DNA from: Roseimicrobium gellanilyticum
Lineage (GTDB): Bacteria; Verrucomicrobiota; Verrucomicrobiia; Verrucomicrobiales; Verrucomicrobiaceae
Direction of reading: 5' to 3'
DNA: 64,000 nucleotides
NCBI RefSeq assembly: GCF_003315205.1
Contig: NZ_QNRR01000002.1
Coordinates: forward strand, 970,857-1,034,856
Shown here: one piece after another, positions 1 to 64,000 of the stretch
How positions within the stretch are numbered: position 1 is the stretch's first letter
Layout of the letters: every line of letters starts with the position of its first letter
Position numbers and translations under genes: made by a program
Notes under the pieces: model-generated
Told to the model about the DNA's origin: nothing
Seen by the model: only the letters and a program-made list of their open reading frames with translations
Database searches by the model: none

Positions 1-64
1 CATCCGCCAGCAGCAGCTCCACTGCTCTGAGCGTGCGCGCTTGCGCTTCTTCGATGTCCAGCAT
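1..64 (-). CDS. Start of a MoeA-like molybdopterin molybdotransferase (partial)
   Basis: Only the first 21 codons lie in the window; the gene runs off the left edge on the minus strand. The visible N-terminus (MLDIEEAQARTLRAVELLLA) resembles the opening of MoeA proteins, which typically begin with a short Met-Ile-Ser/Asp-Val/Ile-Glu-Glu-Ala helix. A purine-rich GGGG lies just upstream of the ATG. MoeA inserts molybdate into molybdopterin in the cytoplasm. With so few residues the assignment is tentative, and another protein with a similar first helix is possible. Confidence 0.4.
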   Translation of the reverse strand, partial: MLDIEEAQARTLRAVELLLAD

Positions 65-540
65 TTTGCCCCTTATATGCAAATATGGGCAACCAAGTCA
101 ACCTGCCAACTAGTTCATTCACCATGAACGCAATACCAAGCAAGTCCGGCGTTGCACTTTAAATTGCGACCTTGCAATTCAGGCACCTTGTTTTCACCAG
201 CAATCTGACCCTACAATGCAACCCTGCACGACAGCCGAAAAGGTCCGATTGGTTTGCGAAGGCTTTCACGGCGACAGCAGGGCGTAGTACCAACACGTGA
301 GTTTGACTACGCAGCGCCGCTCAGAAGTAGCGCTTTCGAGCAACACAGCAGAGGCCGATGTGCAATGCAACGGTCTGCTCCTTGATGTGATGACATCATC
401 CTGATTGGTGAAGGACATGACCAGACTCCATCATTGTGCCTCTCCCCTCCTGCCACGGTTGAGGAATGCATGGCTTTCAGCAAGGAATGGTGAGCCACTT
501 CATGCCGTTGGAACGAAGGTGAAGCAGAGGAGGTCACGCC
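65..540. other. Intergenic region between divergent genes
   Basis: This stretch of about 475 bases lies between the minus-strand moeA-like start and the plus-strand polysaccharide deacetylase. Short open frames here lack family resemblance and cover each other on both strands. The first 200 bases are A+T-richer than the surrounding genes, as expected for promoters of divergent genes. A clear GAGGAGG ribosome-binding site lies near 526-532, serving the ATG at 541. No RNA gene, repeat or terminator was recognised. Confidence 0.5.
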
Positions 541-1350
541 ATGATACCAAACATCCTCAAATGGGGAGTGGTGGCAGCAATCTTGAGTACAGCCTTTGGA
601 GGAACACCGCTCCCGAACAAAGACCTTGATGCCCGCGAGCACAACCCGGCTGCACCGCACCTGCCAACCGAGATGCAGCGAGGACCAGGCCATCTACGGC
701 AGGTGGCATTGACATTCGATGCGGGAGCTGATGCTGAAGGCCTCCCTGAACTCTTGGACGTGCTGGAGCAGGAAAGAGTCCGCGCCACCTTCTTTCTCAC
801 AGGCAGGTGGGCATGCGAAAACCTCCATCTGGCAAGATGGATAGCCACACAGGGACATGTGCTCGGAAATCACACGTGGGCCCACAAGAACCTCACCAAG
901 CTGGAGGAGTGGGAAGTCCGGGAGGAACTCGTGCGCACCGATGACCGCTTTGTGGGATGGTTCGGTGTTCGCTATATGCCGCTCTTCAGAGCACCCTATG
1001 GCGAGACCAATCCCGAAGTACTGACCGTCGCGCAAAAGCTTGGCTTCCACGCCATCCGCTGGAGCATCGACACGCTCGATGCCATGGAGCCGCCGAAGAC
1101 AGCTGCCTTCATTGAAGAAAGGATTCTCGGAAAGCGAGATGCCGAGCTGAAGGGCGCCATTGTGCTGATGCATGTGGGCCATCCCGAAACCGTCGAGGCA
1201 CTTCCCCGGGTGATTCATGGTCTGCGGGAGCGAGGTTTCGAATTTGTGACCGTCAACGAATGGATACCCGGTCTATCCCGCCCGGACATCAGACAGCTTG
1301 GCTCCACACTTCAGTCACAGAGCACCACGTCCATGGTGAAGCCCAAGTGA
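541..1350 (+). CDS. Polysaccharide deacetylase (NodB-fold, carbohydrate esterase 4)
   Basis: The 269-residue product begins with a hydrophobic segment (residues 5-20), probably a signal peptide or anchor, followed by a NodB homology domain at about residues 55-240. The family motifs are visible: TFDAGAD in place of the usual TFDDGP, the metal-binding GNHTWAH, FRAPYG, WSIDTLD and a late LMHVGH. CE4 enzymes remove acetyl groups from N-acetylglucosamine polymers such as peptidoglycan or chitin-like chains. The second Asp of the first motif is Ala here, so the exact metal coordination may differ. The start is supported by GAGGAGG upstream. It ends two bases before the stop of the opposing kinase gene, so the two are convergent. 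Confidence 0.85.
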   Translation: MIPNILKWGVVAAILSTAFGGTPLPNKDLDAREHNPAAPHLPTEMQRGPGHLRQVALTFDAGADAEGLPELLDVLEQERVRATFFLTGRWACENLHLARWIATQGHVLGNHTWAHKNLTKLEEWEVREELVRTDDRFVGWFGVRYMPLFRAPYGETNPEVLTVAQKLGFHAIRWSIDTLDAMEPPKTAAFIEERILGKRDAELKGAIVLMHVGHPETVEALPRVIHGLRERGFEFVTVNEWIPGLSRPDIRQLGSTLQSQSTTSMVKPK

Positions 1351-1351
1351 G

Positions 1352-2446
1352 CTATCCCTTCGGAAACGTGCAGACTACCTCGGTGCCCTGCGGCTGGGCG
1401 GACCGAATCTCGACAGAGCCGCCAATCATTCCCGCACGGTATTTCATCGTGTACAGGCCCATGCCATTGCCTGCCTTGTCCTGAGGCGCGGGCACCTGGC
1501 TGCCATCGCCTGTGATGGTGAGGGAGGCGCTTGCAGTGAGTTCGGAAAGAATGATGTCAATATGCTTCGCTTTGCCATGGCGCACCGCATTGTGAATCGC
1601 CTCCTGGGCGATGCGGTAGAGATGGGTGGCCTTTGCGTGATCTCGCACTTCCACCGCTTGATCGCAGGTGAAGCTGCAGGTCACCTTGAACAATTGCGAG
1701 GTGTGCGCGGCGAGGGCTTTGAGCGCCGACATGAGTCCATTCCTTTCCACCTCCACTGGGGATAATCCACGTGCCAGCATCCGGGTCTGTTGGATGGCAT
1801 CCTTCACATAGCCGGAGATGGACGCCACTGCATCCACGTCCAGGGGAGAACTTGTGGCGAGTCTTTTCTTCAGCACTTCCAGCAGTACATCCACACCAGC
1901 GAGCGTCTGCCCAAGTCCGTCGTGGAGGTCATGCCCGATACGGCGCTGCTCCTGCTCGCTGATCTCCAGCACCTCACGCTCCAGCCGCTTCCGCTCCTCC
2001 TCGGCCTCCGCCAGGCGATGCTCACGATCCATCTGTGCCAGAGCCCGCTGCACCACAGCCGGGACCAGCTCGAGGAATTGTCCATCCTTCACGATGTAGT
2101 CCAGCGCACCGCGCTTCATCATATCGACTGCCACCCTCTCGTCCCCCTGCCCCGTGATGATCACAAAGGGGACCAACCGGCCTTTGGCCTTCAGGCGCTC
2201 CACCAGCTCTGTCGCGTTGAGATCATTGAGTTTCAGATCCAGCAGCATCAGGTCGGCCTCATGATCCTGGAGCCATGCCATGGCATCCCTGCCGGAGGTG
2301 GCCGTGGCCGCTTGATAGCCCTCCCGTTTGAGCGAACGTGCAATCAGGCGGGTAAGCCCCTCGTCATCATCGACCACGAAGATGGTCTGGCCCGGCGCCG
2401 GCGATGTGGTGGGTGATAGTGTATCAGATGCCATTTCCTTGCTCAT
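1352..2446 (-). CDS. Hybrid REC-histidine kinase of the NarX/DegS (HisKA_3) type
   Basis: The 364-residue cytoplasmic protein has an N-terminal receiver domain (about residues 20-140, with FVVDDDEG and phospho-acceptor Asp in LMLLDLKLND). A short coiled coil rich in Glu/Arg follows, then a HisKA_3 dimerisation domain whose HDLHDGLGQ motif places the phosphorylated His near residue 172. A HATPase domain ends the protein (N-box NAVRHG, G-box GNGMGLYTMK). It has no membrane segment, so the input is presumably phosphotransfer to its receiver. It lies 12 bases downstream of a single-domain response regulator, and kinases of this type usually signal to NarL/LuxR regulators. One such regulator is encoded at 25191-25892. 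Confidence 0.9.
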   Translation of the reverse strand: MSKEMASDTLSPTTSPAPGQTIFVVDDDEGLTRLIARSLKREGYQAATATSGRDAMAWLQDHEADLMLLDLKLNDLNATELVERLKAKGRLVPFVIITGQGDERVAVDMMKRGALDYIVKDGQFLELVPAVVQRALAQMDREHRLAEAEEERKRLEREVLEISEQEQRRIGHDLHDGLGQTLAGVDVLLEVLKKRLATSSPLDVDAVASISGYVKDAIQQTRMLARGLSPVEVERNGLMSALKALAAHTSQLFKVTCSFTCDQAVEVRDHAKATHLYRIAQEAIHNAVRHGKAKHIDIILSELTASASLTITGDGSQVPAPQDKAGNGMGLYTMKYRAGMIGGSVEIRSAQPQGTEVVCTFPKG

Positions 2447-2458
2447 GCTCCAGCAGAA

Positions 2459-2902
2459 CTAGACGCTGACTTCCGGCACCTCCACCAGGGTCACGAAGTG
2501 TCCCAGGCTGGTGATGGTTTCGGAGAACTTCTCATAGTCCACCGGCTTCACAAGGTAGTGGCTACAGCCGAGAGCATGGCAGCGAGCGACCTCGCGTGGG
2601 TCATCCGTGGTGGTCAGCATGATGACGGGTATCTTGCGCAACTCCACATCGCCCTTGATTTGCCGCAGCACCTCCACCCCATCCACCTTGGGCATCCGGA
2701 TATCCAGGAGCAAAAGATAAGCGGCCTCTGACGGACGCTGCCCTTCCACCCGGCGGAAGAGAAAGTCCAGCACCTCCTGCCCGTCCGAAAAACGTTCGAT
2801 GGGATTCGCCAGAGCTGCACGGCGCAAGTTCTTTTCGATGAGACGGGCATGGCCAGGATCATCATCCACAATCAGTATGGTCACTTCCTGCTTCAAGTTC
2901 AT
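2459..2902 (-). CDS. Single-domain response regulator (Rcp1-like)
   Basis: The 147-residue protein is a lone receiver domain. It shows the acidic pocket (ILIVDDDPGH), the phospho-acceptor Asp in LLLLDIRMPKVDG, the switch Thr in IMLTTTDD and the invariant Lys in YLVKPVDY. Regulators of this subgroup, such as cyanobacterial Rcp1, carry phosphate between kinases and have no DNA-binding domain. It sits between a PAS kinase (27 bases upstream) and a REC-kinase (12 bases downstream) on the same strand, so a phosphorelay from one kinase to the other is a reasonable inference. Confidence 0.92.
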   Translation of the reverse strand: MNLKQEVTILIVDDDPGHARLIEKNLRRAALANPIERFSDGQEVLDFLFRRVEGQRPSEAAYLLLLDIRMPKVDGVEVLRQIKGDVELRKIPVIMLTTTDDPREVARCHALGCSHYLVKPVDYEKFSETITSLGHFVTLVEVPEVSV

Positions 2903-2929
2903 GACGGTCGGTGCCTGGGAACTCGCAAA

Positions 2930-4180
2930 TCAGTCGGACTGTGAAGGAACGGGCAGCGATACAAAGAAGCGGCTGCCCTTCCCTGCCTCGGACTCAAGCC
3001 AGATTCTTCCTTCGTGCCTTTCGAGGATGCGCAGTGCGATGGTGAGGCCCAATCCCTCGCCACTGCCATGGGATGGGTCCAGCCGGTGGAAGATTTCAAA
3101 CACCTTGGACTGGTGCGCGGTTTCAATGCCGATGCCGTTGTCCTCCACGCAGTAGATGGACCGCCCGCCTTCGATGCGACCGCTTATGGTGATGCTGCAA
3201 GTCCTTTCCGTGCTGCGATACTTCAGCGAGTTGTCGAGCAGGTTCGAGAAGACCTGGTTGATTTGCACGGCATCACCCATGCACGGGGGTAGATCGGTCA
3301 CGCGCACCGTGGCTCCAGCCTGCTGGATTTGGTATTCCATCGTGTGCATGATGTCAGACATGAGCCGGTTCATGTCGAGCTCCACGATCGTCAGGGCCAC
3401 TCGGCCCATGCGAGAGAACCGGAGGAAACCAGCGAGGAGCGCTTCCATTTTTCCCACGCTGGAGAGGATGAAGCTCAGCGCCTCCGGGATGTCTTCCGTG
3501 AGCGCCTCCTGCACGCCGGGCAGCTTCTCTGCACCGGTGCCCGCGAGCTTCGTCTCCACCAGGCTGCAGGCGCGGGCGAGTTCCTTGCTGAAGCCCTGGA
3601 TATTCACCAGGGGCGAGCGCAGGTCATGCGAGGCGACGTAGACGATGGCCTCGAGTTCCTTGTTCTTCTCCGCCAGCGTGCGCGCCATCTGCGCGAGTTG
3701 TTCCTCATACTGCTTCCGCACGCTGATGTCCGTGCGGATGGCGATGTATTGCACGGGCTGGCCTGCCTTGTCGAGAAAGGGGAAAATGGTAGTATCCACC
3801 CAGTAGTAGGTGCCGTCCTTCGCGCGGTTCTTGATCTCCCCTCTCCACACCCTGCCCTTCGAGATGGTACGCCACATGCCGGTGAAGAATTCACGCGGGT
3901 GATGACCAGAGTTGATGATCCTGTGATTGCGCCCCAGCAGTTCCTCCCGGCTGTACCTGGAGATCTGGCAGAACTTGTCGTTCACGTAGGTGATATCACC
4001 TGCGGGATCTGTGATGGCAACGATGGAGTGTGCATCCAGTGCTGCCTTGAGATCATGCAGCTCCCCGAGCCTCTCCAGTAATTCTTCATAGGATGGTTGT
4101 GCACCTTCGCTGCCTGGGACGCGCCTGGTCCCTGCATCGGCTGCTGACGATCCTTCTGAACTGGAAACCTCGGAAGACAT
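2930..4180 (-). CDS. PAS-domain sensor histidine kinase
   Basis: From the ATG at 4180 the product is 416 residues: a Ser-rich N-terminus, a PAS/PAC domain at about residues 55-165 (with [21 protein letters not shown] and the PAC segment ending [17 protein letters not shown]), a short coiled coil and a HisKA domain. The phosphorylated His is near residue 185 in [15 protein letters not shown]. The HATPase domain has [20 protein letters not shown] and [12 protein letters not shown]. There is no membrane segment. The frame stays open to 4369, overlapping the upstream stress-protein gene, but that extension looks non-coding; 4270 is the alternative start. PAS domains of this type often sense redox, oxygen or light. 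No heme- or flavin-binding residue could be assigned by eye. Confidence 0.88.
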
Positions 4181-4323
4181 GGAACACGATGCGGCACTGA
4201 ACCGGAAGTAACTCGTGGAAAGGATTCTCCAGTCCCCATCCAGTGCCTGGCTCCTCAGTAATTGTTCCATGTCGGTCGTGTCAATTGTTTTGGAAGTCCG
4301 CGCCACTCCATTTCGTCCGCGCG

Positions 4324-5271
4324 TTACTTCACCACCAGCACCGGACACGGTGCCTGGCGCACGACCCACTGGGCAGTGCTGCCCACATACGAGTGCCCCC
4401 AGCGCGTGTGCTCGTGCGGCCCCACGATGATCAAATCGCTATCGGCTTCTTTCGCCAACTTCACGATCACATCCCACGGCTCCCCGTTCTCCACACGCAG
4501 GTCCCAATTGCGACTCTCCGGCATTCTTTCTTCCTGGACCTTGGCCATGCGAACCAGAGCCTCATGGACACACAAGGCTTGCGTCTGGCTGTCCGCACTG
4601 CAAGGAGGCCAGGCAGGCGCAGGCTCCAGGGCATGTACCAGGGTGATGTGCGCACCTTCCCGGGCATCCAGGGCGCACGCCATATCCAGAGCGTGCTGCG
4701 CGCCAGCCCGATGATCATACCCCACAAGGATCCGGCTGAATCGAAACTCTGGCGGGCAGGGTGTAAGAGTTCCGGCCTTGTTCCTCAGGGCCTTCCCTAC
4801 AAGCACAGGACAGGGCGCCTGCTGCACCACCTGCTCAGCCACACTGCCGATGCTCATCCGAGCAAGTCCCATCCGCCCGTGGCTGGACATCACCAGCAAA
4901 TCAAAGCCCTCGTCCCGGGCCATGTCACAGATGACCTGCACCGCGGAGCCCGTCGCGATTCTCGTCTCGAGCATTTCACTGTTTTGGATGCTATATTGGG
5001 AGCGCAGCTCCTTCATCCACCGGTCCGCCTGATTGATGCGGGTGGAGAGTGGCGCATGATGGTGGGCGGCATCGTGTTCAGCATCGTTGTCCTCCGAGGG
5101 ATCCACCACATGCAGCAAGGTGACGGATGCACCGGGGCTGGCCATCACCAGGGCCACCGTGGCACTCACCGCGGCCCTGGAAAGCGGTGAAAAGTCCGTG
5201 GGCGCGAGAATCCTCCTGACTCGCGAGGCAGACTCAGCCACAGGTGCTGCGGTACTGTACGCGGTTTTCAT
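4324..5271 (-). CDS. Tandem universal stress protein
   Basis: The 315-residue protein contains two UspA domains (about residues 20-165 and 175-315). Each begins with a short beta strand ([14 protein letters not shown] and [13 protein letters not shown]) and ends with an ATP-binding-type loop ([23 protein letters not shown] and [20 protein letters not shown]). Tandem Usp proteins bind adenine nucleotides and are commonly induced by hypoxia, starvation or nitric oxide; the substrate is unknown. The ATG at 5271 ([10 protein letters not shown]) is preferred; an in-frame ATG lies six codons upstream at 5289. It is followed on the same strand by the PAS kinase and preceded by a second tandem Usp. 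Confidence 0.9.
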
Positions 5272-5358
5272 GACAGGAACATGACCCACACTGCACTACC
5301 GGGCTCTGCGGATTTTGCGATGCTGTGTGCGTTCCCGTAAGCCCGGGCGTGCTCCACA

Positions 5359-6315
5359 TCAGACGCCCGCAGGCACGCCTGCCTTTTGCCCGGCTTTCCG
5401 CGACGTTGCAGAAACCTTCGACTCCAGCTCCGCTTCCCCCAGATACACGCACAACACATTCGTGTGACCATGCGCCAGCACCCGCCTTGAGAATGAGGGA
5501 TGTTTGAGACGCTGCAGTCCATGTCTGTGATGCGAGCCCACGACAATCAGATCCGCCTTCGCCCTCTGGGCCACGGCAACAAGATCGTAGGCAGGGTTCC
5601 CCCACGACGGGAGGACGTGCACCGCCCGAGGCACGACGCCAATGGCCTCGTCGAACCGCTTTTTCACCTTTTCCTGAACGGCCGTAGTCTCCTTGTTCGC
5701 AGGCGTGGTGAAATCGGAATCTCCAACCATCCACTCACCGCTCTGGACCATTTTCGCATTCATCTGCACGAAATGCGCACACTCGAGATCGATGGGCCCC
5801 AGGAGCAGCAGCTTCTCGATCGCCCTTGGAAGTGCATCCTCTGATTCACTGACATCGGAAGCACAAAGCACCTTCAGAGCCTTTCCATTCTGCAGCCACT
5901 GCAGCAAAGGCTCTGCGTGCCTCACCACCAGTGTGGGGGTGATTACGGACTCCGCCACATGCTCCGCGACACTGCCTACCAGCAGCCTCTCTGTGATTCC
6001 CTTTCCGGTGGCGCCCATCACCACCAGCGCGGTGTCATCATCACCTTCCTCAATGAGATGGTGCCCCGCACTGCCGTGCATCACGGTGGTCTCCACCCTC
6101 TGGCCCGGCGCACAAATACGGTCCGCCTCGGCATCGAGCAAATTCTGACCGTGGGAATGGAGCGACTCGACCACGGGATACTCCGCCGGGGCAAGCCAGT
6201 CCGCGACGCAATGCACCAGCTTCAGCGGGTGTTTGAGCTTCGCCGCTACATACGACGCCACTTCCGCGGCATCTTTGGCAGGTTCAGAGAAATCGGTACC
6301 GCAGAGGACTTTCAT
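5359..6315 (-). CDS. Tandem universal stress protein
   Basis: The product is 318 residues from the ATG at 6315, chosen because the Usp fold begins at once with MKVLCGTDFSEPAKDA; the frame extends to 6477 but without family resemblance. The first domain (residues 1-150) has a full nucleotide-binding loop, MGATGKGITERLLVGSVAEHV. The second (about 155-300) ends in VGSHHRHGLQRLKHPS, which departs from the GxxG-(9x)-G consensus and may not bind ATP. It is the upstream neighbour of another tandem Usp and of a two-component cluster on the same strand. This arrangement is typical of low-oxygen regulons such as mycobacterial DosR. Confidence 0.88.
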   Translation of the reverse strand: MKVLCGTDFSEPAKDAAEVASYVAAKLKHPLKLVHCVADWLAPAEYPVVESLHSHGQNLLDAEADRICAPGQRVETTVMHGSAGHHLIEEGDDDTALVVMGATGKGITERLLVGSVAEHVAESVITPTLVVRHAEPLLQWLQNGKALKVLCASDVSESEDALPRAIEKLLLLGPIDLECAHFVQMNAKMVQSGEWMVGDSDFTTPANKETTAVQEKVKKRFDEAIGVVPRAVHVLPSWGNPAYDLVAVAQRAKADLIVVGSHHRHGLQRLKHPSFSRRVLAHGHTNVLCVYLGEAELESKVSATSRKAGQKAGVPAGV

Positions 6316-6577
6316 GGCAGGAGTGGGTTGGAGATGGAGTCTGAGGATGATTGAATGGCTGTGTGTGCCGTGGTGGACACTTCCATTCTGCCATCGGCTG
6401 GCGGAACCTCTCTGCATCCGTTGGTTTGTATTGCGCGTTTCTTGAAGCGCATCCCGCTGACGCACAGCCGGCGTCAATCAGGCAGCGCCAAGATCCCACC
6501 GGAGTATCCCAAAAGATGCCGAGTACTCCGCGTCCTTGGTGCGAGCGTGAGCTTGCCGCTCCCCTACTTTGATGAAC
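6316..6577. other. Intergenic region
   Basis: This 262-base gap separates the Rrf2-type regulator from the stress-protein operon, both on the minus strand. It presumably holds the promoter of the stress-protein/kinase cluster. No convincing gene, operator or terminator was seen. Confidence 0.35.
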
Positions 6578-6982
6578 CTACTTCACCGTCATTGCCAAAT
6601 CGCGCACGGTGTGCTCATCCAGCACGGAGTAGAAGGCGCTCTGGGCCCTGTACAAGATGGGCTTCAAGTGACACTTCGCAGAGATGGGACAGGTGTTCGT
6701 AGCGGGTGTGAAGCACTCCACGACATCGGCGGTCTCTGTCAGGCGGACGATTTCACCCAGCTTCGTATCCGGCGTGTGTGGCGCCAGCATGAGCCCGCCA
6801 CTCGCGCCACGTTCTGTCTTGAGCCAGCCCGCACGAGTCAGTGTCTTGGCGACCTTCGTGAGGTGATTGAGCGAGACACCGTAGAACTCGGCCATCTCAC
6901 GAGTGGTCGCCTTCTCTCCAGGGCGCTTCATCAGGTAGATGAGCACGCGAAGAGCATAGTCGGTGCGGTAGGTGAGCTTCAT
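6578..6982 (-). CDS. Rrf2-family transcriptional repressor, NsrR-like
   Basis: The 134-residue protein has the Rrf2 winged helix at its N-terminus (MKLTYRTDYALRVLIYL, then EMAEFYGVSLNHLTKVAKTL as recognition region and the GASGGLMLA wing). Three cysteines occur in VECF...NTCPISAKCHL, with seven and five residues between them, as expected for an Fe-S cluster. NsrR regulators lose DNA binding when the cluster reacts with nitric oxide. The gene is divergent from a truncated hemoglobin with an 81-base spacer that contains a strong palindrome, which fits NO-responsive autoregulation and hemoglobin control. An IscR-like or other Rrf2 sensor is the alternative. Confidence 0.85.
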   Translation of the reverse strand: MKLTYRTDYALRVLIYLMKRPGEKATTREMAEFYGVSLNHLTKVAKTLTRAGWLKTERGASGGLMLAPHTPDTKLGEIVRLTETADVVECFTPATNTCPISAKCHLKPILYRAQSAFYSVLDEHTVRDLAMTVK

Positions 6983-7036
6983 CGGGTACAGTCAGAAATG
7001 ATGGATTCGCACTGTGGCCTGAAAGATTTGTTTTCC

Positions 7037-7060
7037 AATTAGGTATTTATTATACCTATT
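7037..7060. promoter_or_regulatory. Palindromic operator with overlapping divergent -10 elements
   Basis: The core is AGGTAT-N5-ATACCT (7041-7057), extending outwards with one mismatch to about ten bases per arm. On the minus strand it contains a perfect TATAAT (7054-7049), suited to the Rrf2-type gene. On the plus strand it contains TATTAT (7048-7053), suited to the hemoglobin gene. Its position between a repressor and the gene it probably controls, and its size, suggest the binding site of the Rrf2 protein. The right edge is only about three bases from the hemoglobin ATG. Confidence 0.65.
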
Positions 7061-7063
7061 TCA

Positions 7064-7537
7064 ATGAACATTGCCAATCCCCCATTCCCTGACCTGCTTG
7101 GCCGCCCCGATATCGAAAAGCTCGTGAATGCCTTCTACGAGCGCGTACAGGCTGACGAACTTCTGGGTTTCATCTTCAACGATGTCGCCAAGACGCACTG
7201 GGAATCCCACCTCCCACGCATGTACGCCTTCTGGGAAACGGTGCTCTTCCGGTCCGGTGGCTACACGGGCAATCCCGTGGCAGCCCATGCCAAGCTGGTG
7301 CCGCAGACGGAGATGGGCCGCACCCAGTTTGATCGCTGGCTGCTTCTCTTCCGCGAGACGGTGGACAGCCTCTTCACCGGCCCCAATGCGGAACACATCA
7401 AGAACTGTGCCCACGACATGGCGAACGTCTTGTACAGCCGCATCAACGGCGTCCCCGATCCACGATTCGATCCTGCCCGCCTGACTCCGGAGCAACGCGC
7501 CCGCTACGCGAAGTACCGGGCCGAACAGCCAGCTTGA
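7064..7537 (+). CDS. Group III truncated hemoglobin
   Basis: The 157-residue cytoplasmic globin shows the group III features: NAFYERVQADELLGFIF at the B helix, THWESHLPRMYAFWETVLF at the E region, then YTGNPVAAHAKL, whose His is the likely proximal heme ligand. Group III globins are linked to nitric-oxide detoxification and microaerobic respiration, for example Campylobacter Ctb. The gene is divergent from an NsrR-like regulator. The ATG follows the operator directly, there is no room for a Shine-Dalgarno site, and a TATTAT element 11 bases upstream implies a leaderless or nearly leaderless transcript. Confidence 0.92.
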   Translation: MNIANPPFPDLLGRPDIEKLVNAFYERVQADELLGFIFNDVAKTHWESHLPRMYAFWETVLFRSGGYTGNPVAAHAKLVPQTEMGRTQFDRWLLLFRETVDSLFTGPNAEHIKNCAHDMANVLYSRINGVPDPRFDPARLTPEQRARYAKYRAEQPA

Positions 7538-7557
7538 GCTTCAAGCGGCCATCCTTT

Positions 7558-7587
7558 TGCGCCCCACCCCACGGTGGGAGGGACGCA
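7558..7587 (+). terminator. Stem-loop between the two hemoglobin genes
   Basis: An imperfect GC-rich inverted repeat (TGCGCCCC...GGTGGGAGGGACGCA) lies 20 bases after the first hemoglobin gene. It lacks a downstream T run. It could be a weak terminator or an mRNA stabiliser between the two genes. Confidence 0.35.
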
Positions 7588-7639
7588 TGCACCCAGATAC
7601 AAACCAGAACACAAACACACTGCTCACACGCTACCACCC

Positions 7640-8239
7640 ATGAAAAAAACGATACTGCTCCTCAGCCTCGTCTGCAGCCTCGCCGCCTCTGCCGCGGAAC
7701 CGGGCTCAAGCAAGGAAACATCGAATGGCACCTGCCCGGTCACCGGCAAGCCCGCGGACCCTGCCATCACCTACGCGTACGAAGGCATTACTTACTCCTT
7801 CGCCGATGAAGCCTCACGCCAGAAGTTCACAAACGATCGCGCCGGGAGCCTGTACCAAAAGCTCGGCGGCAAGGCTGCCATAGATGCCGCAGTCGAGCTC
7901 TTCTATGTGAAGGTGCTTGCGGACAAGCGCGTGAATTACTTCTTCGAGGACATCAACATGAACAAGCAGAAGAGGAAGCAGAAGGAGTTCCTCTCTGCAG
8001 CACTTGGTGGCCCCATCCCCTACGTGGGCAAGGATCTCCGGAGCGCTCATGAAAGCCTCGGTGGATTGAATGACACCCACTTCGATGCCATTGCAGAGCA
8101 CCTGCAGGCGACGCTCACGGAATTGAAGGTCGATCCCCAACTGATCGGCCAGGCCATGGCCATCGTCGGCAGCACCCGGGATGCGGTGCTCAATCGCCCG
8201 GCGAAGCCCGCAGCAGCGGCGACTACTGCAGTGCCTTGA
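7640..8239 (+). CDS. Exported YHS-group I truncated hemoglobin fusion
   Basis: From the ATG at 7640 the product is 199 residues. A clear signal peptide (MKKTILLLSLVCSLAASAAE) supports this start over an upstream in-frame ATG at 7574. Residues 30-65 form a YHS-like module (GTCPVTGKPADPAITYAYEG...YSFADEASRQKF). Residues 70-185 match group I truncated hemoglobins (LYQKLGGKAAIDAAVELFY, FFEDINMNKQKRKQKEFL, and AHESLGGLNDTHFDAIAEHL with the proximal His). Group I globins bind O2 and NO. Export to the periplasm together with a metal-binding-type module is unusual for this family. It follows the group III globin on the same strand after a 102-base gap. Confidence 0.88.
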   Translation: MKKTILLLSLVCSLAASAAEPGSSKETSNGTCPVTGKPADPAITYAYEGITYSFADEASRQKFTNDRAGSLYQKLGGKAAIDAAVELFYVKVLADKRVNYFFEDINMNKQKRKQKEFLSAALGGPIPYVGKDLRSAHESLGGLNDTHFDAIAEHLQATLTELKVDPQLIGQAMAIVGSTRDAVLNRPAKPAAAATTAVP

Positions 8240-8259
8240 TTCGCTGTACGCTCCACTCA

Positions 8260-8292
8260 ACCATCATCGCCAGGAAGACGGGCGATGATGGT
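8260..8292 (+). terminator. Stem-loop after the YHS-globin gene
   Basis: A perfect 12-bp inverted repeat (ACCATCATCGCC and its complement) with a nine-base loop lies about 20 bases past the stop codon. There is no T run after it, so it may be a Rho-assisted terminator or a protective 3' hairpin. Confidence 0.55.
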
Positions 8293-8394
8293 ACTCTGGG
8301 AGCATCTGCTATTGAGACCAAATAGCATTGCAAAAAATCATTCAACGCCGGGCAAATTCTCAGGTCATAGCATCCGTCTCTTTGTTGCCGTGAT

Positions 8395-8823
8395 GTGACC
8401 TGGTTCAAATCCATCCTCTGTGTCTGGGCATGCCTGCAGCTCGTGCTGCCAGGTTGCCTATGCCAGTTGCTGGAGCCGCTTGGCATTCATGTTCCGCATC
8501 ATCATCACCATCACGGACTCGTTGCACGGCAGGAAAATCCTGGTCCGTGCCAGCTGAAGGCCCCGCCGTTGCAGGGCACCGAGAGTGAGGTTCCCTGTCA
8601 CTGCGACGAGCGACCAGACCGGACCACCGACGAATCTCTCGCCAGCACCACCTCCGAGGTGCCGGGCGTGGAAGATTGCCCGTGGGAAATGCTGCCGACC
8701 TGGGAGCACCGCCCCGAGCCCTCCGCAAAGCGGATTACACGGCTGACAGGAAGAGACCCTCCCCATGATGGGATGGCCACCGCAGAAGAAGCGCGAATCG
8801 CTCGCTGCGTGCACCTGCTCTGA
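8395..8823 (+). CDS. Exported Cys/His-rich small protein of unknown function
   Basis: The 142-residue frame starts at GTG 8395 with an apparent signal sequence (TWFKSILCVWACLQLVLPGCLC). It contains a run of six His (near residues 35-40) and several Cys, including PCHCDE. The His run and paired Cys suggest metal binding in the periplasm. No domain family was recognised. It lies upstream of a YceI gene and downstream of the globins on the same strand. An ATG is absent near the start, so the exact initiation site is uncertain. Confidence 0.55.
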   Translation: MTWFKSILCVWACLQLVLPGCLCQLLEPLGIHVPHHHHHHGLVARQENPGPCQLKAPPLQGTESEVPCHCDERPDRTTDESLASTTSEVPGVEDCPWEMLPTWEHRPEPSAKRITRLTGRDPPHDGMATAEEARIARCVHLL

Positions 8824-8991
8824 ACAGAACTCCGACCACCCGTGCTGCTCTGCCATCGAGCACCATGAGCGTGGTCCACGCCCACTCCCTCCCGTGATGA
8901 ATACTCACGGTCATGGACTGCCATCACGTCGGCACGTCGTGAGGACTGCCGCGCACTTTTCTATTCAACAGCACTTCATTTCTTCATCATC
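8824..8991. other. Intergenic region
   Basis: This 168-base stretch precedes the YceI gene and probably contains the promoter of the YceI-polyketide synthase operon. No distinct element was identified. Confidence 0.3.
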
Positions 8992-9582
8992 ATGAAACTC
9001 TCCTTTGCCTTTCTTACCACGGTCGCAGTCATCGTAGGACTGCAACAACCTACCCACGCACAGAGCATCACGCAGTGGAATGGCTCTGCCTCCATCACCT
9101 TTGCAGGAACCTCTACCCTTCACGACTGGTCCGGAAGCGTGAAGGCCCAGCCATTCATCACCTCGGTCGGCATGAGCGACGCGGCGAAGCCTTCGTCCAT
9201 CAAAGCCAGGGTGGAGGTGAAAGCGGCAGAGATGGATACCAAGGAATCCAAGCGCGATGAGAACATGCGCAAGGCTTTGCGCGCTAGCGACCACCCCCTC
9301 GTCGTTGGTGACATCGATACACAGTTCTCCCATCTCACTCCGGGCATTGGCGCAACACCGCAGGTCCTTCCCTTCAATCTCGTCATCATGGGAAAGAGCC
9401 AGTCCTCGGTCGCTACGATCTCAAACTGGAAACAGAAGGGAGACAGCGCGTCCTTTGAAATGGACTTCGACGTTTCCATGAAGACGTACAGCATACGCGT
9501 GCCCTCCGTCATGCTGGTCATTCGAGTGGGCGATGTGGTGAAGGTCCATGCCAAGGTCACTCTGGAGAAAGTCAACGCCTGA
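8992..9582 (+). CDS. YceI-family periplasmic protein
   Basis: The 196-residue protein has a signal peptide (residues 1-23, ending THAQ) and a YceI lipocalin-like beta barrel. The family signature GTSTLHDWSG lies near residue 43, and MGKSQSSVATI and RVGDVVKVHAKVTLEKV form later strands. YceI proteins bind long isoprenoid or fatty molecules such as polyprenyl phosphates and ubiquinone-like lipids. The stop is only seven bases before the polyketide synthase start, so the two are almost certainly co-transcribed. A role as carrier for the lipid product is an inference from this arrangement. Confidence 0.88.
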   Translation: MKLSFAFLTTVAVIVGLQQPTHAQSITQWNGSASITFAGTSTLHDWSGSVKAQPFITSVGMSDAAKPSSIKARVEVKAAEMDTKESKRDENMRKALRASDHPLVVGDIDTQFSHLTPGIGATPQVLPFNLVIMGKSQSSVATISNWKQKGDSASFEMDFDVSMKTYSIRVPSVMLVIRVGDVVKVHAKVTLEKVNA

Positions 9583-9589
9583 ACCTCCG

Positions 9590-10759
9590 ATGAACGCCTA
9601 CATACACCACATAGCGACTCTGGCGGCTCCATTCGTCTACCGACAAGACACCATCCGCGAGCGGATGATGGGATGGACGTCCGATGAACGGCATCGCCGC
9701 CTCCTGAGCGCCCTGTACAAGCGCTCCGGCATTGAGACCCGGCACAGCGTGCTGGAGAGTTTCTTTGAGACCGGTGGCCACGGCCTCTTCCAACCGGACG
9801 GTGGCGGGCGCCCGGGAAATCCGGGCACAGCCGAGCGGAATGCACGCTATGCCAAAGCCTCCCGTGACATGGCCGAGGAAGTTGCCAGACGTGCGCTCCA
9901 TGGCAGCGGCTACCAGGCCAGTGACATCACACACGTGATCTATGTCACCTGCACTGGATTCGTGAATCCCGGACCAGAGCTGCATCTCGTCGAATCGCTC
10001 GGCATGAATCCTGGCGTGGAGCGTTACACCCTTGGGTTCATGGGCTGCTATGCGGCCTTCCCCGCGCTACGCATGGCATCGCAGTTCTGTGCAGCTTGCG
10101 AAGACGCCGTCGTGCTCGTGGTCTGTCTGGAGCTCTGCACATTGCACCTGCAGCTGGAAGACAAGCCGGACGTGATGCTGGCCAATTCACTCTTTGCTGA
10201 CGGCGCAGCAGCAGCGCTCGTGACCGCACACTCGCCAGCGAAAGAAATCCCCGCCTACAGTCTGGATGGATTCACCTCGGAGTTGGTTCCTTCGGGCGCT
10301 GCGCACATGGCATGGGACATCGGCAATCACGGCTTCGAGATCAAGCTGAGTAGCTACGTGCCGGAGATACTCGGAGCAGAGATGCAGACACTCATGACAC
10401 GGGTGCTTGGCAAACATCACTGCACACCCGCGGATATCGCAGAGTGGGCCGTGCATCCGGGTGGTCGCGCCATTCTGGACAAGGTGGAGCAGGGATTGCA
10501 ACTGCCATACACAGCCCTGGCGAGCTCGCGCCGCGTGCTGAGGAACCATGGCAACATGAGCAGCGCGACCGTGCTCTTTGTGTTGAAGGATCTCCTGGGG
10601 ACGCCGACGCAAGCAACTGGACCGACCTGCGCGATGGCCTTTGGCCCGGGTCTGACGGTGGAGGTGGCACTTCTCGAGCGTCTGGGCTGCAAACCTGTGC
10701 ATCGGGCCACCGAGAACACTGCCCTGCAAACCTTGCACGACTCCACACTGCATGGCTGA
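9590..10759 (+). CDS. Type III polyketide synthase (alkylresorcinol/alkylpyrone type)
   Basis: The 389-residue protein has the chalcone/stilbene synthase fold with an intact catalytic triad: Cys153 in GFMGCYAAFPALR, His289 in AVHPGGRAILD and Asn322 in NHGNMSSAT. Such enzymes extend an acyl-CoA with malonyl-CoA units and cyclise the chain on one active site. The start at 9590 follows the YceI stop by seven bases, and the 3' end overlaps the next gene by eight bases. The partner gene encodes a methyltransferase/hydroxylase fusion, which points to long-chain resorcinols or quinones rather than plant-like chalcones. The starter unit cannot be read from sequence. Confidence 0.93.
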   Translation: MNAYIHHIATLAAPFVYRQDTIRERMMGWTSDERHRRLLSALYKRSGIETRHSVLESFFETGGHGLFQPDGGGRPGNPGTAERNARYAKASRDMAEEVARRALHGSGYQASDITHVIYVTCTGFVNPGPELHLVESLGMNPGVERYTLGFMGCYAAFPALRMASQFCAACEDAVVLVVCLELCTLHLQLEDKPDVMLANSLFADGAAAALVTAHSPAKEIPAYSLDGFTSELVPSGAAHMAWDIGNHGFEIKLSSYVPEILGAEMQTLMTRVLGKHHCTPADIAEWAVHPGGRAILDKVEQGLQLPYTALASSRRVLRNHGNMSSATVLFVLKDLLGTPTQATGPTCAMAFGPGLTVEVALLERLGCKPVHRATENTALQTLHDSTLHG

Positions 10760-12809
10760 TACACCTTACTCGGGGACGACACCCGTCGGGCCTCCACCGA
10801 GGTGGTCCGACGCCCCTCCCTACACCAACCTGCAGCGATGGACTGCTCTGGCCTATGGCACTCTATGCCATAGTTTCTTCATCGCTGCTGTCGTGGTGAT
10901 GTTCGTGGCTCTCCATGGAGGTTTGACCGAGGGATGGAGCGCCTTGTCTGGCTGGACGGGAGTGGCAGGAAATGTCCTGCTGCTCACCCAATTCGCCGCC
11001 GGGCACAGCCTGCTGCTTGGAGATCGTGGACGCAAGTGGATGGCCCGGCTGGCGCCATTCTCTCTGGGAAGGGCGCTGTCCACCACTCTGTTCGCCACCA
11101 TCTCCTCGCTGCAGCTGCTGCTGGTGTTCCTGTGGTGGTCGCCTTCGCATGTCGTCTGGTCCGCTCCCGCGGGCTGGCTGCTCCATGTGCTGGACACCCT
11201 GTATGCAGCATCATGGCTGCTGCTCGCGAAGTCGATGTATGATGCCGGCATGGATGTCCAGATTGGCCTGCTGGGATGGCGCAGTGTGTGGCGCAATGAA
11301 CCTGCTGTGTACAAACCCTTCGCCAGGGCAGGAACCTTCCGGTATGTACGGCAGCCCATCTACCTCTCCTTCGCGCTGATCCTATGGACTGCACCGGTCT
11401 GGACTCTGGATCATCTACTGGCGGCGCTGCTCTGGACGGGATATTGCATTGCAGCGCCGGTGCTAAAGGAGAAGCGCTATGCCAGGTACTACGGAGACGC
11501 CTTCGTACGCTATCAGCAGCGCGTGCCCTACTGGCTGCCTCTCCGACGATGGCGCAAGGAGATGGCAACGGCAACCGAGATGGACACTCCTCATGATGTG
11601 ATCATCATCGGGGCCGGTCCGGTGGGGCTGCTGCTCGCAAATCTCCTTGCCGATCGAGGCCGACAGGTGCTGGTCATTGAGCAGAATCCCGACTCCCAGT
11701 GCCCATCGCAAGCCATCGGCATCACGCCACCCTCCCTGGAAATCTTTTCCCGCCTGGGACTCGCAGATGCGCTCATAGCTTCAGGGGTTCCCATCTCGCG
11801 CGTGGAAGTGAATGGCCACTATGGGCCAGTCGGCGTCTGCGATTTCACCCACCTGTCCGGCCCTTCGAAGTTTGTACTGAGTGTGCCTCAATCCCGGACG
11901 ATGGCCCTCCTGCGCGGGAATCTCGCACGCTATCCTCAGGCCAGAATCACGCATGGCGCTGAAGCGAAGCTCCTCGCGCAAGATGGCTCGGGTGTGGAAG
12001 TGGAAGTGCGCAACACGAATGGCCGCGAGTCTGTAAGAGCGAAACACGTGGTGGCCTGTGATGGGAGCCGTGGCTCCACGCGCAACCAGCTACGCATCCG
12101 CACCCATGAAGGTAAATATCCCTGCCACTTCGTAATGGCGGACTTCATGGACTCAAGCGGTCTGGGCGATGAAGCGCGACTATTCTTCACCGCAGATGGA
12201 GCCGTGGAGTCCTTCCCGCTTCCAGCAGGAATGAGAAGGTGGGTTATCCAGATGCCGGATCGACAATCTTCTACCGCTGCCGATTTGGAAACCCTGGTGC
12301 AAACTGTTCTTCACCGCACGGGCATTCCGCTTGAGATGCCTCATGGAGTCATGCCTGCAACGTTACCCTTCAGCCCTCGCTGGATGCGGTGCGAGACGTA
12401 TGTCGACGGTCGCATCTTTCTCTGCGGTGACTCAGCTCATGTGATGAGCCCGATTGGTGGTCAGGGGATGAATACTGGATTCGCGGATGCGGAGTTCCTC
12501 AGCGTTGCACTTCCGGCCATGCAAGACGACCCAGCCATGGCATCGGCGTGGTCTTCAGCCTATGATCGCATTCGCTCACGAGCCGCCAGGATTGCCACCC
12601 GCCGGGCTGCATGGGGCATGAGGCTCGGGACACTGCAGGGGAACGTGAACGCGCTACTCAGGGACACGTTCATGAAGGCAGCGTTGTTTTCTCCGTTACT
12701 GGCTCGTCCGCTTGCCTTGTGGTTCTCCATGAGCAGCATCCCCGGAGCCACGCTGAGCCGCGTGCCATCAAGGCGCATTCCACGGAGATCCCGGGCGAGA
12801 CGCTCCTAG
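10752..12809 (+). CDS. Fused membrane methyltransferase (ICMT/SrsB-like) and FAD-dependent monooxygenase (SrsC-like)
   Basis: The 685-residue protein has two parts. Residues about 25-270 form several membrane helices ending in an isoprenylcysteine-methyltransferase-type motif (RYVRQPIYLSFAL, then KEKRYARYYGDAFVRYQQRVP). Residues 277-665 form a class A flavin monooxygenase with the dinucleotide motif VIIIGAGPVGLLLAN, the DG motif VACDGSRGSTR and the FAD motif GDSAHVMSPIGGQGMNTG. Its ATG lies inside the end of the polyketide synthase gene, so translation is coupled. In Streptomyces griseus, separate SrsB and SrsC methylate and hydroxylate the alkylresorcinol made by SrsA. Here both activities appear in one chain. 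An internal ATG at 11580 could also give the monooxygenase alone. Confidence 0.88.
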   Translation: MADTPYSGTTPVGPPPRWSDAPPYTNLQRWTALAYGTLCHSFFIAAVVVMFVALHGGLTEGWSALSGWTGVAGNVLLLTQFAAGHSLLLGDRGRKWMARLAPFSLGRALSTTLFATISSLQLLLVFLWWSPSHVVWSAPAGWLLHVLDTLYAASWLLLAKSMYDAGMDVQIGLLGWRSVWRNEPAVYKPFARAGTFRYVRQPIYLSFALILWTAPVWTLDHLLAALLWTGYCIAAPVLKEKRYARYYGDAFVRYQQRVPYWLPLRRWRKEMATATEMDTPHDVIIIGAGPVGLLLANLLADRGRQVLVIEQNPDSQCPSQAIGITPPSLEIFSRLGLADALIASGVPISRVEVNGHYGPVGVCDFTHLSGPSKFVLSVPQSRTMALLRGNLARYPQARITHGAEAKLLAQDGSGVEVEVRNTNGRESVRAKHVVACDGSRGSTRNQLRIRTHEGKYPCHFVMADFMDSSGLGDEARLFFTADGAVESFPLPAGMRRWVIQMPDRQSSTAADLETLVQTVLHRTGIPLEMPHGVMPATLPFSPRWMRCETYVDGRIFLCGDSAHVMSPIGGQGMNTGFADAEFLSVALPAMQDDPAMASAWSSAYDRIRSRAARIATRRAAWGMRLGTLQGNVNALLRDTFMKAALFSPLLARPLALWFSMSSIPGATLSRVPSRRIPRRSRARRS

Positions 12810-12817
12810 GACGTCTC
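12797..12817. terminator. Short hairpin between convergent genes
   Basis: The sequence GAGACG-CTCCTAGGA-CGTCTC forms a compact stem spanning the stop codon of the fusion gene. It sits in the 22-base gap between convergent genes and may terminate in both directions. There is no T run. Confidence 0.35.
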
Positions 12818-12831
12818 ACCTGAAATGATGC

Positions 12832-13329
12832 TCACGCCATCTCAAACGGGTTGAGCGTGAAATGCACGTTGTGCTTGGGAGAGTGGAGTTCGATGGACTC
12901 CACCACCGTTTCGATGGCGCAGAAGCCGGGTTTCTTATGATAGTGCTCCAGGAAGTACGCGTGGGACATGTCCACAATGCGCTGCCAGATGCGCTTCAGT
13001 GAGGGACCGTCATCGACGACTCTCGCCCTGCCTTTGAGGTTCACCACGAGGGAAAGGTCCTTGTTGAAGAACATCCAATTCACCTCGGGGTGAGCGAGAA
13101 TCTCCCGCACCTTGCGGCTTTCCGGAGATGTGAGTGTCTGAAATACAGGAAACTCATCCAGAGCGAGTGTGGACATCCAACGCATCTGCGGTTTCCCCTC
13201 AAGATCAATGGTGCCGAGGATGCCCGGGTAGTGACCGTTCACCAGACTCTTCGCCAGGTTGATGACATCGTCGCTATCTTCAATGTCATAGGTATTGGGG
13301 TCGAATTCAATGTCGTTTGTCGCACTCAT
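12832..13329 (-). CDS. Pyridoxamine 5'-phosphate oxidase-fold protein (general stress FMN-binding family)
   Basis: The 165-residue protein matches PPOX-type split-barrel flavoproteins: a start helix region (INLAKSLVNGHYPGILGTIDLEGKPQMRWMSTLALDEF is spread over two strands), VNWMFFNKDLSLVVNLKGRARVVDD at the FMN-binding strands, and a C-terminal segment IELHSPKHNVHFTLNPFEMA. Relatives of the general stress protein 26 type bind FMN or F420, but their substrates are mostly unknown. It is convergent with the methyltransferase-monooxygenase gene and follows the metal ATPase gene on the same strand by 107 bases. Confidence 0.85.
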   Translation of the reverse strand: MSATNDIEFDPNTYDIEDSDDVINLAKSLVNGHYPGILGTIDLEGKPQMRWMSTLALDEFPVFQTLTSPESRKVREILAHPEVNWMFFNKDLSLVVNLKGRARVVDDGPSLKRIWQRIVDMSHAYFLEHYHKKPGFCAIETVVESIELHSPKHNVHFTLNPFEMA

Positions 13330-13436
13330 ATCGGTGGGGATTCACCTCAAAGATAGACGGCGAGTGCAGCATCTGCCGTTCGTCCCTTGTGGAGACCACG
13401 GCAAATCTTGTCCCTGATCATGACGCCCCCATCGGC

Positions 13437-15698
13437 TCAACCTCGACTCTCAGGGGACGCCTCCTTGTAGAAGATGAGGCGCAGGCTGTTCAGGCACACG
13501 ATGAGGGTGCTGCCCTCATGTGCGACCACGCCCCAAGTCAGCGGCAGCAGCGACGCCAGAGAAGCAAGGGAGGCCAGCACAATGGCGCCGAGTGAGATGG
13601 CCAGATTCTGCCGGATGATGCGCCGCGCCCGCTGGCTCAGATCCAACGCGGTAAGCAGCTTCTCAATGCGGTCATTCATCAATACGATGTCGCTCTGCTC
13701 CATGGCAGCATCGCTACCGCGCGCTCCCATGGCAACGCTCACATGGGCGGCAGCCAGGCTGGGGGCGTCATTCACGCCGTCGCCGACCATCGCCACCTTG
13801 CGTCCTCGTGTGGTCAGCTCCTGGATGATGCGAACCTTATCACCCGGATGAAGTCCAGCACGCACCGTGGTGACTCCCAACTCCTTGGCGACGCTCTCCG
13901 CTGCAGCACGCCGATCTCCCGTGAGCATCATGCTTTCGATGCCGTGCTCCCTCAGCCGCCTCAGCACGGATCGGCTGCCTTCGCGGATGGAATCCTCCAG
14001 CAAGATGCGCCCGACTACGCCCTGCCCCAGCACCCACACTTCAGACACCGCGAGCGGCGTATCTGGCACTCGTTGCAGCCACTCGCGGAACTGGGGCTGG
14101 CTCAACAGCTCCCGACGACCGACATAGTAGACGACGTCCTGAATCTTCCCACGCAAGCCCATGCCGGAGATGCGCTGGAAGTCCGTGACTGTTTCCGGAT
14201 TCACCCCATGCCGCCTCCCATATTCGCTGATGGCACGTGAGATGGGATGATTCGAATGGCTGTCGAGCGATACAGCGATTCTAGCGACGTCATTCTCGTG
14301 CCCAGTCGGGAAGCTCTCCACCTGACGCACCCGCATGGCTCCTTCCGTGAGGGTGCCAGTCTTGTCCATGCAGATGGTGTCCACCTCGGCGAGCTTCTCC
14401 ACGGCAGCGCCGCCACGAAACAGAAGCCCATGCCTTGCTCCCCAAGCAATGGCCGCCAGGATTGCTGAGGGGATGCTGAGAGCGAGAGCACACGGAGACA
14501 TCACCACGAGCAGGGTCATGGAACGATAGAAGGCCGAGGTCACGCCGGGCTCATTCGCAAAAGGCCGCACTCCCAGCGCAAGCGACCACACGAAGAACAT
14601 GGCCAACGTCAACCCCATGGCGGAGAGTGTGTACGCCGTGCCAAACTTATCCGTGAAGCGCTGGCTCGGTGCGCGCAAATGCTCTGCCTGCTCAATCAAA
14701 GCAATGATGCGCTGCAGCGTGCTCTCCGCTGAGACCTTGTCCACGCGCAGGGCGATGGAGCCCCAGAGATTCAGGGTACCCCCCAGCAGCGTATCACCGC
14801 TGGTCTTTTCAATGGGCACGGACTCGCCGGTGACATTGGACTCATCCACGGCCGTTTCACCAGACATCAGCGTCCCATCGACAGGAATCAATTCGTCCGG
14901 CAGCACCCGCAATTGGTCACCGATGACCAACGCCTCCACAGGACGCATTTGCAGGCTGCCATCTGCACCCATCACCCGGGCCACCTTCGGAGCCGCGCGT
15001 GTCAATGCGCTGATCTCACGACGTGTACGGTGCAATACGTAGTGCTCGATGGCGCCAGAGGCTGAGAAGAGGAAGAGCAGCAACGCACCCTCACGCCACG
15101 CGCCAATCGATGAAGCCGCGATGGCGACCGCGAGCATGAGGAAGTCGATATCGAGACGGAATTGCCGCAGTTTCGACCACGTCTCCATCGCGGCATTAAT
15201 CCCTCCGGCAATCATGGAGCCGGTATAGCAGGCGATGGCCAGCCACATCAGGTTTTCCTGATGCTCCAGCACCACACCTGCCAGGAGCAGCAAGAGGCAG
15301 ATACCAGCCTGCAAGGCCAAACGTTTCCACTCGGACGCTTGGTCCAGCTCTGCATTGCGAACCGTGGGCCACGCAAACTGCCTCCACGTCCAGGCACGCC
15401 GGTCCGCGGCAGCAGTTCCATGTGGACGTTCCACCACCAACGCAGAACCACTTGTCCCTGCACTTTCCGGACGCGTGGAGAGGAATTGCTCATCGAGTTC
15501 TCGAATCAGGGTATCGAGCTTCTCCTTGAGCTTCACGGCATTCACCGTGCCCTTGGTGGCGACGGAGATCGTCTGGGCGCTGGGATCCAGCCGCACGGCC
15601 AGGATCTCATCATCATTCTGAAGAAAGGCTTCAAGCCCTTCCATCCACGTGACGGCATCACGGAACTGTTCCGAAGGGTCCGAGTCTGTCGCGGTCAT
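13437..15698 (-). CDS. P1B-4-type heavy-metal-transporting ATPase (SPC motif)
   Basis: The 753-residue pump has about 125 soluble N-terminal residues without a CxxC heavy-metal domain, then membrane helices from about residue 125. The transport-site motif is SPCALALS near residue 399, the phosphorylation motif is DKTGTLTEG near 446, and the hinge is AMVGDGVNDAPSL. The last helix carries HEGST near residue 730. SPC together with HEGG/HEGS-type motifs marks the P1B-4 group (CoaT, CtpD, PfeT relatives), which export Fe(II), Co(II) or related ions rather than copper. The neighbouring cbb3 operon has its own CPC copper ATPase, so the two pumps likely serve different metals. Confidence 0.9.
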   Translation of the reverse strand: MTATDSDPSEQFRDAVTWMEGLEAFLQNDDEILAVRLDPSAQTISVATKGTVNAVKLKEKLDTLIRELDEQFLSTRPESAGTSGSALVVERPHGTAAADRRAWTWRQFAWPTVRNAELDQASEWKRLALQAGICLLLLLAGVVLEHQENLMWLAIACYTGSMIAGGINAAMETWSKLRQFRLDIDFLMLAVAIAASSIGAWREGALLLFLFSASGAIEHYVLHRTRREISALTRAAPKVARVMGADGSLQMRPVEALVIGDQLRVLPDELIPVDGTLMSGETAVDESNVTGESVPIEKTSGDTLLGGTLNLWGSIALRVDKVSAESTLQRIIALIEQAEHLRAPSQRFTDKFGTAYTLSAMGLTLAMFFVWSLALGVRPFANEPGVTSAFYRSMTLLVVMSPCALALSIPSAILAAIAWGARHGLLFRGGAAVEKLAEVDTICMDKTGTLTEGAMRVRQVESFPTGHENDVARIAVSLDSHSNHPISRAISEYGRRHGVNPETVTDFQRISGMGLRGKIQDVVYYVGRRELLSQPQFREWLQRVPDTPLAVSEVWVLGQGVVGRILLEDSIREGSRSVLRRLREHGIESMMLTGDRRAAAESVAKELGVTTVRAGLHPGDKVRIIQELTTRGRKVAMVGDGVNDAPSLAAAHVSVAMGARGSDAAMEQSDIVLMNDRIEKLLTALDLSQRARRIIRQNLAISLGAIVLASLASLASLLPLTWGVVAHEGSTLIVCLNSLRLIFYKEASPESRG

Positions 15699-15926
15699 GG
15701 GATGTAGGGATGAAACAATGTTTTCTCCAGCAACTAATACGCCTGCACATCATCCTCGGCGAGCCAACATGCCACGCCATACAGATATTGTGCATTTCAA
15801 AGCGTAAAGGAAGCACCCTGGTGAACGCGGAAACGTCGCAAATCACCGGGCATTTCTGTCAGCTACACAAGATCTGTGCGGTGAAGCACAACATCCGCCA
15901 AGCGGCATGCATGTGCGTGAAGGAAG

Positions 15927-16157
15927 ATGGCATTGCCAGTACCAAACGACCCTCCTCCACCCATGGAAGCGCTCGCCATCACCATCTTCTTAAGCGTGCT
16001 GCTGGCGGCGTTCTTCATGGTCCTGTTCCTTGGCAGCCGCCATCGTCGCGGTCTTGGCAATGAACAGGAGGCACTCATGCCACTCGAGGATGACCTGCCG
16101 CCCGTGCGCCCTGGTCGAGCAGCCAAGACGCACGCGGCGGACAGGCATGGCTCTTGA
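15927..16157 (+). CDS. ccoS: Small single-helix membrane protein, CcoS-like
   Basis: The 76-residue protein has one membrane helix (ALAITIFLSVLLAAFFMVLFL) followed by a charged tail with an LMPLEDD segment. Its size, topology and position 17 bases before ccoNO match CcoS, which helps insert cofactors into cbb3 oxidase. Residue-level similarity to classical CcoS is limited, so the name rests mainly on context. The ATG at 15927 abuts an AAGGAAG that is almost too close to act as ribosome-binding site; the ATG at 15963, just before the helix, is an alternative. Confidence 0.5.
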   Translation: MALPVPNDPPPPMEALAITIFLSVLLAAFFMVLFLGSRHRRGLGNEQEALMPLEDDLPPVRPGRAAKTHAADRHGS

Positions 16158-16174
16158 TCCCATCCCCTGCATCC

Positions 16175-18619
16175 ATGCATCTCAAGAACGGAAACTCCCC
16201 CGACTCCGCGCCCCCTTCATCGGTCCATCCAGGTAGTGGCAAGACCACCATAGAGTTCAACGATCGCCTGCCAAGGCAGTTCCTCCTGGCTTCCATCATC
16301 TGGGGGGCGGTGGGCATGCTGGTGGGTGTCATCATCGCCTCACAGCTCACCCATTGGCGGATGAACTTTGACACGTCGTGGCTCACCTTTGGCCGCCTGC
16401 GTCCGCTGCACACCAATGCCGTCATCTTCGCCTTCGTGGGGAATATGATGTTCGCGGGCATCTACTACTCCACGCAGCGCTTGTGCAAGGTGCGCGTGGC
16501 CTCTGACTTGCTGGGGGCGATCCACTTCTGGGGATGGCAGCTCATCATCCTCGCGGCAGCCATCACACTTCCGCTGGGCTTGAGCCGTAGCAAGGAGTAC
16601 GCAGAACTCATCTGGCCCATCAATATCGCGGTCGCCCTCGTGTGGGTCATCTTTGCCATCAACTTTTTCTGGACCCTGGCGAAGCGTAACGAACCCTCGC
16701 TCTACGTCGCCATCTGGTTCTACATCGCGACTATCGTGACAGTGGCGATGCTCTACATCGTCAACCACCTGTCGATTCCCACATCGTGGACGCACAGCTA
16801 TCCCATCTTTGGCGGGGTACAGGATGCGCTGGTGCAGTGGTGGTATGGGCACAATGCGGTCGCGTTCTTCCTGACGACTCCGATTCTTGGCATCATGTAC
16901 TACTTCCTGCCGAAGGCAGCGGAGCGCCCGGTGTATTCCTACCGGTTGTCGATTGTGCACTTCTGGTCGCTGGTGTTTCTCTACATCTGGGCAGGCCCTC
17001 ACCATCTGCTGAACACTTCCCTGCCCCACTGGCTGCAACTTCTGGGTATGACCTTCAGCCTTATGCTGTGGGCGCCATCCTGGGGCGGAATGCTCAACGG
17101 CCTCCTCACCCTGCGCGGCGCCTGGGACAAGCTGCGTACGGATCCAGTCATCAAGTTCTTCGTCGCCGGGGTCACCTTCTACGGCATGGCCACGTTTGAG
17201 GGGCCGCTGCTTTCCATCCGTGCGGTAAATGCGCTCTCCCACTACTCAGACTGGACCATCGGTCACGTCCATGCGGGTGCGCTTGGGTGGAATGGTTTCA
17301 TGGCTGCAGGCATGTTCTACTGGATGGCGCCGCGTCTGTGGGGCACGAAGCTCTTTTCGAAGCAACTCGCGAACTACCACTTCTGGATTGGGCTCATCGG
17401 CATCCTTTTCTATGTGGCCTCCATGTGGATCTCGGGAGTGAGGCAGGGCCTGATGCTGAATGCCACGCGCAATGGCGGAACGGAGCTGGTGTATTCCCAG
17501 TTCCTCGACACGCTGGACGCCATCATGCCTCTCATGATGATGCGCACCCTGGGCGGCGGTCTCTTCCTCGTGGGTCATCTGCTCATGGTGTACAACATCT
17601 GGCGCACCATTCGCTCAGGCCACGCAGTGAATGAGACACGTGAAGTCTTCGTGGCGCGCACCGCCATGCAGGACCGCATGAAGTGGAAGGAAGTCTGGTA
17701 CAACGACCCTGTGCTGCTCACCGCCGGTGGGCTGGTGCTGATGATGGGCTGGTTCTTCCTGGAGAACTACGCCAACATGGGCGCACTGCTCAGCGGCGGC
17801 ATCCTCTTCTACATCGGCGCGCAACGCTTCCGCGCGAGCGGCGGCTCCTGGACCCAGTGGTATGAGCGACTGCTGGAGAACTACATGCCCTTCACCGTGC
17901 TCACGCTCATTGCTGTGGCCATCGGTGGCATGGTGCAGATTCTCCCCACAGTCACGGTCAACCGCGCGAAGAACGTGGAGGACCGGCTGCAAAAGCTCTA
18001 CACGCCGCTCGAGCTGGCCGGACGCGACATCTACGTGAGCGAGGGGTGCTACAATTGCCACTCCCAACAGATCCGCACCATGGTGCCGGACGTGCTCCGG
18101 TACGGCTCCCCCTCGCGCCTTGGTGAGAGCATCTATGACTTCCCCTTCCAGTGGGGCAGCAAGCGCACGGGACCAGACCTCGCCCGCGTGGGCGGGAAGT
18201 ATCCCAACATCTGGCACTACAATCACATGCTCAATCCAAGGAGCATCAATGCGAACTCGAACATGCCGAACTATGCGTTCATGTTCGACGCGAAGACGGA
18301 CACAAAGGCCCTGCCCAAGAAGCTGGCCGCGATGGTACGGCTGGGTGTGCCCTATCCCGCCATGACGGCGAATGAGATTCTGGAATCAGCACGCACGCAG
18401 GCAGTGCAGATTCGTGAAGACCTGGTGAAGGCCGGCGCGACGCCGAAACTCAGCGAAGAAAGCCAGCTCGTGGCGCTCATTGCCTACCTGCAAAAGCTCG
18501 GCCAGTCGGAAGCGGTGGAGGATGTGCCCGGGGTGGTGCCGCTCGCAGAGCGTGCCTTCCCTCTTTCACCTGACCTGCCTGACCGCAACAGACAGGCCAC
18601 CTCCACCGGAGCGCAGTAA
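16175..18619 (+). CDS. ccoNO: Fused cbb3-type cytochrome c oxidase subunits I and II (CcoN-CcoO)
   Basis: From the ATG at 16175 the protein is 814 residues. Residues about 30-480 are CcoN: the heme-copper ligands lie in WWYGHNAV (near 225), AGPHHLL (near 275) and TIGHVHAGALGWNG (near 365). Residues about 510-800 are CcoO, with one further membrane anchor and the c-type heme site CYNCHS near residue 625, plus distal Met candidates in NMPNYAFM. cbb3 oxidases reduce oxygen with high affinity and pump protons. Subunits I and II are separate in proteobacteria; the fusion occurs in several other phyla. An in-frame TTG at 16154 is less likely as the start. Confidence 0.95.
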   Translation: MHLKNGNSPDSAPPSSVHPGSGKTTIEFNDRLPRQFLLASIIWGAVGMLVGVIIASQLTHWRMNFDTSWLTFGRLRPLHTNAVIFAFVGNMMFAGIYYSTQRLCKVRVASDLLGAIHFWGWQLIILAAAITLPLGLSRSKEYAELIWPINIAVALVWVIFAINFFWTLAKRNEPSLYVAIWFYIATIVTVAMLYIVNHLSIPTSWTHSYPIFGGVQDALVQWWYGHNAVAFFLTTPILGIMYYFLPKAAERPVYSYRLSIVHFWSLVFLYIWAGPHHLLNTSLPHWLQLLGMTFSLMLWAPSWGGMLNGLLTLRGAWDKLRTDPVIKFFVAGVTFYGMATFEGPLLSIRAVNALSHYSDWTIGHVHAGALGWNGFMAAGMFYWMAPRLWGTKLFSKQLANYHFWIGLIGILFYVASMWISGVRQGLMLNATRNGGTELVYSQFLDTLDAIMPLMMMRTLGGGLFLVGHLLMVYNIWRTIRSGHAVNETREVFVARTAMQDRMKWKEVWYNDPVLLTAGGLVLMMGWFFLENYANMGALLSGGILFYIGAQRFRASGGSWTQWYERLLENYMPFTVLTLIAVAIGGMVQILPTVTVNRAKNVEDRLQKLYTPLELAGRDIYVSEGCYNCHSQQIRTMVPDVLRYGSPSRLGESIYDFPFQWGSKRTGPDLARVGGKYPNIWHYNHMLNPRSINANSNMPNYAFMFDAKTDTKALPKKLAAMVRLGVPYPAMTANEILESARTQAVQIREDLVKAGATPKLSEESQLVALIAYLQKLGQSEAVEDVPGVVPLAERAFPLSPDLPDRNRQATSTGAQ

Positions 18620-18637
18620 CCAATACCAACGACGACC

Positions 18638-18916
18638 ATGTTCCGCCGCGTCATCATTGAAGACTGGCACCAATACCTGCCGCTGATTGGCTTCGTGCTC
18701 ACCCTTGCGGTGTTCCTCGTCATGCTGCTTCGGGCTCTGCTCATGCGCCGTGAGCGCTGCCAGGCACTCGCCCAGCTCCCGCTTGAGGAGCCAGAATGGG
18801 CAGCACCGGCATCGCCCGCCATGCGGCCACCTTGCAACGGCCAGTGCGCTGAATGCCGCTGTGCTCGCGACAACCTGCTCTCAGCTCCCAAACCTCCCCT
18901 CACCGACCCATCATGA
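18638..18916 (+). CDS. Small membrane subunit in the CcoQ position
   Basis: The 92-residue protein has one membrane helix (LPLIGFVLTLAVFLVMLLRALLM) followed by a soluble tail with three Cys in PPCNGQCAECRCARD. It lies between ccoNO and ccoP, where ccoQ normally sits, and its stop overlaps the ccoP ATG (ATGA). CcoQ stabilises the complex but is poorly conserved. The Cys-rich tail is not a usual CcoQ feature and might bind a metal. Confidence 0.65.
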   Translation: MFRRVIIEDWHQYLPLIGFVLTLAVFLVMLLRALLMRRERCQALAQLPLEEPEWAAPASPAMRPPCNGQCAECRCARDNLLSAPKPPLTDPS

Positions 18917-19497
18917 GTGACGAATCAAAGCCCACCAACCCCGGAGAACCGGAACTCAGGCCTCACGAGTACGATGGGATCCAGGAGTACGACCAGAAGC
19001 TCCCCAACTGGTGGCTTTTCACCTTCTACATCGCCATCCTCTGGATGATCATTCACTGGCTGGCCTACTACCAGTTCCACCTCATCCCCACGGACGAGGA
19101 GAAGATTGGCCGGGCGATCCAGAAGATTGAGAACCAGCGCGCCGAGCAGCTCAGGAACATTGATGACACACGGCTCTGGACCATGTCGCAGGACCCGGCG
19201 GTCATCTCCGCTGGTGAAGCCACTTACAAGGCCACCTGTGTAGCCTGCCATGGTCCCGACCTCATGGGCAAAAAGAGCAATCCTCTCCTCCCCGGGCTCG
19301 CTCTCGCGGACAATGCCTGGAAACACGGTCACACTCCCACGGATGTGCTGAAGATTGTGCGTCGCGGCTCACCGGACGTGACCAAGGGCATGCCACCTTG
19401 GGAGCCGCAACTCGGCACCCAGCGCGTGGTCGAGGTGGTGGCCTATATCATGAGTCATCATAAAGAAGGAGAAGCTCATACCGAGGAAGTGAACTAA
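18913..19497 (+). CDS. ccoP: cbb3-type cytochrome c oxidase subunit III with a single heme c (CcoP)
   Basis: The 194-residue protein begins with the FixP/CcoP N-terminal segment (HEYDGIQEYDQKLPNWWLFTF), then one membrane helix, a charged helix and one cytochrome c domain. The heme site is CVACH at residues 109-113 and the probable axial Met is in KGMPPWEPQL. Classical CcoP has two heme c domains and about 300 residues; here only one is present. The ATG overlaps the stop of the preceding gene by four bases, implying coupled translation. Confidence 0.93.
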   Translation: MSDESKPTNPGEPELRPHEYDGIQEYDQKLPNWWLFTFYIAILWMIIHWLAYYQFHLIPTDEEKIGRAIQKIENQRAEQLRNIDDTRLWTMSQDPAVISAGEATYKATCVACHGPDLMGKKSNPLLPGLALADNAWKHGHTPTDVLKIVRRGSPDVTKGMPPWEPQLGTQRVVEVVAYIMSHHKEGEAHTEEVN

Positions 19498-19502
19498 CCA
19501 CC

Positions 19503-20921
19503 GTGAGTCAGCGTGCCCCCAACCTGACGAGCGTCACCACCATCAATGCGGACGGCTCGCATCGCTTCCTCCATCCCTCGGATGTAAAGGGTCGCTTCAC
19601 ACTGGCGCGGCGCCTTACGGCGCTGGTGCTCATCGCCGTGTATGTGGGACTGCCCTGGATACCCGTGAAGGGATTTCCAGCGGTATTCCTGGATGTCGCG
19701 AACCGCCGTTTTCACTTCTTTGGCTTCACGCTCGTGGCGCAGGACCTGTGGCTCGGATTCTTCCTGGTCACAGGGCTCGCCTTCGGCCTCTTCTACGTGA
19801 CCTCGCTCTTTGGTCGCTTGTGGTGCGGATGGACCTGTCCCTACACGGTCTTTCTTGAACACGTCTACCGCCGCGTGGAGCGCTTCATCGATGGTGATGC
19901 CGCGGCCCGCAAGAAGCTGGATGCTGCACCCTGGTCGTTCAGAAAGGTCCTGAGACGAGTCGCGAAGCACAGCATCTACCTCGCGCTGTCCGTGGCCATT
20001 GCGCACGTGTTTCTCAGCTATTTCGTTTCCATACCCCAGCTCTATGCGTGGATGCAGGGGCCGCCTTCCCAGCACCTGCTGGCCTTTGGTGTGGTGCTCT
20101 CTCTCACGACGGGGCTGTACTTTGCCTTCGCATGGTTCCGCGAGCAGTTCTGCATCATTCTTTGCCCATATGGGAGGCTGCAATCCGCACTGACAGATGA
20201 CCACACAGTGGTGATTGGCTATGACGAGAAACGCGGTGAGCCACGTGGCAAGGTGGGTGCACCTGGCGTGGGAGATTGCATCAACTGCATGCGCTGTGTG
20301 CAGGTGTGCCCGACCGGCATCGACATTCGCAATGGTCTGCAACTGGAGTGCATCGGCTGTGCTGCGTGTGTGGATGCGTGCGATGCCATCATGGCCAAGG
20401 TGGGGCGCGCACCGGGATTGGTGCGCTACGACTCCATGCAGGGCCTTTCTGGAAAGCGTACGCGCTACCTGCGGACCCGCACGCTGGTGTACACCGTCTT
20501 CGCCCTCATGGGTCTGCTTGCTGCAGGGGCAGCATTGTATTCATTGAAACCCGTGCGAGTGCTGGCCAAGCGCATCCCAGGCCAGCCTTTCTTTGTCTCC
20601 GAAGGGACGGTGAGGAATCAGTTCACGATTCGCATCATCAACAAGCAACATGGCCCAGCCCTGTTCCGCGTGGAGTTGGACAATGCTGATGCGCCAGAGG
20701 GGATGAGTCTGCTGGGCGCGGAGTCCGCGGTGGAAGTACCCTCACTCGATGAGGTGGAGAAGACGGTGATCCTGACCATTCCGCAAAAACAATATCAAGG
20801 ATCGCAACGGGTGCGCATCAACATCCACGAAACCGGCAATGGTGTGAAACTCAGCCAGGAAGTCGAATTCCTCGGGCCCGACCTCCGCTTCAGCACCCTT
20901 CCCCCGTCATCATCGCCATGA
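19503..20921 (+). CDS. ccoG: Cytochrome c oxidase accessory protein CcoG (4Fe-4S ferredoxin-type)
   Basis: The 472-residue protein starts at a GTG five bases after ccoP. It has several membrane helices in the first 250 residues, with CGWTCPYTVFLEH in an early loop. A two-cluster ferredoxin segment follows (CINCMRCVQVCP and CIGCAACVDACD), and an Ig-like periplasmic domain (FixG_C) ends the protein. CcoG is a cupric reductase that prepares copper for the oxidase. Its place in the cluster matches the ccoGHIS order of other bacteria. Confidence 0.93.
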   Translation: MSQRAPNLTSVTTINADGSHRFLHPSDVKGRFTLARRLTALVLIAVYVGLPWIPVKGFPAVFLDVANRRFHFFGFTLVAQDLWLGFFLVTGLAFGLFYVTSLFGRLWCGWTCPYTVFLEHVYRRVERFIDGDAAARKKLDAAPWSFRKVLRRVAKHSIYLALSVAIAHVFLSYFVSIPQLYAWMQGPPSQHLLAFGVVLSLTTGLYFAFAWFREQFCIILCPYGRLQSALTDDHTVVIGYDEKRGEPRGKVGAPGVGDCINCMRCVQVCPTGIDIRNGLQLECIGCAACVDACDAIMAKVGRAPGLVRYDSMQGLSGKRTRYLRTRTLVYTVFALMGLLAAGAALYSLKPVRVLAKRIPGQPFFVSEGTVRNQFTIRIINKQHGPALFRVELDNADAPEGMSLLGAESAVEVPSLDEVEKTVILTIPQKQYQGSQRVRINIHETGNGVKLSQEVEFLGPDLRFSTLPPSSSP

Positions 20922-21070
20922 AGAAGTATCTCGCAGAACGCCCGTGGATCTGGGTGGTGGTCAGCTTCGTCGTGCTCATCGGAGCGCTGGCTTCCTTTGT
21001 CACCACCGCGGTGAAGAACATGCCCGAAACGGTCTCTCTGACAGGAGGAGTGGAGCGTGCAAACCATTGA
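20918..21070 (+). CDS. 50-residue membrane protein in the CcoH position
   Basis: This short gene starts with an ATG overlapping the ccoG stop by four bases and encodes MKKYLAERPWIWVVVSF followed by a single membrane helix and a short polar tail. It ends at TGA 21068-21070. CcoH/FixH proteins are usually about 150 residues, with a periplasmic domain after the first helix; here only the anchor remains. The position between ccoG and the exporter gene, and tight overlaps on both sides, support it as a real gene. Whether it acts as CcoH is an inference. Confidence 0.65.
   Translation: MKKYLAERPWIWVVVSFVVLIGALASFVTTAVKNMPETVSLTGGVERANH
21041..21048 (+). promoter_or_regulatory. Ribosome-binding site that sets the GTG start of the exporter gene
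   Basis: ACAGGAGGAG lies inside the end of the 50-residue gene, eight to nine bases before the GTG at 21057. It supports the overlapping GTG start of the downstream gene over later candidates. Confidence 0.6.
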
Positions 21071-21746
21071 CAGCACTGCCGCCGCCTTCGTGGCCGGTCT
21101 GGTGACCAGTGTCCACTGTCTGGGCATGTGTGGCCCCATGGTGTGTGCCTGGTCGATCGGCAATGGGGGAAGCCCCCTGGCACGCCACCGCAATGCAGCG
21201 CTGTATCATGGGGCACGTATCCTGTCCTACACCACCCTCGGCGCCGTGGCGGGAGCGCTTGGCACACTTCCCCTGCGCTGGCTGGATGCGCATGGCGCTC
21301 GGGTGCTTCCCTGGCTGTTCGTCGTTGTGTTTCTGGCTGTCGCGCTCGGACTCGGCAAATGGCTGCCCAAGCCACTCATCCTCACCCGACCCACGGCGAA
21401 GCTGCGACTCGCGCTGGTCCGCGTGCCCATCGTGGCGAGGGCCGCACTGCTGGGCGCAGCCACACCATTGCTCCCCTGTGGACCGCTATATCTCATGCTC
21501 ACGCTGGCGATGGCCAACGGTTCCATGTCACGGGGCGCTCAATTCGCGGCGGCCTTCGGCCTTGGCACCCTGCCTTTGCTTTGGCTCGCCCAGACCCAGG
21601 TGCATTTGCTCGGGCCTAAATATGGCAGCCGCGCCTCTCAGTGGGTGCAGCGTGTACTCGCCCTGAGTGCGGCAACCATCATGGTGTGGAGGCTCCGCGG
21701 CACCTTCACCGGTGAACCGGAGGCGCTGTGCTGCCACAGCGACTGA
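21057..21746 (+). CDS. Sulfite exporter TauE/SafE-family (UreH/CcoA-neighbour type) membrane protein
   Basis: The 229-residue protein has about six membrane helices. The first carries AAFVAGLVTSVHCLGMCGPMVCAW and the fourth carries a matching LLGAATPLLPCGPLYLML, both with the Cys-Gly-Pro motif of the DsbD_2/SafE group. Such proteins are regularly encoded next to ccoI and ccoG. They are thought to move copper or reducing equivalents during oxidase assembly, though this is not proven. The GTG start overlaps the previous gene by 14 bases and has a strong AGGAGG upstream. The stop is one base before ccoI. Confidence 0.85.
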   Translation: MQTIDSTAAAFVAGLVTSVHCLGMCGPMVCAWSIGNGGSPLARHRNAALYHGARILSYTTLGAVAGALGTLPLRWLDAHGARVLPWLFVVVFLAVALGLGKWLPKPLILTRPTAKLRLALVRVPIVARAALLGAATPLLPCGPLYLMLTLAMANGSMSRGAQFAAAFGLGTLPLLWLAQTQVHLLGPKYGSRASQWVQRVLALSAATIMVWRLRGTFTGEPEALCCHSD

Positions 21747-21747
21747 C

Positions 21748-24204
21748 ATGAAGATGACCACACCAGAATCCATGTGCATCCACTGCGGCACCCCAGTACC
21801 CTCTACTGCAGCGGACTCACGCTTCTGCTGCACAGGGTGTGCCTATGTCCATGCGCTTCTTCAGGAAGAGGGATTGGAGAAATTTTACGAACTACGCGGA
21901 GAGCAGACACTCGTGCCGGTCTCCACGCAGGCGCTGCGCGATCAGGACTTTGAATGGCTTGCACAAGCCACCAGGGAAGCCGAGGAGAAAGCGCTGGCAG
22001 ACGCCACCGTCGCGCGCCTTCATCTTGGTGTGCAAGGCATGTCATGTCTCGGCTGCGTATGGCTCATGGAGCGCGTGCATCAGCAGCAGCCCGGCGCAGG
22101 CAGAATCACCATCCACGCCTCTCGGGGTGACCTGGAGGTGGAGTGGAACGTCGGAGCATTCGCGCCCATTGAATTCGCGAAACGTCTGCAACACTTCGGC
22201 TACCTGCTCGGTCCCTCTACAGGAATCGGCAAGGGCAAGCCCGCAGCCGATGATCTGGTGAGACGCATGGGATTGTGTGGAGCCTTCGCCATGAATGCCA
22301 TGGCCTTCACCCTGCCCACGTATCTCGGGATGTCGCGGAGCTTTGTCTTTGCCGAATGGTTTGACCTCGTGGCGGCGTGCTCGGCCACGCTGGCCCTCCT
22401 GCTGGGTGGCTCCTACTTTGCAGGGAAGAGCTGGCGCGCACTGCAACACGGTGTGCTGCATATTGATACACCTATCGCTCTTGGCATCGGCGCTGCCTGG
22501 CTTGGCGCCATGATTGGTTGGGCCACGGGAGTCGATGGCCTGAAGTACTTCGACTTTGTGGCCACCTTCATTTTTCTGATGCTCGTGGGCCGCTGGCTCC
22601 AGCAGTTCGCAGTAGAAAGGAACAGCCGCCGCATGCTGCAAGGAGCGGTGGTCGCGGACACCGTCATGGTATGCCATGCAGATGGCAGCACAGAGGCAAA
22701 GGCCATCCGAGACATCGCTGTGGGCGACTCCATCAGGCTGAAACCCGGTGAGCTGTGTCCCGTCCGCGCCCAACTGTCCTCTCCGCATGTAGGCATCAGC
22801 CTGGAGTGGATTAATGGAGAAAGTGCCGCCACCGAGCGCACTTCCGGCCAGCTCGTGCCCTCCGGTGCATTGGTGGTGAGTAACCGGCCCGTGGAAGTCG
22901 AGGTGCTCGAGAGCTGGGAGGGTTCCCTGCTCCAGCGGCTGGTCGCAAGCGATCGCCCTGAGCATGTTTTCTCACCGTTCGTTGGCGCCCTGCTCAAGTG
23001 GTATCTCGCGGTCGTAGTTCTCATCGGCATCGCAGGCGGCGCTGCGTGGCTTCTCATGGGTTCCAGCGTGGTGACGGCGCTACAGGTGATGATTTCCGTG
23101 TTCGTGGTCTCCTGCCCCTGTGCGCTGGGTGTGGCAGCGCCCTTCGCCGACGACCTGGCCAATGGATTGCTGCAACGTCTGGGCGTCTTCGTACGCACCG
23201 GGTTCCTGTGGCAGCGGCTTGTACGCGTGCGTAGTGTGCTTTTTGACAAGACCGGCACGCTCACTGCGGAGAATCCCACGCTCGAGAATCCAGAGGCACT
23301 GGACACCCTCGATCCAGCAAGTCGCCAGGCACTCAGTCAACTGGTACACGCCAGCCTGCATCCCATATCTCGCAGTATCTTTGATGCACTCGGTTCCTTC
23401 AACATTGCCTCCCAACAAGATGCCAGCCCGGCAGTGGAAGAGGTCGTCGGCATGGGATTGCTGTTGCAGGCCGAGCATGGCGCGACCTATGCGCTAGGAC
23501 GTCCAGGCTGGAAGGACGATGGTAACTATTCTGGCAACTCCGAAGATGTAGTCTTCAGCCGCGATGGCAAAAGACTGGCCGCATTCGCTTTTGAAGATCG
23601 CCTGCGCCCCTCCACGCGTGCCGCGATGGATCGCCTCAGACAATCCGGTCTAACCGTGCAACTACTGAGCGGTGACCGCCATGAGAAGGTGGCGCGTATT
23701 GCCGCGCAGCTTGGTCTCGAAGAATCCGCGTGGCATGCGGAGATGACGCCTGACCAGAAAGCGGCGTCGGTGAGGCAAGCAGGTGCGAGCCAGACCCTCT
23801 TCATCGGCGATGGCGCGAATGACAGCCTGGCCTTCGACGAGGCCCTGTGCGCAGGCTCACCGGTGACGGGCAAAAACTTCCTGGAGCGCAAGGCGGACTT
23901 TTACTTCCTGGGGAACAGCCTCCGCTTCCTCCCAGATCTCCTCTCCGTGGCGCATCGCCGCATGCTGGCCGTGAGGTGCGTCTTCACCTTCGCGCTGGTG
24001 TACAATGCGTCTGCGATCGCCCTTGCCCTTGCCGGCGTGATGAGCCCCCTGCTCGCGGCAGTGCTCATGCCTGCAAGCTCCGTGGTCACTCTGGGCATTG
24101 CACAACTGATGCTCGGGCAATGGGGCCGCAAGATGAAGGGTCAAGATAGGAAGACCGACCCGCAAACAGTGCGTGGCGCAAATGGCGAAGTAGCGCTATC
24201 CTAA
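21748..24204 (+). CDS. ccoI: Copper-transporting P-type ATPase for cbb3 oxidase assembly (CcoI)
   Basis: From the ATG at 21748 the protein is 818 residues. It begins with the Cys-rich module typical of CcoI (CIHCGTP...FCCTGCAYVH, residues 10-32), then an HMA domain with GMSCLGC near residue 100. Membrane helices start at about residue 180. The transport motif is CPC in VVSCPCALGVAAPF (near 455), the phosphorylation motif DKTGTLTAE (near 500) and the hinge FIGDGANDSLAF. CcoI (FixI) exports copper needed for the binuclear centre. It closes the cbb3 operon and is separated by 23 bases from a stress-protein gene. Confidence 0.93.
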   Translation: MKMTTPESMCIHCGTPVPSTAADSRFCCTGCAYVHALLQEEGLEKFYELRGEQTLVPVSTQALRDQDFEWLAQATREAEEKALADATVARLHLGVQGMSCLGCVWLMERVHQQQPGAGRITIHASRGDLEVEWNVGAFAPIEFAKRLQHFGYLLGPSTGIGKGKPAADDLVRRMGLCGAFAMNAMAFTLPTYLGMSRSFVFAEWFDLVAACSATLALLLGGSYFAGKSWRALQHGVLHIDTPIALGIGAAWLGAMIGWATGVDGLKYFDFVATFIFLMLVGRWLQQFAVERNSRRMLQGAVVADTVMVCHADGSTEAKAIRDIAVGDSIRLKPGELCPVRAQLSSPHVGISLEWINGESAATERTSGQLVPSGALVVSNRPVEVEVLESWEGSLLQRLVASDRPEHVFSPFVGALLKWYLAVVVLIGIAGGAAWLLMGSSVVTALQVMISVFVVSCPCALGVAAPFADDLANGLLQRLGVFVRTGFLWQRLVRVRSVLFDKTGTLTAENPTLENPEALDTLDPASRQALSQLVHASLHPISRSIFDALGSFNIASQQDASPAVEEVVGMGLLLQAEHGATYALGRPGWKDDGNYSGNSEDVVFSRDGKRLAAFAFEDRLRPSTRAAMDRLRQSGLTVQLLSGDRHEKVARIAAQLGLEESAWHAEMTPDQKAASVRQAGASQTLFIGDGANDSLAFDEALCAGSPVTGKNFLERKADFYFLGNSLRFLPDLLSVAHRRMLAVRCVFTFALVYNASAIALALAGVMSPLLAAVLMPASSVVTLGIAQLMLGQWGRKMKGQDRKTDPQTVRGANGEVALS

Positions 24205-24227
24205 GTTATTCCAAACCTTGCACGCCC

Positions 24228-25133
24228 ATGAATGCTGCATCTCAAATCCTGGTCGGAATTGACTTCTCTCCCTCCAGCCGCAACGCCCTACTCACCACCT
24301 TGCGACTTGCTAAAGCAAGAAAGGCAAAGGTAACCGCACTCCATGTGATGGATCCTGACCTCGCAGGCGCCATCAAGGCGGCCCACGGTTTCTCTGAAAC
24401 GTCACTGCATGCCTTCATGATCGAGCGTCTCCGTGCCTTCCTGGACGCACCGGATGCTGCCGTGGAACATTTGACGTTCGAATTCGATATCGGCCCTGAC
24501 TTCGTGACACTGATCCACTGGTGCAACAAGCTCAAGGCCGAGCTTCTCGTGCTGGGCTCACGTGGCCGCACTCACACCACGCACCAGATAGGCGCCATTG
24601 CCGCACGATGTGCACGACAAGCGCCTGCCGATGTACTGCTGGTGCGCGAAGACACGAAGCACCCCTTCCGCCACATCGTGGCCTGCGTGGACTTCTCCGA
24701 GACCTCGGCGAAAGCCGTGCGCCATGCGGCTGAAGTGGCCGATATCGAAGGCGGGAATCTGGATTGCCTTTTCATCAACCAGACTGCACTGGCCATGTCC
24801 CTGGACTATGCAGGCTATCTGCCCGCAGTAGAAATACCCGATACCACCAGTACAGAGCACTGGAAAGGTGAACTCGAAAGGTTCCGCGAGCCACTCATTC
24901 CTGCCCCGGTCGCGCCACGAGCCAAGGGCGTCGTACTCGAGCGTGTGAATGTCCGCGATGCCATCTATGAGCACATCAACACCACTGGAGCAGACCTGGT
25001 GGTGCTGGGCACGCGAGGTGTAACGAACCTGCGCACGCTGGTCATGGGCACCACGGCGGAGCGCATCATCACAAATTCACCCTGCTCCGTGCTCGCCGTG
25101 AAACCGGAGGGTTATGAGTTCCAGGCACACTGA
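24228..25133 (+). CDS. Tandem universal stress protein
   Basis: The 301-residue protein has two UspA domains (residues 5-145 and 150-295). The first ends in LGSRGRTHTTHQIGAIAARCARQ, a loop that departs from the ATP-binding consensus. The second ends in LGTRGVTNLRTLVMGTTAERIIT, which fits it well. It follows ccoI on the same strand by 23 bases and may be co-transcribed with the oxidase genes, linking it to low-oxygen conditions like the two Usp genes at 4324-6315. Confidence 0.9.
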   Translation: MNAASQILVGIDFSPSSRNALLTTLRLAKARKAKVTALHVMDPDLAGAIKAAHGFSETSLHAFMIERLRAFLDAPDAAVEHLTFEFDIGPDFVTLIHWCNKLKAELLVLGSRGRTHTTHQIGAIAARCARQAPADVLLVREDTKHPFRHIVACVDFSETSAKAVRHAAEVADIEGGNLDCLFINQTALAMSLDYAGYLPAVEIPDTTSTEHWKGELERFREPLIPAPVAPRAKGVVLERVNVRDAIYEHINTTGADLVVLGTRGVTNLRTLVMGTTAERIITNSPCSVLAVKPEGYEFQAH

Positions 25134-25190
25134 GAGTCCCCTCCGCACCGCACCTCTTGCGCTGCATCCATCCGCAGGCAAAATGATGTC

Positions 25191-25892
25191 ATGAGCCAAG
25201 CCAGTGCCACACGCACCGCAAAGAAACCCCGTCCCGAGATGAAACGCCTGCTGCTCGTGGACGACCACCCCATCATGCGCCATGGGCTGGTGCAACTCAT
25301 CTCCGCAGAACCCGATCTCGAAGTGTGCGCCGAGGCGGGCAATGCCGCAGATGGCATGGTGGCCGTGACCAGCAGGAAGCCTGATCTCGTGATCGCAGAT
25401 CTCACCTTGCCAGACAAGCATGGTCTGGAATTCATCAAAGACATACGCGCCCTTCATCCAGATCTGCAAATTCTCGTGCTCTCCATGCATGATGAATCCC
25501 TATACGCCGAGCGTGCCCTGCGTGCCGGTGCTCGGGGCTACCTCATGAAGGAGACAGCTGCTGAAAATCTCATCCACGCTGTACGACGCGTGCTGGGCGG
25601 AGACATCTATCTGAGTGACAAGATGGCCAGCGTGATGCTGGAGCTTCTGTCAGGCCAGCGCAAGAGCGCGGCCTCCGCTGGCATTGATCGTCTCACGGAT
25701 CGGGAACTCGAAGTGCTGCAACTCATCGGCAGCGGACGTGGCACGCGCCAGATCGCTGACCAGCTTCACGTGAGCGTGCGAACGATCGATGCGCACCGCG
25801 CCCACATCAAAGACAAGCTCCAACTCCCCGATGGAAATGCGCTCGTACGCTACGCCGTGCGCTGGGTGGAGAATCAGCAGGGAACAGTGTAG
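25191..25892 (+). CDS. NarL/LuxR-family response regulator
   Basis: The 233-residue protein has a receiver domain (residues 15-135; LLLVDDHPIMRHG, phospho-acceptor Asp in LVIADLTLPDKHG, Lys in GYLMKETAAEN). A LuxR helix-turn-helix follows at residues 165-228 (LTDRELEVLQLIGSGRGTRQIADQLHVSVRTIDAHRAHIKDKL). The ATG at 25191 gives a short basic N-terminus. No kinase is adjacent; the HisKA_3 kinase at 1352-2446 is the right type to be its partner. Its position after the oxidase and stress genes suggests that it regulates them. Confidence 0.92.
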   Translation: MSQASATRTAKKPRPEMKRLLLVDDHPIMRHGLVQLISAEPDLEVCAEAGNAADGMVAVTSRKPDLVIADLTLPDKHGLEFIKDIRALHPDLQILVLSMHDESLYAERALRAGARGYLMKETAAENLIHAVRRVLGGDIYLSDKMASVMLELLSGQRKSAASAGIDRLTDRELEVLQLIGSGRGTRQIADQLHVSVRTIDAHRAHIKDKLQLPDGNALVRYAVRWVENQQGTV

Positions 25893-26062
25893 CCAGGACT
25901 ACGCCCGACCTGACTCCATTCGCCGAATGGCAGCATCAGAAAGCCGTAGAGGAATCCCCTATGCCTCACTTGCGCGTTTCATGACATCACGAACACGTGG
26001 GGGTACGAATTTCGCAAGATGTGATTGGGACTAGCTTGGGGTGTCATCAAACACCGCAAGCT
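25893..26062. other. Intergenic region
   Basis: The 170 bases between the NarL-type regulator and the AraC-type gene presumably contain the promoter of the latter. No operator or hairpin was identified. Confidence 0.3.
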
Positions 26063-26854
26063 ATGAACTCTACCACCCAACAAGCTCCTGCCACTCACGA
26101 ACGTCTTCTTCATAGTGACCTCTTCCAGAACTATCGTGAAGCCTTCCAGACAACCACCGGCCTGCGCCTGAGTCTGGACAGCGTGGATGCCATCCGCCGC
26201 GAGTCGAAGATTCCTTCCTTGAAGCGCCTCCATCTGCCCGTCCGTGCCGCCGAAGCGGTGGTGGCGTTCGTCACCATGCAGCCAGTCGCCATACAGAGTG
26301 AGGTCTTCCGCAGCTTCGACGACGTCGCCCGTGTGATGCTCCAGGACGATGCCACTGCCGCAGAAGTCAGAATGGCCCGTGAGATCTATGAGCAGACTCC
26401 GGCAGTCACTCCGGAACGCCTGAAGGCGCTGGAAACCCTGCTGCAAGTGCTGGCCGTGCAACTGAGCGAAGTGGCCGAGCACCTCTTCCTCGAGGCCACC
26501 GAAAGCGAACCCATCACCGTGCGCAAGGCCCGGGAGTTCATCATGAAGCACCTCACTGAGTCCATGTTCCTTGAAGATGTGGCCCGCTATGCCGGGGTGA
26601 GCGCCTTCCACTTCTGCAAGGTCTTCAAGAAATACACCGGGCACACCTTCACCAGCTTTGTGAATCACGCACGCGTGGAGCATGCGAAGAAGCTCCTCAT
26701 GAAGCCCCGCTACTGCGTGACTGAGGTGGCCTTCGATGCCGGTTTCCAGTCGCTTTCACAGTTCAACCGCAGCTTCCGCCGCGTAACCTCGAAATCACCC
26801 ACTGAATACCGTGGCGAGTTGAAGTCCAAGCACGCCATGGCTGACGCGGCCTGA
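26063..26854 (+). CDS. AraC-family regulator with PocR-type sensory domain
   Basis: From the ATG at 26063 (MNSTTQQAPATHERLLHSDL) the protein is 263 residues. Residues about 15-150 resemble the PocR ligand-binding domain (LFQNYREAFQTTTGLRLSL at its start). Residues 160-255 form a double helix-turn-helix of the AraC type (FLEDVARYAGVSAFHFCKVFKK and VTEVAFDAGFQSLSQFNRSFRR). PocR domains bind small hydrocarbon ligands or iron-sulphur or heme groups in some relatives. The effector here is unknown. It is a single gene flanked by non-coding DNA. Confidence 0.88.
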   Translation: MNSTTQQAPATHERLLHSDLFQNYREAFQTTTGLRLSLDSVDAIRRESKIPSLKRLHLPVRAAEAVVAFVTMQPVAIQSEVFRSFDDVARVMLQDDATAAEVRMAREIYEQTPAVTPERLKALETLLQVLAVQLSEVAEHLFLEATESEPITVRKAREFIMKHLTESMFLEDVARYAGVSAFHFCKVFKKYTGHTFTSFVNHARVEHAKKLLMKPRYCVTEVAFDAGFQSLSQFNRSFRRVTSKSPTEYRGELKSKHAMADAA

Positions 26855-26988
26855 GTCGCCTGATGCGCAACCCAAACCCCAAAATCAGGGCCAGGGAATA
26901 GTGCATTCCCTACGAAATAGCGGGCTCCGTGCGAACCATGAAGCCTGCCTGACGAGCCACCAGCTCGTTTTCCTTCCACTTGGAGTGA
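26855..26988. other. Intergenic region with a small hairpin
   Basis: A 7-bp inverted repeat, AGGGAAT-AGTGC-ATTCCCT (26893-26911), lies 39 bases after the AraC stop and may help to terminate that transcript. The rest marks the junction to the degraded DUF932 gene. No other feature was seen. Confidence 0.35.
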
Positions 26989-27546
26989 ATGACACTCGTT
27001 GGCCGAGATAGCCAAGCGACGAAAAGGGACCGCACCCGTCAGGATTCGAGCCAAGGCAAACAATTCTCAGGCGACTACACTTGGGCACTCTGCCTTAGGG
27101 ATAGCCACGACAAGACCTTTCCTGCTGTTCCCTCATTCTTTGTGTGCGACAATCTCGGTTTTGACAGCGATGTAAAACTCGCACGGAAACACACCCGCCA
27201 CATCGTTCGTGACCTGCCCTTCATCACCGGGAGAGCCATTGGTCATTTGATGGAGAAGTGGCATCACCAAGACACACGCATCGCCGCCTACAAGAAAGCT
27301 GAGCTCGACGACATCCAAGCCCACGACCTTGTCATTCGGGCTACTGATGTTGGCGTGTGCAGCAATCGTCTGATACCCACTGTTTTGGGCGAGTTGCGAA
27401 AACCTCGTCACGCGGTATTTGAAAGCGGAATGTGTGGTCCTTGTTCAACTCCTTCGGAATCTCTGAAAGACGGCAGTCTCGCAGAGCTACCGAAAAGGAC
27501 GGAAGCTCTCCATGGACTGCTGGATGTCCATGTGGGGTTGAATTGA
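26989..27546 (+). pseudogene. Decayed DUF932 (plasmid/phage-type) gene remnant
   Basis: The frame from about 27060 reads as the middle and end of a DUF932 protein: FSGDYTWALCLRDSHDKTFPA, VKLARKHTRHIVRDLP, AHDLVIRATDVGVCSNRLIP and LAELPKRTEALHGLLDVH. Intact relatives carry about 80 more N-terminal residues, absent here. A segment between FPA and FFVCDN is shortened. Near 27428-27460 the expected VWSLFNSF appears only in another frame, so two compensating small deletions occur around it. DUF932 genes are commonly found on plasmids and integrated elements. The remnant marks an old mobile insertion at the edge of the RHS region. Confidence 0.7.
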
Positions 27547-27857
27547 TTCTAGAGAAGGGAACCTCTTTTACGCTTCGCGCTTTAGAGGGACCTTTTTTTT
27601 CCGTGAGGCGGTGGGGACATTGACTCTTCTCTCCATGCGGCTACAATCACATCCGACCCACCGGGATGCATTTTTGGGCTGCTCTTTCAAGAGCAGCCTG
27701 GATCTAGGCTGCCGCAAACTTCGCCCGCTCAAACTCATCCTGGTCTGCCCCAAAAAGCCGGACATGGAGACTTGAGAGTCGAGCGGTTAAAGCAACCACA
27801 AGACGACCATGTCCACGGCCAATCCACGGGCTGCAAATGATGGAAACTGGGAGAATC
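27547..27857. other. Non-coding region with T run
   Basis: About 310 bases follow the DUF932 remnant. They contain an eight-base T run ending at 27600 and one perfect stem-loop (27677-27698). Short frames on either strand show no family resemblance. This may be decayed mobile DNA. Confidence 0.4.
27677..27698. terminator. Perfect 10-bp stem-loop
   Basis: GGCTGCTCTT and its complement are separated by only two bases. The stem lies between the convergent DUF932 remnant and the minus-strand gene ending at 27858. It is placed to end transcription from either side, although the T tract is on the upstream side of the plus strand. Confidence 0.45.
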
Positions 27858-28271
27858 TTACGGCGGCAATACCAGTTCTGAAGCGTCCTCTCCGCCAGCT
27901 ACGTAAATTCCGACGGTTGTGTCCCATTCACTTATCCCCGCCGTAACAACAAAACCATTGCTCAGAAGCACTCCAAAGCCCAACCACATCTCGGACTCGC
28001 AAATCGCCAGAATCTCCGCGCGCAGACGTGGTTCATTTTCCTGATTTTTGCTGCAGTACATGTGCTCCGCCCGCCGGGTCTGCCTCAGCAATGAAAAACC
28101 GTCAGGCGTACGCTCGAGAATCTGCATGAGGTCAAATCCCATACCAGTGCTCAACTCAACCCACATCCGTCGATCTTGGAACCTTCCCGTTCTGGGACGA
28201 TCGAGATACCAGATTTTCTGGATAGATTTTCCGATGACATCAGCCCTTCGAAGATAGTTGTCAGTAGACAT
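27858..28271 (-). CDS. Hypothetical protein, last gene of the RHS operon (immunity candidate)
   Basis: From the ATG at 28271 (MSTDNYLRRADVIGKSIQKI) the product is 137 residues, without signal peptide or membrane helix. It is rich in charged and aromatic residues (IWYLDRPRT, MWVELSTGMGFDLMQIL) and ends in a hydrophobic stretch WLGFGVLLSNGFVVTAG. No family was recognised. It lies downstream of the RHS and leucine-rich-repeat genes on the same strand, a place where immunity proteins of polymorphic toxins are often encoded. The frame is open upstream to 28340, so the start is uncertain. Confidence 0.55.
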   Translation of the reverse strand: MSTDNYLRRADVIGKSIQKIWYLDRPRTGRFQDRRMWVELSTGMGFDLMQILERTPDGFSLLRQTRRAEHMYCSKNQENEPRLRAEILAICESEMWLGFGVLLSNGFVVTAGISEWDTTVGIYVAGGEDASELVLPP

Positions 28272-28484
28272 ACCCGTGATTGACGAACCAATCATACACA
28301 ATTTCCGTGGTTTGGCGTCCCACGGCATAGCCCCAGACACTTCCTACCAGCCCCCGCAATGGCCAAAACGGTCACTGGATCAGCTCTGCCGTGACACCAT
28401 GGAGGCAATCAAGAAGCAGCACACCGTCAGGAACTGGCCGCCAGGCTCTAGGCGTTCAAGGACTCGTGGAGATCACGATCTCAT
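28272..28484. other. Intergenic region within the RHS region
   Basis: The 213 bases between the two small minus-strand genes hold no convincing gene. A plus-strand frame here resembles nothing known with confidence. It may be a remnant of an earlier RHS tip or immunity cassette. Confidence 0.3.
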
Positions 28485-29093
28485 CTATCGGACAACCCGA
28501 ATGCCCGGATGTCGTTTCGCGAACTCTTGCGCCTCGGTTTTTGTGATCTCGGTGCCGCCAATGCATAAGACTTTTAATGACGGACATTTACCTAGGGCCT
28601 CCAATGCCTTTCCAGTGATGCCGGTATCCGAGACCTGCAATTGTTCGAGACCTTCCATTTTTGCTATATAGACAATAGAATCATCGTTAAGATCCGCTCC
28701 CGCCATCTCGAGGGTACGGATGGAACCGGTGCGGGACAGGTGGTTCAATAGCGATGCATCCAACGGACCTGCGCCTGTCATAATCAACTCTTTGGGTTTC
28801 AGGCGCCGTATCGCCAGGCCGAGATCTGCCGAGCTCACCAGATGAGAGGGCTCCGTAGAGATGACATCTGGATAAGACAGCCAAGAGTCCATGGCTCCTC
28901 CAGCACTTCTCACCATGAGAGGCCGCGAAAGTGGAGGGACTCTCCATTTCTCGCAAGTCGCGTAATTCTGCTCCAAAACGAAAAGACTTTCCCGTCTGTG
29001 GTCCTCAAGGGTCAGAACCCACAAGACCGAGCTCGCGAATATCGCTGATAGAGCGAAGACCACAGGACCAAGTCGCATTCTCTTGGGATTCAT
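28485..29093 (-). CDS. Membrane-anchored leucine-rich-repeat-like protein next to RHS
   Basis: The 202-residue protein begins with an anchor (RLGPVVFALSAIFASSVLWVL). Its C-terminal half has leucine-rich-type repeats (IRTLEMAGADLNDDSIVYI, LEQLQVSDTGITGKALEAL, LKVLCIGGTEITKTEAQEF) spaced about 24 residues apart. The start lies four bases after the RHS stop, so the two genes are surely co-transcribed. A protein encoded directly after an RHS tip is the usual immunity gene, and a membrane-held binding protein would suit this task. This is inference; a cell-surface role is also possible. Confidence 0.75.
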   Translation of the reverse strand: MNPKRMRLGPVVFALSAIFASSVLWVLTLEDHRRESLFVLEQNYATCEKWRVPPLSRPLMVRSAGGAMDSWLSYPDVISTEPSHLVSSADLGLAIRRLKPKELIMTGAGPLDASLLNHLSRTGSIRTLEMAGADLNDDSIVYIAKMEGLEQLQVSDTGITGKALEALGKCPSLKVLCIGGTEITKTEAQEFAKRHPGIRVVR

Positions 29094-29097
29094 CGCT

Positions 29098-32000
29098 CTA
29101 ACGTATTGTAAAGGTAAAGCTGATGCGAGGCATCAGCCAGCGTCCATTAACACGCGGTCCTCTGTAATGATCCGTGTGGTATGTCGGCTGCGGCTGGATG
29201 AGTTCGCCACGGTTGTTACGCTTCGCAGGGGTATGCCACAACATTTCAGGAGGGACTCCAGTTTTTGCCAGGTTGTCATGAAAGCCGGGACCCGAGACAT
29301 ACGTGCCGACCTTGAGGCCCTTTGTCTTCTTTTCTTGGTTACCTACGTGATCTTGAATTTCCATTCCTTTAGGAACAAAACCGTCAAAGGCGGTGAGTGG
29401 ATCGTTGTCGTTATATCCACCATCTCCATAATAGTCTACTTGAACAGATTTTTCCAATTGCTTTACGTTGAGAATCGCTGCCAATCCAGGTTCTCGCTTG
29501 CCTACATCAGCAGAGGCAACGGAGGGGCGTTGCCAGACGTTGCGCGGTTCTTGAGTAACCTTCACTTTGCCATTTTTGTCGCATTGAATCCGCACAAACT
29601 GAGATAGCACCGTGGCAGTCGCATTTTCTTCTTTCCTATCCGAAGCCACAGCCAATGCCAAGTATACAGTTTCGTACTCCGTGTTGGGCCTTGCCAAATA
29701 ATCCTTCGGCTCAATCAGATGCGGGTCGGCACCTCCCACCCGCCATTGCAACGCTCCCGACAGCTGCGTTGTGATAACTCCGAGAAGTTCAAGTTGTGTC
29801 TGTCCCGCCCAGTTTGAATCATCATTAGGGTCTTTATAAGCGCCTGAAAGAACGTCGGCGGCAGAGCTTCCTTTGCGTTTGTAAGAGCGTTGGACCACTT
29901 TGTCAGGCGTCATAAAGCACTTCAAGCCGAACGGATCAATGAAGTGAACCAGATCATTTTCCACCATTCCATAGAGGTTGAGCCCTCCATGTTCATTAAT
30001 GGGGTCCCTACTCAGCCACCTGCCCCTTACGGGATCATAACACCGATATCCGTAGTAACTTAGCCCGGTCTCGGCATCCGCATACTTCGTGCTAAACCGA
30101 ATTGGGCAAAGCTCTGGTTCGGGTTCGTTCACTCGGACCACCTGGCCGAAGGCGTCATAGTCGTACAATGCCACACGACCGTTGGTGCCTACCAGGCCAA
30201 TCACATTGCCGTTCAGGTCCCATGTGGCCATATAGGCTGAAGCGACTCCGCTACGTTGCTGGTGCCGCACCACGCCCAAGAGACCGCCCACACCGCCGGC
30301 CCCTTCCCAAGTGCCGCTGACGTCCGGACCCCACACATAACTGCGCACCAAATGCGGCTCCACTCCAGGCTCGCCGGTGGCACCGGGCGGGCGCTCCTCC
30401 ATCATTTCCACCTCTGCCATGAGGTTCCATCCTTCGTAGATGAAGCGCAGATCTGATGCGGTGCGCCAAGTGCTCTCTGCCGTTTCATACCGGCTCACTT
30501 TTTTGCGAACACGACGGCTCATGTAATCATATCCAAACTCTAGCGCCTGGTGAGGCACGCCGGCCAGCACCGCTGCCGCATGAGTGGTCATTCCCACAAG
30601 CCTGTTTTCTCCATCCCAGGTGTAGTTCCACCTTCCATCACTGGTCAGATTGCCATCCGCGTCGTAGCTCAGGGCTTCTGTCACTGGGGGGACGTAGACA
30701 TGCCCCTCGTGCGTGCTGGTGTACGGAATTCCACCCACGGTCCGGCTGGCTTCAATCTCCACTGCCTCCCACTTCGCCCCCGTACCAGAGGCAGTGATCG
30801 ATCCCACGTAGTGGATGCCGTGCCGGTTCGCCGCAACGCCATTGATCTCCAAGGCCGTGTCAGTTGGTGCTGCCCCGCTCACGTGTACTTTGCGGGCATT
30901 GGCCAGCTCGGTGTACTGATTTCGCGCATTGCTGGTGTATCCCACCGTATCCACCTGGCCTGCGCCAAAAGGAGCGGTGCCATAGGTGTGCTGCAACCGG
31001 TTGCCGATATCATCATACGCATACGCGCTGCTCCACCCGGTCAGGGTGGCCAGCGTGCTGCCTCCGGAAGTAGTGGCTGCGCTCTTCACGGCTTCGGTGA
31101 TCTGGCCTCTGGCATCATGAGCGTAAGCCCATCTGCCGTGCGCCGCAACCACCGTAGGCCATGTGGTAACGTCCGGGTCGACCGCATTGACGCCGCTGCC
31201 ACTCAACTCACGCGACTGAAATGGCGCTGTACCCTCGTATGCATGAGAGGCCCTCACAATGCCGAGTTCTGGATCTATCTCAGTGGTACTCGTGAAGCTC
31301 GTGTTCGACTCAAAGGCACGAGTATACCTGATCTTTTTGCGGTTGGAACCACCATCATAGCTGGTGGTCCGCGTGAAGTCCATTTCGGGCACACCGGCCA
31401 TCCGGTATTGAATGGACACCATCTGGCCAGTTTCGAAGTCCTGATGCTGGTAGAAGGTGCCCGGCAACATGACAGCCGGAGCACTTACACCTGCAGGCAC
31501 GAAACTTCCCTGAAATCGCAGCTTGTTCCCGAATCGATCCACCGGCTGCTCCACGACCATGCCGGCCAGCCAGCCCGTGCCTCCGATGCTTTCCCGGGTG
31601 GGCTTCCCGATGTGCGACAACCCATCCCAAGTGCGTGTAGCCGGGGAAAACTCCTCACGCTTGGCCCCTGTCGAAAGGAGATCCCACAGGTGCGTGCCTG
31701 CCGCATCGGTCACCTGCCGCAGTGTGCCATCTCTATAGTAGCCGTAGCTCACATCCGGCGTACTATCTGAGTAGTCCTTGGCAGTGAGCCGCCCGGCACC
31801 ATCATAGGCATAACTGGTGACCAGCGGAGCCATTCCCACTGTACGCGCCCAAGTGCGCGTCTCCAGCAGGCCGGAGGGCTTGTACGTAAAGGATGGCCCT
31901 TGATTGTTGGAATCCCGTTTGTTGAGCAGTAACCCTGTGGCCGCATCGTAGTTCCATGTCGTCAGCGATGCGGAAGGACTGGGTGTGTAGTCGTTGTCCA

Positions 32001-35000
32001 CCCATGGCTTGGCACCGCTGAGCGCTGTATCCGTGCGATACGTCCACATCTTGATGAAGTCGCCATACTCGTTGTGCAAATACCGCACCGGATAGGTTCC
32101 GGCGCCCCACTGACCTGTCAGGTTACCGAGGCCGTCGTACTCAGAATAAGTAGTCGCCGTCGCCGTGGGACTCAAGCTTGAGCAGGGAGCCGTGACGCTC
32201 TGCACCCTTCCCGCACCTATGGAGTTACTTCCGTAGTAGGTGTAGCTCGTCACGCGATTGGTGGAGCCTGTCTGACGAGTGATCGAAGCGATGCGATCGT
32301 AGGTGCCATCATACGTATAAGTGAGCGTCCCCTCCGGTCCGCTTTCGGTGACCACGCGGCGGAAAGCATCATATGTTCGAGTGCTCGTCACGTTGTTCCA
32401 CTCCAGGGAGGTCTCTGAAGTCAGCAGACCATTGGTTTCTGTGCGCAAGGAAGTGGCTGTTTTACCGTAGCGCTGCACAAACGTTGAGGTGAAGCGTTTT
32501 TGGGAGGAAGGCGCCGGGTCATACGCCACCGTGCTTACCGTGCTGGCCCCGCTTTCATCATAGGAGATCCTGATCTCGTTGGGCCCCAAGCCCAGCACCC
32601 GCCGCTCTTCCCGCTGCCGCCAGGACATTCCATCAGCCCCATCTCCCGTGTGTACGCGTGTGCGGCTTACCTCCCACCAGTACCCGTTCACCTTCTCATA
32701 GACGGTCTCATATTCGGTGACCGGTTCCACAGAGGCACCTGTGAGATTCAGCACGCCGTCTCCATTGAGGTCCACTCCTTCACGATACAACTGGTCCATT
32801 TCGTCATACTCAAAAATCGCTGCTGCAAGACCAGGGCGGATTGTCTTAATGCGCTGGCCTTTGCCGTTGTACACGTGCTGGGTCACTAGTACGCCCGAGC
32901 CGCCCACCGCTGGGCTCTCTTCACGCAGCACACGTCCGGTCCCGTCGCTGGCAACGCGACGCCAGCGCGGCGAATTGGCGCTGCCGATGTGGACCGTCGT
33001 TAACAGTTCACCACGATTGTTGACTTCATAGGTGTAGTATTCCGCCATCACACCGGTGCCCGTAATGCTTTTGGGTTGTCCGTCCCGGTAGGAAGCGATG
33101 ATCTGTGTCAAGCCTCCGGGCATGGTTTCGGTGACCAGCCGGCCGCCTTCCGGAGTAAGACCATAGGTATATTGACTCGTGCGTCCCAGATGGTCTGTGC
33201 TCACTACGGTTTCGCCATATTCGTCCACCTGCGTTTCAGCATCCGTACGTGTCTGTCCAGCCGCACTGCGCTGCACGCGCTCCAGATAGCCGGGAGGCGT
33301 CGCTCCTCCGCTACCCGCAGGACGTGCATGGATGCTATGGATGGTTGAGAGGGTGCCCAAGGTCATCGTGCTGGTTCCGGTGGCTGCGTCCGTGGTCGTC
33401 GTTTTAACAACACCTGCTGCATCCGTTTCCGTGCTAACCCCGGATATGTTCTGGGAGGAAACGCGTTCCGCGATGCCGTCCAGATACTCCGTAATTGTCG
33501 TGGACCCCGGCCCGCTGTTACCGTAGCTGTAGGTGCGCACGGACGCGGTCTCATGACCGTCACCCCCGGTGGAAACATTCGTCCTTTCCAAAGACATCGA
33601 GCCCTGAGCGTTGAGCTGTACCAGGGTCTGGAGGCTCTTGCCCGGCACGCCGAAAGGATACGTCACCGTTCCCTGAGTGGTGGTGATGTTGCGCACGCCT
33701 CCAAGGATCTGCGATCGGTACGTAGTTCGTGCGCCGCTCGCCTCGACGAAATACACTTGCGCCCCTCCAACTTGCAAATTTCCTGAGCTCGTGTCCGAGA
33801 CGAGTTCACCACTGCCGGAAAACTTCTGCGTGCGAATCTCGTCCACTGCCTGCCCTGTCGCACCGTCATGCGCCTGGCTCTTCGTGATAACCGTTCGAGA
33901 CACAGTGATGCCTTTGATGCGAGTAATTTTGGTAGTGGTCTCCACAGGGAAATCCAGGGTCTGGACTTCCTCTACTTGACACTGGCTGGCGGGAATCTCT
34001 GCAATGCCGGCAATTGTCGAGGCACCTGCGTCCATCCAAGGGGTCCATGTCTGGCTGATGGAACCGTCGTCTGCATTGTAGAAATACCGCGCCCAAGAGC
34101 CATCCGGGTTCAACTGGATGTGCAACTGTCCCTGTACTGTATCTGGCAGATTTTCGTCATCATAGTAGGAGTAGTAGGTGACGCGATCCCCTGCGACGCC
34201 TTCCTCTGTCCGGATGAGTTTCTCCGCACTGTCGATCCGCTTGTAGATTTCTTTGCGTTTTCCGATGAGGAGTTCATTCCCGTTGGCATCAATCTTGAGC
34301 TTCTCCGTGGTAACGGTGCGCACCTCCTCCCCACCGCCAGGGGGTGTCACGTAACCGGTGTCCGTGACAGACTCCCCGTCCAACCCGCGAATGTATTTCC
34401 AGACTCCAGCGGCCCCGCCATTGTCTGGAGCGGCATACAGGACGTACTCTTCGGGCTCCTGGTCGCGCTGGATGGTGGTTACCTTGACTCCATCGATGTC
34501 TATAGAGCCAACGGTCGTAGTCACCTTTTGCACAGTTACTTGCGAGATGATCAGGGCTGAATCCAACAAAAGCGGTGTGCCCGATTGGGGGTTGGTATTG
34601 GTGGCGTCGTAGGTGGTGAGAATGAATCCCTTGCTGGGCATTGAAGGGTTCACCGGAACCATGTCCACCAAGGTTGCTCCATTTGTGGAGCTATTGGAGG
34701 TCACCCTGGATAGAACCTGGCGGCGTGCCGGACTGCCGGGGTACAACTCTTCAATCAAACTCAAATTCGCAGGCGAGCCCTGTGCCGCCGTCGCTCGATC
34801 AACCTTGAGACTGGTGGGATCAAACGAGAGAGGAGACGAATCCAACGGCGCATTGTAAACCAAGCGTCCCAAGGGATTGCCCGCGGCAGAACGCCCCAAA
34901 CTCACTTCCATCCGCACGGAATCCGGAACGGGAAGGCTTTCGGTGCCACTTTGTGCTGCTGGGAAAGCGGGCTGGGATGACTGCACCCTTCCTGGATCAA

Positions 35001-35553
35001 ACTTTTTGTCCGTTTTGGGGATGACCTGAGCAAAGAAGGTAAACTTTCCTCGAGTGTCTTCGGGGCAGGGGGAATAAAACATGGTCTCCGTCGGCGAGCA
35101 CGCAGCAGGGTCACAGGCGGGATTGTAGCCGAAGCTACCTGAAGATTCACAGTAGCAAGAGGTCACCCAAGGAATGGCCACGTAAGTCCCAGTGGAGATC
35201 TGGGTGTTGCATCTCCATTCAACACTGAATTTGTAGCTTGCCGGATTGTTGCAAACAGGGAGATCTGGAGGGGAGGATGGGGCGTCGGGAGCGATTTGTA
35301 TGGGGATGACTCCCTCCGCGTCAGGTGCGACTTGCCTTTCAACGCTGATGGAAGTCTGCGTCTCGCCCAACGGAATGGTGTGGCCGCCAACTTTCAGGGT
35401 GTAGCCGTAGCCTGAAATATTGATCTTGGCGATGTCTCCACAATTCAAACACTCCGCCTTCAGCTGGCGTGCCATCGGGGGAGTCAATGCCAGAATCCCC
35501 AGCAACAATACACGGATTGACTTCAGGAGTTCGGATGAACGATTGGTGAACAT
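29098..35553 (-). CDS. Giant RHS/YD-repeat protein with a variable C-terminal tip
   Basis: The 2151-residue protein has a signal peptide (about residues 1-33) and a Cys-containing N-terminal region. Long arrays of YD repeats follow from about residue 640 (for example [36 protein letters not shown]). The RHS-associated core lies near residues 1790-1876 ([40 protein letters not shown], ending DPFGL). RHS repeats form a shell that encloses the C-terminal part, often a toxin. The final 275 residues after DPFGL differ in composition and match no family recognised here. The gene lies between an arylsulfotransferase-like gene (43 bases) and an immunity candidate (4 bases). Confidence 0.93.
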   Translation of the reverse strand: [2151 protein letters not shown]

Positions 35554-35596
35554 GTGTGTAAATAGAAAGTGGTGCTAGACCTGGAATACGAAAACC

Positions 35597-37003
35597 TCAT
35601 GGCACACTGAGCGGTGCGCTCATCAGTGAAGAGATTCTGGGTTTAGTAGTCGGTGCTCTCTGAATTGGTGGCGGCAGTGCGGCGCCCGTTTTCGGGGCTG
35701 TCGTGGAGGAAGCCGCGCCTCCTGTATCACTTCCACCACCACAGCATGCTTCTCCAGGTTTGCCCCTGTATGGCACCATGGTGACGACGCCCTTCTCATT
35801 CTTATAGGTCCAGCTTTTCGCAGGCGTGGTGTCCGCGAAGCTAAGTTTCCCGGAGTCAGGGTTCCCCAGGACGAGTGCCTCACCGGAACGGCCTTGCGAA
35901 ACGATGATTGGTGGCAGGTCGTCCAACGCGTTCTTCGCGACCTCCAGCCGCTTCAACCGGCGGGTCGTCGTGAACTCCATGGAGTCCAGGTTCAACTTCA
36001 GTTCATCCACGAAACATCCATTCTTGGCGTAGCTGAGAACGATTAGATCGGCGGTTGTAGCAGAAGAACCCGACTGCTGGGTCTTCCATTCCGCGGAGAG
36101 GACGGTTTGAGCCGCTGCTCCCGGTTCTGTGGCGGCCGCCGACCATGCCACCACACTCCCGCCGCGATTCCTTCTACCACCGGTTTCACTCGCCGCTTCC
36201 TGTGTGGTGGTGCTATGGTCGATCACCCACACTTCGCGGCTGCCGTGCACCATCATCAAGATGAGGTCCTGCTCAGGAAGATAGTCAATCTCCTTGGGCA
36301 ACAACCAGCGGGGCCCCTTCAAATGAGGCAGCAACCCCAAATCCACTCGACCTGCCTTTCTTCCCTGAAACTGATGGTGGGGTAATGCAGGGTGGCGAGC
36401 CTGATACAAATGGTCCCAAAGACTCCACTTCCACACTTGAAACGCGGCGTCTTTCTCGTGTGGGCGATACTCCACGAGGGCTGGTACATACATGCCTTGG
36501 TCGGTGAGCAGACTTGGATCACGCCCCATCTTTTCACACTCTTCGCGAGTTTTGAACTCCAGTGCCGCAGTTAGGATATTGCCATTGGGCAGCACCAGGG
36601 CATCGCCATAGGCGATCATAGTGCTGGTCATGGCAGGAAACTCCCACAGCAGCGCACCGTCCCAGGAAAAGCGCTGCAGATATCCTCCAGCCATACGTGC
36701 GTTCTTGAACGCGGGAGGTGATGGCATCCCGCCAAGTCTCAGCATGCTGCCATCCGGCTGAAGGCGCACGGACAAGGCCGGCTCTCGCCCGCCTTTCCAA
36801 GTATGCCACTCACGCCCGTCCTGACGCAGGAGAACAGTCTCCGCAGAATAGAATGGGGCAAAGAGAACACCAAGTTCGCCACTGAATGGAGATGCTGCAC
36901 CATTCGCCACCGGTTCTGCAGCACCCGTGTCGTCCGGAGCCGAGTACAGGAGCACTGCAAGCACTGGGCAGAGATATGACAGGAGAGTTTTCATCAGGAA
37001 CAA
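35597..37003 (-). CDS. Exported arylsulfotransferase-like beta-propeller protein
   Basis: The 468-residue protein has a signal peptide (about residues 1-28) and a beta-propeller resembling the ASST family, with segments such as GYLQRFSWDGALLWEF, HHQFQGRKAG and VWKWSLWDHLYQARHP. Aryl-sulfate sulfotransferases move sulfate between phenols in the periplasm. The catalytic His residues could not be matched with certainty, so the activity is open. A Gly/Cys/Pro-rich tail with a CC pair follows. It sits between the giant surface protein (28 bases upstream) and the RHS gene (43 bases downstream) on the same strand, which suggests a shared function at the cell surface. Confidence 0.65.
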   Translation of the reverse strand: MFLMKTLLSYLCPVLAVLLYSAPDDTGAAEPVANGAASPFSGELGVLFAPFYSAETVLLRQDGREWHTWKGGREPALSVRLQPDGSMLRLGGMPSPPAFKNARMAGGYLQRFSWDGALLWEFPAMTSTMIAYGDALVLPNGNILTAALEFKTREECEKMGRDPSLLTDQGMYVPALVEYRPHEKDAAFQVWKWSLWDHLYQARHPALPHHQFQGRKAGRVDLGLLPHLKGPRWLLPKEIDYLPEQDLILMMVHGSREVWVIDHSTTTQEAASETGGRRNRGGSVVAWSAAATEPGAAAQTVLSAEWKTQQSGSSATTADLIVLSYAKNGCFVDELKLNLDSMEFTTTRRLKRLEVAKNALDDLPPIIVSQGRSGEALVLGNPDSGKLSFADTTPAKSWTYKNEKGVVTMVPYRGKPGEACCGGGSDTGGAASSTTAPKTGAALPPPIQRAPTTKPRISSLMSAPLSVP

Positions 37004-37031
37004 AAAGGATTCAACGCCACATCAACAGGCC

Positions 37032-40000
37032 TCAGGGCTGCAATACCGTGTGCACCACCACCCCGGTTGCATTGCTGTTGCGGTTCAACGAAGAAGAATC
37101 GACATCGTCATTGATGCCATCGCCGTCTGTATCCGCGGCATAGGGATTGGTACCACCGTTGAACTCCTGCAAATTGGTCAGGTTGTCGCCATCGGGATCT
37201 GCACTCGGGTTAGCTGAGCCCCCCAACAGGGCCTCCCACCAGTCAGGCAAGCCATCAGCATCCGAATCATAAGGGATGGTGTATTCGTTGCTGTAGGAGG
37301 AAGAATCATTGCCTATGCGCGACTTCAGTCGGGTCGCCACACCAGCCGACCCGGGAGTGACTTCCAATTGCGCCTTGCGCTCGTTTCCAGTGACGACTCC
37401 CGTGATGCTATAAGCAGGACCTGGGGAGCCATTGAGACTTGCGTATTCCGCAAGGTAGTTGTCCGGATTCACTGCCTCATAATCCCAGCCAATTTCCACG
37501 GCATTCGCATTGATCCATCTGCCTGATGTGATCTCTGGAGCCTCCAAGAGCCGGTTCAGCTTGATGCCCAGGAACTCGACATGCGTATCTCCAGCCAGGT
37601 CTGCCGCCTGCAAACCCAGCCAGAAGACATCACTCTGGCTCGCCTGCAGCAGATCCTCATCAATCATCTTCAGATCCCACAAGCCATTGGCTGCGGTGAC
37701 CGACCACAACGTGACGGGCTCTGTCAAAGTCAGCGCCATGGTTTCAAAGGGGAACAGTGTGGGATTGTTCCACTGCAAGTCCTCCACATCCAATGTCGCC
37801 ACGACGCTGTTCTCCGCGAGACTCCGGTTCACAGAAGGCATCCAGCGAAATTCGCCATACGTGTGCAAGTGCCCCTCGTTCTCTGTCCTCATGGCAAACA
37901 ACGATGCTCCACTGGCCGCGATCGGCTTCGCAGCGGTGGTGTGGCCCATCGTCAATTCGCCACCACTTTCCTCCACCAGCAGTCCGCCCGAATCAAACCT
38001 GTAGGAACGGACGAAGGCCGGCAATGGCCAGATGTTGTCCTCAGGATCGGAAGATGCCGTCACCACGTTTCCATTCAGCAAGTAGGTATCAAGTGTCGCA
38101 GCGGTCGCATAAACCCAAGGACTTCCCCCGGCCAGTTCGTGACCGAAGGTATAGTATGGTCCATTGTACAGGCCGGTCTGGACCCAGGCTCCACTCTGAA
38201 GCCGGTAGCTCGCAATGGCGCCCCCCGGCTGTCCAAGCGTGGCGTACAAGCTGGTATCAGCCCCACCCCCCATGATAGGTGCTCCCACCACTACCTGATC
38301 TCCAGCTGCCAGAACGGACTGACCAAAATTTGTCCAGTCAGACCATGTACCGCCCGCTGGCGTTGACACCGTGTTTTGCAAGACAGGTGAGACAAGGTTC
38401 CAGCTTGTGCCCGAAGTGGCGGGTTCATAAACGTATACCGATGGCTCTGCGACTCCAGTCTGATTGGGAAAGGCGGGCGACCGGTTGGTGGGAGCACCCA
38501 CCACCAGGCGCTGGCCATTCTCTGAGAACGACACGGATGTTCCGAACAAATCTGAGTTCCCGGTGACCGTAGGCGTCAGCGTCTGGGCCACCGACGTGGG
38601 AAAGAACCATGAATAGTTGCCAGGCACACCTTGAGGCACGAACCGATACAGGTCCACCTTCCCCCTTGAGGAATTTGGATTGCTAAGTGCAAGCCATCTC
38701 CCGTGGAACGCCGCTGGGGACGACCCGGCCGGGATAGACATCACGAAGTTATCGCGAGGCCATCTGCGCCATATCGTACCGTCCTCAGAGAGGGCATAGA
38801 CGTAGAGTTTCGAAATGGTTCCCCCTACCGCCACTGCCATGAGCGCCGAAGCGCCCATCGCCGGATCTGGATGTTCATTGATCACAATGGAACTTCCAAA
38901 TCCCGTATCCGCAGTTGAGTCTGGCACCAGGAATTGCGTTGGCTGCCAGAAGCCACCATCGTAAGGATTCCACCTCCACAGGATTACCGCCTGCCCCATG
39001 TCTGGCAGGTTGATATTGCTGAAGGAGGGTAGAAACGCCGTGACACCGCCCAGATCCATGGTGGTATGCCCAAGAGGATCACCAGTAGCCAGCCAGTTGC
39101 CCGTTGCAGCGATCTTTCCAGCGACCGAGTGCACGAAAGGCACCGTGAATCCCAAACCCCTGGTCACACCATCTGCGTTGATACTGTGGGGAGCGTGGTT
39201 ATCATACGTGCGCAACGCAAACTGCACAGGTGTCGGGCCACTCGCCCCAGGAGACTCCGCCCGCACATGATAGCTCTGGCCGGAACTGGGAATGGCGCTC
39301 CGGGATGAAGCCCACACTTCCGAGGTGAAGACACCATTCTCATCCGTTGTCCCTCGAAAGTTGCTGAATTGCGGCTGTGCCAGTCGCGTGGTGGCAAATC
39401 CCACATCCCCCAGCCGATCCTCAAAGACAAGCTCCACACCATATCCCTTCACTGGCTTGGTGCCGGCGCTATCATAGGTTACTTTTACTGACACGGGAGT
39501 TGGACTCCAATGCCCGCGCGCAATGTAGAGTGGATCGGGTCCCGGCAAGGCTGTGATCGTGGGAAGAGGAAGGGGCGAGTCCGCAGCGGAGCCATTGCTG
39601 CCCAGCATGAATTCCTCCGCATCCTCCCAGCCATCACCATCCCAGTCTCCACCTCGCGTGTACAACCCTGCAGGATCCCTATCGTCAGGAATTTGGTCTT
39701 CGTTGGCATCTGCCTGGGTACTTCCCCCCACGAAGAGAAGACCATCAAAAGTAAACTTGGAGAGCGATCCCGCACTGCCCAGTCCTGCAAGATTCCAGGT
39801 GAGAATGCAGTCTATTTCCCGGGTCAGGTCCGTGTAGGTAGTGCTCTCAGCACCCAGTCTTCCCACATACACCCAGGTATCATTCTCCGCCGACCCACCG
39901 CCTACGGCAGGCGCAGAGGCTAGATTGACTGCATTTCCGTTGGATTCGACGGATAACGCAGGCCGGGCGGTGTCTGTACCCACGCCATCACTATCCATAC

Positions 40001-43000
40001 CACACACCCTCATGTAGACATCCACATACTCACGCGGAGTGGGGTGAACAATGCCGCTGAGATTCAGGGATTTCAAAACTGGGCTGGCGCCTGTCACCGA
40101 GCCCTGCCAGTAGTCTGCATTCCAGATTTCCGAACTTGTGGGAACTGATCCTGGGTTGATCAGATCCACATCCACATCTGCATTGGAGAATTCCGTGAGC
40201 AGGTTCTGCATGCCCAGCCGCAGGGGATCCACGCTTTCGGTATTGAGATCATGCGGTTCAGCAACGCGCCACCACCGGGTGCCACTCCCACCGGGTCCGA
40301 TTTGCAGTTCATCACTGGCAATCGAGAATGAGCTGGTACCTCCAGTTCCGGACGAGAACGCCATGCCACCAAACACGAGGGGCGCCTCGGCCCCTGTCCA
40401 GAGGTCCTCTCCACCAAGCTCGATCGCCATCCGCTGCTCCCATGGCTCGAATCCCGCCCCCCCTGACTTCGGACGGCCGAAGGACAAAACCACGCGCCCA
40501 GATATCAATTCAAGCCGGAACCGCATCCCCGTAGCAAACGCCCCGCCCGGCAGCGTGAAGTTTGGAATACGACGGTGCTGGACTTGCGACTCGCTCGAAC
40601 GCCACGCCACCTCCACCTGGTATTGGACGCTGGGGCTGGATGCCGTCTTTCTCAATCCCAGAAAGACAAAGGGTTTCCCTGTCTCATCATCCTCAGATAG
40701 CCGGAACATGATCCCTGCGAGGTCCCCCACTCCTTGGAGACTCGTTGGCACGGGCGTCCATTCGAGAACAGCCCCATTTTTGACACCGGTGGGAAGCCAG
40801 AAGGCACTTTCATTGGTGGAACTGAAACCCGTGGCATTTGTCTGCACCGTCCACGGGCCTGTGGATGCACCTGAGATACTTCCGGTGGTTGTTGGGGCTC
40901 CAATCACATAGCTGTCGGATGGCTGCCAGGGTGCCATGGGTGCCCTCAGAGGGTCCGGAGGTCCCTCACCATCCTGAACATTCGGATCTGTTCCATTGGC
41001 CAGTTCCTGGGAATTGTTCACCCCATCCCAATCAGTGTCATCAGTGCTGGAATATGCGAGATTCGAGTAGAAATGCTGTTCCCACACATCAGGCAATCCA
41101 TCGCTATCTGCATCGACATATTCATCCGCGCCGATGTCAGGACTCCCTACTCTGGACTCGCCTTGAAAATCCCCATGTGTCACTCCCAGGATTGACGCAC
41201 TGCCTGCGTTGATGGCGGGACTTCCTGAGCGGAGAATTCCAAACACTGGATCCAACAGCGGATCAAGACCACTCGCTCCAAACTCACCTCCGAGAATGAT
41301 GCTGTTGTTCACCTCAATCGTACCCGCGCCCTTGACAATGTGAGGGATAAGCCCGGCCTGCTCCGTATTCCACAAAATGGAATTCACCATGTGCAGGTGT
41401 GCATTGAACAAGTAGATGCCCGAACTCCTTGTCGAAACCGGCCCGGTCATGGGATGCGCATTGCCGAAGATGGTGCAATTCACCACGGACAACTCCCCTG
41501 CCTGTAGATAAATGGCGGGCCCATTGGCTCCCCTGTGCCCGTGAATTCGACAATTGACCAGACGTCGATACTTCCCTGATCCAGCAAATACGCCATTGGA
41601 TCCAATCACCCCATCATCGGCCCGGATCTCAAAACCATCCACCATCGCATGATGCTTATTGAGTACGACAAAGAAGGAAGCAGAATCCGGTGATATGACC
41701 GGCAGCTGCAATCCGGGCTCACCTAGAATCAGCAAAGCTCTTGTCGTGACATGCATCGGCTCCTCGTATGTACCAGCCTTTACGAAGATGATCTTGTATT
41801 CAGGAGTGGTGCCATTCGCGGCAGTGACAGCAGCAGAAATCGTATTCTTCACCGTCGCCGATGGAGTGGCTGCGGGATCGACGGTGTAGTGAGCCACCGG
41901 AACGCTTGAAGAATTTGTCGGATCCGTGGAATTGGCCCACTCGTAAACATTGGGAATGCGATCGCCATCCTCATCATCCAGCGCATCGCGATAGTTCAGC
42001 GGATTCAATCCATACGTCACTTCAAATCCATCCGGCATGATGTCGAGATCTGAGTCGGAATTGAAAGCATTCGTTCCAGCGGTCACCTCCCCACCATCAT
42101 TGAGACCGTCTCCATCGGTATCGGCGACATGGGCATGGGTGCCGTGTGTGCTGTATTCTGCCAGATTCGAAAGGCCGTCAGAATCGCTATCAGTCCCCGG
42201 ATCTGTCGCCCCAAGCGCCTCCACTGTATCAGGAAGGCCATCGCTGTCCGAGTCAACGAATTCATCAGCTCCAAGGTCCGGAGCACCTGTGCGAGCCTCT
42301 CCCTGATAGTCCGTGCCTGCGTACCCCGCAGCACCCGCTCCGATTGCAGGAGAGAGCTTCGTCAGCAACCCACGTGGGTTGAGGAGAGGATCACTGCTCA
42401 ACGCGCCATGCTCACCGCCATAGATGACAGAGTTTGCGACAACCACCTCACCCGCTGTTGCCTTGTACACCTGTGAGGCCGAAGCACCCGCCGGGTTCCA
42501 GACAATGCTGTTGACCAGATGAAGTGAATTGCCTCCCACAGAAATGCCGTTGCCATTGCCGGAGGCGCTGTTGCCTGTGATGGTACAGTGGCTGACCATC
42601 AGTCTTCCGGTGTATAGTTGTATTCCACCCCCATCCAATCGGTTGTGACCGTGAATGAAGCAGTTCACCACTTTGGTCTGCACCCGCTCAAGACCAATCG
42701 TTTTGAAGTCAGCGTCCACGAATATGCCCGGCCAGGTGACCTCCTCAGCATCTGGTTTTCGTGAGAGCTTAAAACCATCAACAACCGCTTCACCATTCAG
42801 GCGCACAGCATAAGTGGTGTCTGGCGCACAAATCTCCACTGGAGACATTTGCTGGTCTGCCAGAAGCAGAATGTTGCGGCCCGAGGTAGTAACTACATTC
42901 TCAAAATAGGTGCCTGGCCTGACTTCGATGATCGCATAGGCACCGGCGGTGGTGACAGCATTGACAGCTTGTGTAATGGTGGCCTTGTAGATTCCCGTAC

Positions 43001-44786
43001 CCGCCTGCGATGGTGACACAATCCAGTCCGTGGTCGGCTTTGACCCAGCATTGCTCGGCGACGAGCCCCGCTTGTATTCCCAGAAATTTGGAATGCGATC
43101 TCCATCAGCATCGCCAAGGCGGTCCCAAATGGAAAGAGGATTCAGGCCGTGGAGCACCTCATATCCATCTGGCAATCCATCATCGTCGGAATCGGAGACC
43201 GCCAACCGGGTCCCTTCAGTGACTTCATCTCCATCGTTGAGGCCGTCACCATCCGAGTCCGCAATCGTCGGGTTCGCCCCATGCGTTGCGTATTCAGCGA
43301 GATTGCCCAGTCCATCTCCATCATCATCCCCTCCGGGTAGCAGATCTCCCGCAGTTTCAAAGCGATCCGGAATACCGTCTGCATCCACATCAATGAATTC
43401 GTCGACACCGATATCAGGGCTGGCGTCCCTTGATTCAATATTGATGTCCAAGGGAGCACCGTGACCAGACGCACCAACTCCAATCGCCGGAGAGCCGCTT
43501 GTGAGGAAGCCGCGAGGATTGAGCAAAGGATCGGAGGTTATCCCTCCCCATGTGCTGCCATTCCGGATGATGCAGTTCACAAAGGTGGCCGTTCCGTTGT
43601 GGAACACCTCCGAAGTAGCGCCGGATGGAGAGTTCCAATAGATGCTATTGATGGAGACAGCCTGCGACTCCTGGCTGGAGGTGCTGCTGAAGAGACCCGC
43701 GCCCTGGCCACCATTGCGCGTGTTTCCATAGATCACCGAGTGAGCGACCACCAAGCGACCGAGTTTTTGCTCAATTCCAGTCCCGTTTCCCATGCCCGTC
43801 GGATACTGCTGTTCGCTGATGAGGCAGTTCACCACACGGACCATTCGCCGGGAACTATTGGGGAAGACCGTCATCCCAAATCCTCTGTCACCAGCCTTTC
43901 GAGTAATGCGGAATCCATCAATGACCATGTCTCCCAAGGCTTCTACAACCTGAATACGGTTGTAATGGGGGCTGTAGCCACGTATTTCGGGCGGCGATCC
44001 AGAGCCGTCAGAGAGGATGGCAACCCGCTGGGTGCTGGCCACACTGATGTTCTCTTCGTAGACACCCGGTTTGACGACAACAATGCTGTACGGCGGATTT
44101 GTCGAATGACTGGGAAGGGCAGTGATTGCACCATGGATAGTACGCTTCACCGAACTGGTTTCCGTGACCACTGAGGGATCGACCGTGATATTGGGTGCTG
44201 GCTTGCTATTGTCATCCGTCATGTCCGTCGACAGGGCATATTCCCAGACATTGGGCACGCCATCGCCATCGAGATCCGCCGTGGCATCCTTCCAGTCAGA
44301 GGGGTCAAGGCCAGCCGCCGTTTCCACGCCATCCGGAATGCCATCAGCATCGCTATCACCGGGGTTTGTCAGGCAGGCCACATTGGACCACACAGAAGTG
44401 AACGCTCCGTTCTTGGTGCGAACGCGATAGTACACCTGGCTGTTCGCAGGCACCGCGTTGTCAGTCCATGAAGTCGCATCCGCAGCAGGGAGATTCACCT
44501 GGCCCCAGGAGCCCGAATCGCCCGTCCGTCGCTGAATCTCATAGCCAGTCTCCCCGGTAGCATTGTCCACCCACATCACACTCGCCTGGTTGGTGCCGGT
44601 GATGAGCAATCTCGCATTGGTGGGTATTTCCAAGGGACCTGCAACCACCAGGGAAGCTGTACAGCCAAACAGAAGAGCGGGAAGCCGCACCGTCCAGGTT
44701 GACAAGAACGTGGAGAAGCCAACGCCCACTCCATGTTTAACCTGAGTTTCTCCTGAACTGCAGCGGAAAAATCTGAAGTACGGCAT
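37032..44786 (-). CDS. Giant secreted protein with thrombospondin-3, beta-helix and FG-GAP-type modules
   Basis: The 2584-residue protein starts with an extended signal sequence (about residues 1-50). A fibronectin type III domain (about 52-140) is followed by three large modules of about 380 residues. Each module joins Asp-rich thrombospondin type 3 calcium repeats (DSDADGIPD, DSDGDGLNDGDE) to a right-handed beta-helix segment (PGTYEE/NV, VNCLI, NPRGFLTSGSPAIG). Residues about 1290-1500 are concanavalin-like, 1690-1730 again thrombospondin-3, 1745-1850 Ig-like, and 1880-2260 a propeller with FG-GAP-like repeats. Thrombospondin-3 repeats end the protein (DSDADGLPDWWEALLGG). It is probably a calcium-stabilised adhesin or matrix protein and heads the RHS operon. 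Confidence 0.88.
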   Translation of the reverse strand: MPYFRFFRCSSGETQVKHGVGVGFSTFLSTWTVRLPALLFGCTASLVVAGPLEIPTNARLLITGTNQASVMWVDNATGETGYEIQRRTGDSGSWGQVNLPAADATSWTDNAVPANSQVYYRVRTKNGAFTSVWSNVACLTNPGDSDADGIPDGVETAAGLDPSDWKDATADLDGDGVPNVWEYALSTDMTDDNSKPAPNITVDPSVVTETSSVKRTIHGAITALPSHSTNPPYSIVVVKPGVYEENISVASTQRVAILSDGSGSPPEIRGYSPHYNRIQVVEALGDMVIDGFRITRKAGDRGFGMTVFPNSSRRMVRVVNCLISEQQYPTGMGNGTGIEQKLGRLVVAHSVIYGNTRNGGQGAGLFSSTSSQESQAVSINSIYWNSPSGATSEVFHNGTATFVNCIIRNGSTWGGITSDPLLNPRGFLTSGSPAIGVGASGHGAPLDINIESRDASPDIGVDEFIDVDADGIPDRFETAGDLLPGGDDDGDGLGNLAEYATHGANPTIADSDGDGLNDGDEVTEGTRLAVSDSDDDGLPDGYEVLHGLNPLSIWDRLGDADGDRIPNFWEYKRGSSPSNAGSKPTTDWIVSPSQAGTGIYKATITQAVNAVTTAGAYAIIEVRPGTYFENVVTTSGRNILLLADQQMSPVEICAPDTTYAVRLNGEAVVDGFKLSRKPDAEEVTWPGIFVDADFKTIGLERVQTKVVNCFIHGHNRLDGGGIQLYTGRLMVSHCTITGNSASGNGNGISVGGNSLHLVNSIVWNPAGASASQVYKATAGEVVVANSVIYGGEHGALSSDPLLNPRGLLTKLSPAIGAGAAGYAGTDYQGEARTGAPDLGADEFVDSDSDGLPDTVEALGATDPGTDSDSDGLSNLAEYSTHGTHAHVADTDGDGLNDGGEVTAGTNAFNSDSDLDIMPDGFEVTYGLNPLNYRDALDDEDGDRIPNVYEWANSTDPTNSSSVPVAHYTVDPAATPSATVKNTISAAVTAANGTTPEYKIIFVKAGTYEEPMHVTTRALLILGEPGLQLPVISPDSASFFVVLNKHHAMVDGFEIRADDGVIGSNGVFAGSGKYRRLVNCRIHGHRGANGPAIYLQAGELSVVNCTIFGNAHPMTGPVSTRSSGIYLFNAHLHMVNSILWNTEQAGLIPHIVKGAGTIEVNNSIILGGEFGASGLDPLLDPVFGILRSGSPAINAGSASILGVTHGDFQGESRVGSPDIGADEYVDADSDGLPDVWEQHFYSNLAYSSTDDTDWDGVNNSQELANGTDPNVQDGEGPPDPLRAPMAPWQPSDSYVIGAPTTTGSISGASTGPWTVQTNATGFSSTNESAFWLPTGVKNGAVLEWTPVPTSLQGVGDLAGIMFRLSEDDETGKPFVFLGLRKTASSPSVQYQVEVAWRSSESQVQHRRIPNFTLPGGAFATGMRFRLELISGRVVLSFGRPKSGGAGFEPWEQRMAIELGGEDLWTGAEAPLVFGGMAFSSGTGGTSSFSIASDELQIGPGGSGTRWWRVAEPHDLNTESVDPLRLGMQNLLTEFSNADVDVDLINPGSVPTSSEIWNADYWQGSVTGASPVLKSLNLSGIVHPTPREYVDVYMRVCGMDSDGVGTDTARPALSVESNGNAVNLASAPAVGGGSAENDTWVYVGRLGAESTTYTDLTREIDCILTWNLAGLGSAGSLSKFTFDGLLFVGGSTQADANEDQIPDDRDPAGLYTRGGDWDGDGWEDAEEFMLGSNGSAADSPLPLPTITALPGPDPLYIARGHWSPTPVSVKVTYDSAGTKPVKGYGVELVFEDRLGDVGFATTRLAQPQFSNFRGTTDENGVFTSEVWASSRSAIPSSGQSYHVRAESPGASGPTPVQFALRTYDNHAPHSINADGVTRGLGFTVPFVHSVAGKIAATGNWLATGDPLGHTTMDLGGVTAFLPSFSNINLPDMGQAVILWRWNPYDGGFWQPTQFLVPDSTADTGFGSSIVINEHPDPAMGASALMAVAVGGTISKLYVYALSEDGTIWRRWPRDNFVMSIPAGSSPAAFHGRWLALSNPNSSRGKVDLYRFVPQGVPGNYSWFFPTSVAQTLTPTVTGNSDLFGTSVSFSENGQRLVVGAPTNRSPAFPNQTGVAEPSVYVYEPATSGTSWNLVSPVLQNTVSTPAGGTWSDWTNFGQSVLAAGDQVVVGAPIMGGGADTSLYATLGQPGGAIASYRLQSGAWVQTGLYNGPYYTFGHELAGGSPWVYATAATLDTYLLNGNVVTASSDPEDNIWPLPAFVRSYRFDSGGLLVEESGGELTMGHTTAAKPIAASGASLFAMRTENEGHLHTYGEFRWMPSVNRSLAENSVVATLDVEDLQWNNPTLFPFETMALTLTEPVTLWSVTAANGLWDLKMIDEDLLQASQSDVFWLGLQAADLAGDTHVEFLGIKLNRLLEAPEITSGRWINANAVEIGWDYEAVNPDNYLAEYASLNGSPGPAYSITGVVTGNERKAQLEVTPGSAGVATRLKSRIGNDSSSYSNEYTIPYDSDADGLPDWWEALLGGSANPSADPDGDNLTNLQEFNGGTNPYAADTDGDGINDDVDSSSLNRNSNATGVVVHTVLQP
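41100..44370 (-). repeat. Three repeated coding modules of about 1140 bases
   Basis: Within the giant gene, the sequence for GE/ES-R-x-GxPDIGxDEFxDxDxDGLPD recurs near 43410, 42270 and 41130, spaced about 1140 bases apart. Each module pairs a thrombospondin-3 linker with a beta-helix domain. The copies differ enough that they are old duplications, but local similarity is clear at protein level. Confidence 0.7.
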
Positions 44787-45147
44787 GCGGTTTCTGGATG
44801 TTGCTCCGTCGTTATGTCATAGCACCCCCATGGGAAACCAATGAAATTGTGTTCAGATATTTGGCCCAGCTCACACCTGAACTTTCCTTAACTTGACGCA
44901 ATCTCCAGCTGCTGCGGTTTCTACCCGAACGCCAGTCATAACTGAATAAGCATTTTCTCGACTCTGCATGTCCTCTTTGCTCACTGGATCAACTTGACCA
45001 GTCGCCGGTTAGGAACGGGGCACATGCCATCGTCTGGACAACCTGCCCAACACAGCGTTCTTTTGCAAGACTGAATTCGGTGCAAGTCCAGGTCGCGCTG
45101 GCGTCGTATGTCTATTCTTCGTTTAGGATATTCTCGACCCAGTTCTC
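44787..45147. other. Intergenic region between divergent genes
   Basis: These 361 bases lie between the giant surface-protein gene and the glycerophosphodiesterase gene and must hold both promoters. The sequence is A+T-richer than the surroundings near 44820-44970. GGTGCAAGTCC near 45080 recalls part of a cobalamin riboswitch, but the remaining conserved boxes are missing. No other element was recognised. Confidence 0.4.
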
Positions 45148-45975
45148 ATGAAAAAGACACACCCCACTTCACTATTCATATTCACGGCAGCCATTGCCGC
45201 ATGCATCTGTCCGGCCAGCTTGCAGGCAGAGGAAAAGACACCATTTCACTTCGCCCACCGCGGCGGGGCTCATGAGTTTGAGGAGAACACGCTCTACGCG
45301 TTCAAGAGCAGCTATGAAAAGGGGATCAGGGGCTATGAACTGGATGTGCGCCTGACCAAGGACGGTGAGTTGGTCGTACTGCATGATGACTCGCTGGATC
45401 GCACTCATCATGGCAGTGGTCCGGTGGAACACATGCATGCGGACGACGCCAGGAAGGTACGCTCCAAGAAGCAGAACGAACCCCTGCTCTTCCTGGACAC
45501 GCTGCTGGACTACCTGAAGGACAAGCCTGGCATGTATGTGGAATTTGAAATGAAGACCAGCAACAAGGAGCTTTATCCGGACTCCGCCATTGCCGCGTAT
45601 GCCGCCAAGCTGCATCAGAAAGTCACTGCATTTGTCCCGCAAGGCTCGACGTACATATTCACCTCCTTCGATCAGCGTCCCTTGAAAGCGATCAAGCAGA
45701 TCGATGCCAATGCTGACATCATGCTGATCAAAGGTGGCCCGCTGACCCCTGAACTGATGGAGGCGGCAAAAGCCATCGGCTCCAAGAGAATCGCAGCAAA
45801 AATGGAAGGCACGACCCGCCTCGCTGTAAAGGATGCCCAGAAACAGGGTTTCATCGTCACCGGTTGGCCCGGTCACAATCTCAAGGACTACTTCCTCGGA
45901 CTCGGCCTGGGCGTGGATGCCATCTGCAGCGACGTTCCTGTGCAGGTGCAGGAATACATCGACAGCAAGAAGTAA
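45148..45975 (+). CDS. Exported glycerophosphodiester phosphodiesterase
   Basis: The 275-residue protein has a signal peptide (residues 1-27, ending LQAEE) and a GDPD TIM barrel. Catalytic motifs are clear: FAHRGGAHEFEENTLYAF with His, Arg and Glu, then YELDVRLTKDGELVVLHDDSLDR with metal-binding Glu/Asp and the second His. VEFEMKTS and a late FIVTGWPGHNLKDYFLGLGLGVDAICSD complete the barrel. It hydrolyses glycerophosphodiesters to glycerol-3-phosphate and an alcohol, probably in the periplasm for phosphate or lipid recycling. It is convergent with the ceramidase-like gene. Confidence 0.92.
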   Translation: MKKTHPTSLFIFTAAIAACICPASLQAEEKTPFHFAHRGGAHEFEENTLYAFKSSYEKGIRGYELDVRLTKDGELVVLHDDSLDRTHHGSGPVEHMHADDARKVRSKKQNEPLLFLDTLLDYLKDKPGMYVEFEMKTSNKELYPDSAIAAYAAKLHQKVTAFVPQGSTYIFTSFDQRPLKAIKQIDANADIMLIKGGPLTPELMEAAKAIGSKRIAAKMEGTTRLAVKDAQKQGFIVTGWPGHNLKDYFLGLGLGVDAICSDVPVQVQEYIDSKK

Positions 45976-45985
45976 GACTCCACAG

Positions 45986-46021
45986 GAGATGCGTGAGTTG
46001 CCCTGGCAATTCACGCATCTC
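45986..46021. terminator. Strong bidirectional hairpin between convergent genes
   Basis: Two 17-base arms (GAGATGCGTGAGTTGCC and its near-perfect complement with one G-T wobble) are separated by two bases. It lies 11 bases after the glycerophosphodiesterase stop and 43 bases from the ceramidase-like stop. The length and position fit a shared terminator although neither side has a T run. Confidence 0.75.
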
Positions 46022-46063
46022 TCGAGTGCTCATCGTACCCAGAAGTGCCGGGATGTTACCGGG

Positions 46064-47518
46064 CTACTTCTTCTTCCACAATTCATTCAGGCCGTTCACC
46101 GTCCGTTCCACCAGTTCCTGCCCTCCTTCAGGACCGACGCGACTGCTTTGGATGATGGCACTGTAGCTTCCGCCGGCGACTGCTCTCGGTGTTGGAAGAT
46201 ACCCGCCAGAACCGGTGAGCTGAATCAAGAAAGTCTGGACCGCCGGACTGCGCGCTTTCATCTGCACTCCATAGTCCGTGAAGAGCTCAAATTCGTTCGT
46301 GGCAATGGCCACGTCGCCGAGACGCAATGTGTGCAGCTCCATCTGGAAGGTACCAGCAGTACCAGCTTTCTCCGTCTCATATCGGTCCACCACGCCCTTG
46401 TTCCAGAGATACCTCCATTGCTCCTTCGCATCGTCCTTATACTGGTCGACTCCTTTTTGCGCGTCTGCCAGCTCCTTCTCGGTGACCTTGCGCCAGGGCA
46501 GTTCGATCTTCTCCACGCGGTGCTCCAGCACAGCACCCGCCACGGGCTCAAGCCTGGCGCCTTCATAGGCCTCCTCCCAACCACGTACCACACGCCGGGC
46601 CACTTCCTCCAACCGGGTGAGGCCGCGCAGCCTGCGCATACGTTCGTCAGCGGGTTTGCCATACATGGGGCGTGGGACCTGGTCACCTCCTGCGCCAGTC
46701 CAGGCGAGAATATGAAGATCCTTTCCAAAACGCTCACGCAGCTGGCGGCGCACCGGATCCCAGAAGTCCGCATGAATGACCTTGAGGCCTTCAACTTCCT
46801 GGGATGGGCAGGGCACATTCACTGCGGTGGCAATGAGCTGGTCTTTCAAATCCCAGAAGAAGAGCACGTCCAGGTTGTGGTCTTCGTAGCCTTCGATGCC
46901 ACGAAAGTCTGGGACATTGGTAGCCCCGTACATCTTCGCGCTGCCATCGGCATAGGTAGCGCGCCGATTCTGGGCAATCACGGCCTGCCCCTGCCCCCAC
47001 CCCGCCTTGCCAGGCTTCCGTTGCGCCCAGCTCTGCACGGCGGCCTCCACGATGCGGTCCGACATGAAGTCCGTGTATTCCTCCGGCTTCATGACATCAC
47101 TGCTGACAAGGCGATAGCGCTCGCCTTTCATCGTCACCGGCGCCGTATGCGTATGGGTGGCATTCAGGAACAGCTTGTTGAGGTCAAAGCCTGGAAATTT
47201 GTCCTTCGCCTTCTCACGTACGATCTCAATGACCCCCTTGCGGATGGCCACGATGTCGCAGGAGACCATGATGGCCTGGTCCAGCACTTGTTCGCCATCC
47301 CTCGATTCCAAAGCCAAGGCGGTGACAAAGATGGGTGTCTCGGCTTTCTCAGAGATGCGCACATGCATCTGGCCGTCGAGAGGTACCGGACGTTCTGGAG
47401 TGATATCGATGGTTGCAGCACCGATGTGCAGCTCGGAACCGCAGGAAATCGAGGCAACGCCCAGCAACAAGACGGCTATGCCAACGAATTTGAATGGATA
47501 GTGAAGCAATGTCTTCAT
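46064..47518 (-). CDS. Exported neutral/alkaline ceramidase-like hydrolase
   Basis: The 484-residue protein has an N-terminal signal sequence (hydrophobic stretch about residues 10-26) and the fold start of neutral ceramidases (LHIGAATIDITPERPVPLDG). Metal-binding-type motifs include NATHTHTAP and a later WTGAGGDQVPRPM. The C-terminal part keeps LHTLRLGDVAIATNEFELFTDYG. Many planctomycete and verrucomicrobial members of this family occur near sulfatases and DUF1501 genes and probably act on other amides or esters. It is the last gene of a minus-strand series starting at 58942. Confidence 0.82.
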   Translation of the reverse strand: MKTLLHYPFKFVGIAVLLLGVASISCGSELHIGAATIDITPERPVPLDGQMHVRISEKAETPIFVTALALESRDGEQVLDQAIMVSCDIVAIRKGVIEIVREKAKDKFPGFDLNKLFLNATHTHTAPVTMKGERYRLVSSDVMKPEEYTDFMSDRIVEAAVQSWAQRKPGKAGWGQGQAVIAQNRRATYADGSAKMYGATNVPDFRGIEGYEDHNLDVLFFWDLKDQLIATAVNVPCPSQEVEGLKVIHADFWDPVRRQLRERFGKDLHILAWTGAGGDQVPRPMYGKPADERMRRLRGLTRLEEVARRVVRGWEEAYEGARLEPVAGAVLEHRVEKIELPWRKVTEKELADAQKGVDQYKDDAKEQWRYLWNKGVVDRYETEKAGTAGTFQMELHTLRLGDVAIATNEFELFTDYGVQMKARSPAVQTFLIQLTGSGGYLPTPRAVAGGSYSAIIQSSRVGPEGGQELVERTVNGLNELWKKK

Positions 47519-47593
47519 GAGGTTGAGGTGATGAATGCTGAAAATGAAAGAGCCTAGCGCGAAGGATCATGCATGCGGCATGCGCACCCAGGG

Positions 47594-48541
47594 CTATGGC
47601 TTGGCCTTGAATCTCCGTCCGATGGAAACAGCCTCCTTCACGCTTGCGGACGGGCCTCCATCGCCACCCACAGCCAGAAAGCGGAATCCTTGGGCAAGCC
47701 TCTTCTCGACTTCACCTGCCCCACACAGTGTGCCGAGTGGTACGCCGGACTGTTTGCTGGCGGCGACCACTTTCTCAATGGCAGCTTCTACCGCCGGGTC
47801 ACCCAGCGGCACCCCAAGGGAGAAGGCCAAATCAGATGGTCCGAGGAACAGGCCGCTGACTCCTGGCGTGCGAGCAATCGCAAGACAGTTGTCCACTGAC
47901 TCCTTTGTTTCAATCATCAGCCAGAGTGCGAGTTCACCCTTGGGATCCAGCGGCCACAGATCCGCCCTCTCTGCATACTCCGTCCCGGAGAGGCCCCAGT
48001 ATCGCGCGGCCCAGCCATAGCCCACACCGCGCTTGCCCACCGGCTCATAGTCAGGCACACCGTTCAGCTGCGGAAACCGGCAGGCCTGCACCATGGCTCT
48101 CGCATCTTCAGGAGTATCCACATGGGGCACCACGATGCCCATGGGACCGAGATCCAACACCTGCTTGATAACGAACTGGAGATGCTCACGGCCTGCGGCG
48201 GGGACGCGCACAAATGGCACCACACCTGGCTGAAGATTCCCCTTTTTGAGGACTTCTCCCTTGTTCACCATACCAAGCAGGTAGCCTTCCAGCCGGGTTG
48301 GATCGAAAGGAGAGTGCTCCAGATCCACAATCACGAAGTCCAATCCGCTCCCAGCCATCGCCGCGCCATTCCGAGTGGAAACAATGGATGAAAAGACACC
48401 GAACGCTGGCTTCTTCGCCTCCATGAGTTCGATGTAGCGATTCAGTCGCGGGGCATTCGAGGCGGCAGGCTCCTGGGTGAATGCCAGCCCGGCAGACATC
48501 GCGAGGATGGATGTGAGGAAGAGGTCTTTTACGCACTTCAT
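47594..48541 (-). CDS. Exported HpcH/HpaI-family aldolase
   Basis: The 315-residue protein has a signal peptide (KDLFLTSILAMSAGLAFTQE) in front of a complete HpcH/HpaI TIM barrel. Residues typical of class II pyruvate aldolases are present: FVIVDLEHSP, PFVRVPAAGREHLQFVIKQ with the catalytic Arg, LMIETKESVDN with the metal-binding Glu, and GLFLGPSDLAFSLG with the metal-binding Asp. The family cleaves 2-oxo acids such as 4-hydroxy-2-oxoheptanedioate to pyruvate and aldehydes in the cytoplasm. Export is unusual. It lies between the ceramidase-like gene and the PVC heme protein gene. Confidence 0.85.
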   Translation of the reverse strand: MKCVKDLFLTSILAMSAGLAFTQEPAASNAPRLNRYIELMEAKKPAFGVFSSIVSTRNGAAMAGSGLDFVIVDLEHSPFDPTRLEGYLLGMVNKGEVLKKGNLQPGVVPFVRVPAAGREHLQFVIKQVLDLGPMGIVVPHVDTPEDARAMVQACRFPQLNGVPDYEPVGKRGVGYGWAARYWGLSGTEYAERADLWPLDPKGELALWLMIETKESVDNCLAIARTPGVSGLFLGPSDLAFSLGVPLGDPAVEAAIEKVVAASKQSGVPLGTLCGAGEVEKRLAQGFRFLAVGGDGGPSASVKEAVSIGRRFKAKP

Positions 48542-48606
48542 AGTGGTAAGGTGATTAGATAGTACAATCCGTAGTCAGTCGGCCTTGCTCGCATTTGAGC
48601 AGACCT

Positions 48607-51297
48607 TCATTTGAGAGTGGTCAGATAGGCAATGAGATCGCGCAAATCTTGCACCGTCATGGTGTTTTCCAGCCCCGCTGGCATCATGGAGAGTGTCGAA
48701 GTGTCGTGCCTCGCCACCTGCGTCATCGGCACGCGTATCCGCCCCGCGCCGAGGGCATCGATCAATGGCGCACCATCCAGGGCACTGTGAACAAGCACTC
48801 CCGAATACACCATGCCAGCCTTGGTCGTCACGATATGGTGCTCATACTGCGGGGCCACCTCACGTGAGGGAACCAGGATGGCCTCGACAAGGCGCTCTTG
48901 GTCCAGCGACCTGGCCACATACGTGAGATTCGGACCGATGCTCGTGCCACGCCCTTCAGCTTGATGGCACGCCGTGCAGCCAGAGAGCGGATGCAAAAAT
49001 ACACGCTCACCAGAAACCGCGTCTCCCGGTGCCTTCACTGCCTCCCGCCACTCAACCTCAGAAGCGGGGCGCTTCGTCGCAGATTCAGTCTGCAGCGCCA
49101 GATGAAGTTGCTGTGCCAGTGCAGATGAAGAATCGGAGAGAGTTGCAAGCTTCAGCCGGAGTTGATTTCTCACAGAGGTCTCACTGGCAACGAGACGCAA
49201 GGACCGGGCGATCTCCAGTTGTACCCGCATATCTTGGTCGTTCAGAAGACCTGACAACGCAGCAAGCTGGGACGGTTCACGCCGAGCCAGAGACATGATA
49301 GCGTCAGCCCGCAGCGGAGCAGGCAATGCAATGTCCAGAGCAATGGACTTCAACGTCGCAGGCACTTCCGGTGCAGGACACCCACCCAGGGTGCGCACCG
49401 CTTCACGACGCAGGTTGAGCTCGCCACTGCTCGCGAAATACAACAACCGGGCCGCGATCTTGGCATCGTTCAGGGAGGTCACCGTTGCTGCAGCCATGGC
49501 ATGCAGCGCGGCTGGCTGTGCGTCATCGTGAAGGATGCGCGCCAGCAGTTGCTGCCTCACCGCAGCCGTGGGCTTGGGCCGGGTGCCTCCGGACTGCTGC
49601 TGGGCGTCCGCATTGCTCGAAGCAGCCAACAGTTCTGCGGCGGTGAGGTAAGCCTGGAAAAGTTCCGGCGTGGGTTGCTGTGCCACGGCCTTGTGAAGTT
49701 CTTCCGACAGGCCCACCACGCCATCTTCACCAGCCCACCACAAGGCGAGAAAGCGAATTCTCTCATCCGTATCACGAAGCGCTGCACGGAGGGTTGCCAT
49801 CGGATCCCCGCTTCTGCTCCGCCACTGGGCGATCATGGCCCCCAGCCGCACAGCAGGATCCGAATCCGTCACAGCCTTTGCCAGCGTTTCACGCGCCTCT
49901 GGCCTGGCTAGCGCGGTGATGGTGGCGGAGCGGATAAACGGGTCCGAATCCGTGAGGGAGAGTTTCCATTCCTGATCCTGCGCAGCAGGCTTGCCGTTCA
50001 GCAGCCGCTGGAATCTCAGCGCCTCCTTGCTCGACTCCGCAAGCGCATTCTCATAGGCCGGTTTTACAGCGGAGGCTCCCCGCTTCGTTGAGAGCCGCCA
50101 GATGCGCCCTTTGCCATGGACAGGGTAGGAAGTACGATCCGCCCAATCCGTGATATAGAGGGAACCATCAGGCGCCGCCGCCATGTCGACAGGACAGAAG
50201 GCCTCTTTGAACTTCTTCTCGCCTGCCATCAGGATCTCTTTGCTGGTACGAAACGAGACACCATGAGGCTGCAGCCGGTACATCTCGATCGCCGCATCTC
50301 CCCATGAAGCAACCAGCAAGGCTCCAGCGTAACCTTCCGGCAGTGAGAGTCTGTCACACGAAAGGATGCCACAGGGGGATTCCCCCACTCCTGAAAGCAT
50401 CGGCAGCGTACCCGGCAATTCACCGTCCCAGCCGTTGAAGGCATTCGTGTCATCGTAGCGTCGCTTGTAGCCGTAGTCACCACCGGGAACGATATGCAGC
50501 AGGCGGCAGGGAGGACGTCCGCCAGGATCGTTATCCACGCAGAACAGCCGGTTCGCGCGGTCCAGTTCAAGGCCGAACGGATTCCAGAAACCTGCCGCCA
50601 CCTCCTCCAATTCGCTTCCATCTGCACGACAGCGGAAGACCTTGCCCCCGCGTCCTGGACCTGTGTGGACGCTGCGCCCATCTGTCCCACGCAACCTGTG
50701 CTCTGCTCCAAAGTTCTCACCCATCCCAAGATAGAGCCAGCCATCCCGGCTGAAGGTGATGCCACTGAGTCCGTTGTGAGGGTATACTTCAGCGGTCTCG
50801 AGTTCCACCACAGGGGAGGTGCGCTCAGACACCCCATCACCATTCGCATCGTGCAACACCACCACACCGCTCCGATGCACCAGATACAACTCGTCCGTTG
50901 GCGACAGTGCGAGATTCATTGCACTCTTGAATCCCTCCGCGAACACCTTGGGCGAATCCGGGATGCCGTCGTTGTTGGTATCGACGAACATCTTTACGAG
51001 ATCGGTCGCGGGCCCCTTGTAGTCCGCTGGACGATGATGGGTGTGCGACTCGACTACAAAGAGCCGGTTTCGTTTATCGACCGCAACACCAATCGGTGTG
51101 ACAATCTGCGGCTCTGATGCCACCAGTTCCACCTGCAGCTGATGATCACGCGCCACTGGCATCGGCACATCCGCGCCATGCGCCGACATGGCAGCAAGAG
51201 AGAACACAAGGCCCAAGGCCATGCCTCTGACGCCAATGCCTGGCTTTGAAGGCAGGACCTTGCTTTGCAATACGTGGTGGGAGCGTAAGAATGGCAT
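48607..51297 (-). CDS. PVC-type heme-binding dehydrogenase with HEAT repeats and cytochrome c domain
   Basis: The 896-residue protein has a signal peptide (hydrophobic core about residues 26-42), then a beta-propeller resembling soluble glucose dehydrogenases (about 50-420; LFVVESHTHH, YLGMGENFGAEHRL, GLELDRANRLFCVDNDPGG). HEAT-like helical repeats cover about 430-720. A cytochrome c domain ends the protein, with CTACHQAEGRGTSIGPNL near residue 774. Such proteins are expanded in the PVC phyla; their substrates are largely unknown. The start lies five bases after the stop of the next cytochrome gene, so they are co-transcribed. Confidence 0.92.
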   Translation of the reverse strand: MPFLRSHHVLQSKVLPSKPGIGVRGMALGLVFSLAAMSAHGADVPMPVARDHQLQVELVASEPQIVTPIGVAVDKRNRLFVVESHTHHRPADYKGPATDLVKMFVDTNNDGIPDSPKVFAEGFKSAMNLALSPTDELYLVHRSGVVVLHDANGDGVSERTSPVVELETAEVYPHNGLSGITFSRDGWLYLGMGENFGAEHRLRGTDGRSVHTGPGRGGKVFRCRADGSELEEVAAGFWNPFGLELDRANRLFCVDNDPGGRPPCRLLHIVPGGDYGYKRRYDDTNAFNGWDGELPGTLPMLSGVGESPCGILSCDRLSLPEGYAGALLVASWGDAAIEMYRLQPHGVSFRTSKEILMAGEKKFKEAFCPVDMAAAPDGSLYITDWADRTSYPVHGKGRIWRLSTKRGASAVKPAYENALAESSKEALRFQRLLNGKPAAQDQEWKLSLTDSDPFIRSATITALARPEARETLAKAVTDSDPAVRLGAMIAQWRSRSGDPMATLRAALRDTDERIRFLALWWAGEDGVVGLSEELHKAVAQQPTPELFQAYLTAAELLAASSNADAQQQSGGTRPKPTAAVRQQLLARILHDDAQPAALHAMAAATVTSLNDAKIAARLLYFASSGELNLRREAVRTLGGCPAPEVPATLKSIALDIALPAPLRADAIMSLARREPSQLAALSGLLNDQDMRVQLEIARSLRLVASETSVRNQLRLKLATLSDSSSALAQQLHLALQTESATKRPASEVEWREAVKAPGDAVSGERVFLHPLSGCTACHQAEGRGTSIGPNLTYVARSLDQERLVEAILVPSREVAPQYEHHIVTTKAGMVYSGVLVHSALDGAPLIDALGAGRIRVPMTQVARHDTSTLSMMPAGLENTMTVQDLRDLIAYLTTLK

Positions 51298-51302
51298 GGA
51301 TA

Positions 51303-53240
51303 TCAGAGCTTGCGGTCGGGTTGCTGGATGGGAGGAGAGTTGTCACCAAACGCAGAGCGCAGGTACGAGAGTACGTCGCGTATCTGGTCTGATTTGAGCA
51401 CGCTTCCAAAAGGGGGCATGGGCTTGCCAGGTGCCCCGTTGGTGATGACCTGAATCAACGCTGCATCCGTTTTTGACAGGGGTGCCCCCTCACCACGTCG
51501 GGTGAAGTCCGCCGCCACCAACGTTGTGGGGAGACTTTCCGTACCAGGCAGCGCACCGCCCTTGCCATCGGGCTGATGACATGTCACGCAGAAGGTCCCA
51601 TAGATACGGCGCCCAGCTTCCGAATCCGGTGCGGCGTTCGTCCTGGCTACGGGAGCGAGCAATGGCTTGGACATGGGCCCAGCAAAGGTGCGTCCGTCGA
51701 GCAGACGGGTCAGTGTGTAAAATGCCTGTGGATTCTCCACTGGCACTCCAGCCTTGGAGCGCAGATCATCCAACTCCAGCTCATAAATGTATCCCGGCTG
51801 TAGATCTCGAACGGCGATCTCCACCGAACGATGATCTCCGGCAACACGAATGTCATAGATGCTGGCTGCAGCTTCATCCACACGCGGCGATCCGGATGGC
51901 AGGTACAGATAGCGGAAACGACCGAGGCGGTAGTGGCGGACCTCACCCAATTGCTCAGCATTCATCACCTCCGTAAACGTGAGCCGGAAGCCATCGCGGG
52001 TGACTTCCATCTTCTCGATCTCCACCGGAGTCTTCTTCGACCAGATGATGCGCTGCAGTCCATCCCCCTTCCCCCACCCTCGTGTGGTCTGCGCCACGTA
52101 AAGAGTTCCGTCGGGAGCAAATGCCATGCGCATGTTTCCGGGACGCAACGAGGTGCCCGTGCGAGGTGGTACATCGCGGAAGTATTTCAGCCCATCCTTC
52201 CCGGCAGGAATCGTCAGATTATCCGCACCACTGTTTGCCTGGATGGCCGCGAGTCCCACCGCATCACGGATGAAGGGAAAACAGGCTCCTTGATATTCTC
52301 CGGAGACTTTCTCAAGGAAGACGCGACTGATGAGCTTCGTGAAATCGCCGATGAAGATCTGCCCCATGAATGGACCAAACTTTCCACCCGTAGTGTCCCA
52401 CACTGGCTCACCCGGGCTGCCACCCATCGCCCCGTGAGGCAGGGCCACCGCTTCGGGTGTACGCATTTGTGTGAGAGCCTCCAAGGTGAGCGGCCCTTGA
52501 TAGTCGTCACGCCATTTCAGCGACGCAGGATGGCCATAAAATCGTCCCGGCTGTACATGAACAAGAGTGCTGGTGGCAATGTAGTCACCCTGCTGATCCG
52601 TTGCGAAGACATCACCTTGCGGACTCACTCCCACGCCCGCAGCAGCACGGAAGCCGCTGGCCAGTGGAGTCATTTTGCCCTCACGACTGACCTTCATCAC
52701 CCAACCTTCATATCTGCCCGGAGAGGGCTTTGCTTCTTCGTGTACCTTTTCCAAGTGCAGAGGCACGCGTGGGAAGCTCTGGTTGATTGGCCCCGCAACA
52801 TCTGGAAGTCCAGTGGACAGGACAAACTCGCCATCGCGATTCAGATGGAGTCCAAAGGTGAACTCATGCCAGTTATCCGTGACACTCCAGTCATCGTTCA
52901 CGGTCTCATAGCAATCCGCCTCGCCATCCCCATCAGTATCGCGCAGCCGTGTCAGCTCCGGACGCTGCGTGACCAGTATCTCATCGCCCGAGAGAGCCAG
53001 GACTCCCAGTGGCTCATGCAGGCCGAAGGCGAATCGCCGCCAGCTTTCAACGCGCGCGTCATCTCGAATCCATATCTCCCCAGGTCGATTCACCACCACC
53101 AGCTTGCCGGAGGGTGTGAATGCCACACCCGAGAGTTCGGGAGACATCGCCTTGGGCAGCGTGATCTCTTCGATCTCGTAAGTGTTCGCATACAGGGCAG
53201 AGGCGAATACAAGGAACAGGATGCCGGAGAGTCTGGACAT
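51303..53240 (-). CDS. Exported sorbosone-dehydrogenase-like propeller with cytochrome c domain
   Basis: The 645-residue protein has a signal peptide (residues 1-18), a beta-propeller with SGVAFTPSGKLVVVNRPGEIWI and FGLHLNRDGEFVLSTGLPD, and a linker with Ig-like strands. A C-terminal cytochrome c domain contains CVTCHQPDGKGG near residue 550 and the axial Met in GKPMPPFG. It resembles PQQ- or heme-dependent dehydrogenases that oxidise sugars or alcohols outside the cytoplasm, but the cofactor cannot be told from sequence. It is paired with another propeller-cytochrome five bases downstream. Confidence 0.9.
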   Translation of the reverse strand: MSRLSGILFLVFASALYANTYEIEEITLPKAMSPELSGVAFTPSGKLVVVNRPGEIWIRDDARVESWRRFAFGLHEPLGVLALSGDEILVTQRPELTRLRDTDGDGEADCYETVNDDWSVTDNWHEFTFGLHLNRDGEFVLSTGLPDVAGPINQSFPRVPLHLEKVHEEAKPSPGRYEGWVMKVSREGKMTPLASGFRAAAGVGVSPQGDVFATDQQGDYIATSTLVHVQPGRFYGHPASLKWRDDYQGPLTLEALTQMRTPEAVALPHGAMGGSPGEPVWDTTGGKFGPFMGQIFIGDFTKLISRVFLEKVSGEYQGACFPFIRDAVGLAAIQANSGADNLTIPAGKDGLKYFRDVPPRTGTSLRPGNMRMAFAPDGTLYVAQTTRGWGKGDGLQRIIWSKKTPVEIEKMEVTRDGFRLTFTEVMNAEQLGEVRHYRLGRFRYLYLPSGSPRVDEAAASIYDIRVAGDHRSVEIAVRDLQPGYIYELELDDLRSKAGVPVENPQAFYTLTRLLDGRTFAGPMSKPLLAPVARTNAAPDSEAGRRIYGTFCVTCHQPDGKGGALPGTESLPTTLVAADFTRRGEGAPLSKTDAALIQVITNGAPGKPMPPFGSVLKSDQIRDVLSYLRSAFGDNSPPIQQPDRKL

Positions 53241-53271
53241 GCGTGTGCTTGAGGAACTGGTGATGCAGCAA

Positions 53272-53883
53272 TCAACGAACTGACGAGTCTGGTTGGATCT
53301 TCATGAAGAATGCCGCATCCGGCGCGCCGACGAATTTCCACGTTCCCCGTGACACCTCAGCGCCTCCCTGCACGACAACCTTCGCTTTTGCCTGGGGATC
53401 CGTGATGAGAAATAGAGTCACACCGTTCGGAATGCTCCAGTGGCGTTCGAGACCACCACCATCCGCCGTGGCCAGCAGGGTTTCACGGATTGCAATGCCA
53501 TCCAGCGTATAGCTGAAGGTCACGCCATTCTCTTCATAGCTGTATCCTTTGAAGCGGCGCTCAGGAACTTTACCCGCATCATTGATGCGCAATGGCTGCA
53601 CCGTGGTCTCCTCATAGAATACCGCACCTCTGATTTTTGCTGGTTCATTGATCTTGGCGCGAAGCGTCGGTGAGAGGTCCAGGGTGCCACGCCAGGCCTG
53701 GTTCACTCCACCTCGCAGAGGGTCATAGCACAATGCCATCTCCGGATTCAGCACAACTCCAAAGGCTGAAGGTCCAGCTCCCGGCATGAATGTGCGGAAC
53801 ACCTGCGCCTGCCTGTCCTTCGCGCAGGCCTGATCGACGGTCAGCATACCGAGTGCACAAATGAGCAGGGAGTAGCGGAGCAT
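53272..53883 (-). CDS. Small exported protein related to the C-terminal region of PVC cytochromes
   Basis: From the ATG at 53883 (MLRYSLLICALGMLTVDQACA) the protein is 203 residues with a signal peptide. Segments RTFMPGAGPSAFGVVL, NPEMALCYDPLRGGVNQAWRG and KGYSYEENGVTFSYTLDG resemble a domain appended to many planctomycete/verrucomicrobial c-type cytochromes, here as a free-standing gene without a heme motif. Its function is unknown. Its place 31 bases upstream of the propeller-cytochrome gene suggests a structural partner. Confidence 0.7.
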   Translation of the reverse strand: MLRYSLLICALGMLTVDQACAKDRQAQVFRTFMPGAGPSAFGVVLNPEMALCYDPLRGGVNQAWRGTLDLSPTLRAKINEPAKIRGAVFYEETTVQPLRINDAGKVPERRFKGYSYEENGVTFSYTLDGIAIRETLLATADGGGLERHWSIPNGVTLFLITDPQAKAKVVVQGGAEVSRGTWKFVGAPDAAFFMKIQPDSSVR

Positions 53884-53954
53884 GGGAGAAAATTTCTGCC
53901 GGGCGTTCAGGGGATGGTGAAGGTTCAAGGTCGATTCGCCATCAGTGCAGTGGC

Positions 53955-55232
53955 CTAGGCAAACATTGCGGCAATGGGCTTGCCACCGTCGGTGATGGGG
54001 ACCGGACGCCCCGCTTCATGAAGCTCCACCGCTGGATCAATGCCGAGAGCTGCGTACATCGTGGCGTGGAAATCCGGGACGGAAACCGGGCTCTCCACGA
54101 TGTTGGCTCCGAGCTCATCGGTGACACCATACGCACCACGATGTTTCAGTCCCCCGCCCGCCAGCACCAGGCTGAATGCGCTGCCTTGATGCCCACGACC
54201 ACCGCGATTGTCAAACTCCGCTGGCCTTCCGAATTCAGTACCGGTGGCAATGAGCGTTTTGTCGAGCAGACCTTTCTTCTCTAAATCGCGGATGAGTGCG
54301 GACAGGGCCACGTCGAGTTCCTGAATCAAGAGATGCTGATTGAGCTGCCCTTCGAAATGCGTGTCCCAACCCGTGCCGTTGATGAAGTTCAAGTTGTGGG
54401 AGACCTCAATGAACCGCACGCCTGCCTGAGTAAGGCGCCGTGCGAGCAGGCAGCGCTGGCCAAACTCCCCTCCATATTCTTCACGCAATGAGGCAGGCTC
54501 TTCATCAAGCTTGAAATTCCGCATGAATGCAGGCTCGGCCCAGCGGCGGGCCTGCTCCTGCAACTCGGCATAGTGCCCCAAAGCCTGCTCATTTGTGCCA
54601 CTAGAGACAGTGGATGCGAGTTGACGCCTGCGGGCCACCTGGGCCGCTGAGAGCCCTTCCAGTTGTGCAAAGCCGGCGGGGCCGCTTTGGGTATCCACCA
54701 GGTAGACACTGGAATAACGCGGCCCCAGGAAACCAGGGCCACGGCTTACATTCGGGTACCCTATGAGCATATAGGCAGGCACAGCATCTGACACCGCACC
54801 ACGCTGGTGCGCCACCAGGGATCCGATGGAAGGGTAAGTGACCGTGCCACTAATCATGCGGCCGGTATGGACCATGTTCGTGGCAAAGGCGTGCTCGTCC
54901 GTGACGCTGTGATTCACTGTCCGTACGACCGTGAGACGATCCGCTACCTTCGCGGTGTGCGAGAGATGTTCAGTGAACCGCACACCGGGAACGATCGTAT
55001 CGATAGAAGCGTAGTCCGATCCTGCGACTTTGGGGGCAGATCGCGGATTACCGCGGCGCTTGGGATCGAACGTATCAATCTGGGACATCCCCCCACCCAG
55101 CCAGATGAAGATGCAGTGCTCCGCCTTGCCCTTCGGCACATGCAGAGGCGTGGAGGATGCCAGCAGCGAGGAACCCGCCATAGGTGCAGTGGCGAAGGCA
55201 GCGCTTTTTGTGAGGAACTGTCGGCGATTCAT
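53955..55232 (-). CDS. DUF1501 Tat-exported protein
   Basis: From the ATG at 55232 the protein is 425 residues with a twin-arginine signal (MNRRQFLTKSAAFATAPMAG). The DUF1501 (sulfatase-like alkaline-phosphatase-fold) domain follows, with IFIWLGGGMSQIDTFDPK, VPGVRFTEHLSHTAKVADRLTV, GTEFGRP and GRGHQGSAFSLVLAGGG. The C-terminus has the typical segment for Met-Tyr-Ala-Ala-Leu-Gly-Ile-Asp before the end. DUF1501 genes are almost always paired with DUF1553 genes, as here (the PSD1 gene is 47 bases upstream). Their enzymatic role is unproven. Confidence 0.92.
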   Translation of the reverse strand: MNRRQFLTKSAAFATAPMAGSSLLASSTPLHVPKGKAEHCIFIWLGGGMSQIDTFDPKRRGNPRSAPKVAGSDYASIDTIVPGVRFTEHLSHTAKVADRLTVVRTVNHSVTDEHAFATNMVHTGRMISGTVTYPSIGSLVAHQRGAVSDAVPAYMLIGYPNVSRGPGFLGPRYSSVYLVDTQSGPAGFAQLEGLSAAQVARRRQLASTVSSGTNEQALGHYAELQEQARRWAEPAFMRNFKLDEEPASLREEYGGEFGQRCLLARRLTQAGVRFIEVSHNLNFINGTGWDTHFEGQLNQHLLIQELDVALSALIRDLEKKGLLDKTLIATGTEFGRPAEFDNRGGRGHQGSAFSLVLAGGGLKHRGAYGVTDELGANIVESPVSVPDFHATMYAALGIDPAVELHEAGRPVPITDGGKPIAAMFA

Positions 55233-55279
55233 GAACAGGGGAGAACTGAAGTATCGGAATTGAAGACACCGCTCATCCG

Positions 55280-58200
55280 TCAACGGATGAACAACCACTC
55301 GGGTAGATTGACGGTTTGCCAGAGGAGATCCTCCAGGCGCTCACGCCAGTCGGCACTTAGCTGTGTTGTCGGAGGGTCCCCACGGCGCGCATTGGCCTCC
55401 AATTCTTGCGCCAGCGCATTTGCCGGCCCATCGAGGTGATTCGACCAGGTCACATACTTGGGACGAACGCGTTTAACGTTCGTTTTGGCAGAGGCCGACA
55501 CCCGGCGCTCTGCATAACCAGAGCCAAGCAGCTCTCTGGCACTCGCCCGCTCCTTGTCCGTCGGCATGCGTGTGAGCAACCGCAGGTAGAATACCTCAAT
55601 GAAGGCATCCAGCGATTGTTCCTTCATGGCGAGCTGTGTAATGCCATGATCGTCGCTCAAGCGCACTGCCCACGCACTCATCACACCATTGGAAAGCACT
55701 GCAGGCTGGAGCACATTGGGGTCGCTTTCACGCAGGGTGACTGGCGATTGACGGGCACCACGCCAGCCGAACGCCTCCAGTGCTGTGATGACAGCCTGCA
55801 CCCGTGGCAACGTCAAACTGGGACGGTCACGTTCATTTGAGGTGGAGGTCAGCATCCACGCACGCCGCGGCTGGCCGAGCGTGCGCATGTTGGAGATGCC
55901 ATCAAGATCAAAGCACAGCTCTTCCAGCTTGAAGGGCTTGCCGGTGGTCGCGAACAGGGAGTCCACAATCTGCTCTGCATTCATGCGGCGCGGAGGCGGC
56001 CCCACATAGAGCGGCTCGGCATTTTCCAACTCCGGAATGCTGGCCCGTTGATAGGCATGGGAGGTGATGATGAGCCGGGACACCGCCTTCAGGCTGTAGC
56101 CAGATCGCACAAACTCGCGAGCCAGCCAGCGAAGAAGCTCTGGATGCGAGGGTTCGGACTTTTCCCAGTCGCCGGGATTTTCCACCAGACCACGCCCCAT
56201 GAGCCGCTGCCAGACCCGGTTCACCATGACTTCGGCGAAGCGCTCATTCTGCGGCGCGGTGATGAGCGCGGCGAGTTGATCGCGTGTGTTCTTCGGATCT
56301 GCTGCAAGGTTTTTTGCGGCGTCTTCACTGCAGAAACGAGCGAAGGGCCAGACAGGCTGCACTTGCGTGCCGGGTTTCAGCGTGACCTGAATCAGAGGCT
56401 TGCGACCGCCGGCATGCAGTTTGTCGGTCGGCACACTGCTGGTCGTCGGTACCTTGAGTGGCGCTTTATTGAGCATGGCGGCGAGTTGGAACAACTCCTC
56501 CTGCTTCGACACATGCGCCGGAGCATCATGACAGCGTGCGCACTTCATCTCCACGCCGAGAAAAGCGGACGCGAGAATGGCGCCCTTCTCCGCCAGTGGT
56601 GCATCATTCTGTCCCGCGACTGCAAAGCCTGCCGGCCCACCAATGTTGCTGCTCCCCTCCATGCGCACCAGTTCGGTGACGAAGGCGTCCATGGGCTGAT
56701 CATCACGGAGCGATTCGTAGATCCACCAGCGGAAGGGACCAGAATTGTTCAGGCTTCCGCTCAGTAGGTTGGGATTTTCTGCCAGCACATCCAGCCAGTA
56801 GCCCATCCAGTGATCCGCCCAGCGAGGATCCTTGAGAAGACGGTCAATGACGTTGGTACGGCGATTCGGAGAGGTGTCGGCAAGGAAGTCACGAATCTCG
56901 TTTTCATGCGGGGGCACGCCGACCGTGTCGAGTGTGACGCGACGGAGAAAGGTCATGTCGTCGGCGAGAGGAGGCAATTCCAATGTGCTCACGCGGAATT
57001 CCGGCCAATTTGCGCCCTGTTGGATCCAGGTTTCAAGCAGCGTGATCTCCCTGCTTGTCAGGCGGGCTCCCTTGGGCGGCATGACAGCGTCTTCTTCCTC
57101 GGTGCGGATGCGATGCAGCAGCGCGCTGGCCTCTGGTTTGCCGGGCGTGATAGCTGGACCATCAGAGTCACCTCCCTGCACGGCCGCCGCGAGTTTATCC
57201 AGACGCAGCCCCCCCTTGGTCTTGCTACCCTGATGGCAGTCATAGCAGCGAGTCTCCAGCAGCGGCTTGATATCACGATAGAAGTCCGGTCCGTTCCCAG
57301 AGACATGCTTGTACGTAGGCGCTACTTGAGCAATGCGAGCACCAAGAAAGTGATCCACTTCATTGTGCCCGGGCATGCCCTTGGGCAGTGGTGGCACGGG
57401 CAGGTCTGGTGTTTGTGCCAGCCAGGCTTTGGCAGCCTCGCGGCGCCTTTCCCAGTAGGCGTTCTGTCCTGCGCGTTTGGCCAGTCGTCGCTCAGTATCG
57501 ATGCGTTCCAACACCTTTCGCTGCTCCGCTTCATAGGCCGCCCAGCCAGCATCCGTGTACGGAATGTGCCGGGCCGTCGGTGAAAGCAACTGCCAACTCG
57601 TTTCACCTTCGCGTGACCAGGCGATCACAGTCTCGCCAAGACCAGGACGCACCGTGCCGAACACGGTCTCCAGCACGACCATGTGTGGTTTGTCACCCGC
57701 AGATTCAAACTCGCACCACTCCTCGCGATTGCCTGGAGGAGCGAAGCGGAAGTCAGGGCCAAGATCCAGATAGGTCTCCTGCTCGGACGTCAGGTGGTGG
57801 CCGTTCAAGCTGGAGGGAGGCGCCGGAGTGTCGCGCAGTTGTTTGCCATCGATCAGGAGCCGCGAAATGCCCCGAGCGCGCAGCAGCAGGCGGTGGCGGC
57901 CCTTCGGAAACTGCACCAGTGCGGACGCTCGCAAGAATGTCGTGCCGGGAGGATCGCCGCGCACCCCGCTGGCGACATAGACCTGGGGAAGCTCAAAGAA
58001 TCCAAAGGCCTCGGCAGTCATCACCTCGGCCACTGGAGGTGACGCATCCGGCCACTCACGGCGGGGCGGCACTCCTTCCGTGCAAAGCTCGACCCGCACC
58101 TCGCCCGGCTTCACCTCATTGCGATTTGCCGGCGGCGGGGGTGGTTGTAGCGCATAGAGTTTTTCAATGGTCGGGCTGTCCAGCACACCACGATGCAGCG

Positions 58201-58942
58201 TCAGAGCATCCACACGACCGGCGTAGAAGGCTTGCTGCTTGCCTGAACTGCCGCCGATGCGCAGATTTCCGTCCCTCTGAACCGGACCTCGCAGCGTGGA
58301 CTTCTCCCACTTGCCGGAGAAGAGCTGCATCCGGCCATTGATGTAAATCATCACACTCGTGGGATCGCCAAAAGTGTATGTCAGCGCGATGTGATGCCAC
58401 TCCAAGCCGGTGAGGGCAAGGCTGCCACTCCACCACTGGTGGCGGACCGGAACCGCGTCCGGCTTTTCAGGTTCCGCAGCAAAGCACAGACCGATCCGCA
58501 TGGCGCTCGAGCTCAATCGCTCCACGGTGAGCCCGTAGTTGAGATTGTCATCCACCTGGCCCGCGCGGTTGGGGTCCCCCTTGGCCAGCAGGAAGACCGG
58601 TTGTTTCTCCTTCAGGTCTCCGGGCGCAATCCAGAAGTCAAAAGTGAGAGCTTCGCCGTGTTTGAAGCTGGAAGCCTTCTCCCCCGGCACAACAAGCTGG
58701 TCGGAGGCGGAACGGAACTCCGCGGCGGCGTTGTCTTTGGCAAAGAGAGGGTGCAAGGGAGGGCGAGGCCCCGGTACCGTGGCTGGCCACGAGCCCAGCG
58801 CGTCCCTGACATCGAAGTGCCACACCGCAGCAGTGACAGGCTTTGGAAGTGCATCCGCGTTGGGAGCCGCAGCGCGCGCCTGCACAAGTGCACAGACAAA
58901 CAAAACTGCGACAGCAGAACAACGGTACAGGGACGAAGGCAT
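55280..58942 (-). CDS. PSD1 protein with N-terminal LamG, PSCyt1, DUF1549 and DUF1553 domains
   Basis: The 1220-residue exported protein (signal about residues 1-25) has a LamG/concanavalin-like domain at about 35-265, a second beta-rich region to about 480, then a PSCyt1 cytochrome domain with CYDCHQGSKTKGG near residue 566. DUF1549 (PSCyt2) spans about 650-850 with a second heme-like motif, CARCHD, near 802. DUF1553 (PSD1) spans about 880-1215 (VMVNRVWQRLMGRGLVENPGDW). Such proteins are the hallmark of PVC extracytoplasmic degradation systems. It heads a seven-gene minus-strand operon and is divergent from another PSD1 gene. Confidence 0.93.
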   Translation of the reverse strand: MPSSLYRCSAVAVLFVCALVQARAAAPNADALPKPVTAAVWHFDVRDALGSWPATVPGPRPPLHPLFAKDNAAAEFRSASDQLVVPGEKASSFKHGEALTFDFWIAPGDLKEKQPVFLLAKGDPNRAGQVDDNLNYGLTVERLSSSAMRIGLCFAAEPEKPDAVPVRHQWWSGSLALTGLEWHHIALTYTFGDPTSVMIYINGRMQLFSGKWEKSTLRGPVQRDGNLRIGGSSGKQQAFYAGRVDALTLHRGVLDSPTIEKLYALQPPPPPANRNEVKPGEVRVELCTEGVPPRREWPDASPPVAEVMTAEAFGFFELPQVYVASGVRGDPPGTTFLRASALVQFPKGRHRLLLRARGISRLLIDGKQLRDTPAPPSSLNGHHLTSEQETYLDLGPDFRFAPPGNREEWCEFESAGDKPHMVVLETVFGTVRPGLGETVIAWSREGETSWQLLSPTARHIPYTDAGWAAYEAEQRKVLERIDTERRLAKRAGQNAYWERRREAAKAWLAQTPDLPVPPLPKGMPGHNEVDHFLGARIAQVAPTYKHVSGNGPDFYRDIKPLLETRCYDCHQGSKTKGGLRLDKLAAAVQGGDSDGPAITPGKPEASALLHRIRTEEEDAVMPPKGARLTSREITLLETWIQQGANWPEFRVSTLELPPLADDMTFLRRVTLDTVGVPPHENEIRDFLADTSPNRRTNVIDRLLKDPRWADHWMGYWLDVLAENPNLLSGSLNNSGPFRWWIYESLRDDQPMDAFVTELVRMEGSSNIGGPAGFAVAGQNDAPLAEKGAILASAFLGVEMKCARCHDAPAHVSKQEELFQLAAMLNKAPLKVPTTSSVPTDKLHAGGRKPLIQVTLKPGTQVQPVWPFARFCSEDAAKNLAADPKNTRDQLAALITAPQNERFAEVMVNRVWQRLMGRGLVENPGDWEKSEPSHPELLRWLAREFVRSGYSLKAVSRLIITSHAYQRASIPELENAEPLYVGPPPRRMNAEQIVDSLFATTGKPFKLEELCFDLDGISNMRTLGQPRRAWMLTSTSNERDRPSLTLPRVQAVITALEAFGWRGARQSPVTLRESDPNVLQPAVLSNGVMSAWAVRLSDDHGITQLAMKEQSLDAFIEVFYLRLLTRMPTDKERASARELLGSGYAERRVSASAKTNVKRVRPKYVTWSNHLDGPANALAQELEANARRGDPPTTQLSADWRERLEDLLWQTVNLPEWLFIR

Positions 58943-59170
58943 TGAAACGGAACGGCTCCCATCAAGAACTTATGACAATGTCATCATCCCCCGTTCGGGG
59001 GATGATGACCCGCGCCTAAAAAACCCGTTAAATAATTGAAGGTTCTTGTCCGAAAAACGCCATGCCGCGCCTTTGGGCACCGTACAACGTATCCTCCTTC
59101 TAGAGAACGCCATCTCGACGGAGAGGATGCCTTGCCACGCTGTTTCGCGATTGACTCCGTACCCGCCACC
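58943..59170. other. Divergent promoter region between two PSD1 genes
   Basis: These 228 bases separate two opposed PSD1/DUF1501 gene sets and must contain both promoters. The main feature is the perfect inverted repeat at 58980-59009. A short A+T-rich patch follows it (59020-59040), suitable for a -10 element. Confidence 0.5.
58980..59009. promoter_or_regulatory. Perfect 13-bp inverted repeat in the divergent PSD1 promoter region
   Basis: GTCATCATCCCCC and its exact complement flank the loop GTTC. It lies 38 bases from the minus-strand ATG and 162 bases from the plus-strand ATG. Terminators are not expected between divergent genes, and there is no T run on either side. It may be an operator for a dimeric regulator or a 5' hairpin on one of the transcripts. 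Confidence 0.6.
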
Positions 59171-62100
59171 ATGAAGTCCCTTCTTCTGCCGCTCTTCTGC
59201 CTCACAGCCGCTTCCGGATTTGCCGCTGGTATCGATGCTGATGCTGACGCCCGGCGTGCCTCCCTGAAGTTCTTCGAGAATGAGGTCCGTCCCGTGCTGG
59301 TGAACCGCTGCTATGAATGCCACGCAGAAAAGAAGCAGAAGGGCGGCCTGCGTGTGGACAATCTCGGATACATGACCACGGGCGGTGACTCTGGTGCGGC
59401 GCTGATCCCGGGTGATGCTGCCAAGTCTCTGTTGCTCCAGGTAGTCCGCCACGAGGTGGAAGATCTGGAGATGCCACCGAAGGAGAAGCTCTCGGACAAA
59501 GAAATCGCGGTGCTCGAGCAGTGGGTGAAGCTCGGGGCTCCCTGGCCGGACGGTGAGAAGGCAGAAGCACAGGCCCAGGCCCGGGACCAGTACGGATTCA
59601 CGGCTGAAGATCGCAAGTACTGGGCCTTCCAGCCGCTCTCCAATCCCAAGCCACCTGTCGTCAAGGGCAACTGGGCAAGCACGGACATTGACCGCTTCAT
59701 TTCGAAGAAGCATGAGGAACTGGGCCTGACACCCGCGCCCGAGGCGGATCGACGTGAACTGGTGCGCCGCCTCTACTTCAACCTGCACGGCCTGCCTCCC
59801 ACGAAAGAGCAGACAGAGGCATTTGTGCACAGCACGGATCCCAAGGCCTATGAAAAGCTCGTGGATGAACTGCTGGCCAGCCCCCGCTACGGCGAACGCT
59901 GGGCACAGCACTGGCTGGATCTCACCCGGTATGCGGAGAGTGACGGATACAACCAGGACGCCTACCGCCCCGCTGCCTGGACCTATCGCGACTACGTCAT
60001 CAAGAGCCTGAATGCAGACAAGCCCTATGATCAATTTGTACGCGAGCAACTCGCCGGAGATGAAATTGATTTCAAGAACCCGGAAGTACTGGTCGCCACC
60101 TCCTATCTCCGCGCTCCCATCTATGAATACAACCAGCGTGACGCACGCGGGCAGTATGAGGTCATCCTCGCAGATATGACGGACAACGCCGGGGAACTCT
60201 TCCTTGGCCTCAGCATGGGATGCGCCCGGTGCCACGACCACAAGTTTGATCCCATCCTCCAGGAGGACTATTACCGGCTCCGTGCCTTCTTTTCGCCCGT
60301 GCGCTGGCGCGATGACCTGAAGCTCGCAACGGACGCGCAGAAGGAGGAGTTCTCCAAAGCCCAGGCCAAGTGGGAGACCGCCACAGCAGACATCCGTGCG
60401 CAGATTGATGCGATCATTGAGCCGATGATCCAGCGGAACATCGAGAACGCCTACAAGCGTTTCCAGGCAGACATCCGCACCATGGTGGACAAGAAGCCTG
60501 AGGAACGGGAGCCACAGGACTGGCAGTTCTCCTACTTCTGCGAGAGGCAGATGGCCTATGAGCGCGAACGCTTCGATGCGCTGAAATCGATTAAGAAGCC
60601 CGAGGACAAGGAGCGCTATCTCGCCCTGATGAAGGAGCTGGAAAAGTTCAATGACATCAAGCCAGCGCCTCTTCAGGACGCTCTGGTGGTCACAGACGCC
60701 ATGGCGAAAGGAGCGCCGAATCTCCTCAAGAGCCGCAAGGGCGAGAAAGATGTGCCCCCGGGATTCCTCACGCTGCTGGCACCCGAGGTGCCCGATATCA
60801 AACCTCTGGCGAACTCCACCGGTCGGAGGACAGCGCTGGCAAACTGGATCGCCCGACCGGACAATCAGCTCTCCACAAGGGTCATCACCAATCGTGTCTG
60901 GCACTACCTGTTTGGCCGCGGCCTCGTGGCTACGCCCAACGACTTCGGTGAGCTGGGTGAAGCACCCTCGCATCCCGAGCTGCTGGACTATCTCACACAG
61001 CGTTTCCTTAAGGGAGGATGGAGTCTCAAGAAACTTCAGCGGGAGATTCTCCTCACTGCTACTTACCGGCAGACGGCCCACCGTGCAGTTCCCGATACTG
61101 CGACAAAACTCGATCCCGCCAACAAGTACCTGTGGCGCTTCAATCCGCGGAGGCTCGATGCGGAGCAGGCTCGCGATGCCATGCTGGCTGCGAGTGGCGA
61201 GCTGGATCTTCAGGGCGGCGGCCCCTCCACGGACGGAAGTGGCATGCGTCGCTCCATCTACACCATCAAGAAGCGCAACAATCAGAACGAACTCCTTCGC
61301 AGTCTCGATGCGCCCGCGGGCTTCGCCAGCACCTCTGAGCGCCAAAGCACCACCACCCCCACCCAGGCACTCCTCATGGTGAATGGTGAATGGACCCTGG
61401 CCCGTGCAAAGAAGCTCGCGAGCCGTGTCTCTTCCATTGAAGAGGTGTGGCAATACGCCTTGGGCCGCCCGCCGACTCCGAACGAAACCCGCATCGCAGA
61501 GGGATTCATTGAAAAGCGACTCGGAGAGCAAGAGGCTCCCGCAGCACCGACCCCTGAGGAGCTCGCAAATGCCAGCCAGTTCAAGGAAAACACCCCACAG
61601 GAACGTCTCGTGGCCACCTCGGATGAGAAAGAGGGTGATGAATTCACTGTGGAAGCGGTGGTGAAGCTCGACAGCATCGACGCAGCCGCTTCCGTGAGGA
61701 CGATTGCCTCCCGCTGGAACAACGGACGCGAAAGCGTCGAGGACTTCGGTTGGAGCATCGGCGTGACTGGAGAGAAGTCTCGCTTCAAGCCGCGCAATCT
61801 CATCATCCAACTCGTGGGCGAGGATGAGAACCGCAATATTGCGTATGAACCCGTGGCATCCGACCTGAGGTTGGAACTCGGCGTGACCTACCACGTGGTG
61901 GTGGATGTCTCATGCACCAATCACACCGTCACTTTCCGCGTGAAGCAAATGGGCAAGCCCAGTGCGCCAGAGCTCACCTCCGTGGCTCCTCACGCCGTAC
62001 GCTCTGGATTGGGCAAAGGGAACTCAGATCTCGTCATTGGTGGCGTCGCGAAGCGTGCACCGTCCCATCAGTGGGATGGTCGCATCGAAAGTGCACGGAT

Positions 62101-62317
62101 TGTCCGCGGTCATCTCCCCGAAGCCGCGATGAATCCCAACGCTGACCAGTGGGAAGTGCCGGCCATCGCCGCATGGAATGCGAAAAATGGACCGGTCACT
62201 CCGCTGCAATGGGCCGGTGCAGATCGCTCGGGCGGCGCTCAAGATCCCCGACAGCAGGCTCTCGCAGACCTCTGCCACGTGCTGCTCAACGCAAACGAAT
62301 TTCTCTATCTCCACTGA
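59171..62317 (+). CDS. PSD1 protein with PSCyt1, DUF1549 and DUF1553, LamG inserted near the C-terminus
   Basis: From the ATG at 59171 (MKSLLLPLFCLTAASGFAAG) the protein is 1048 residues with a signal peptide. A PSCyt1 domain (35-120) holds CYECHAEKKQKGG near residue 47. DUF1549 spans about 150-400, with a second CARCHDHKFDP motif near 352. A helical segment covers 400-540, and DUF1553 starts near 553 (LANWIARPDNQLSTRVITNRVW). The DUF1553 end is split: after EEVWQYALGRPPTPNETRIAEG comes a LamG-like domain (about 806-986) before the closing segment LCHVLLNANEFLYLH. Its partner DUF1501 gene follows after nine bases. Confidence 0.93.
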   Translation: MKSLLLPLFCLTAASGFAAGIDADADARRASLKFFENEVRPVLVNRCYECHAEKKQKGGLRVDNLGYMTTGGDSGAALIPGDAAKSLLLQVVRHEVEDLEMPPKEKLSDKEIAVLEQWVKLGAPWPDGEKAEAQAQARDQYGFTAEDRKYWAFQPLSNPKPPVVKGNWASTDIDRFISKKHEELGLTPAPEADRRELVRRLYFNLHGLPPTKEQTEAFVHSTDPKAYEKLVDELLASPRYGERWAQHWLDLTRYAESDGYNQDAYRPAAWTYRDYVIKSLNADKPYDQFVREQLAGDEIDFKNPEVLVATSYLRAPIYEYNQRDARGQYEVILADMTDNAGELFLGLSMGCARCHDHKFDPILQEDYYRLRAFFSPVRWRDDLKLATDAQKEEFSKAQAKWETATADIRAQIDAIIEPMIQRNIENAYKRFQADIRTMVDKKPEEREPQDWQFSYFCERQMAYERERFDALKSIKKPEDKERYLALMKELEKFNDIKPAPLQDALVVTDAMAKGAPNLLKSRKGEKDVPPGFLTLLAPEVPDIKPLANSTGRRTALANWIARPDNQLSTRVITNRVWHYLFGRGLVATPNDFGELGEAPSHPELLDYLTQRFLKGGWSLKKLQREILLTATYRQTAHRAVPDTATKLDPANKYLWRFNPRRLDAEQARDAMLAASGELDLQGGGPSTDGSGMRRSIYTIKKRNNQNELLRSLDAPAGFASTSERQSTTTPTQALLMVNGEWTLARAKKLASRVSSIEEVWQYALGRPPTPNETRIAEGFIEKRLGEQEAPAAPTPEELANASQFKENTPQERLVATSDEKEGDEFTVEAVVKLDSIDAAASVRTIASRWNNGRESVEDFGWSIGVTGEKSRFKPRNLIIQLVGEDENRNIAYEPVASDLRLELGVTYHVVVDVSCTNHTVTFRVKQMGKPSAPELTSVAPHAVRSGLGKGNSDLVIGGVAKRAPSHQWDGRIESARIVRGHLPEAAMNPNADQWEVPAIAAWNAKNGPVTPLQWAGADRSGGAQDPRQQALADLCHVLLNANEFLYLH

Positions 62318-62326
62318 TTTCCCGCC

Positions 62327-63751
62327 ATGCCCTGTCATAACTACGATATCCCGACCTCCCGTCGTCAGTTCCTGCGCCGCGCTGGCTGCGGCTTCGGTGC
62401 CGTGGCGCTCGCCGCGCTGATGAAGGAATCCGTACTGGGTGCAGGTACTGCACCGAGCCAGGCTCTGGCAAGGATCCCGCAGCACTTCGGTCGCGCCAAG
62501 AGTGTGATCTTTTGCTTCATGGAAGGTGGGCCCAGCCATCTGGACACCTTCGACAGGAAGCCACTGCTGAACCAGCTCGCCGGTCAGCAGCTGCCGCCCA
62601 GCTTCAAGGAACCAGTGCTCGCCATGGGCGAGAGTGGTGCTCCCTTGCTGGAATCACGCCGCTCGTGGAAACAATATGGCCAGAGCGGGCTTTGGGTTTC
62701 GGACTGGTTCCAAAACGTCGCAGAGCATGCGGATGATCTCGCGGTGATCCATTCCTGCGTCTCGGATGGCATCAATCACGCCGGTGGTGTGTGCCAGATG
62801 AATACGGGCTCCATCTTCGGAGGCCGTCCCTCCCTCGGCGCCTGGGTGAACTATGGCCTGGGTTCGGCAAATCATGACCTGCCTGGCTTTGTGGTCATCA
62901 AGGACAGTGAAGGCACCGTGGTAAACGGTGTGCGCAATTGGGGCAGTGGCTTCATGCCAGCGGTGCATCAGGGCGTGGAGTTCAGTTCCGACGGCCAGCC
63001 CATCAAGTATCTCTCTCCACCGAAGGGCGTGAGTGCACAACAGCAACGCGACAAACTCGACCTGCTCGCTGAACTCAACGGGGACTACAATGCAACCCGC
63101 CAGGACAATACCGAACTGGAAGCTCGCATCCGCGCCTATGAACTGGCTTACACCATGCAGGCGGAGGCACCGCAGGCCGTCGATTTGAGCAAGGAGACGG
63201 AGGCCACCAAAAAACTCTACGGCATGGATGCCCCTGAAACTGCGGTATACGGGCGGAACTGCCTGCTCGCCCGTCGTCTCGTGGAACACGGAGTGCGATT
63301 CGTGCAGCTCTACAGCGGTGCCGGAAGCAAGTGGGATTCCCACAATCGTTTGGAGGAAAATCATGGCCGTCTCTGCCGCGCCGTGGACCGCCCCATCGCG
63401 GGCCTGCTCACTGATTTGAAGCAGCGCGGCCTTCTGGATGAGACACTGGTGATCTGGGGTGGTGAGTTTGGCCGCACCCCCATGAGCGAGCAGGGCGGCG
63501 GACGCGATCACAATCCCAATGGCTTCACCATGTGGATGGCCGGCGGTGGTGTGAAGGGCGGCCAGACCATCGGTGCCACCGATGAACTCGGCCTGTACGC
63601 GGTGCAGGACAAGATGCATGTGCATGACCTGCACTCCACCATCCTGCATCTGCTCGGCGTGGATCACACCCAGCTCATCTACCATCACAAGGGCCGCCCT
63701 GAGCGTATCGACCAGAATGAAGGTCATGTGAACAAGGCGCTGCTGGGGTAA
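62327..63751 (+). CDS. DUF1501 Tat-exported protein
   Basis: The 474-residue protein has a twin-arginine signal in TSRRQFLRRAGCGFGAVALA and the DUF1501 domain: ICFxMEGGPSHLDTFD-type start (FCFMEGGPSHLDTFDRKPLL), HSCVSDGINHAGGVCQMNTG, LLARRLVEHGVRFVQLYSG, WGGEFGRTPMSEQGGGRDHNPNG and a late LHSTILHLLGVDHTQLIYHH. It is longer than the paralogue at 53955-55232 and belongs to the more usual subgroup. It follows its PSD1 partner by nine bases and is probably translated with it. Confidence 0.94.
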   Translation: MPCHNYDIPTSRRQFLRRAGCGFGAVALAALMKESVLGAGTAPSQALARIPQHFGRAKSVIFCFMEGGPSHLDTFDRKPLLNQLAGQQLPPSFKEPVLAMGESGAPLLESRRSWKQYGQSGLWVSDWFQNVAEHADDLAVIHSCVSDGINHAGGVCQMNTGSIFGGRPSLGAWVNYGLGSANHDLPGFVVIKDSEGTVVNGVRNWGSGFMPAVHQGVEFSSDGQPIKYLSPPKGVSAQQQRDKLDLLAELNGDYNATRQDNTELEARIRAYELAYTMQAEAPQAVDLSKETEATKKLYGMDAPETAVYGRNCLLARRLVEHGVRFVQLYSGAGSKWDSHNRLEENHGRLCRAVDRPIAGLLTDLKQRGLLDETLVIWGGEFGRTPMSEQGGGRDHNPNGFTMWMAGGGVKGGQTIGATDELGLYAVQDKMHVHDLHSTILHLLGVDHTQLIYHHKGRPERIDQNEGHVNKALLG

Positions 63752-63781
63752 TCCAGCAGTGCACCTTGGTCGTCCAAATTT

Positions 63782-63928
<147 letters not shown>

Positions 63929-64000
63929 TCAAGGGCGCAAACTTGAAAAACATCTTCGCTCTCACCAAGAGCACACAGGGAAACAATTCCGGCTAGGCTT

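Follow-up and report, generated by a model that had tools for sequence, protein, structure and literature searches.

The window, a 64,000-nucleotide stretch of Roseimicrobium gellanilyticum DNA (contig NZ_QNRR01000002.1), carries a putative operon of three genes, in which a type III polyketide synthase (PKS) lies between a YceI-family lipocalin and a protein in which a methyltransferase-like membrane domain is fused to a flavin monooxygenase (FMO) of class A. The features of the locus and its surroundings are as follows (positions in the window).

4324-6477, minus strand: universal stress proteins (Usp; context)
6578-6982, minus strand: Rrf2 regulator (context)
7064-8239, plus strand: two bacterial globins (context)
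8992-9582, plus strand: YceI-family lipocalin (PF04264, 36.9 bits), first gene of the putative operon
9590-10759, plus strand: type III PKS, proposed alkylresorcinol synthase (389 aa; PF00195/PF02797)
10752-12809, plus strand: fused membrane methyltransferase-like/class A FMO protein (single ORF, 685 aa)
10809-11537, plus strand: membrane methyltransferase-like half (about residues 20-262; MddA model)
11538-11594, plus strand: interdomain linker, the least conserved stretch between the genome's two fused copies
11595-12761, plus strand: class A FAD monooxygenase half (about residues 282-670; GxGxxG, DG and GD motifs)
16154-20921, plus strand: cbb3 oxidase genes, with CcoN-CcoO as one ORF, CcoP and CcoG (context, outside the PKS operon)

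The YceI gene ends 7 bases 5' of the PKS, and the PKS frame overlaps that of the fused protein by 8 bases. The initial annotation had described an intact type III PKS overlapping a fused gene by eight bases, and both the reading frames and the Cys-His-Asn triad were recovered. Its gene unit of PKS and fusion was likewise borne out, but the YceI gene at 8992-9582 had been overlooked and belongs to the unit.

Both the N- and C-terminal Chal_sti_synt domains are matched in the PKS. The catalytic triad is intact, Cys153, His289 and Asn322 being identical in all 15 aligned PKS sequences. Does this enzyme make resorcinols or pyrones? Similar type III PKS sequences can yield either, and a two-gene version consisting of a PKS and a methyltransferase exists in Bacillus (BpsA/BpsB); the PKS might then produce alkylpyrones as in Bacillus, to be O-methylated by the methyltransferase half. 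We consider this improbable, since W242 is identical in 15 of 15 sequences and, to our knowledge, an FMO partner of aromatic-hydroxylase fold has no role in the alkylpyrone pathway. The W242 column holds Trp in Steely1 and Leu in PKS18, which is a pyrone producer. By position only, in an alignment made without ArsB, W242 corresponds to Trp281 of ArsB, a residue (Gly in ArsC) that partly explains the choice between resorcinol and pyrone (PMC9927152, part of the text).

The C-terminal half of the fused protein is matched by PF01494 over residues 282-618 (171.5 bits), and the columns of the GxGxxG, DG and GD motifs are nearly invariant (at least 90%) in an alignment of 44 rows. Foldseek matches of this half include PnpA, OxyS, PHBH, UbiI and UbiH, and by these motifs and its modelled aromatic-hydroxylase-like fold it is a class A enzyme. 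A class A FAD monooxygenase joined to a membrane half, as originally proposed, is therefore confirmed by PF01494 and the motifs within one unbroken frame.

Which family does the N-terminal half belong to? The nearest curated family is MddA, methanethiol S-methyltransferase (NF045656), with a full-length alignment over residues 29-263 (about 88 bits, E 4.9e-25); the scores of the genome's own two copies (91.6 and 87 bits) are far under the curated cut-off of 270 bits. The ICMT family (PF04140) gave no match for the N-half at E <=10, although HMMER filters drop most matches above 0.1, and one relative (L042) reached 13.4 bits against a gathering score of 24. DUF1295 matches weakly, and PEMT matches in relatives (E 1e-4 and 5e-5) fall a little short of that family's cut-off. 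No PDB chain was matched by sequence, nor did Foldseek alone return a match at E <=0.001. Structure comparison gave Z scores of 10.6, 10.2 and 9.3 against ICMT and of 11.4 against a sterol reductase, values that are nearly equal and that helical folds can reach without kinship; steroid 5-alpha-reductases are also among the best matches. The ICMT-type fold group also contains NADPH reductases.

R200, P202, E240 and Y254 are common to the N-half and five verrucomicrobial MddA proteins. Compared with these five, Q replaces H in the R-H-P motif and K replaces E in the E-E pair, and H170/D172 become Q/G. The N-half is a divergent relative of MddA whose fold may resemble those of ICMT and sterol reductases, and the original description as an ICMT-like membrane methyltransferase can stand at best for the fold. 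Because the N-half diverges from MddA in two residues of the presumed SAM motif, methylation is a likely activity that we infer. The same H-to-Q and E-to-K changes, together with the weak DUF1295 match and the ranking of a sterol reductase and steroid 5-alpha-reductases among the structural matches, would also fit a membrane anchor or a sterol-reductase-type reductase, the fusion then being a membrane-tethered hydroxylase. This reading appears rather unlikely, given that the best sequence model is a methyltransferase whose four shared residues are retained, that relatives come close to the PEMT cut-off, that the N-half is under purifying selection, and that R-H-P is kept in three of four split relatives.

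The fused frame is real, because a second copy in the same genome, 67% identical to the first, is also fused, and because dN is lower than dS in both halves. Between the two copies, NG86 estimates are dN 0.174 and dS 1.275 for the methyltransferase half and dN 0.292 and dS 1.817 for the FMO half, dS being near saturation; a 20-residue linker gives dN 1.01 and dS 1.77. Both halves are under purifying selection. A chance fusion or sequencing error is excluded by the second fused copy, by 17 distinct fused proteins and by purifying selection. The AlphaFold model of the fusion has a pLDDT of 90.8 and a pTM of 0.89, and the stretch between the VPxWxP and GxGPxG motifs is 20-26 residues long in the fused proteins measured. 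The linker of the window's protein holds AAGGAG and two ATG codons, and an internal start there would yield the halves as two separate proteins. This is highly improbable: among 16 distinct parsed linkers (the L121 linker was left out), Met is found in seven and is missing from nine, the genome's other copy among the latter (an ATG count, GTG and TTG falling outside it), and none of the 17 fused proteins has an interrupted frame.

Relatives were collected with the PKS alignment; a contig scan with the single fusion protein gave no match. The survey for the fused protein and its linkage to type III PKS genes, proposed in the initial annotation, found 17 distinct fused proteins in Verrucomicrobiota, 16 of them within a PKS cluster (L144, on the same contig as L047, was left out of this count and of the trees). 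The 17th (L041, genome G050) lies at a contig end, and a close PKS is found near the end of another contig. An MddA-family search of 387 genomes that was blind to PKS (E 1e-15) returned 14 matches below the cut-off, 11 fused and three split; 13 of them map to PKS clusters, the remaining one being the G050 protein. The five proteins that scored above the cut-off are all stand-alone MddA. The idea that the halves come from unrelated pathways is contradicted, because at four loci (L050, L061, L063 and L132) the split halves both lie inside the PKS cluster.

Of 581 confirmed PKS loci, the 80 with the best PKS scores were kept; 54 of these have an FMO match no further than 5 kb from the PKS and 26 have none, weak matches being included and some contigs being cut. 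The N-half is absent from many PKS clusters, this genome's third among them, and is therefore not essential to the pathway core. Have the fused proteins a single origin? In the methyltransferase tree, a single clade of fused proteins is not rejected (p-AU 0.245). The FMO tree (76 rows, those of 240 bits or less or under 300 aa being dropped) has nine changes of fusion state, at least five by starred branches, and the PKS tree (61 chosen rows, score >400) has seven, at least four by starred branches. This pattern would fit one fusion event followed by repeated loss of the N-half, or transfer.

Phenolic-lipid operons with a PKS, a methyltransferase and an oxygenase are already known; the pathway is well supported and the fused form would be a variant of it. 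SrsA, SrsB and SrsC of Streptomyces griseus, which make methylated alkylresorcinols and quinones, are three separate proteins. The locus resembles them in its intact PKS triad and adjoining PF01494 hydroxylase, carries a putative methyltransferase related to MddA, and differs in that two activities share one chain. According to PMC9927152, a Streptomyces griseus operon, given without gene names, encodes a type III PKS, a methyltransferase and a hydroxylase that lead to alkylresorcinol-derived benzoquinones. The PkqA-PkqC operons of Mycobacterium smegmatis and Streptomyces sp. MNU77 have the same three activities by annotation (same source), but are actinobacterial and have separate genes. Alkylresorcinol PKS genes with methyltransferase and FAD oxidoreductase genes are also found in a planctomycetal operon and in cyanobacterial hidABC (PMC10896814 and PMC8086630, each in part), mostly in the order methyltransferase-oxidoreductase-PKS, as against YceI-PKS-fused protein here; the operon of 'Saltatorellus ferox' also carries a gene for a lipid/isoprenoid-binding protein (PMC10896814, in part). 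Neither 'fusion' nor 'fused' appears in PMC8086630, 'fusion' is likewise absent from PMC10896814, and the joined protein is unreported in the titles and abstract openings found in open-licence PubMed Central. A plasmid cluster of Deinococcus radiodurans (NZ_OV024759.1) has a PKS 44% and an FMO 35% identical to those of the window; its adjacent genes encode a PKS, a class I methyltransferase and an NAD(P)/FAD oxidoreductase, unfused, and no YceI is annotated in the 13 kb covered.

In the most probable reading, the PKS would add malonyl units to a long-chain acyl starter and close the chain to an alkylresorcinol, which would be retained in the cytoplasmic membrane. The fused protein would then tailor the ring, the membrane half methylating it and the flavin half, to judge from its family, hydroxylating it, to give a methylated alkyl-hydroquinone that oxidises to the quinone. 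Fusion may hold both steps together at the membrane surface and so reduce the loss of an oxidation-prone intermediate. The exported YceI lipocalin might bind or carry the product in the periplasm, as suggested by YceI proteins that bind ubiquinone-8. On this reading, the locus probably encodes the synthesis of a fatty phenol and its oxidation in the direction of a membrane quinone, and we favour, with some reserve, a three-gene operon with a membrane phenolic lipid or quinone as its predicted product. The core of the originally proposed pathway, with tailoring on one membrane chain, is upheld by the recurrence of the fused form and its association with PKS genes; its methylation step is only likely, since the N-half has diverged from MddA in the presumed SAM motif. 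When expressed, PKSs taken from planctomycetal operons that also hold methyltransferase and oxidoreductase genes yielded pentadecyl- and heptadecylresorcinols, and co-expression of PKS, methyltransferase and FAD oxidoreductase gave only a single, probably C-, methylation, so that the nearest operon put to the test showed no hydroxylation; the role of the oxidoreductase was left open by the authors (PMC10896814, in part).

What would such a lipid do? The cbb3 oxidase operon 3.3 kb beyond the end of the PKS operon, one of three COX1 matches in the genome, and the nearby globins and universal stress proteins suggest a low-oxygen lipid quinone like the actinobacterial polyketide quinones. Actinobacterial operons with a PKS, a methyltransferase and an oxidoreductase yield polyketide quinones held to act in hypoxia, the PkqA-PkqC product being reported as a respiratory quinone under these conditions (PMC9927152, in part); here, cbb3 oxidase genes lie beside the operon. 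A polyketide quinone serving as an alternative low-oxygen electron carrier to the adjoining high-affinity oxidase, as reported for Mycobacterium and Streptomyces, is a doubtful but reasonable candidate. The Rrf2 regulator also adjoins, and of 12 Usp ORFs in the genome, seven are located no more than 12 kb from one or other of the two fused copies. However, these two Usp-flanked copies are a duplicated block, 71% identical at the DNA level across 4.5 kb, and therefore count as one observation, and the contig with the third PKS copy carries no Usp ORF. No cbb3, globin, Rrf2 or PNPOx proteins like those of the window were found in the flanks of other loci (phmmer E 1e-10), and FNR-type boxes are at chance level both in the window (22 against 20.7 expected) and at the second locus (4 against 5.0). 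The genome has a menA match and none for the futalosine menaquinone route; the menA match makes a switch between quinones possible.

Alternatively, the product might be a membrane antioxidant, a YceI-carried hydroquinone that quenches lipid peroxyl radicals and is not a respiratory carrier. The operon begins with a YceI gene, whose product has a Sec-type signal peptide as judged by eye, and stress proteins are its neighbours. YceI lipocalins have been found with bound ubiquinone-8, the likely ligand in a YceI system directed against membrane peroxyl radicals; the partner in that system is cytochrome b561 (PMC9113575, in part), which argues against the parallel. Of 29 PKS loci in the phylum set, 17 have a YceI match no more than 5 kb from the PKS, as do 37 of the 80 named loci; such a match is missing at 12 and 43, respectively, some contigs being cut. 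An antioxidant role is accordingly unlikely. No paper treating 'type III polyketide synthase' and 'YceI' jointly was found in open-licence PubMed Central.

Respiratory quinones come from few known pathways. The boldest proposal would be that Verrucomicrobiota make a further one, a polyketide quinone, with one membrane protein methylating and hydroxylating an alkylresorcinol, an exported YceI carrying the product, and the quinone serving the cbb3 oxidase at low oxygen at this locus; taken as a whole, we hold this to be rather unlikely. If true, polyketide quinones, which before the Streptomyces report had been isolated only from mycobacteria (PMC9927152, in part), would extend from Gram-positive actinobacteria to a Gram-negative phylum. 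A fused version with a lipid-binding partner, conserved in another phylum, would offer a compact and testable route, and would tie type III PKS clusters, usually classed as secondary metabolism, to possible membrane redox functions. The fused protein would itself add a two-domain membrane enzyme of a new kind, with halves that lend themselves to separate tests. The same partners occur in other fusions, namely PKS-FMO (L052) and FMO-class I methyltransferase (L060 and L137), and related clusters also hold UbiE-like and other methyltransferases and MMPL transporters.

The fusion of a methyltransferase-like N-half to a class A flavin monooxygenase (FMO) half is a conserved trait. Its gene closes a putative operon in the window:

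8992-9582, + strand, YceI gene, 7 bases upstream of the type III polyketide synthase (PKS) gene
9590-10759, + strand, type III PKS, overlapping the fusion gene by 8 bases
10752-12809, + strand, fusion (685 aa), last of the three genes

Is the fused protein regularly linked to a PKS? The initial annotation had paired the two, and surveys of other genomes bear this out. Among 387 genomes drawn from Verrucomicrobiota (the phylum set), 28 have a match at E 1e-60, and 10 of these encode 11 fused proteins, two of them in the window genome. In named genomes, scanning for the PKS yielded 581 confirmed relatives, with the best 80 loci being retained; the fusion was found in seven of these 80, one being a repeat of a locus already counted and therefore counted once. 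Two locus pairs, L047/L144 and L056/L094, each appear to come from a single contig present in both the phylum set and the named records. Both surveys together give 17 distinct fused proteins, 16 of which have a PKS in the cluster. The seventeenth lies at a contig end, and the same genome has a PKS close to where a different contig ends. At four loci (L050, L061, L063, and L132), the N-half and FMO are separate genes within the PKS cluster; the N-half is absent from further PKS clusters, including the third of the window genome. Other fusions also occur:

L052:1684-4017, PKS and FMO in one frame (one genome)
L060:6320-8278 and L137:3157-5160, FMO fused with a class I methyltransferase (two genomes)

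That the PKS, FMO, and methyltransferase partners have been fused in three different combinations is an argument for their acting in one shared pathway.

What is the N-half? It scores 88 bits against the model for the methanethiol S-methyltransferase MddA, for which the curated cut-off is 270 bits. When this model alone was searched in the 387 genomes (E 1e-15), blind to PKS, there were 19 matches. The five above the cut-off are separate MddA proteins; of the 14 under it, 13 lie within a PKS cluster and the remaining one is the contig-end protein of genome G050. Aligned with the five MddA proteins, the PKS-linked proteins retain R200, P202, E240, Y254, and P259. K239 replaces glutamate in all 21 PKS-linked proteins, and Q201 replaces histidine in 17 of 17 fused and one of four split proteins. 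Since these two residues are replaced and the others kept, the PKS-linked proteins form, by sequence, a subfamily distinct from MddA. From related enzymes, the E-E and R-H-P residues presumably bind SAM. Taken by itself, the N-half is similar in predicted structure to ICMT and to membrane enzymes of the sterol-reductase type, whose fold group includes methyltransferases and reductases alike.

The genes, motifs, linkage, and selection are established. The PKS matches both the N and C Chal_sti_synt domains, and its C153, H289, and N322 do not vary across 15 aligned sequences. The FMO half matches FAD_binding_3 (171.5 bits) and is structurally similar to PnpA (p-nitrophenol monooxygenase), OxyS, p-hydroxybenzoate hydroxylase, UbiI, and UbiH; in the FMO tree, the closest named relatives of the window protein are from Verrucomicrobiaceae and Prosthecobacter, which places the genome in Verrucomicrobiota. 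AlphaFold models the whole fusion with pLDDT 90.8 and pTM 0.89.

In the proposed pathway, the PKS would make an alkylresorcinol, which may undergo ring hydroxylation and methylation and may be transported by YceI. The resorcinol reading is based on the FMO partner, W242 of the PKS, and the planctomycetal PKSs that produced alkylresorcinols (PMC10896814). There, adding one planctomycetal methyltransferase with its FAD oxidoreductase gave a single methyl group, probably on carbon; no hydroxylation was reported, and the authors leave the role of the oxidoreductase open (PMC10896814). To the extent that those enzymes resemble the ones in the window, this result weakens the case for a hydroxylation step. 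Actinobacterial polyketide quinones are described in PMC9927152.

PKS-methyltransferase-oxygenase sets have known precedents in Streptomyces, mycobacteria, cyanobacteria, and planctomycetes. Within the open-licence PubMed Central literature, as far as searches show, the one-chain methyltransferase-FMO architecture and its spread in Verrucomicrobiota are new, as are the other types of fusion and the frequent presence of YceI as a partner.

A cbb3 oxidase operon lies 3.3 kb downstream of the YceI-PKS-fusion operon; globins, Rrf2, and universal stress proteins (Usp) are encoded upstream. The 7.93 Mb genome (the window is C2:970857-1034856) has three COX1 matches, the window's included, with the cbb3 type established for the window's only. 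Of its 12 Usp ORFs, seven lie no more than 12 kb from one of the two fused copies. The YceI-PKS-fusion block occurs twice, at window 8296-12766 and at L006, with 71% DNA identity over 4.5 kb, and window 26031-26811 shares 77% DNA identity with an AraC-type regulator gene that immediately follows the L006 copy; this is therefore a single duplicated arrangement, not two independent ones. Because it counts once, and no counterparts of the window's cbb3, globin, Rrf2, or PNPOx proteins were found in the flanks of other loci as far as these reached, the neighbourhood is only suggestive as a clue to function. The genome has a menA match above cut-off and no match to futalosine-pathway genes. One 821-aa ORF (window 16154-18619; COX1 and FixO domains) encodes both CcoN and CcoO. 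Upstream of each fused operon is a similar small ORF with a histidine run and a signal-like start (window 8395-8823; L006 5569-6063), and the - strand of the window carries two very long ORFs (29098-35553 and 37032-44786; 2151 and 2584 aa).

Within 5 kb of the PKS, the best 80 of the 581 named loci show matches to FMO in 54 (weak ones included), YceI in 37, MT2-type in 27, UbiE-type in 24, MMPL in 12, and the N-half in eight. YceI is present in 17 of the 29 phylum-set PKS loci, in which FMO is present by selection. Other families have sister clusters that additionally encode an MMPL transporter and a two-component system, along with a methyltransferase of the UbiE/COQ5 type and a second class I methyltransferase. 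In one verrucomicrobial family, an MMPL-family transporter sits between the PKS and fusion genes (L042:8967-11063 and similar loci). A conserved protein lacking a Pfam match adjoins the methyltransferase half in several clusters (L061:7738-8238, L047:6384-6995, and L050:5829-7190), two of the three having a signal-like start by eye. Deinococcus radiodurans, which is a laboratory organism, has a PKS clustered with a class I methyltransferase and an FAD oxidoreductase (L168, NZ_OV024759.1:230110-233069) and so offers a convenient test case.
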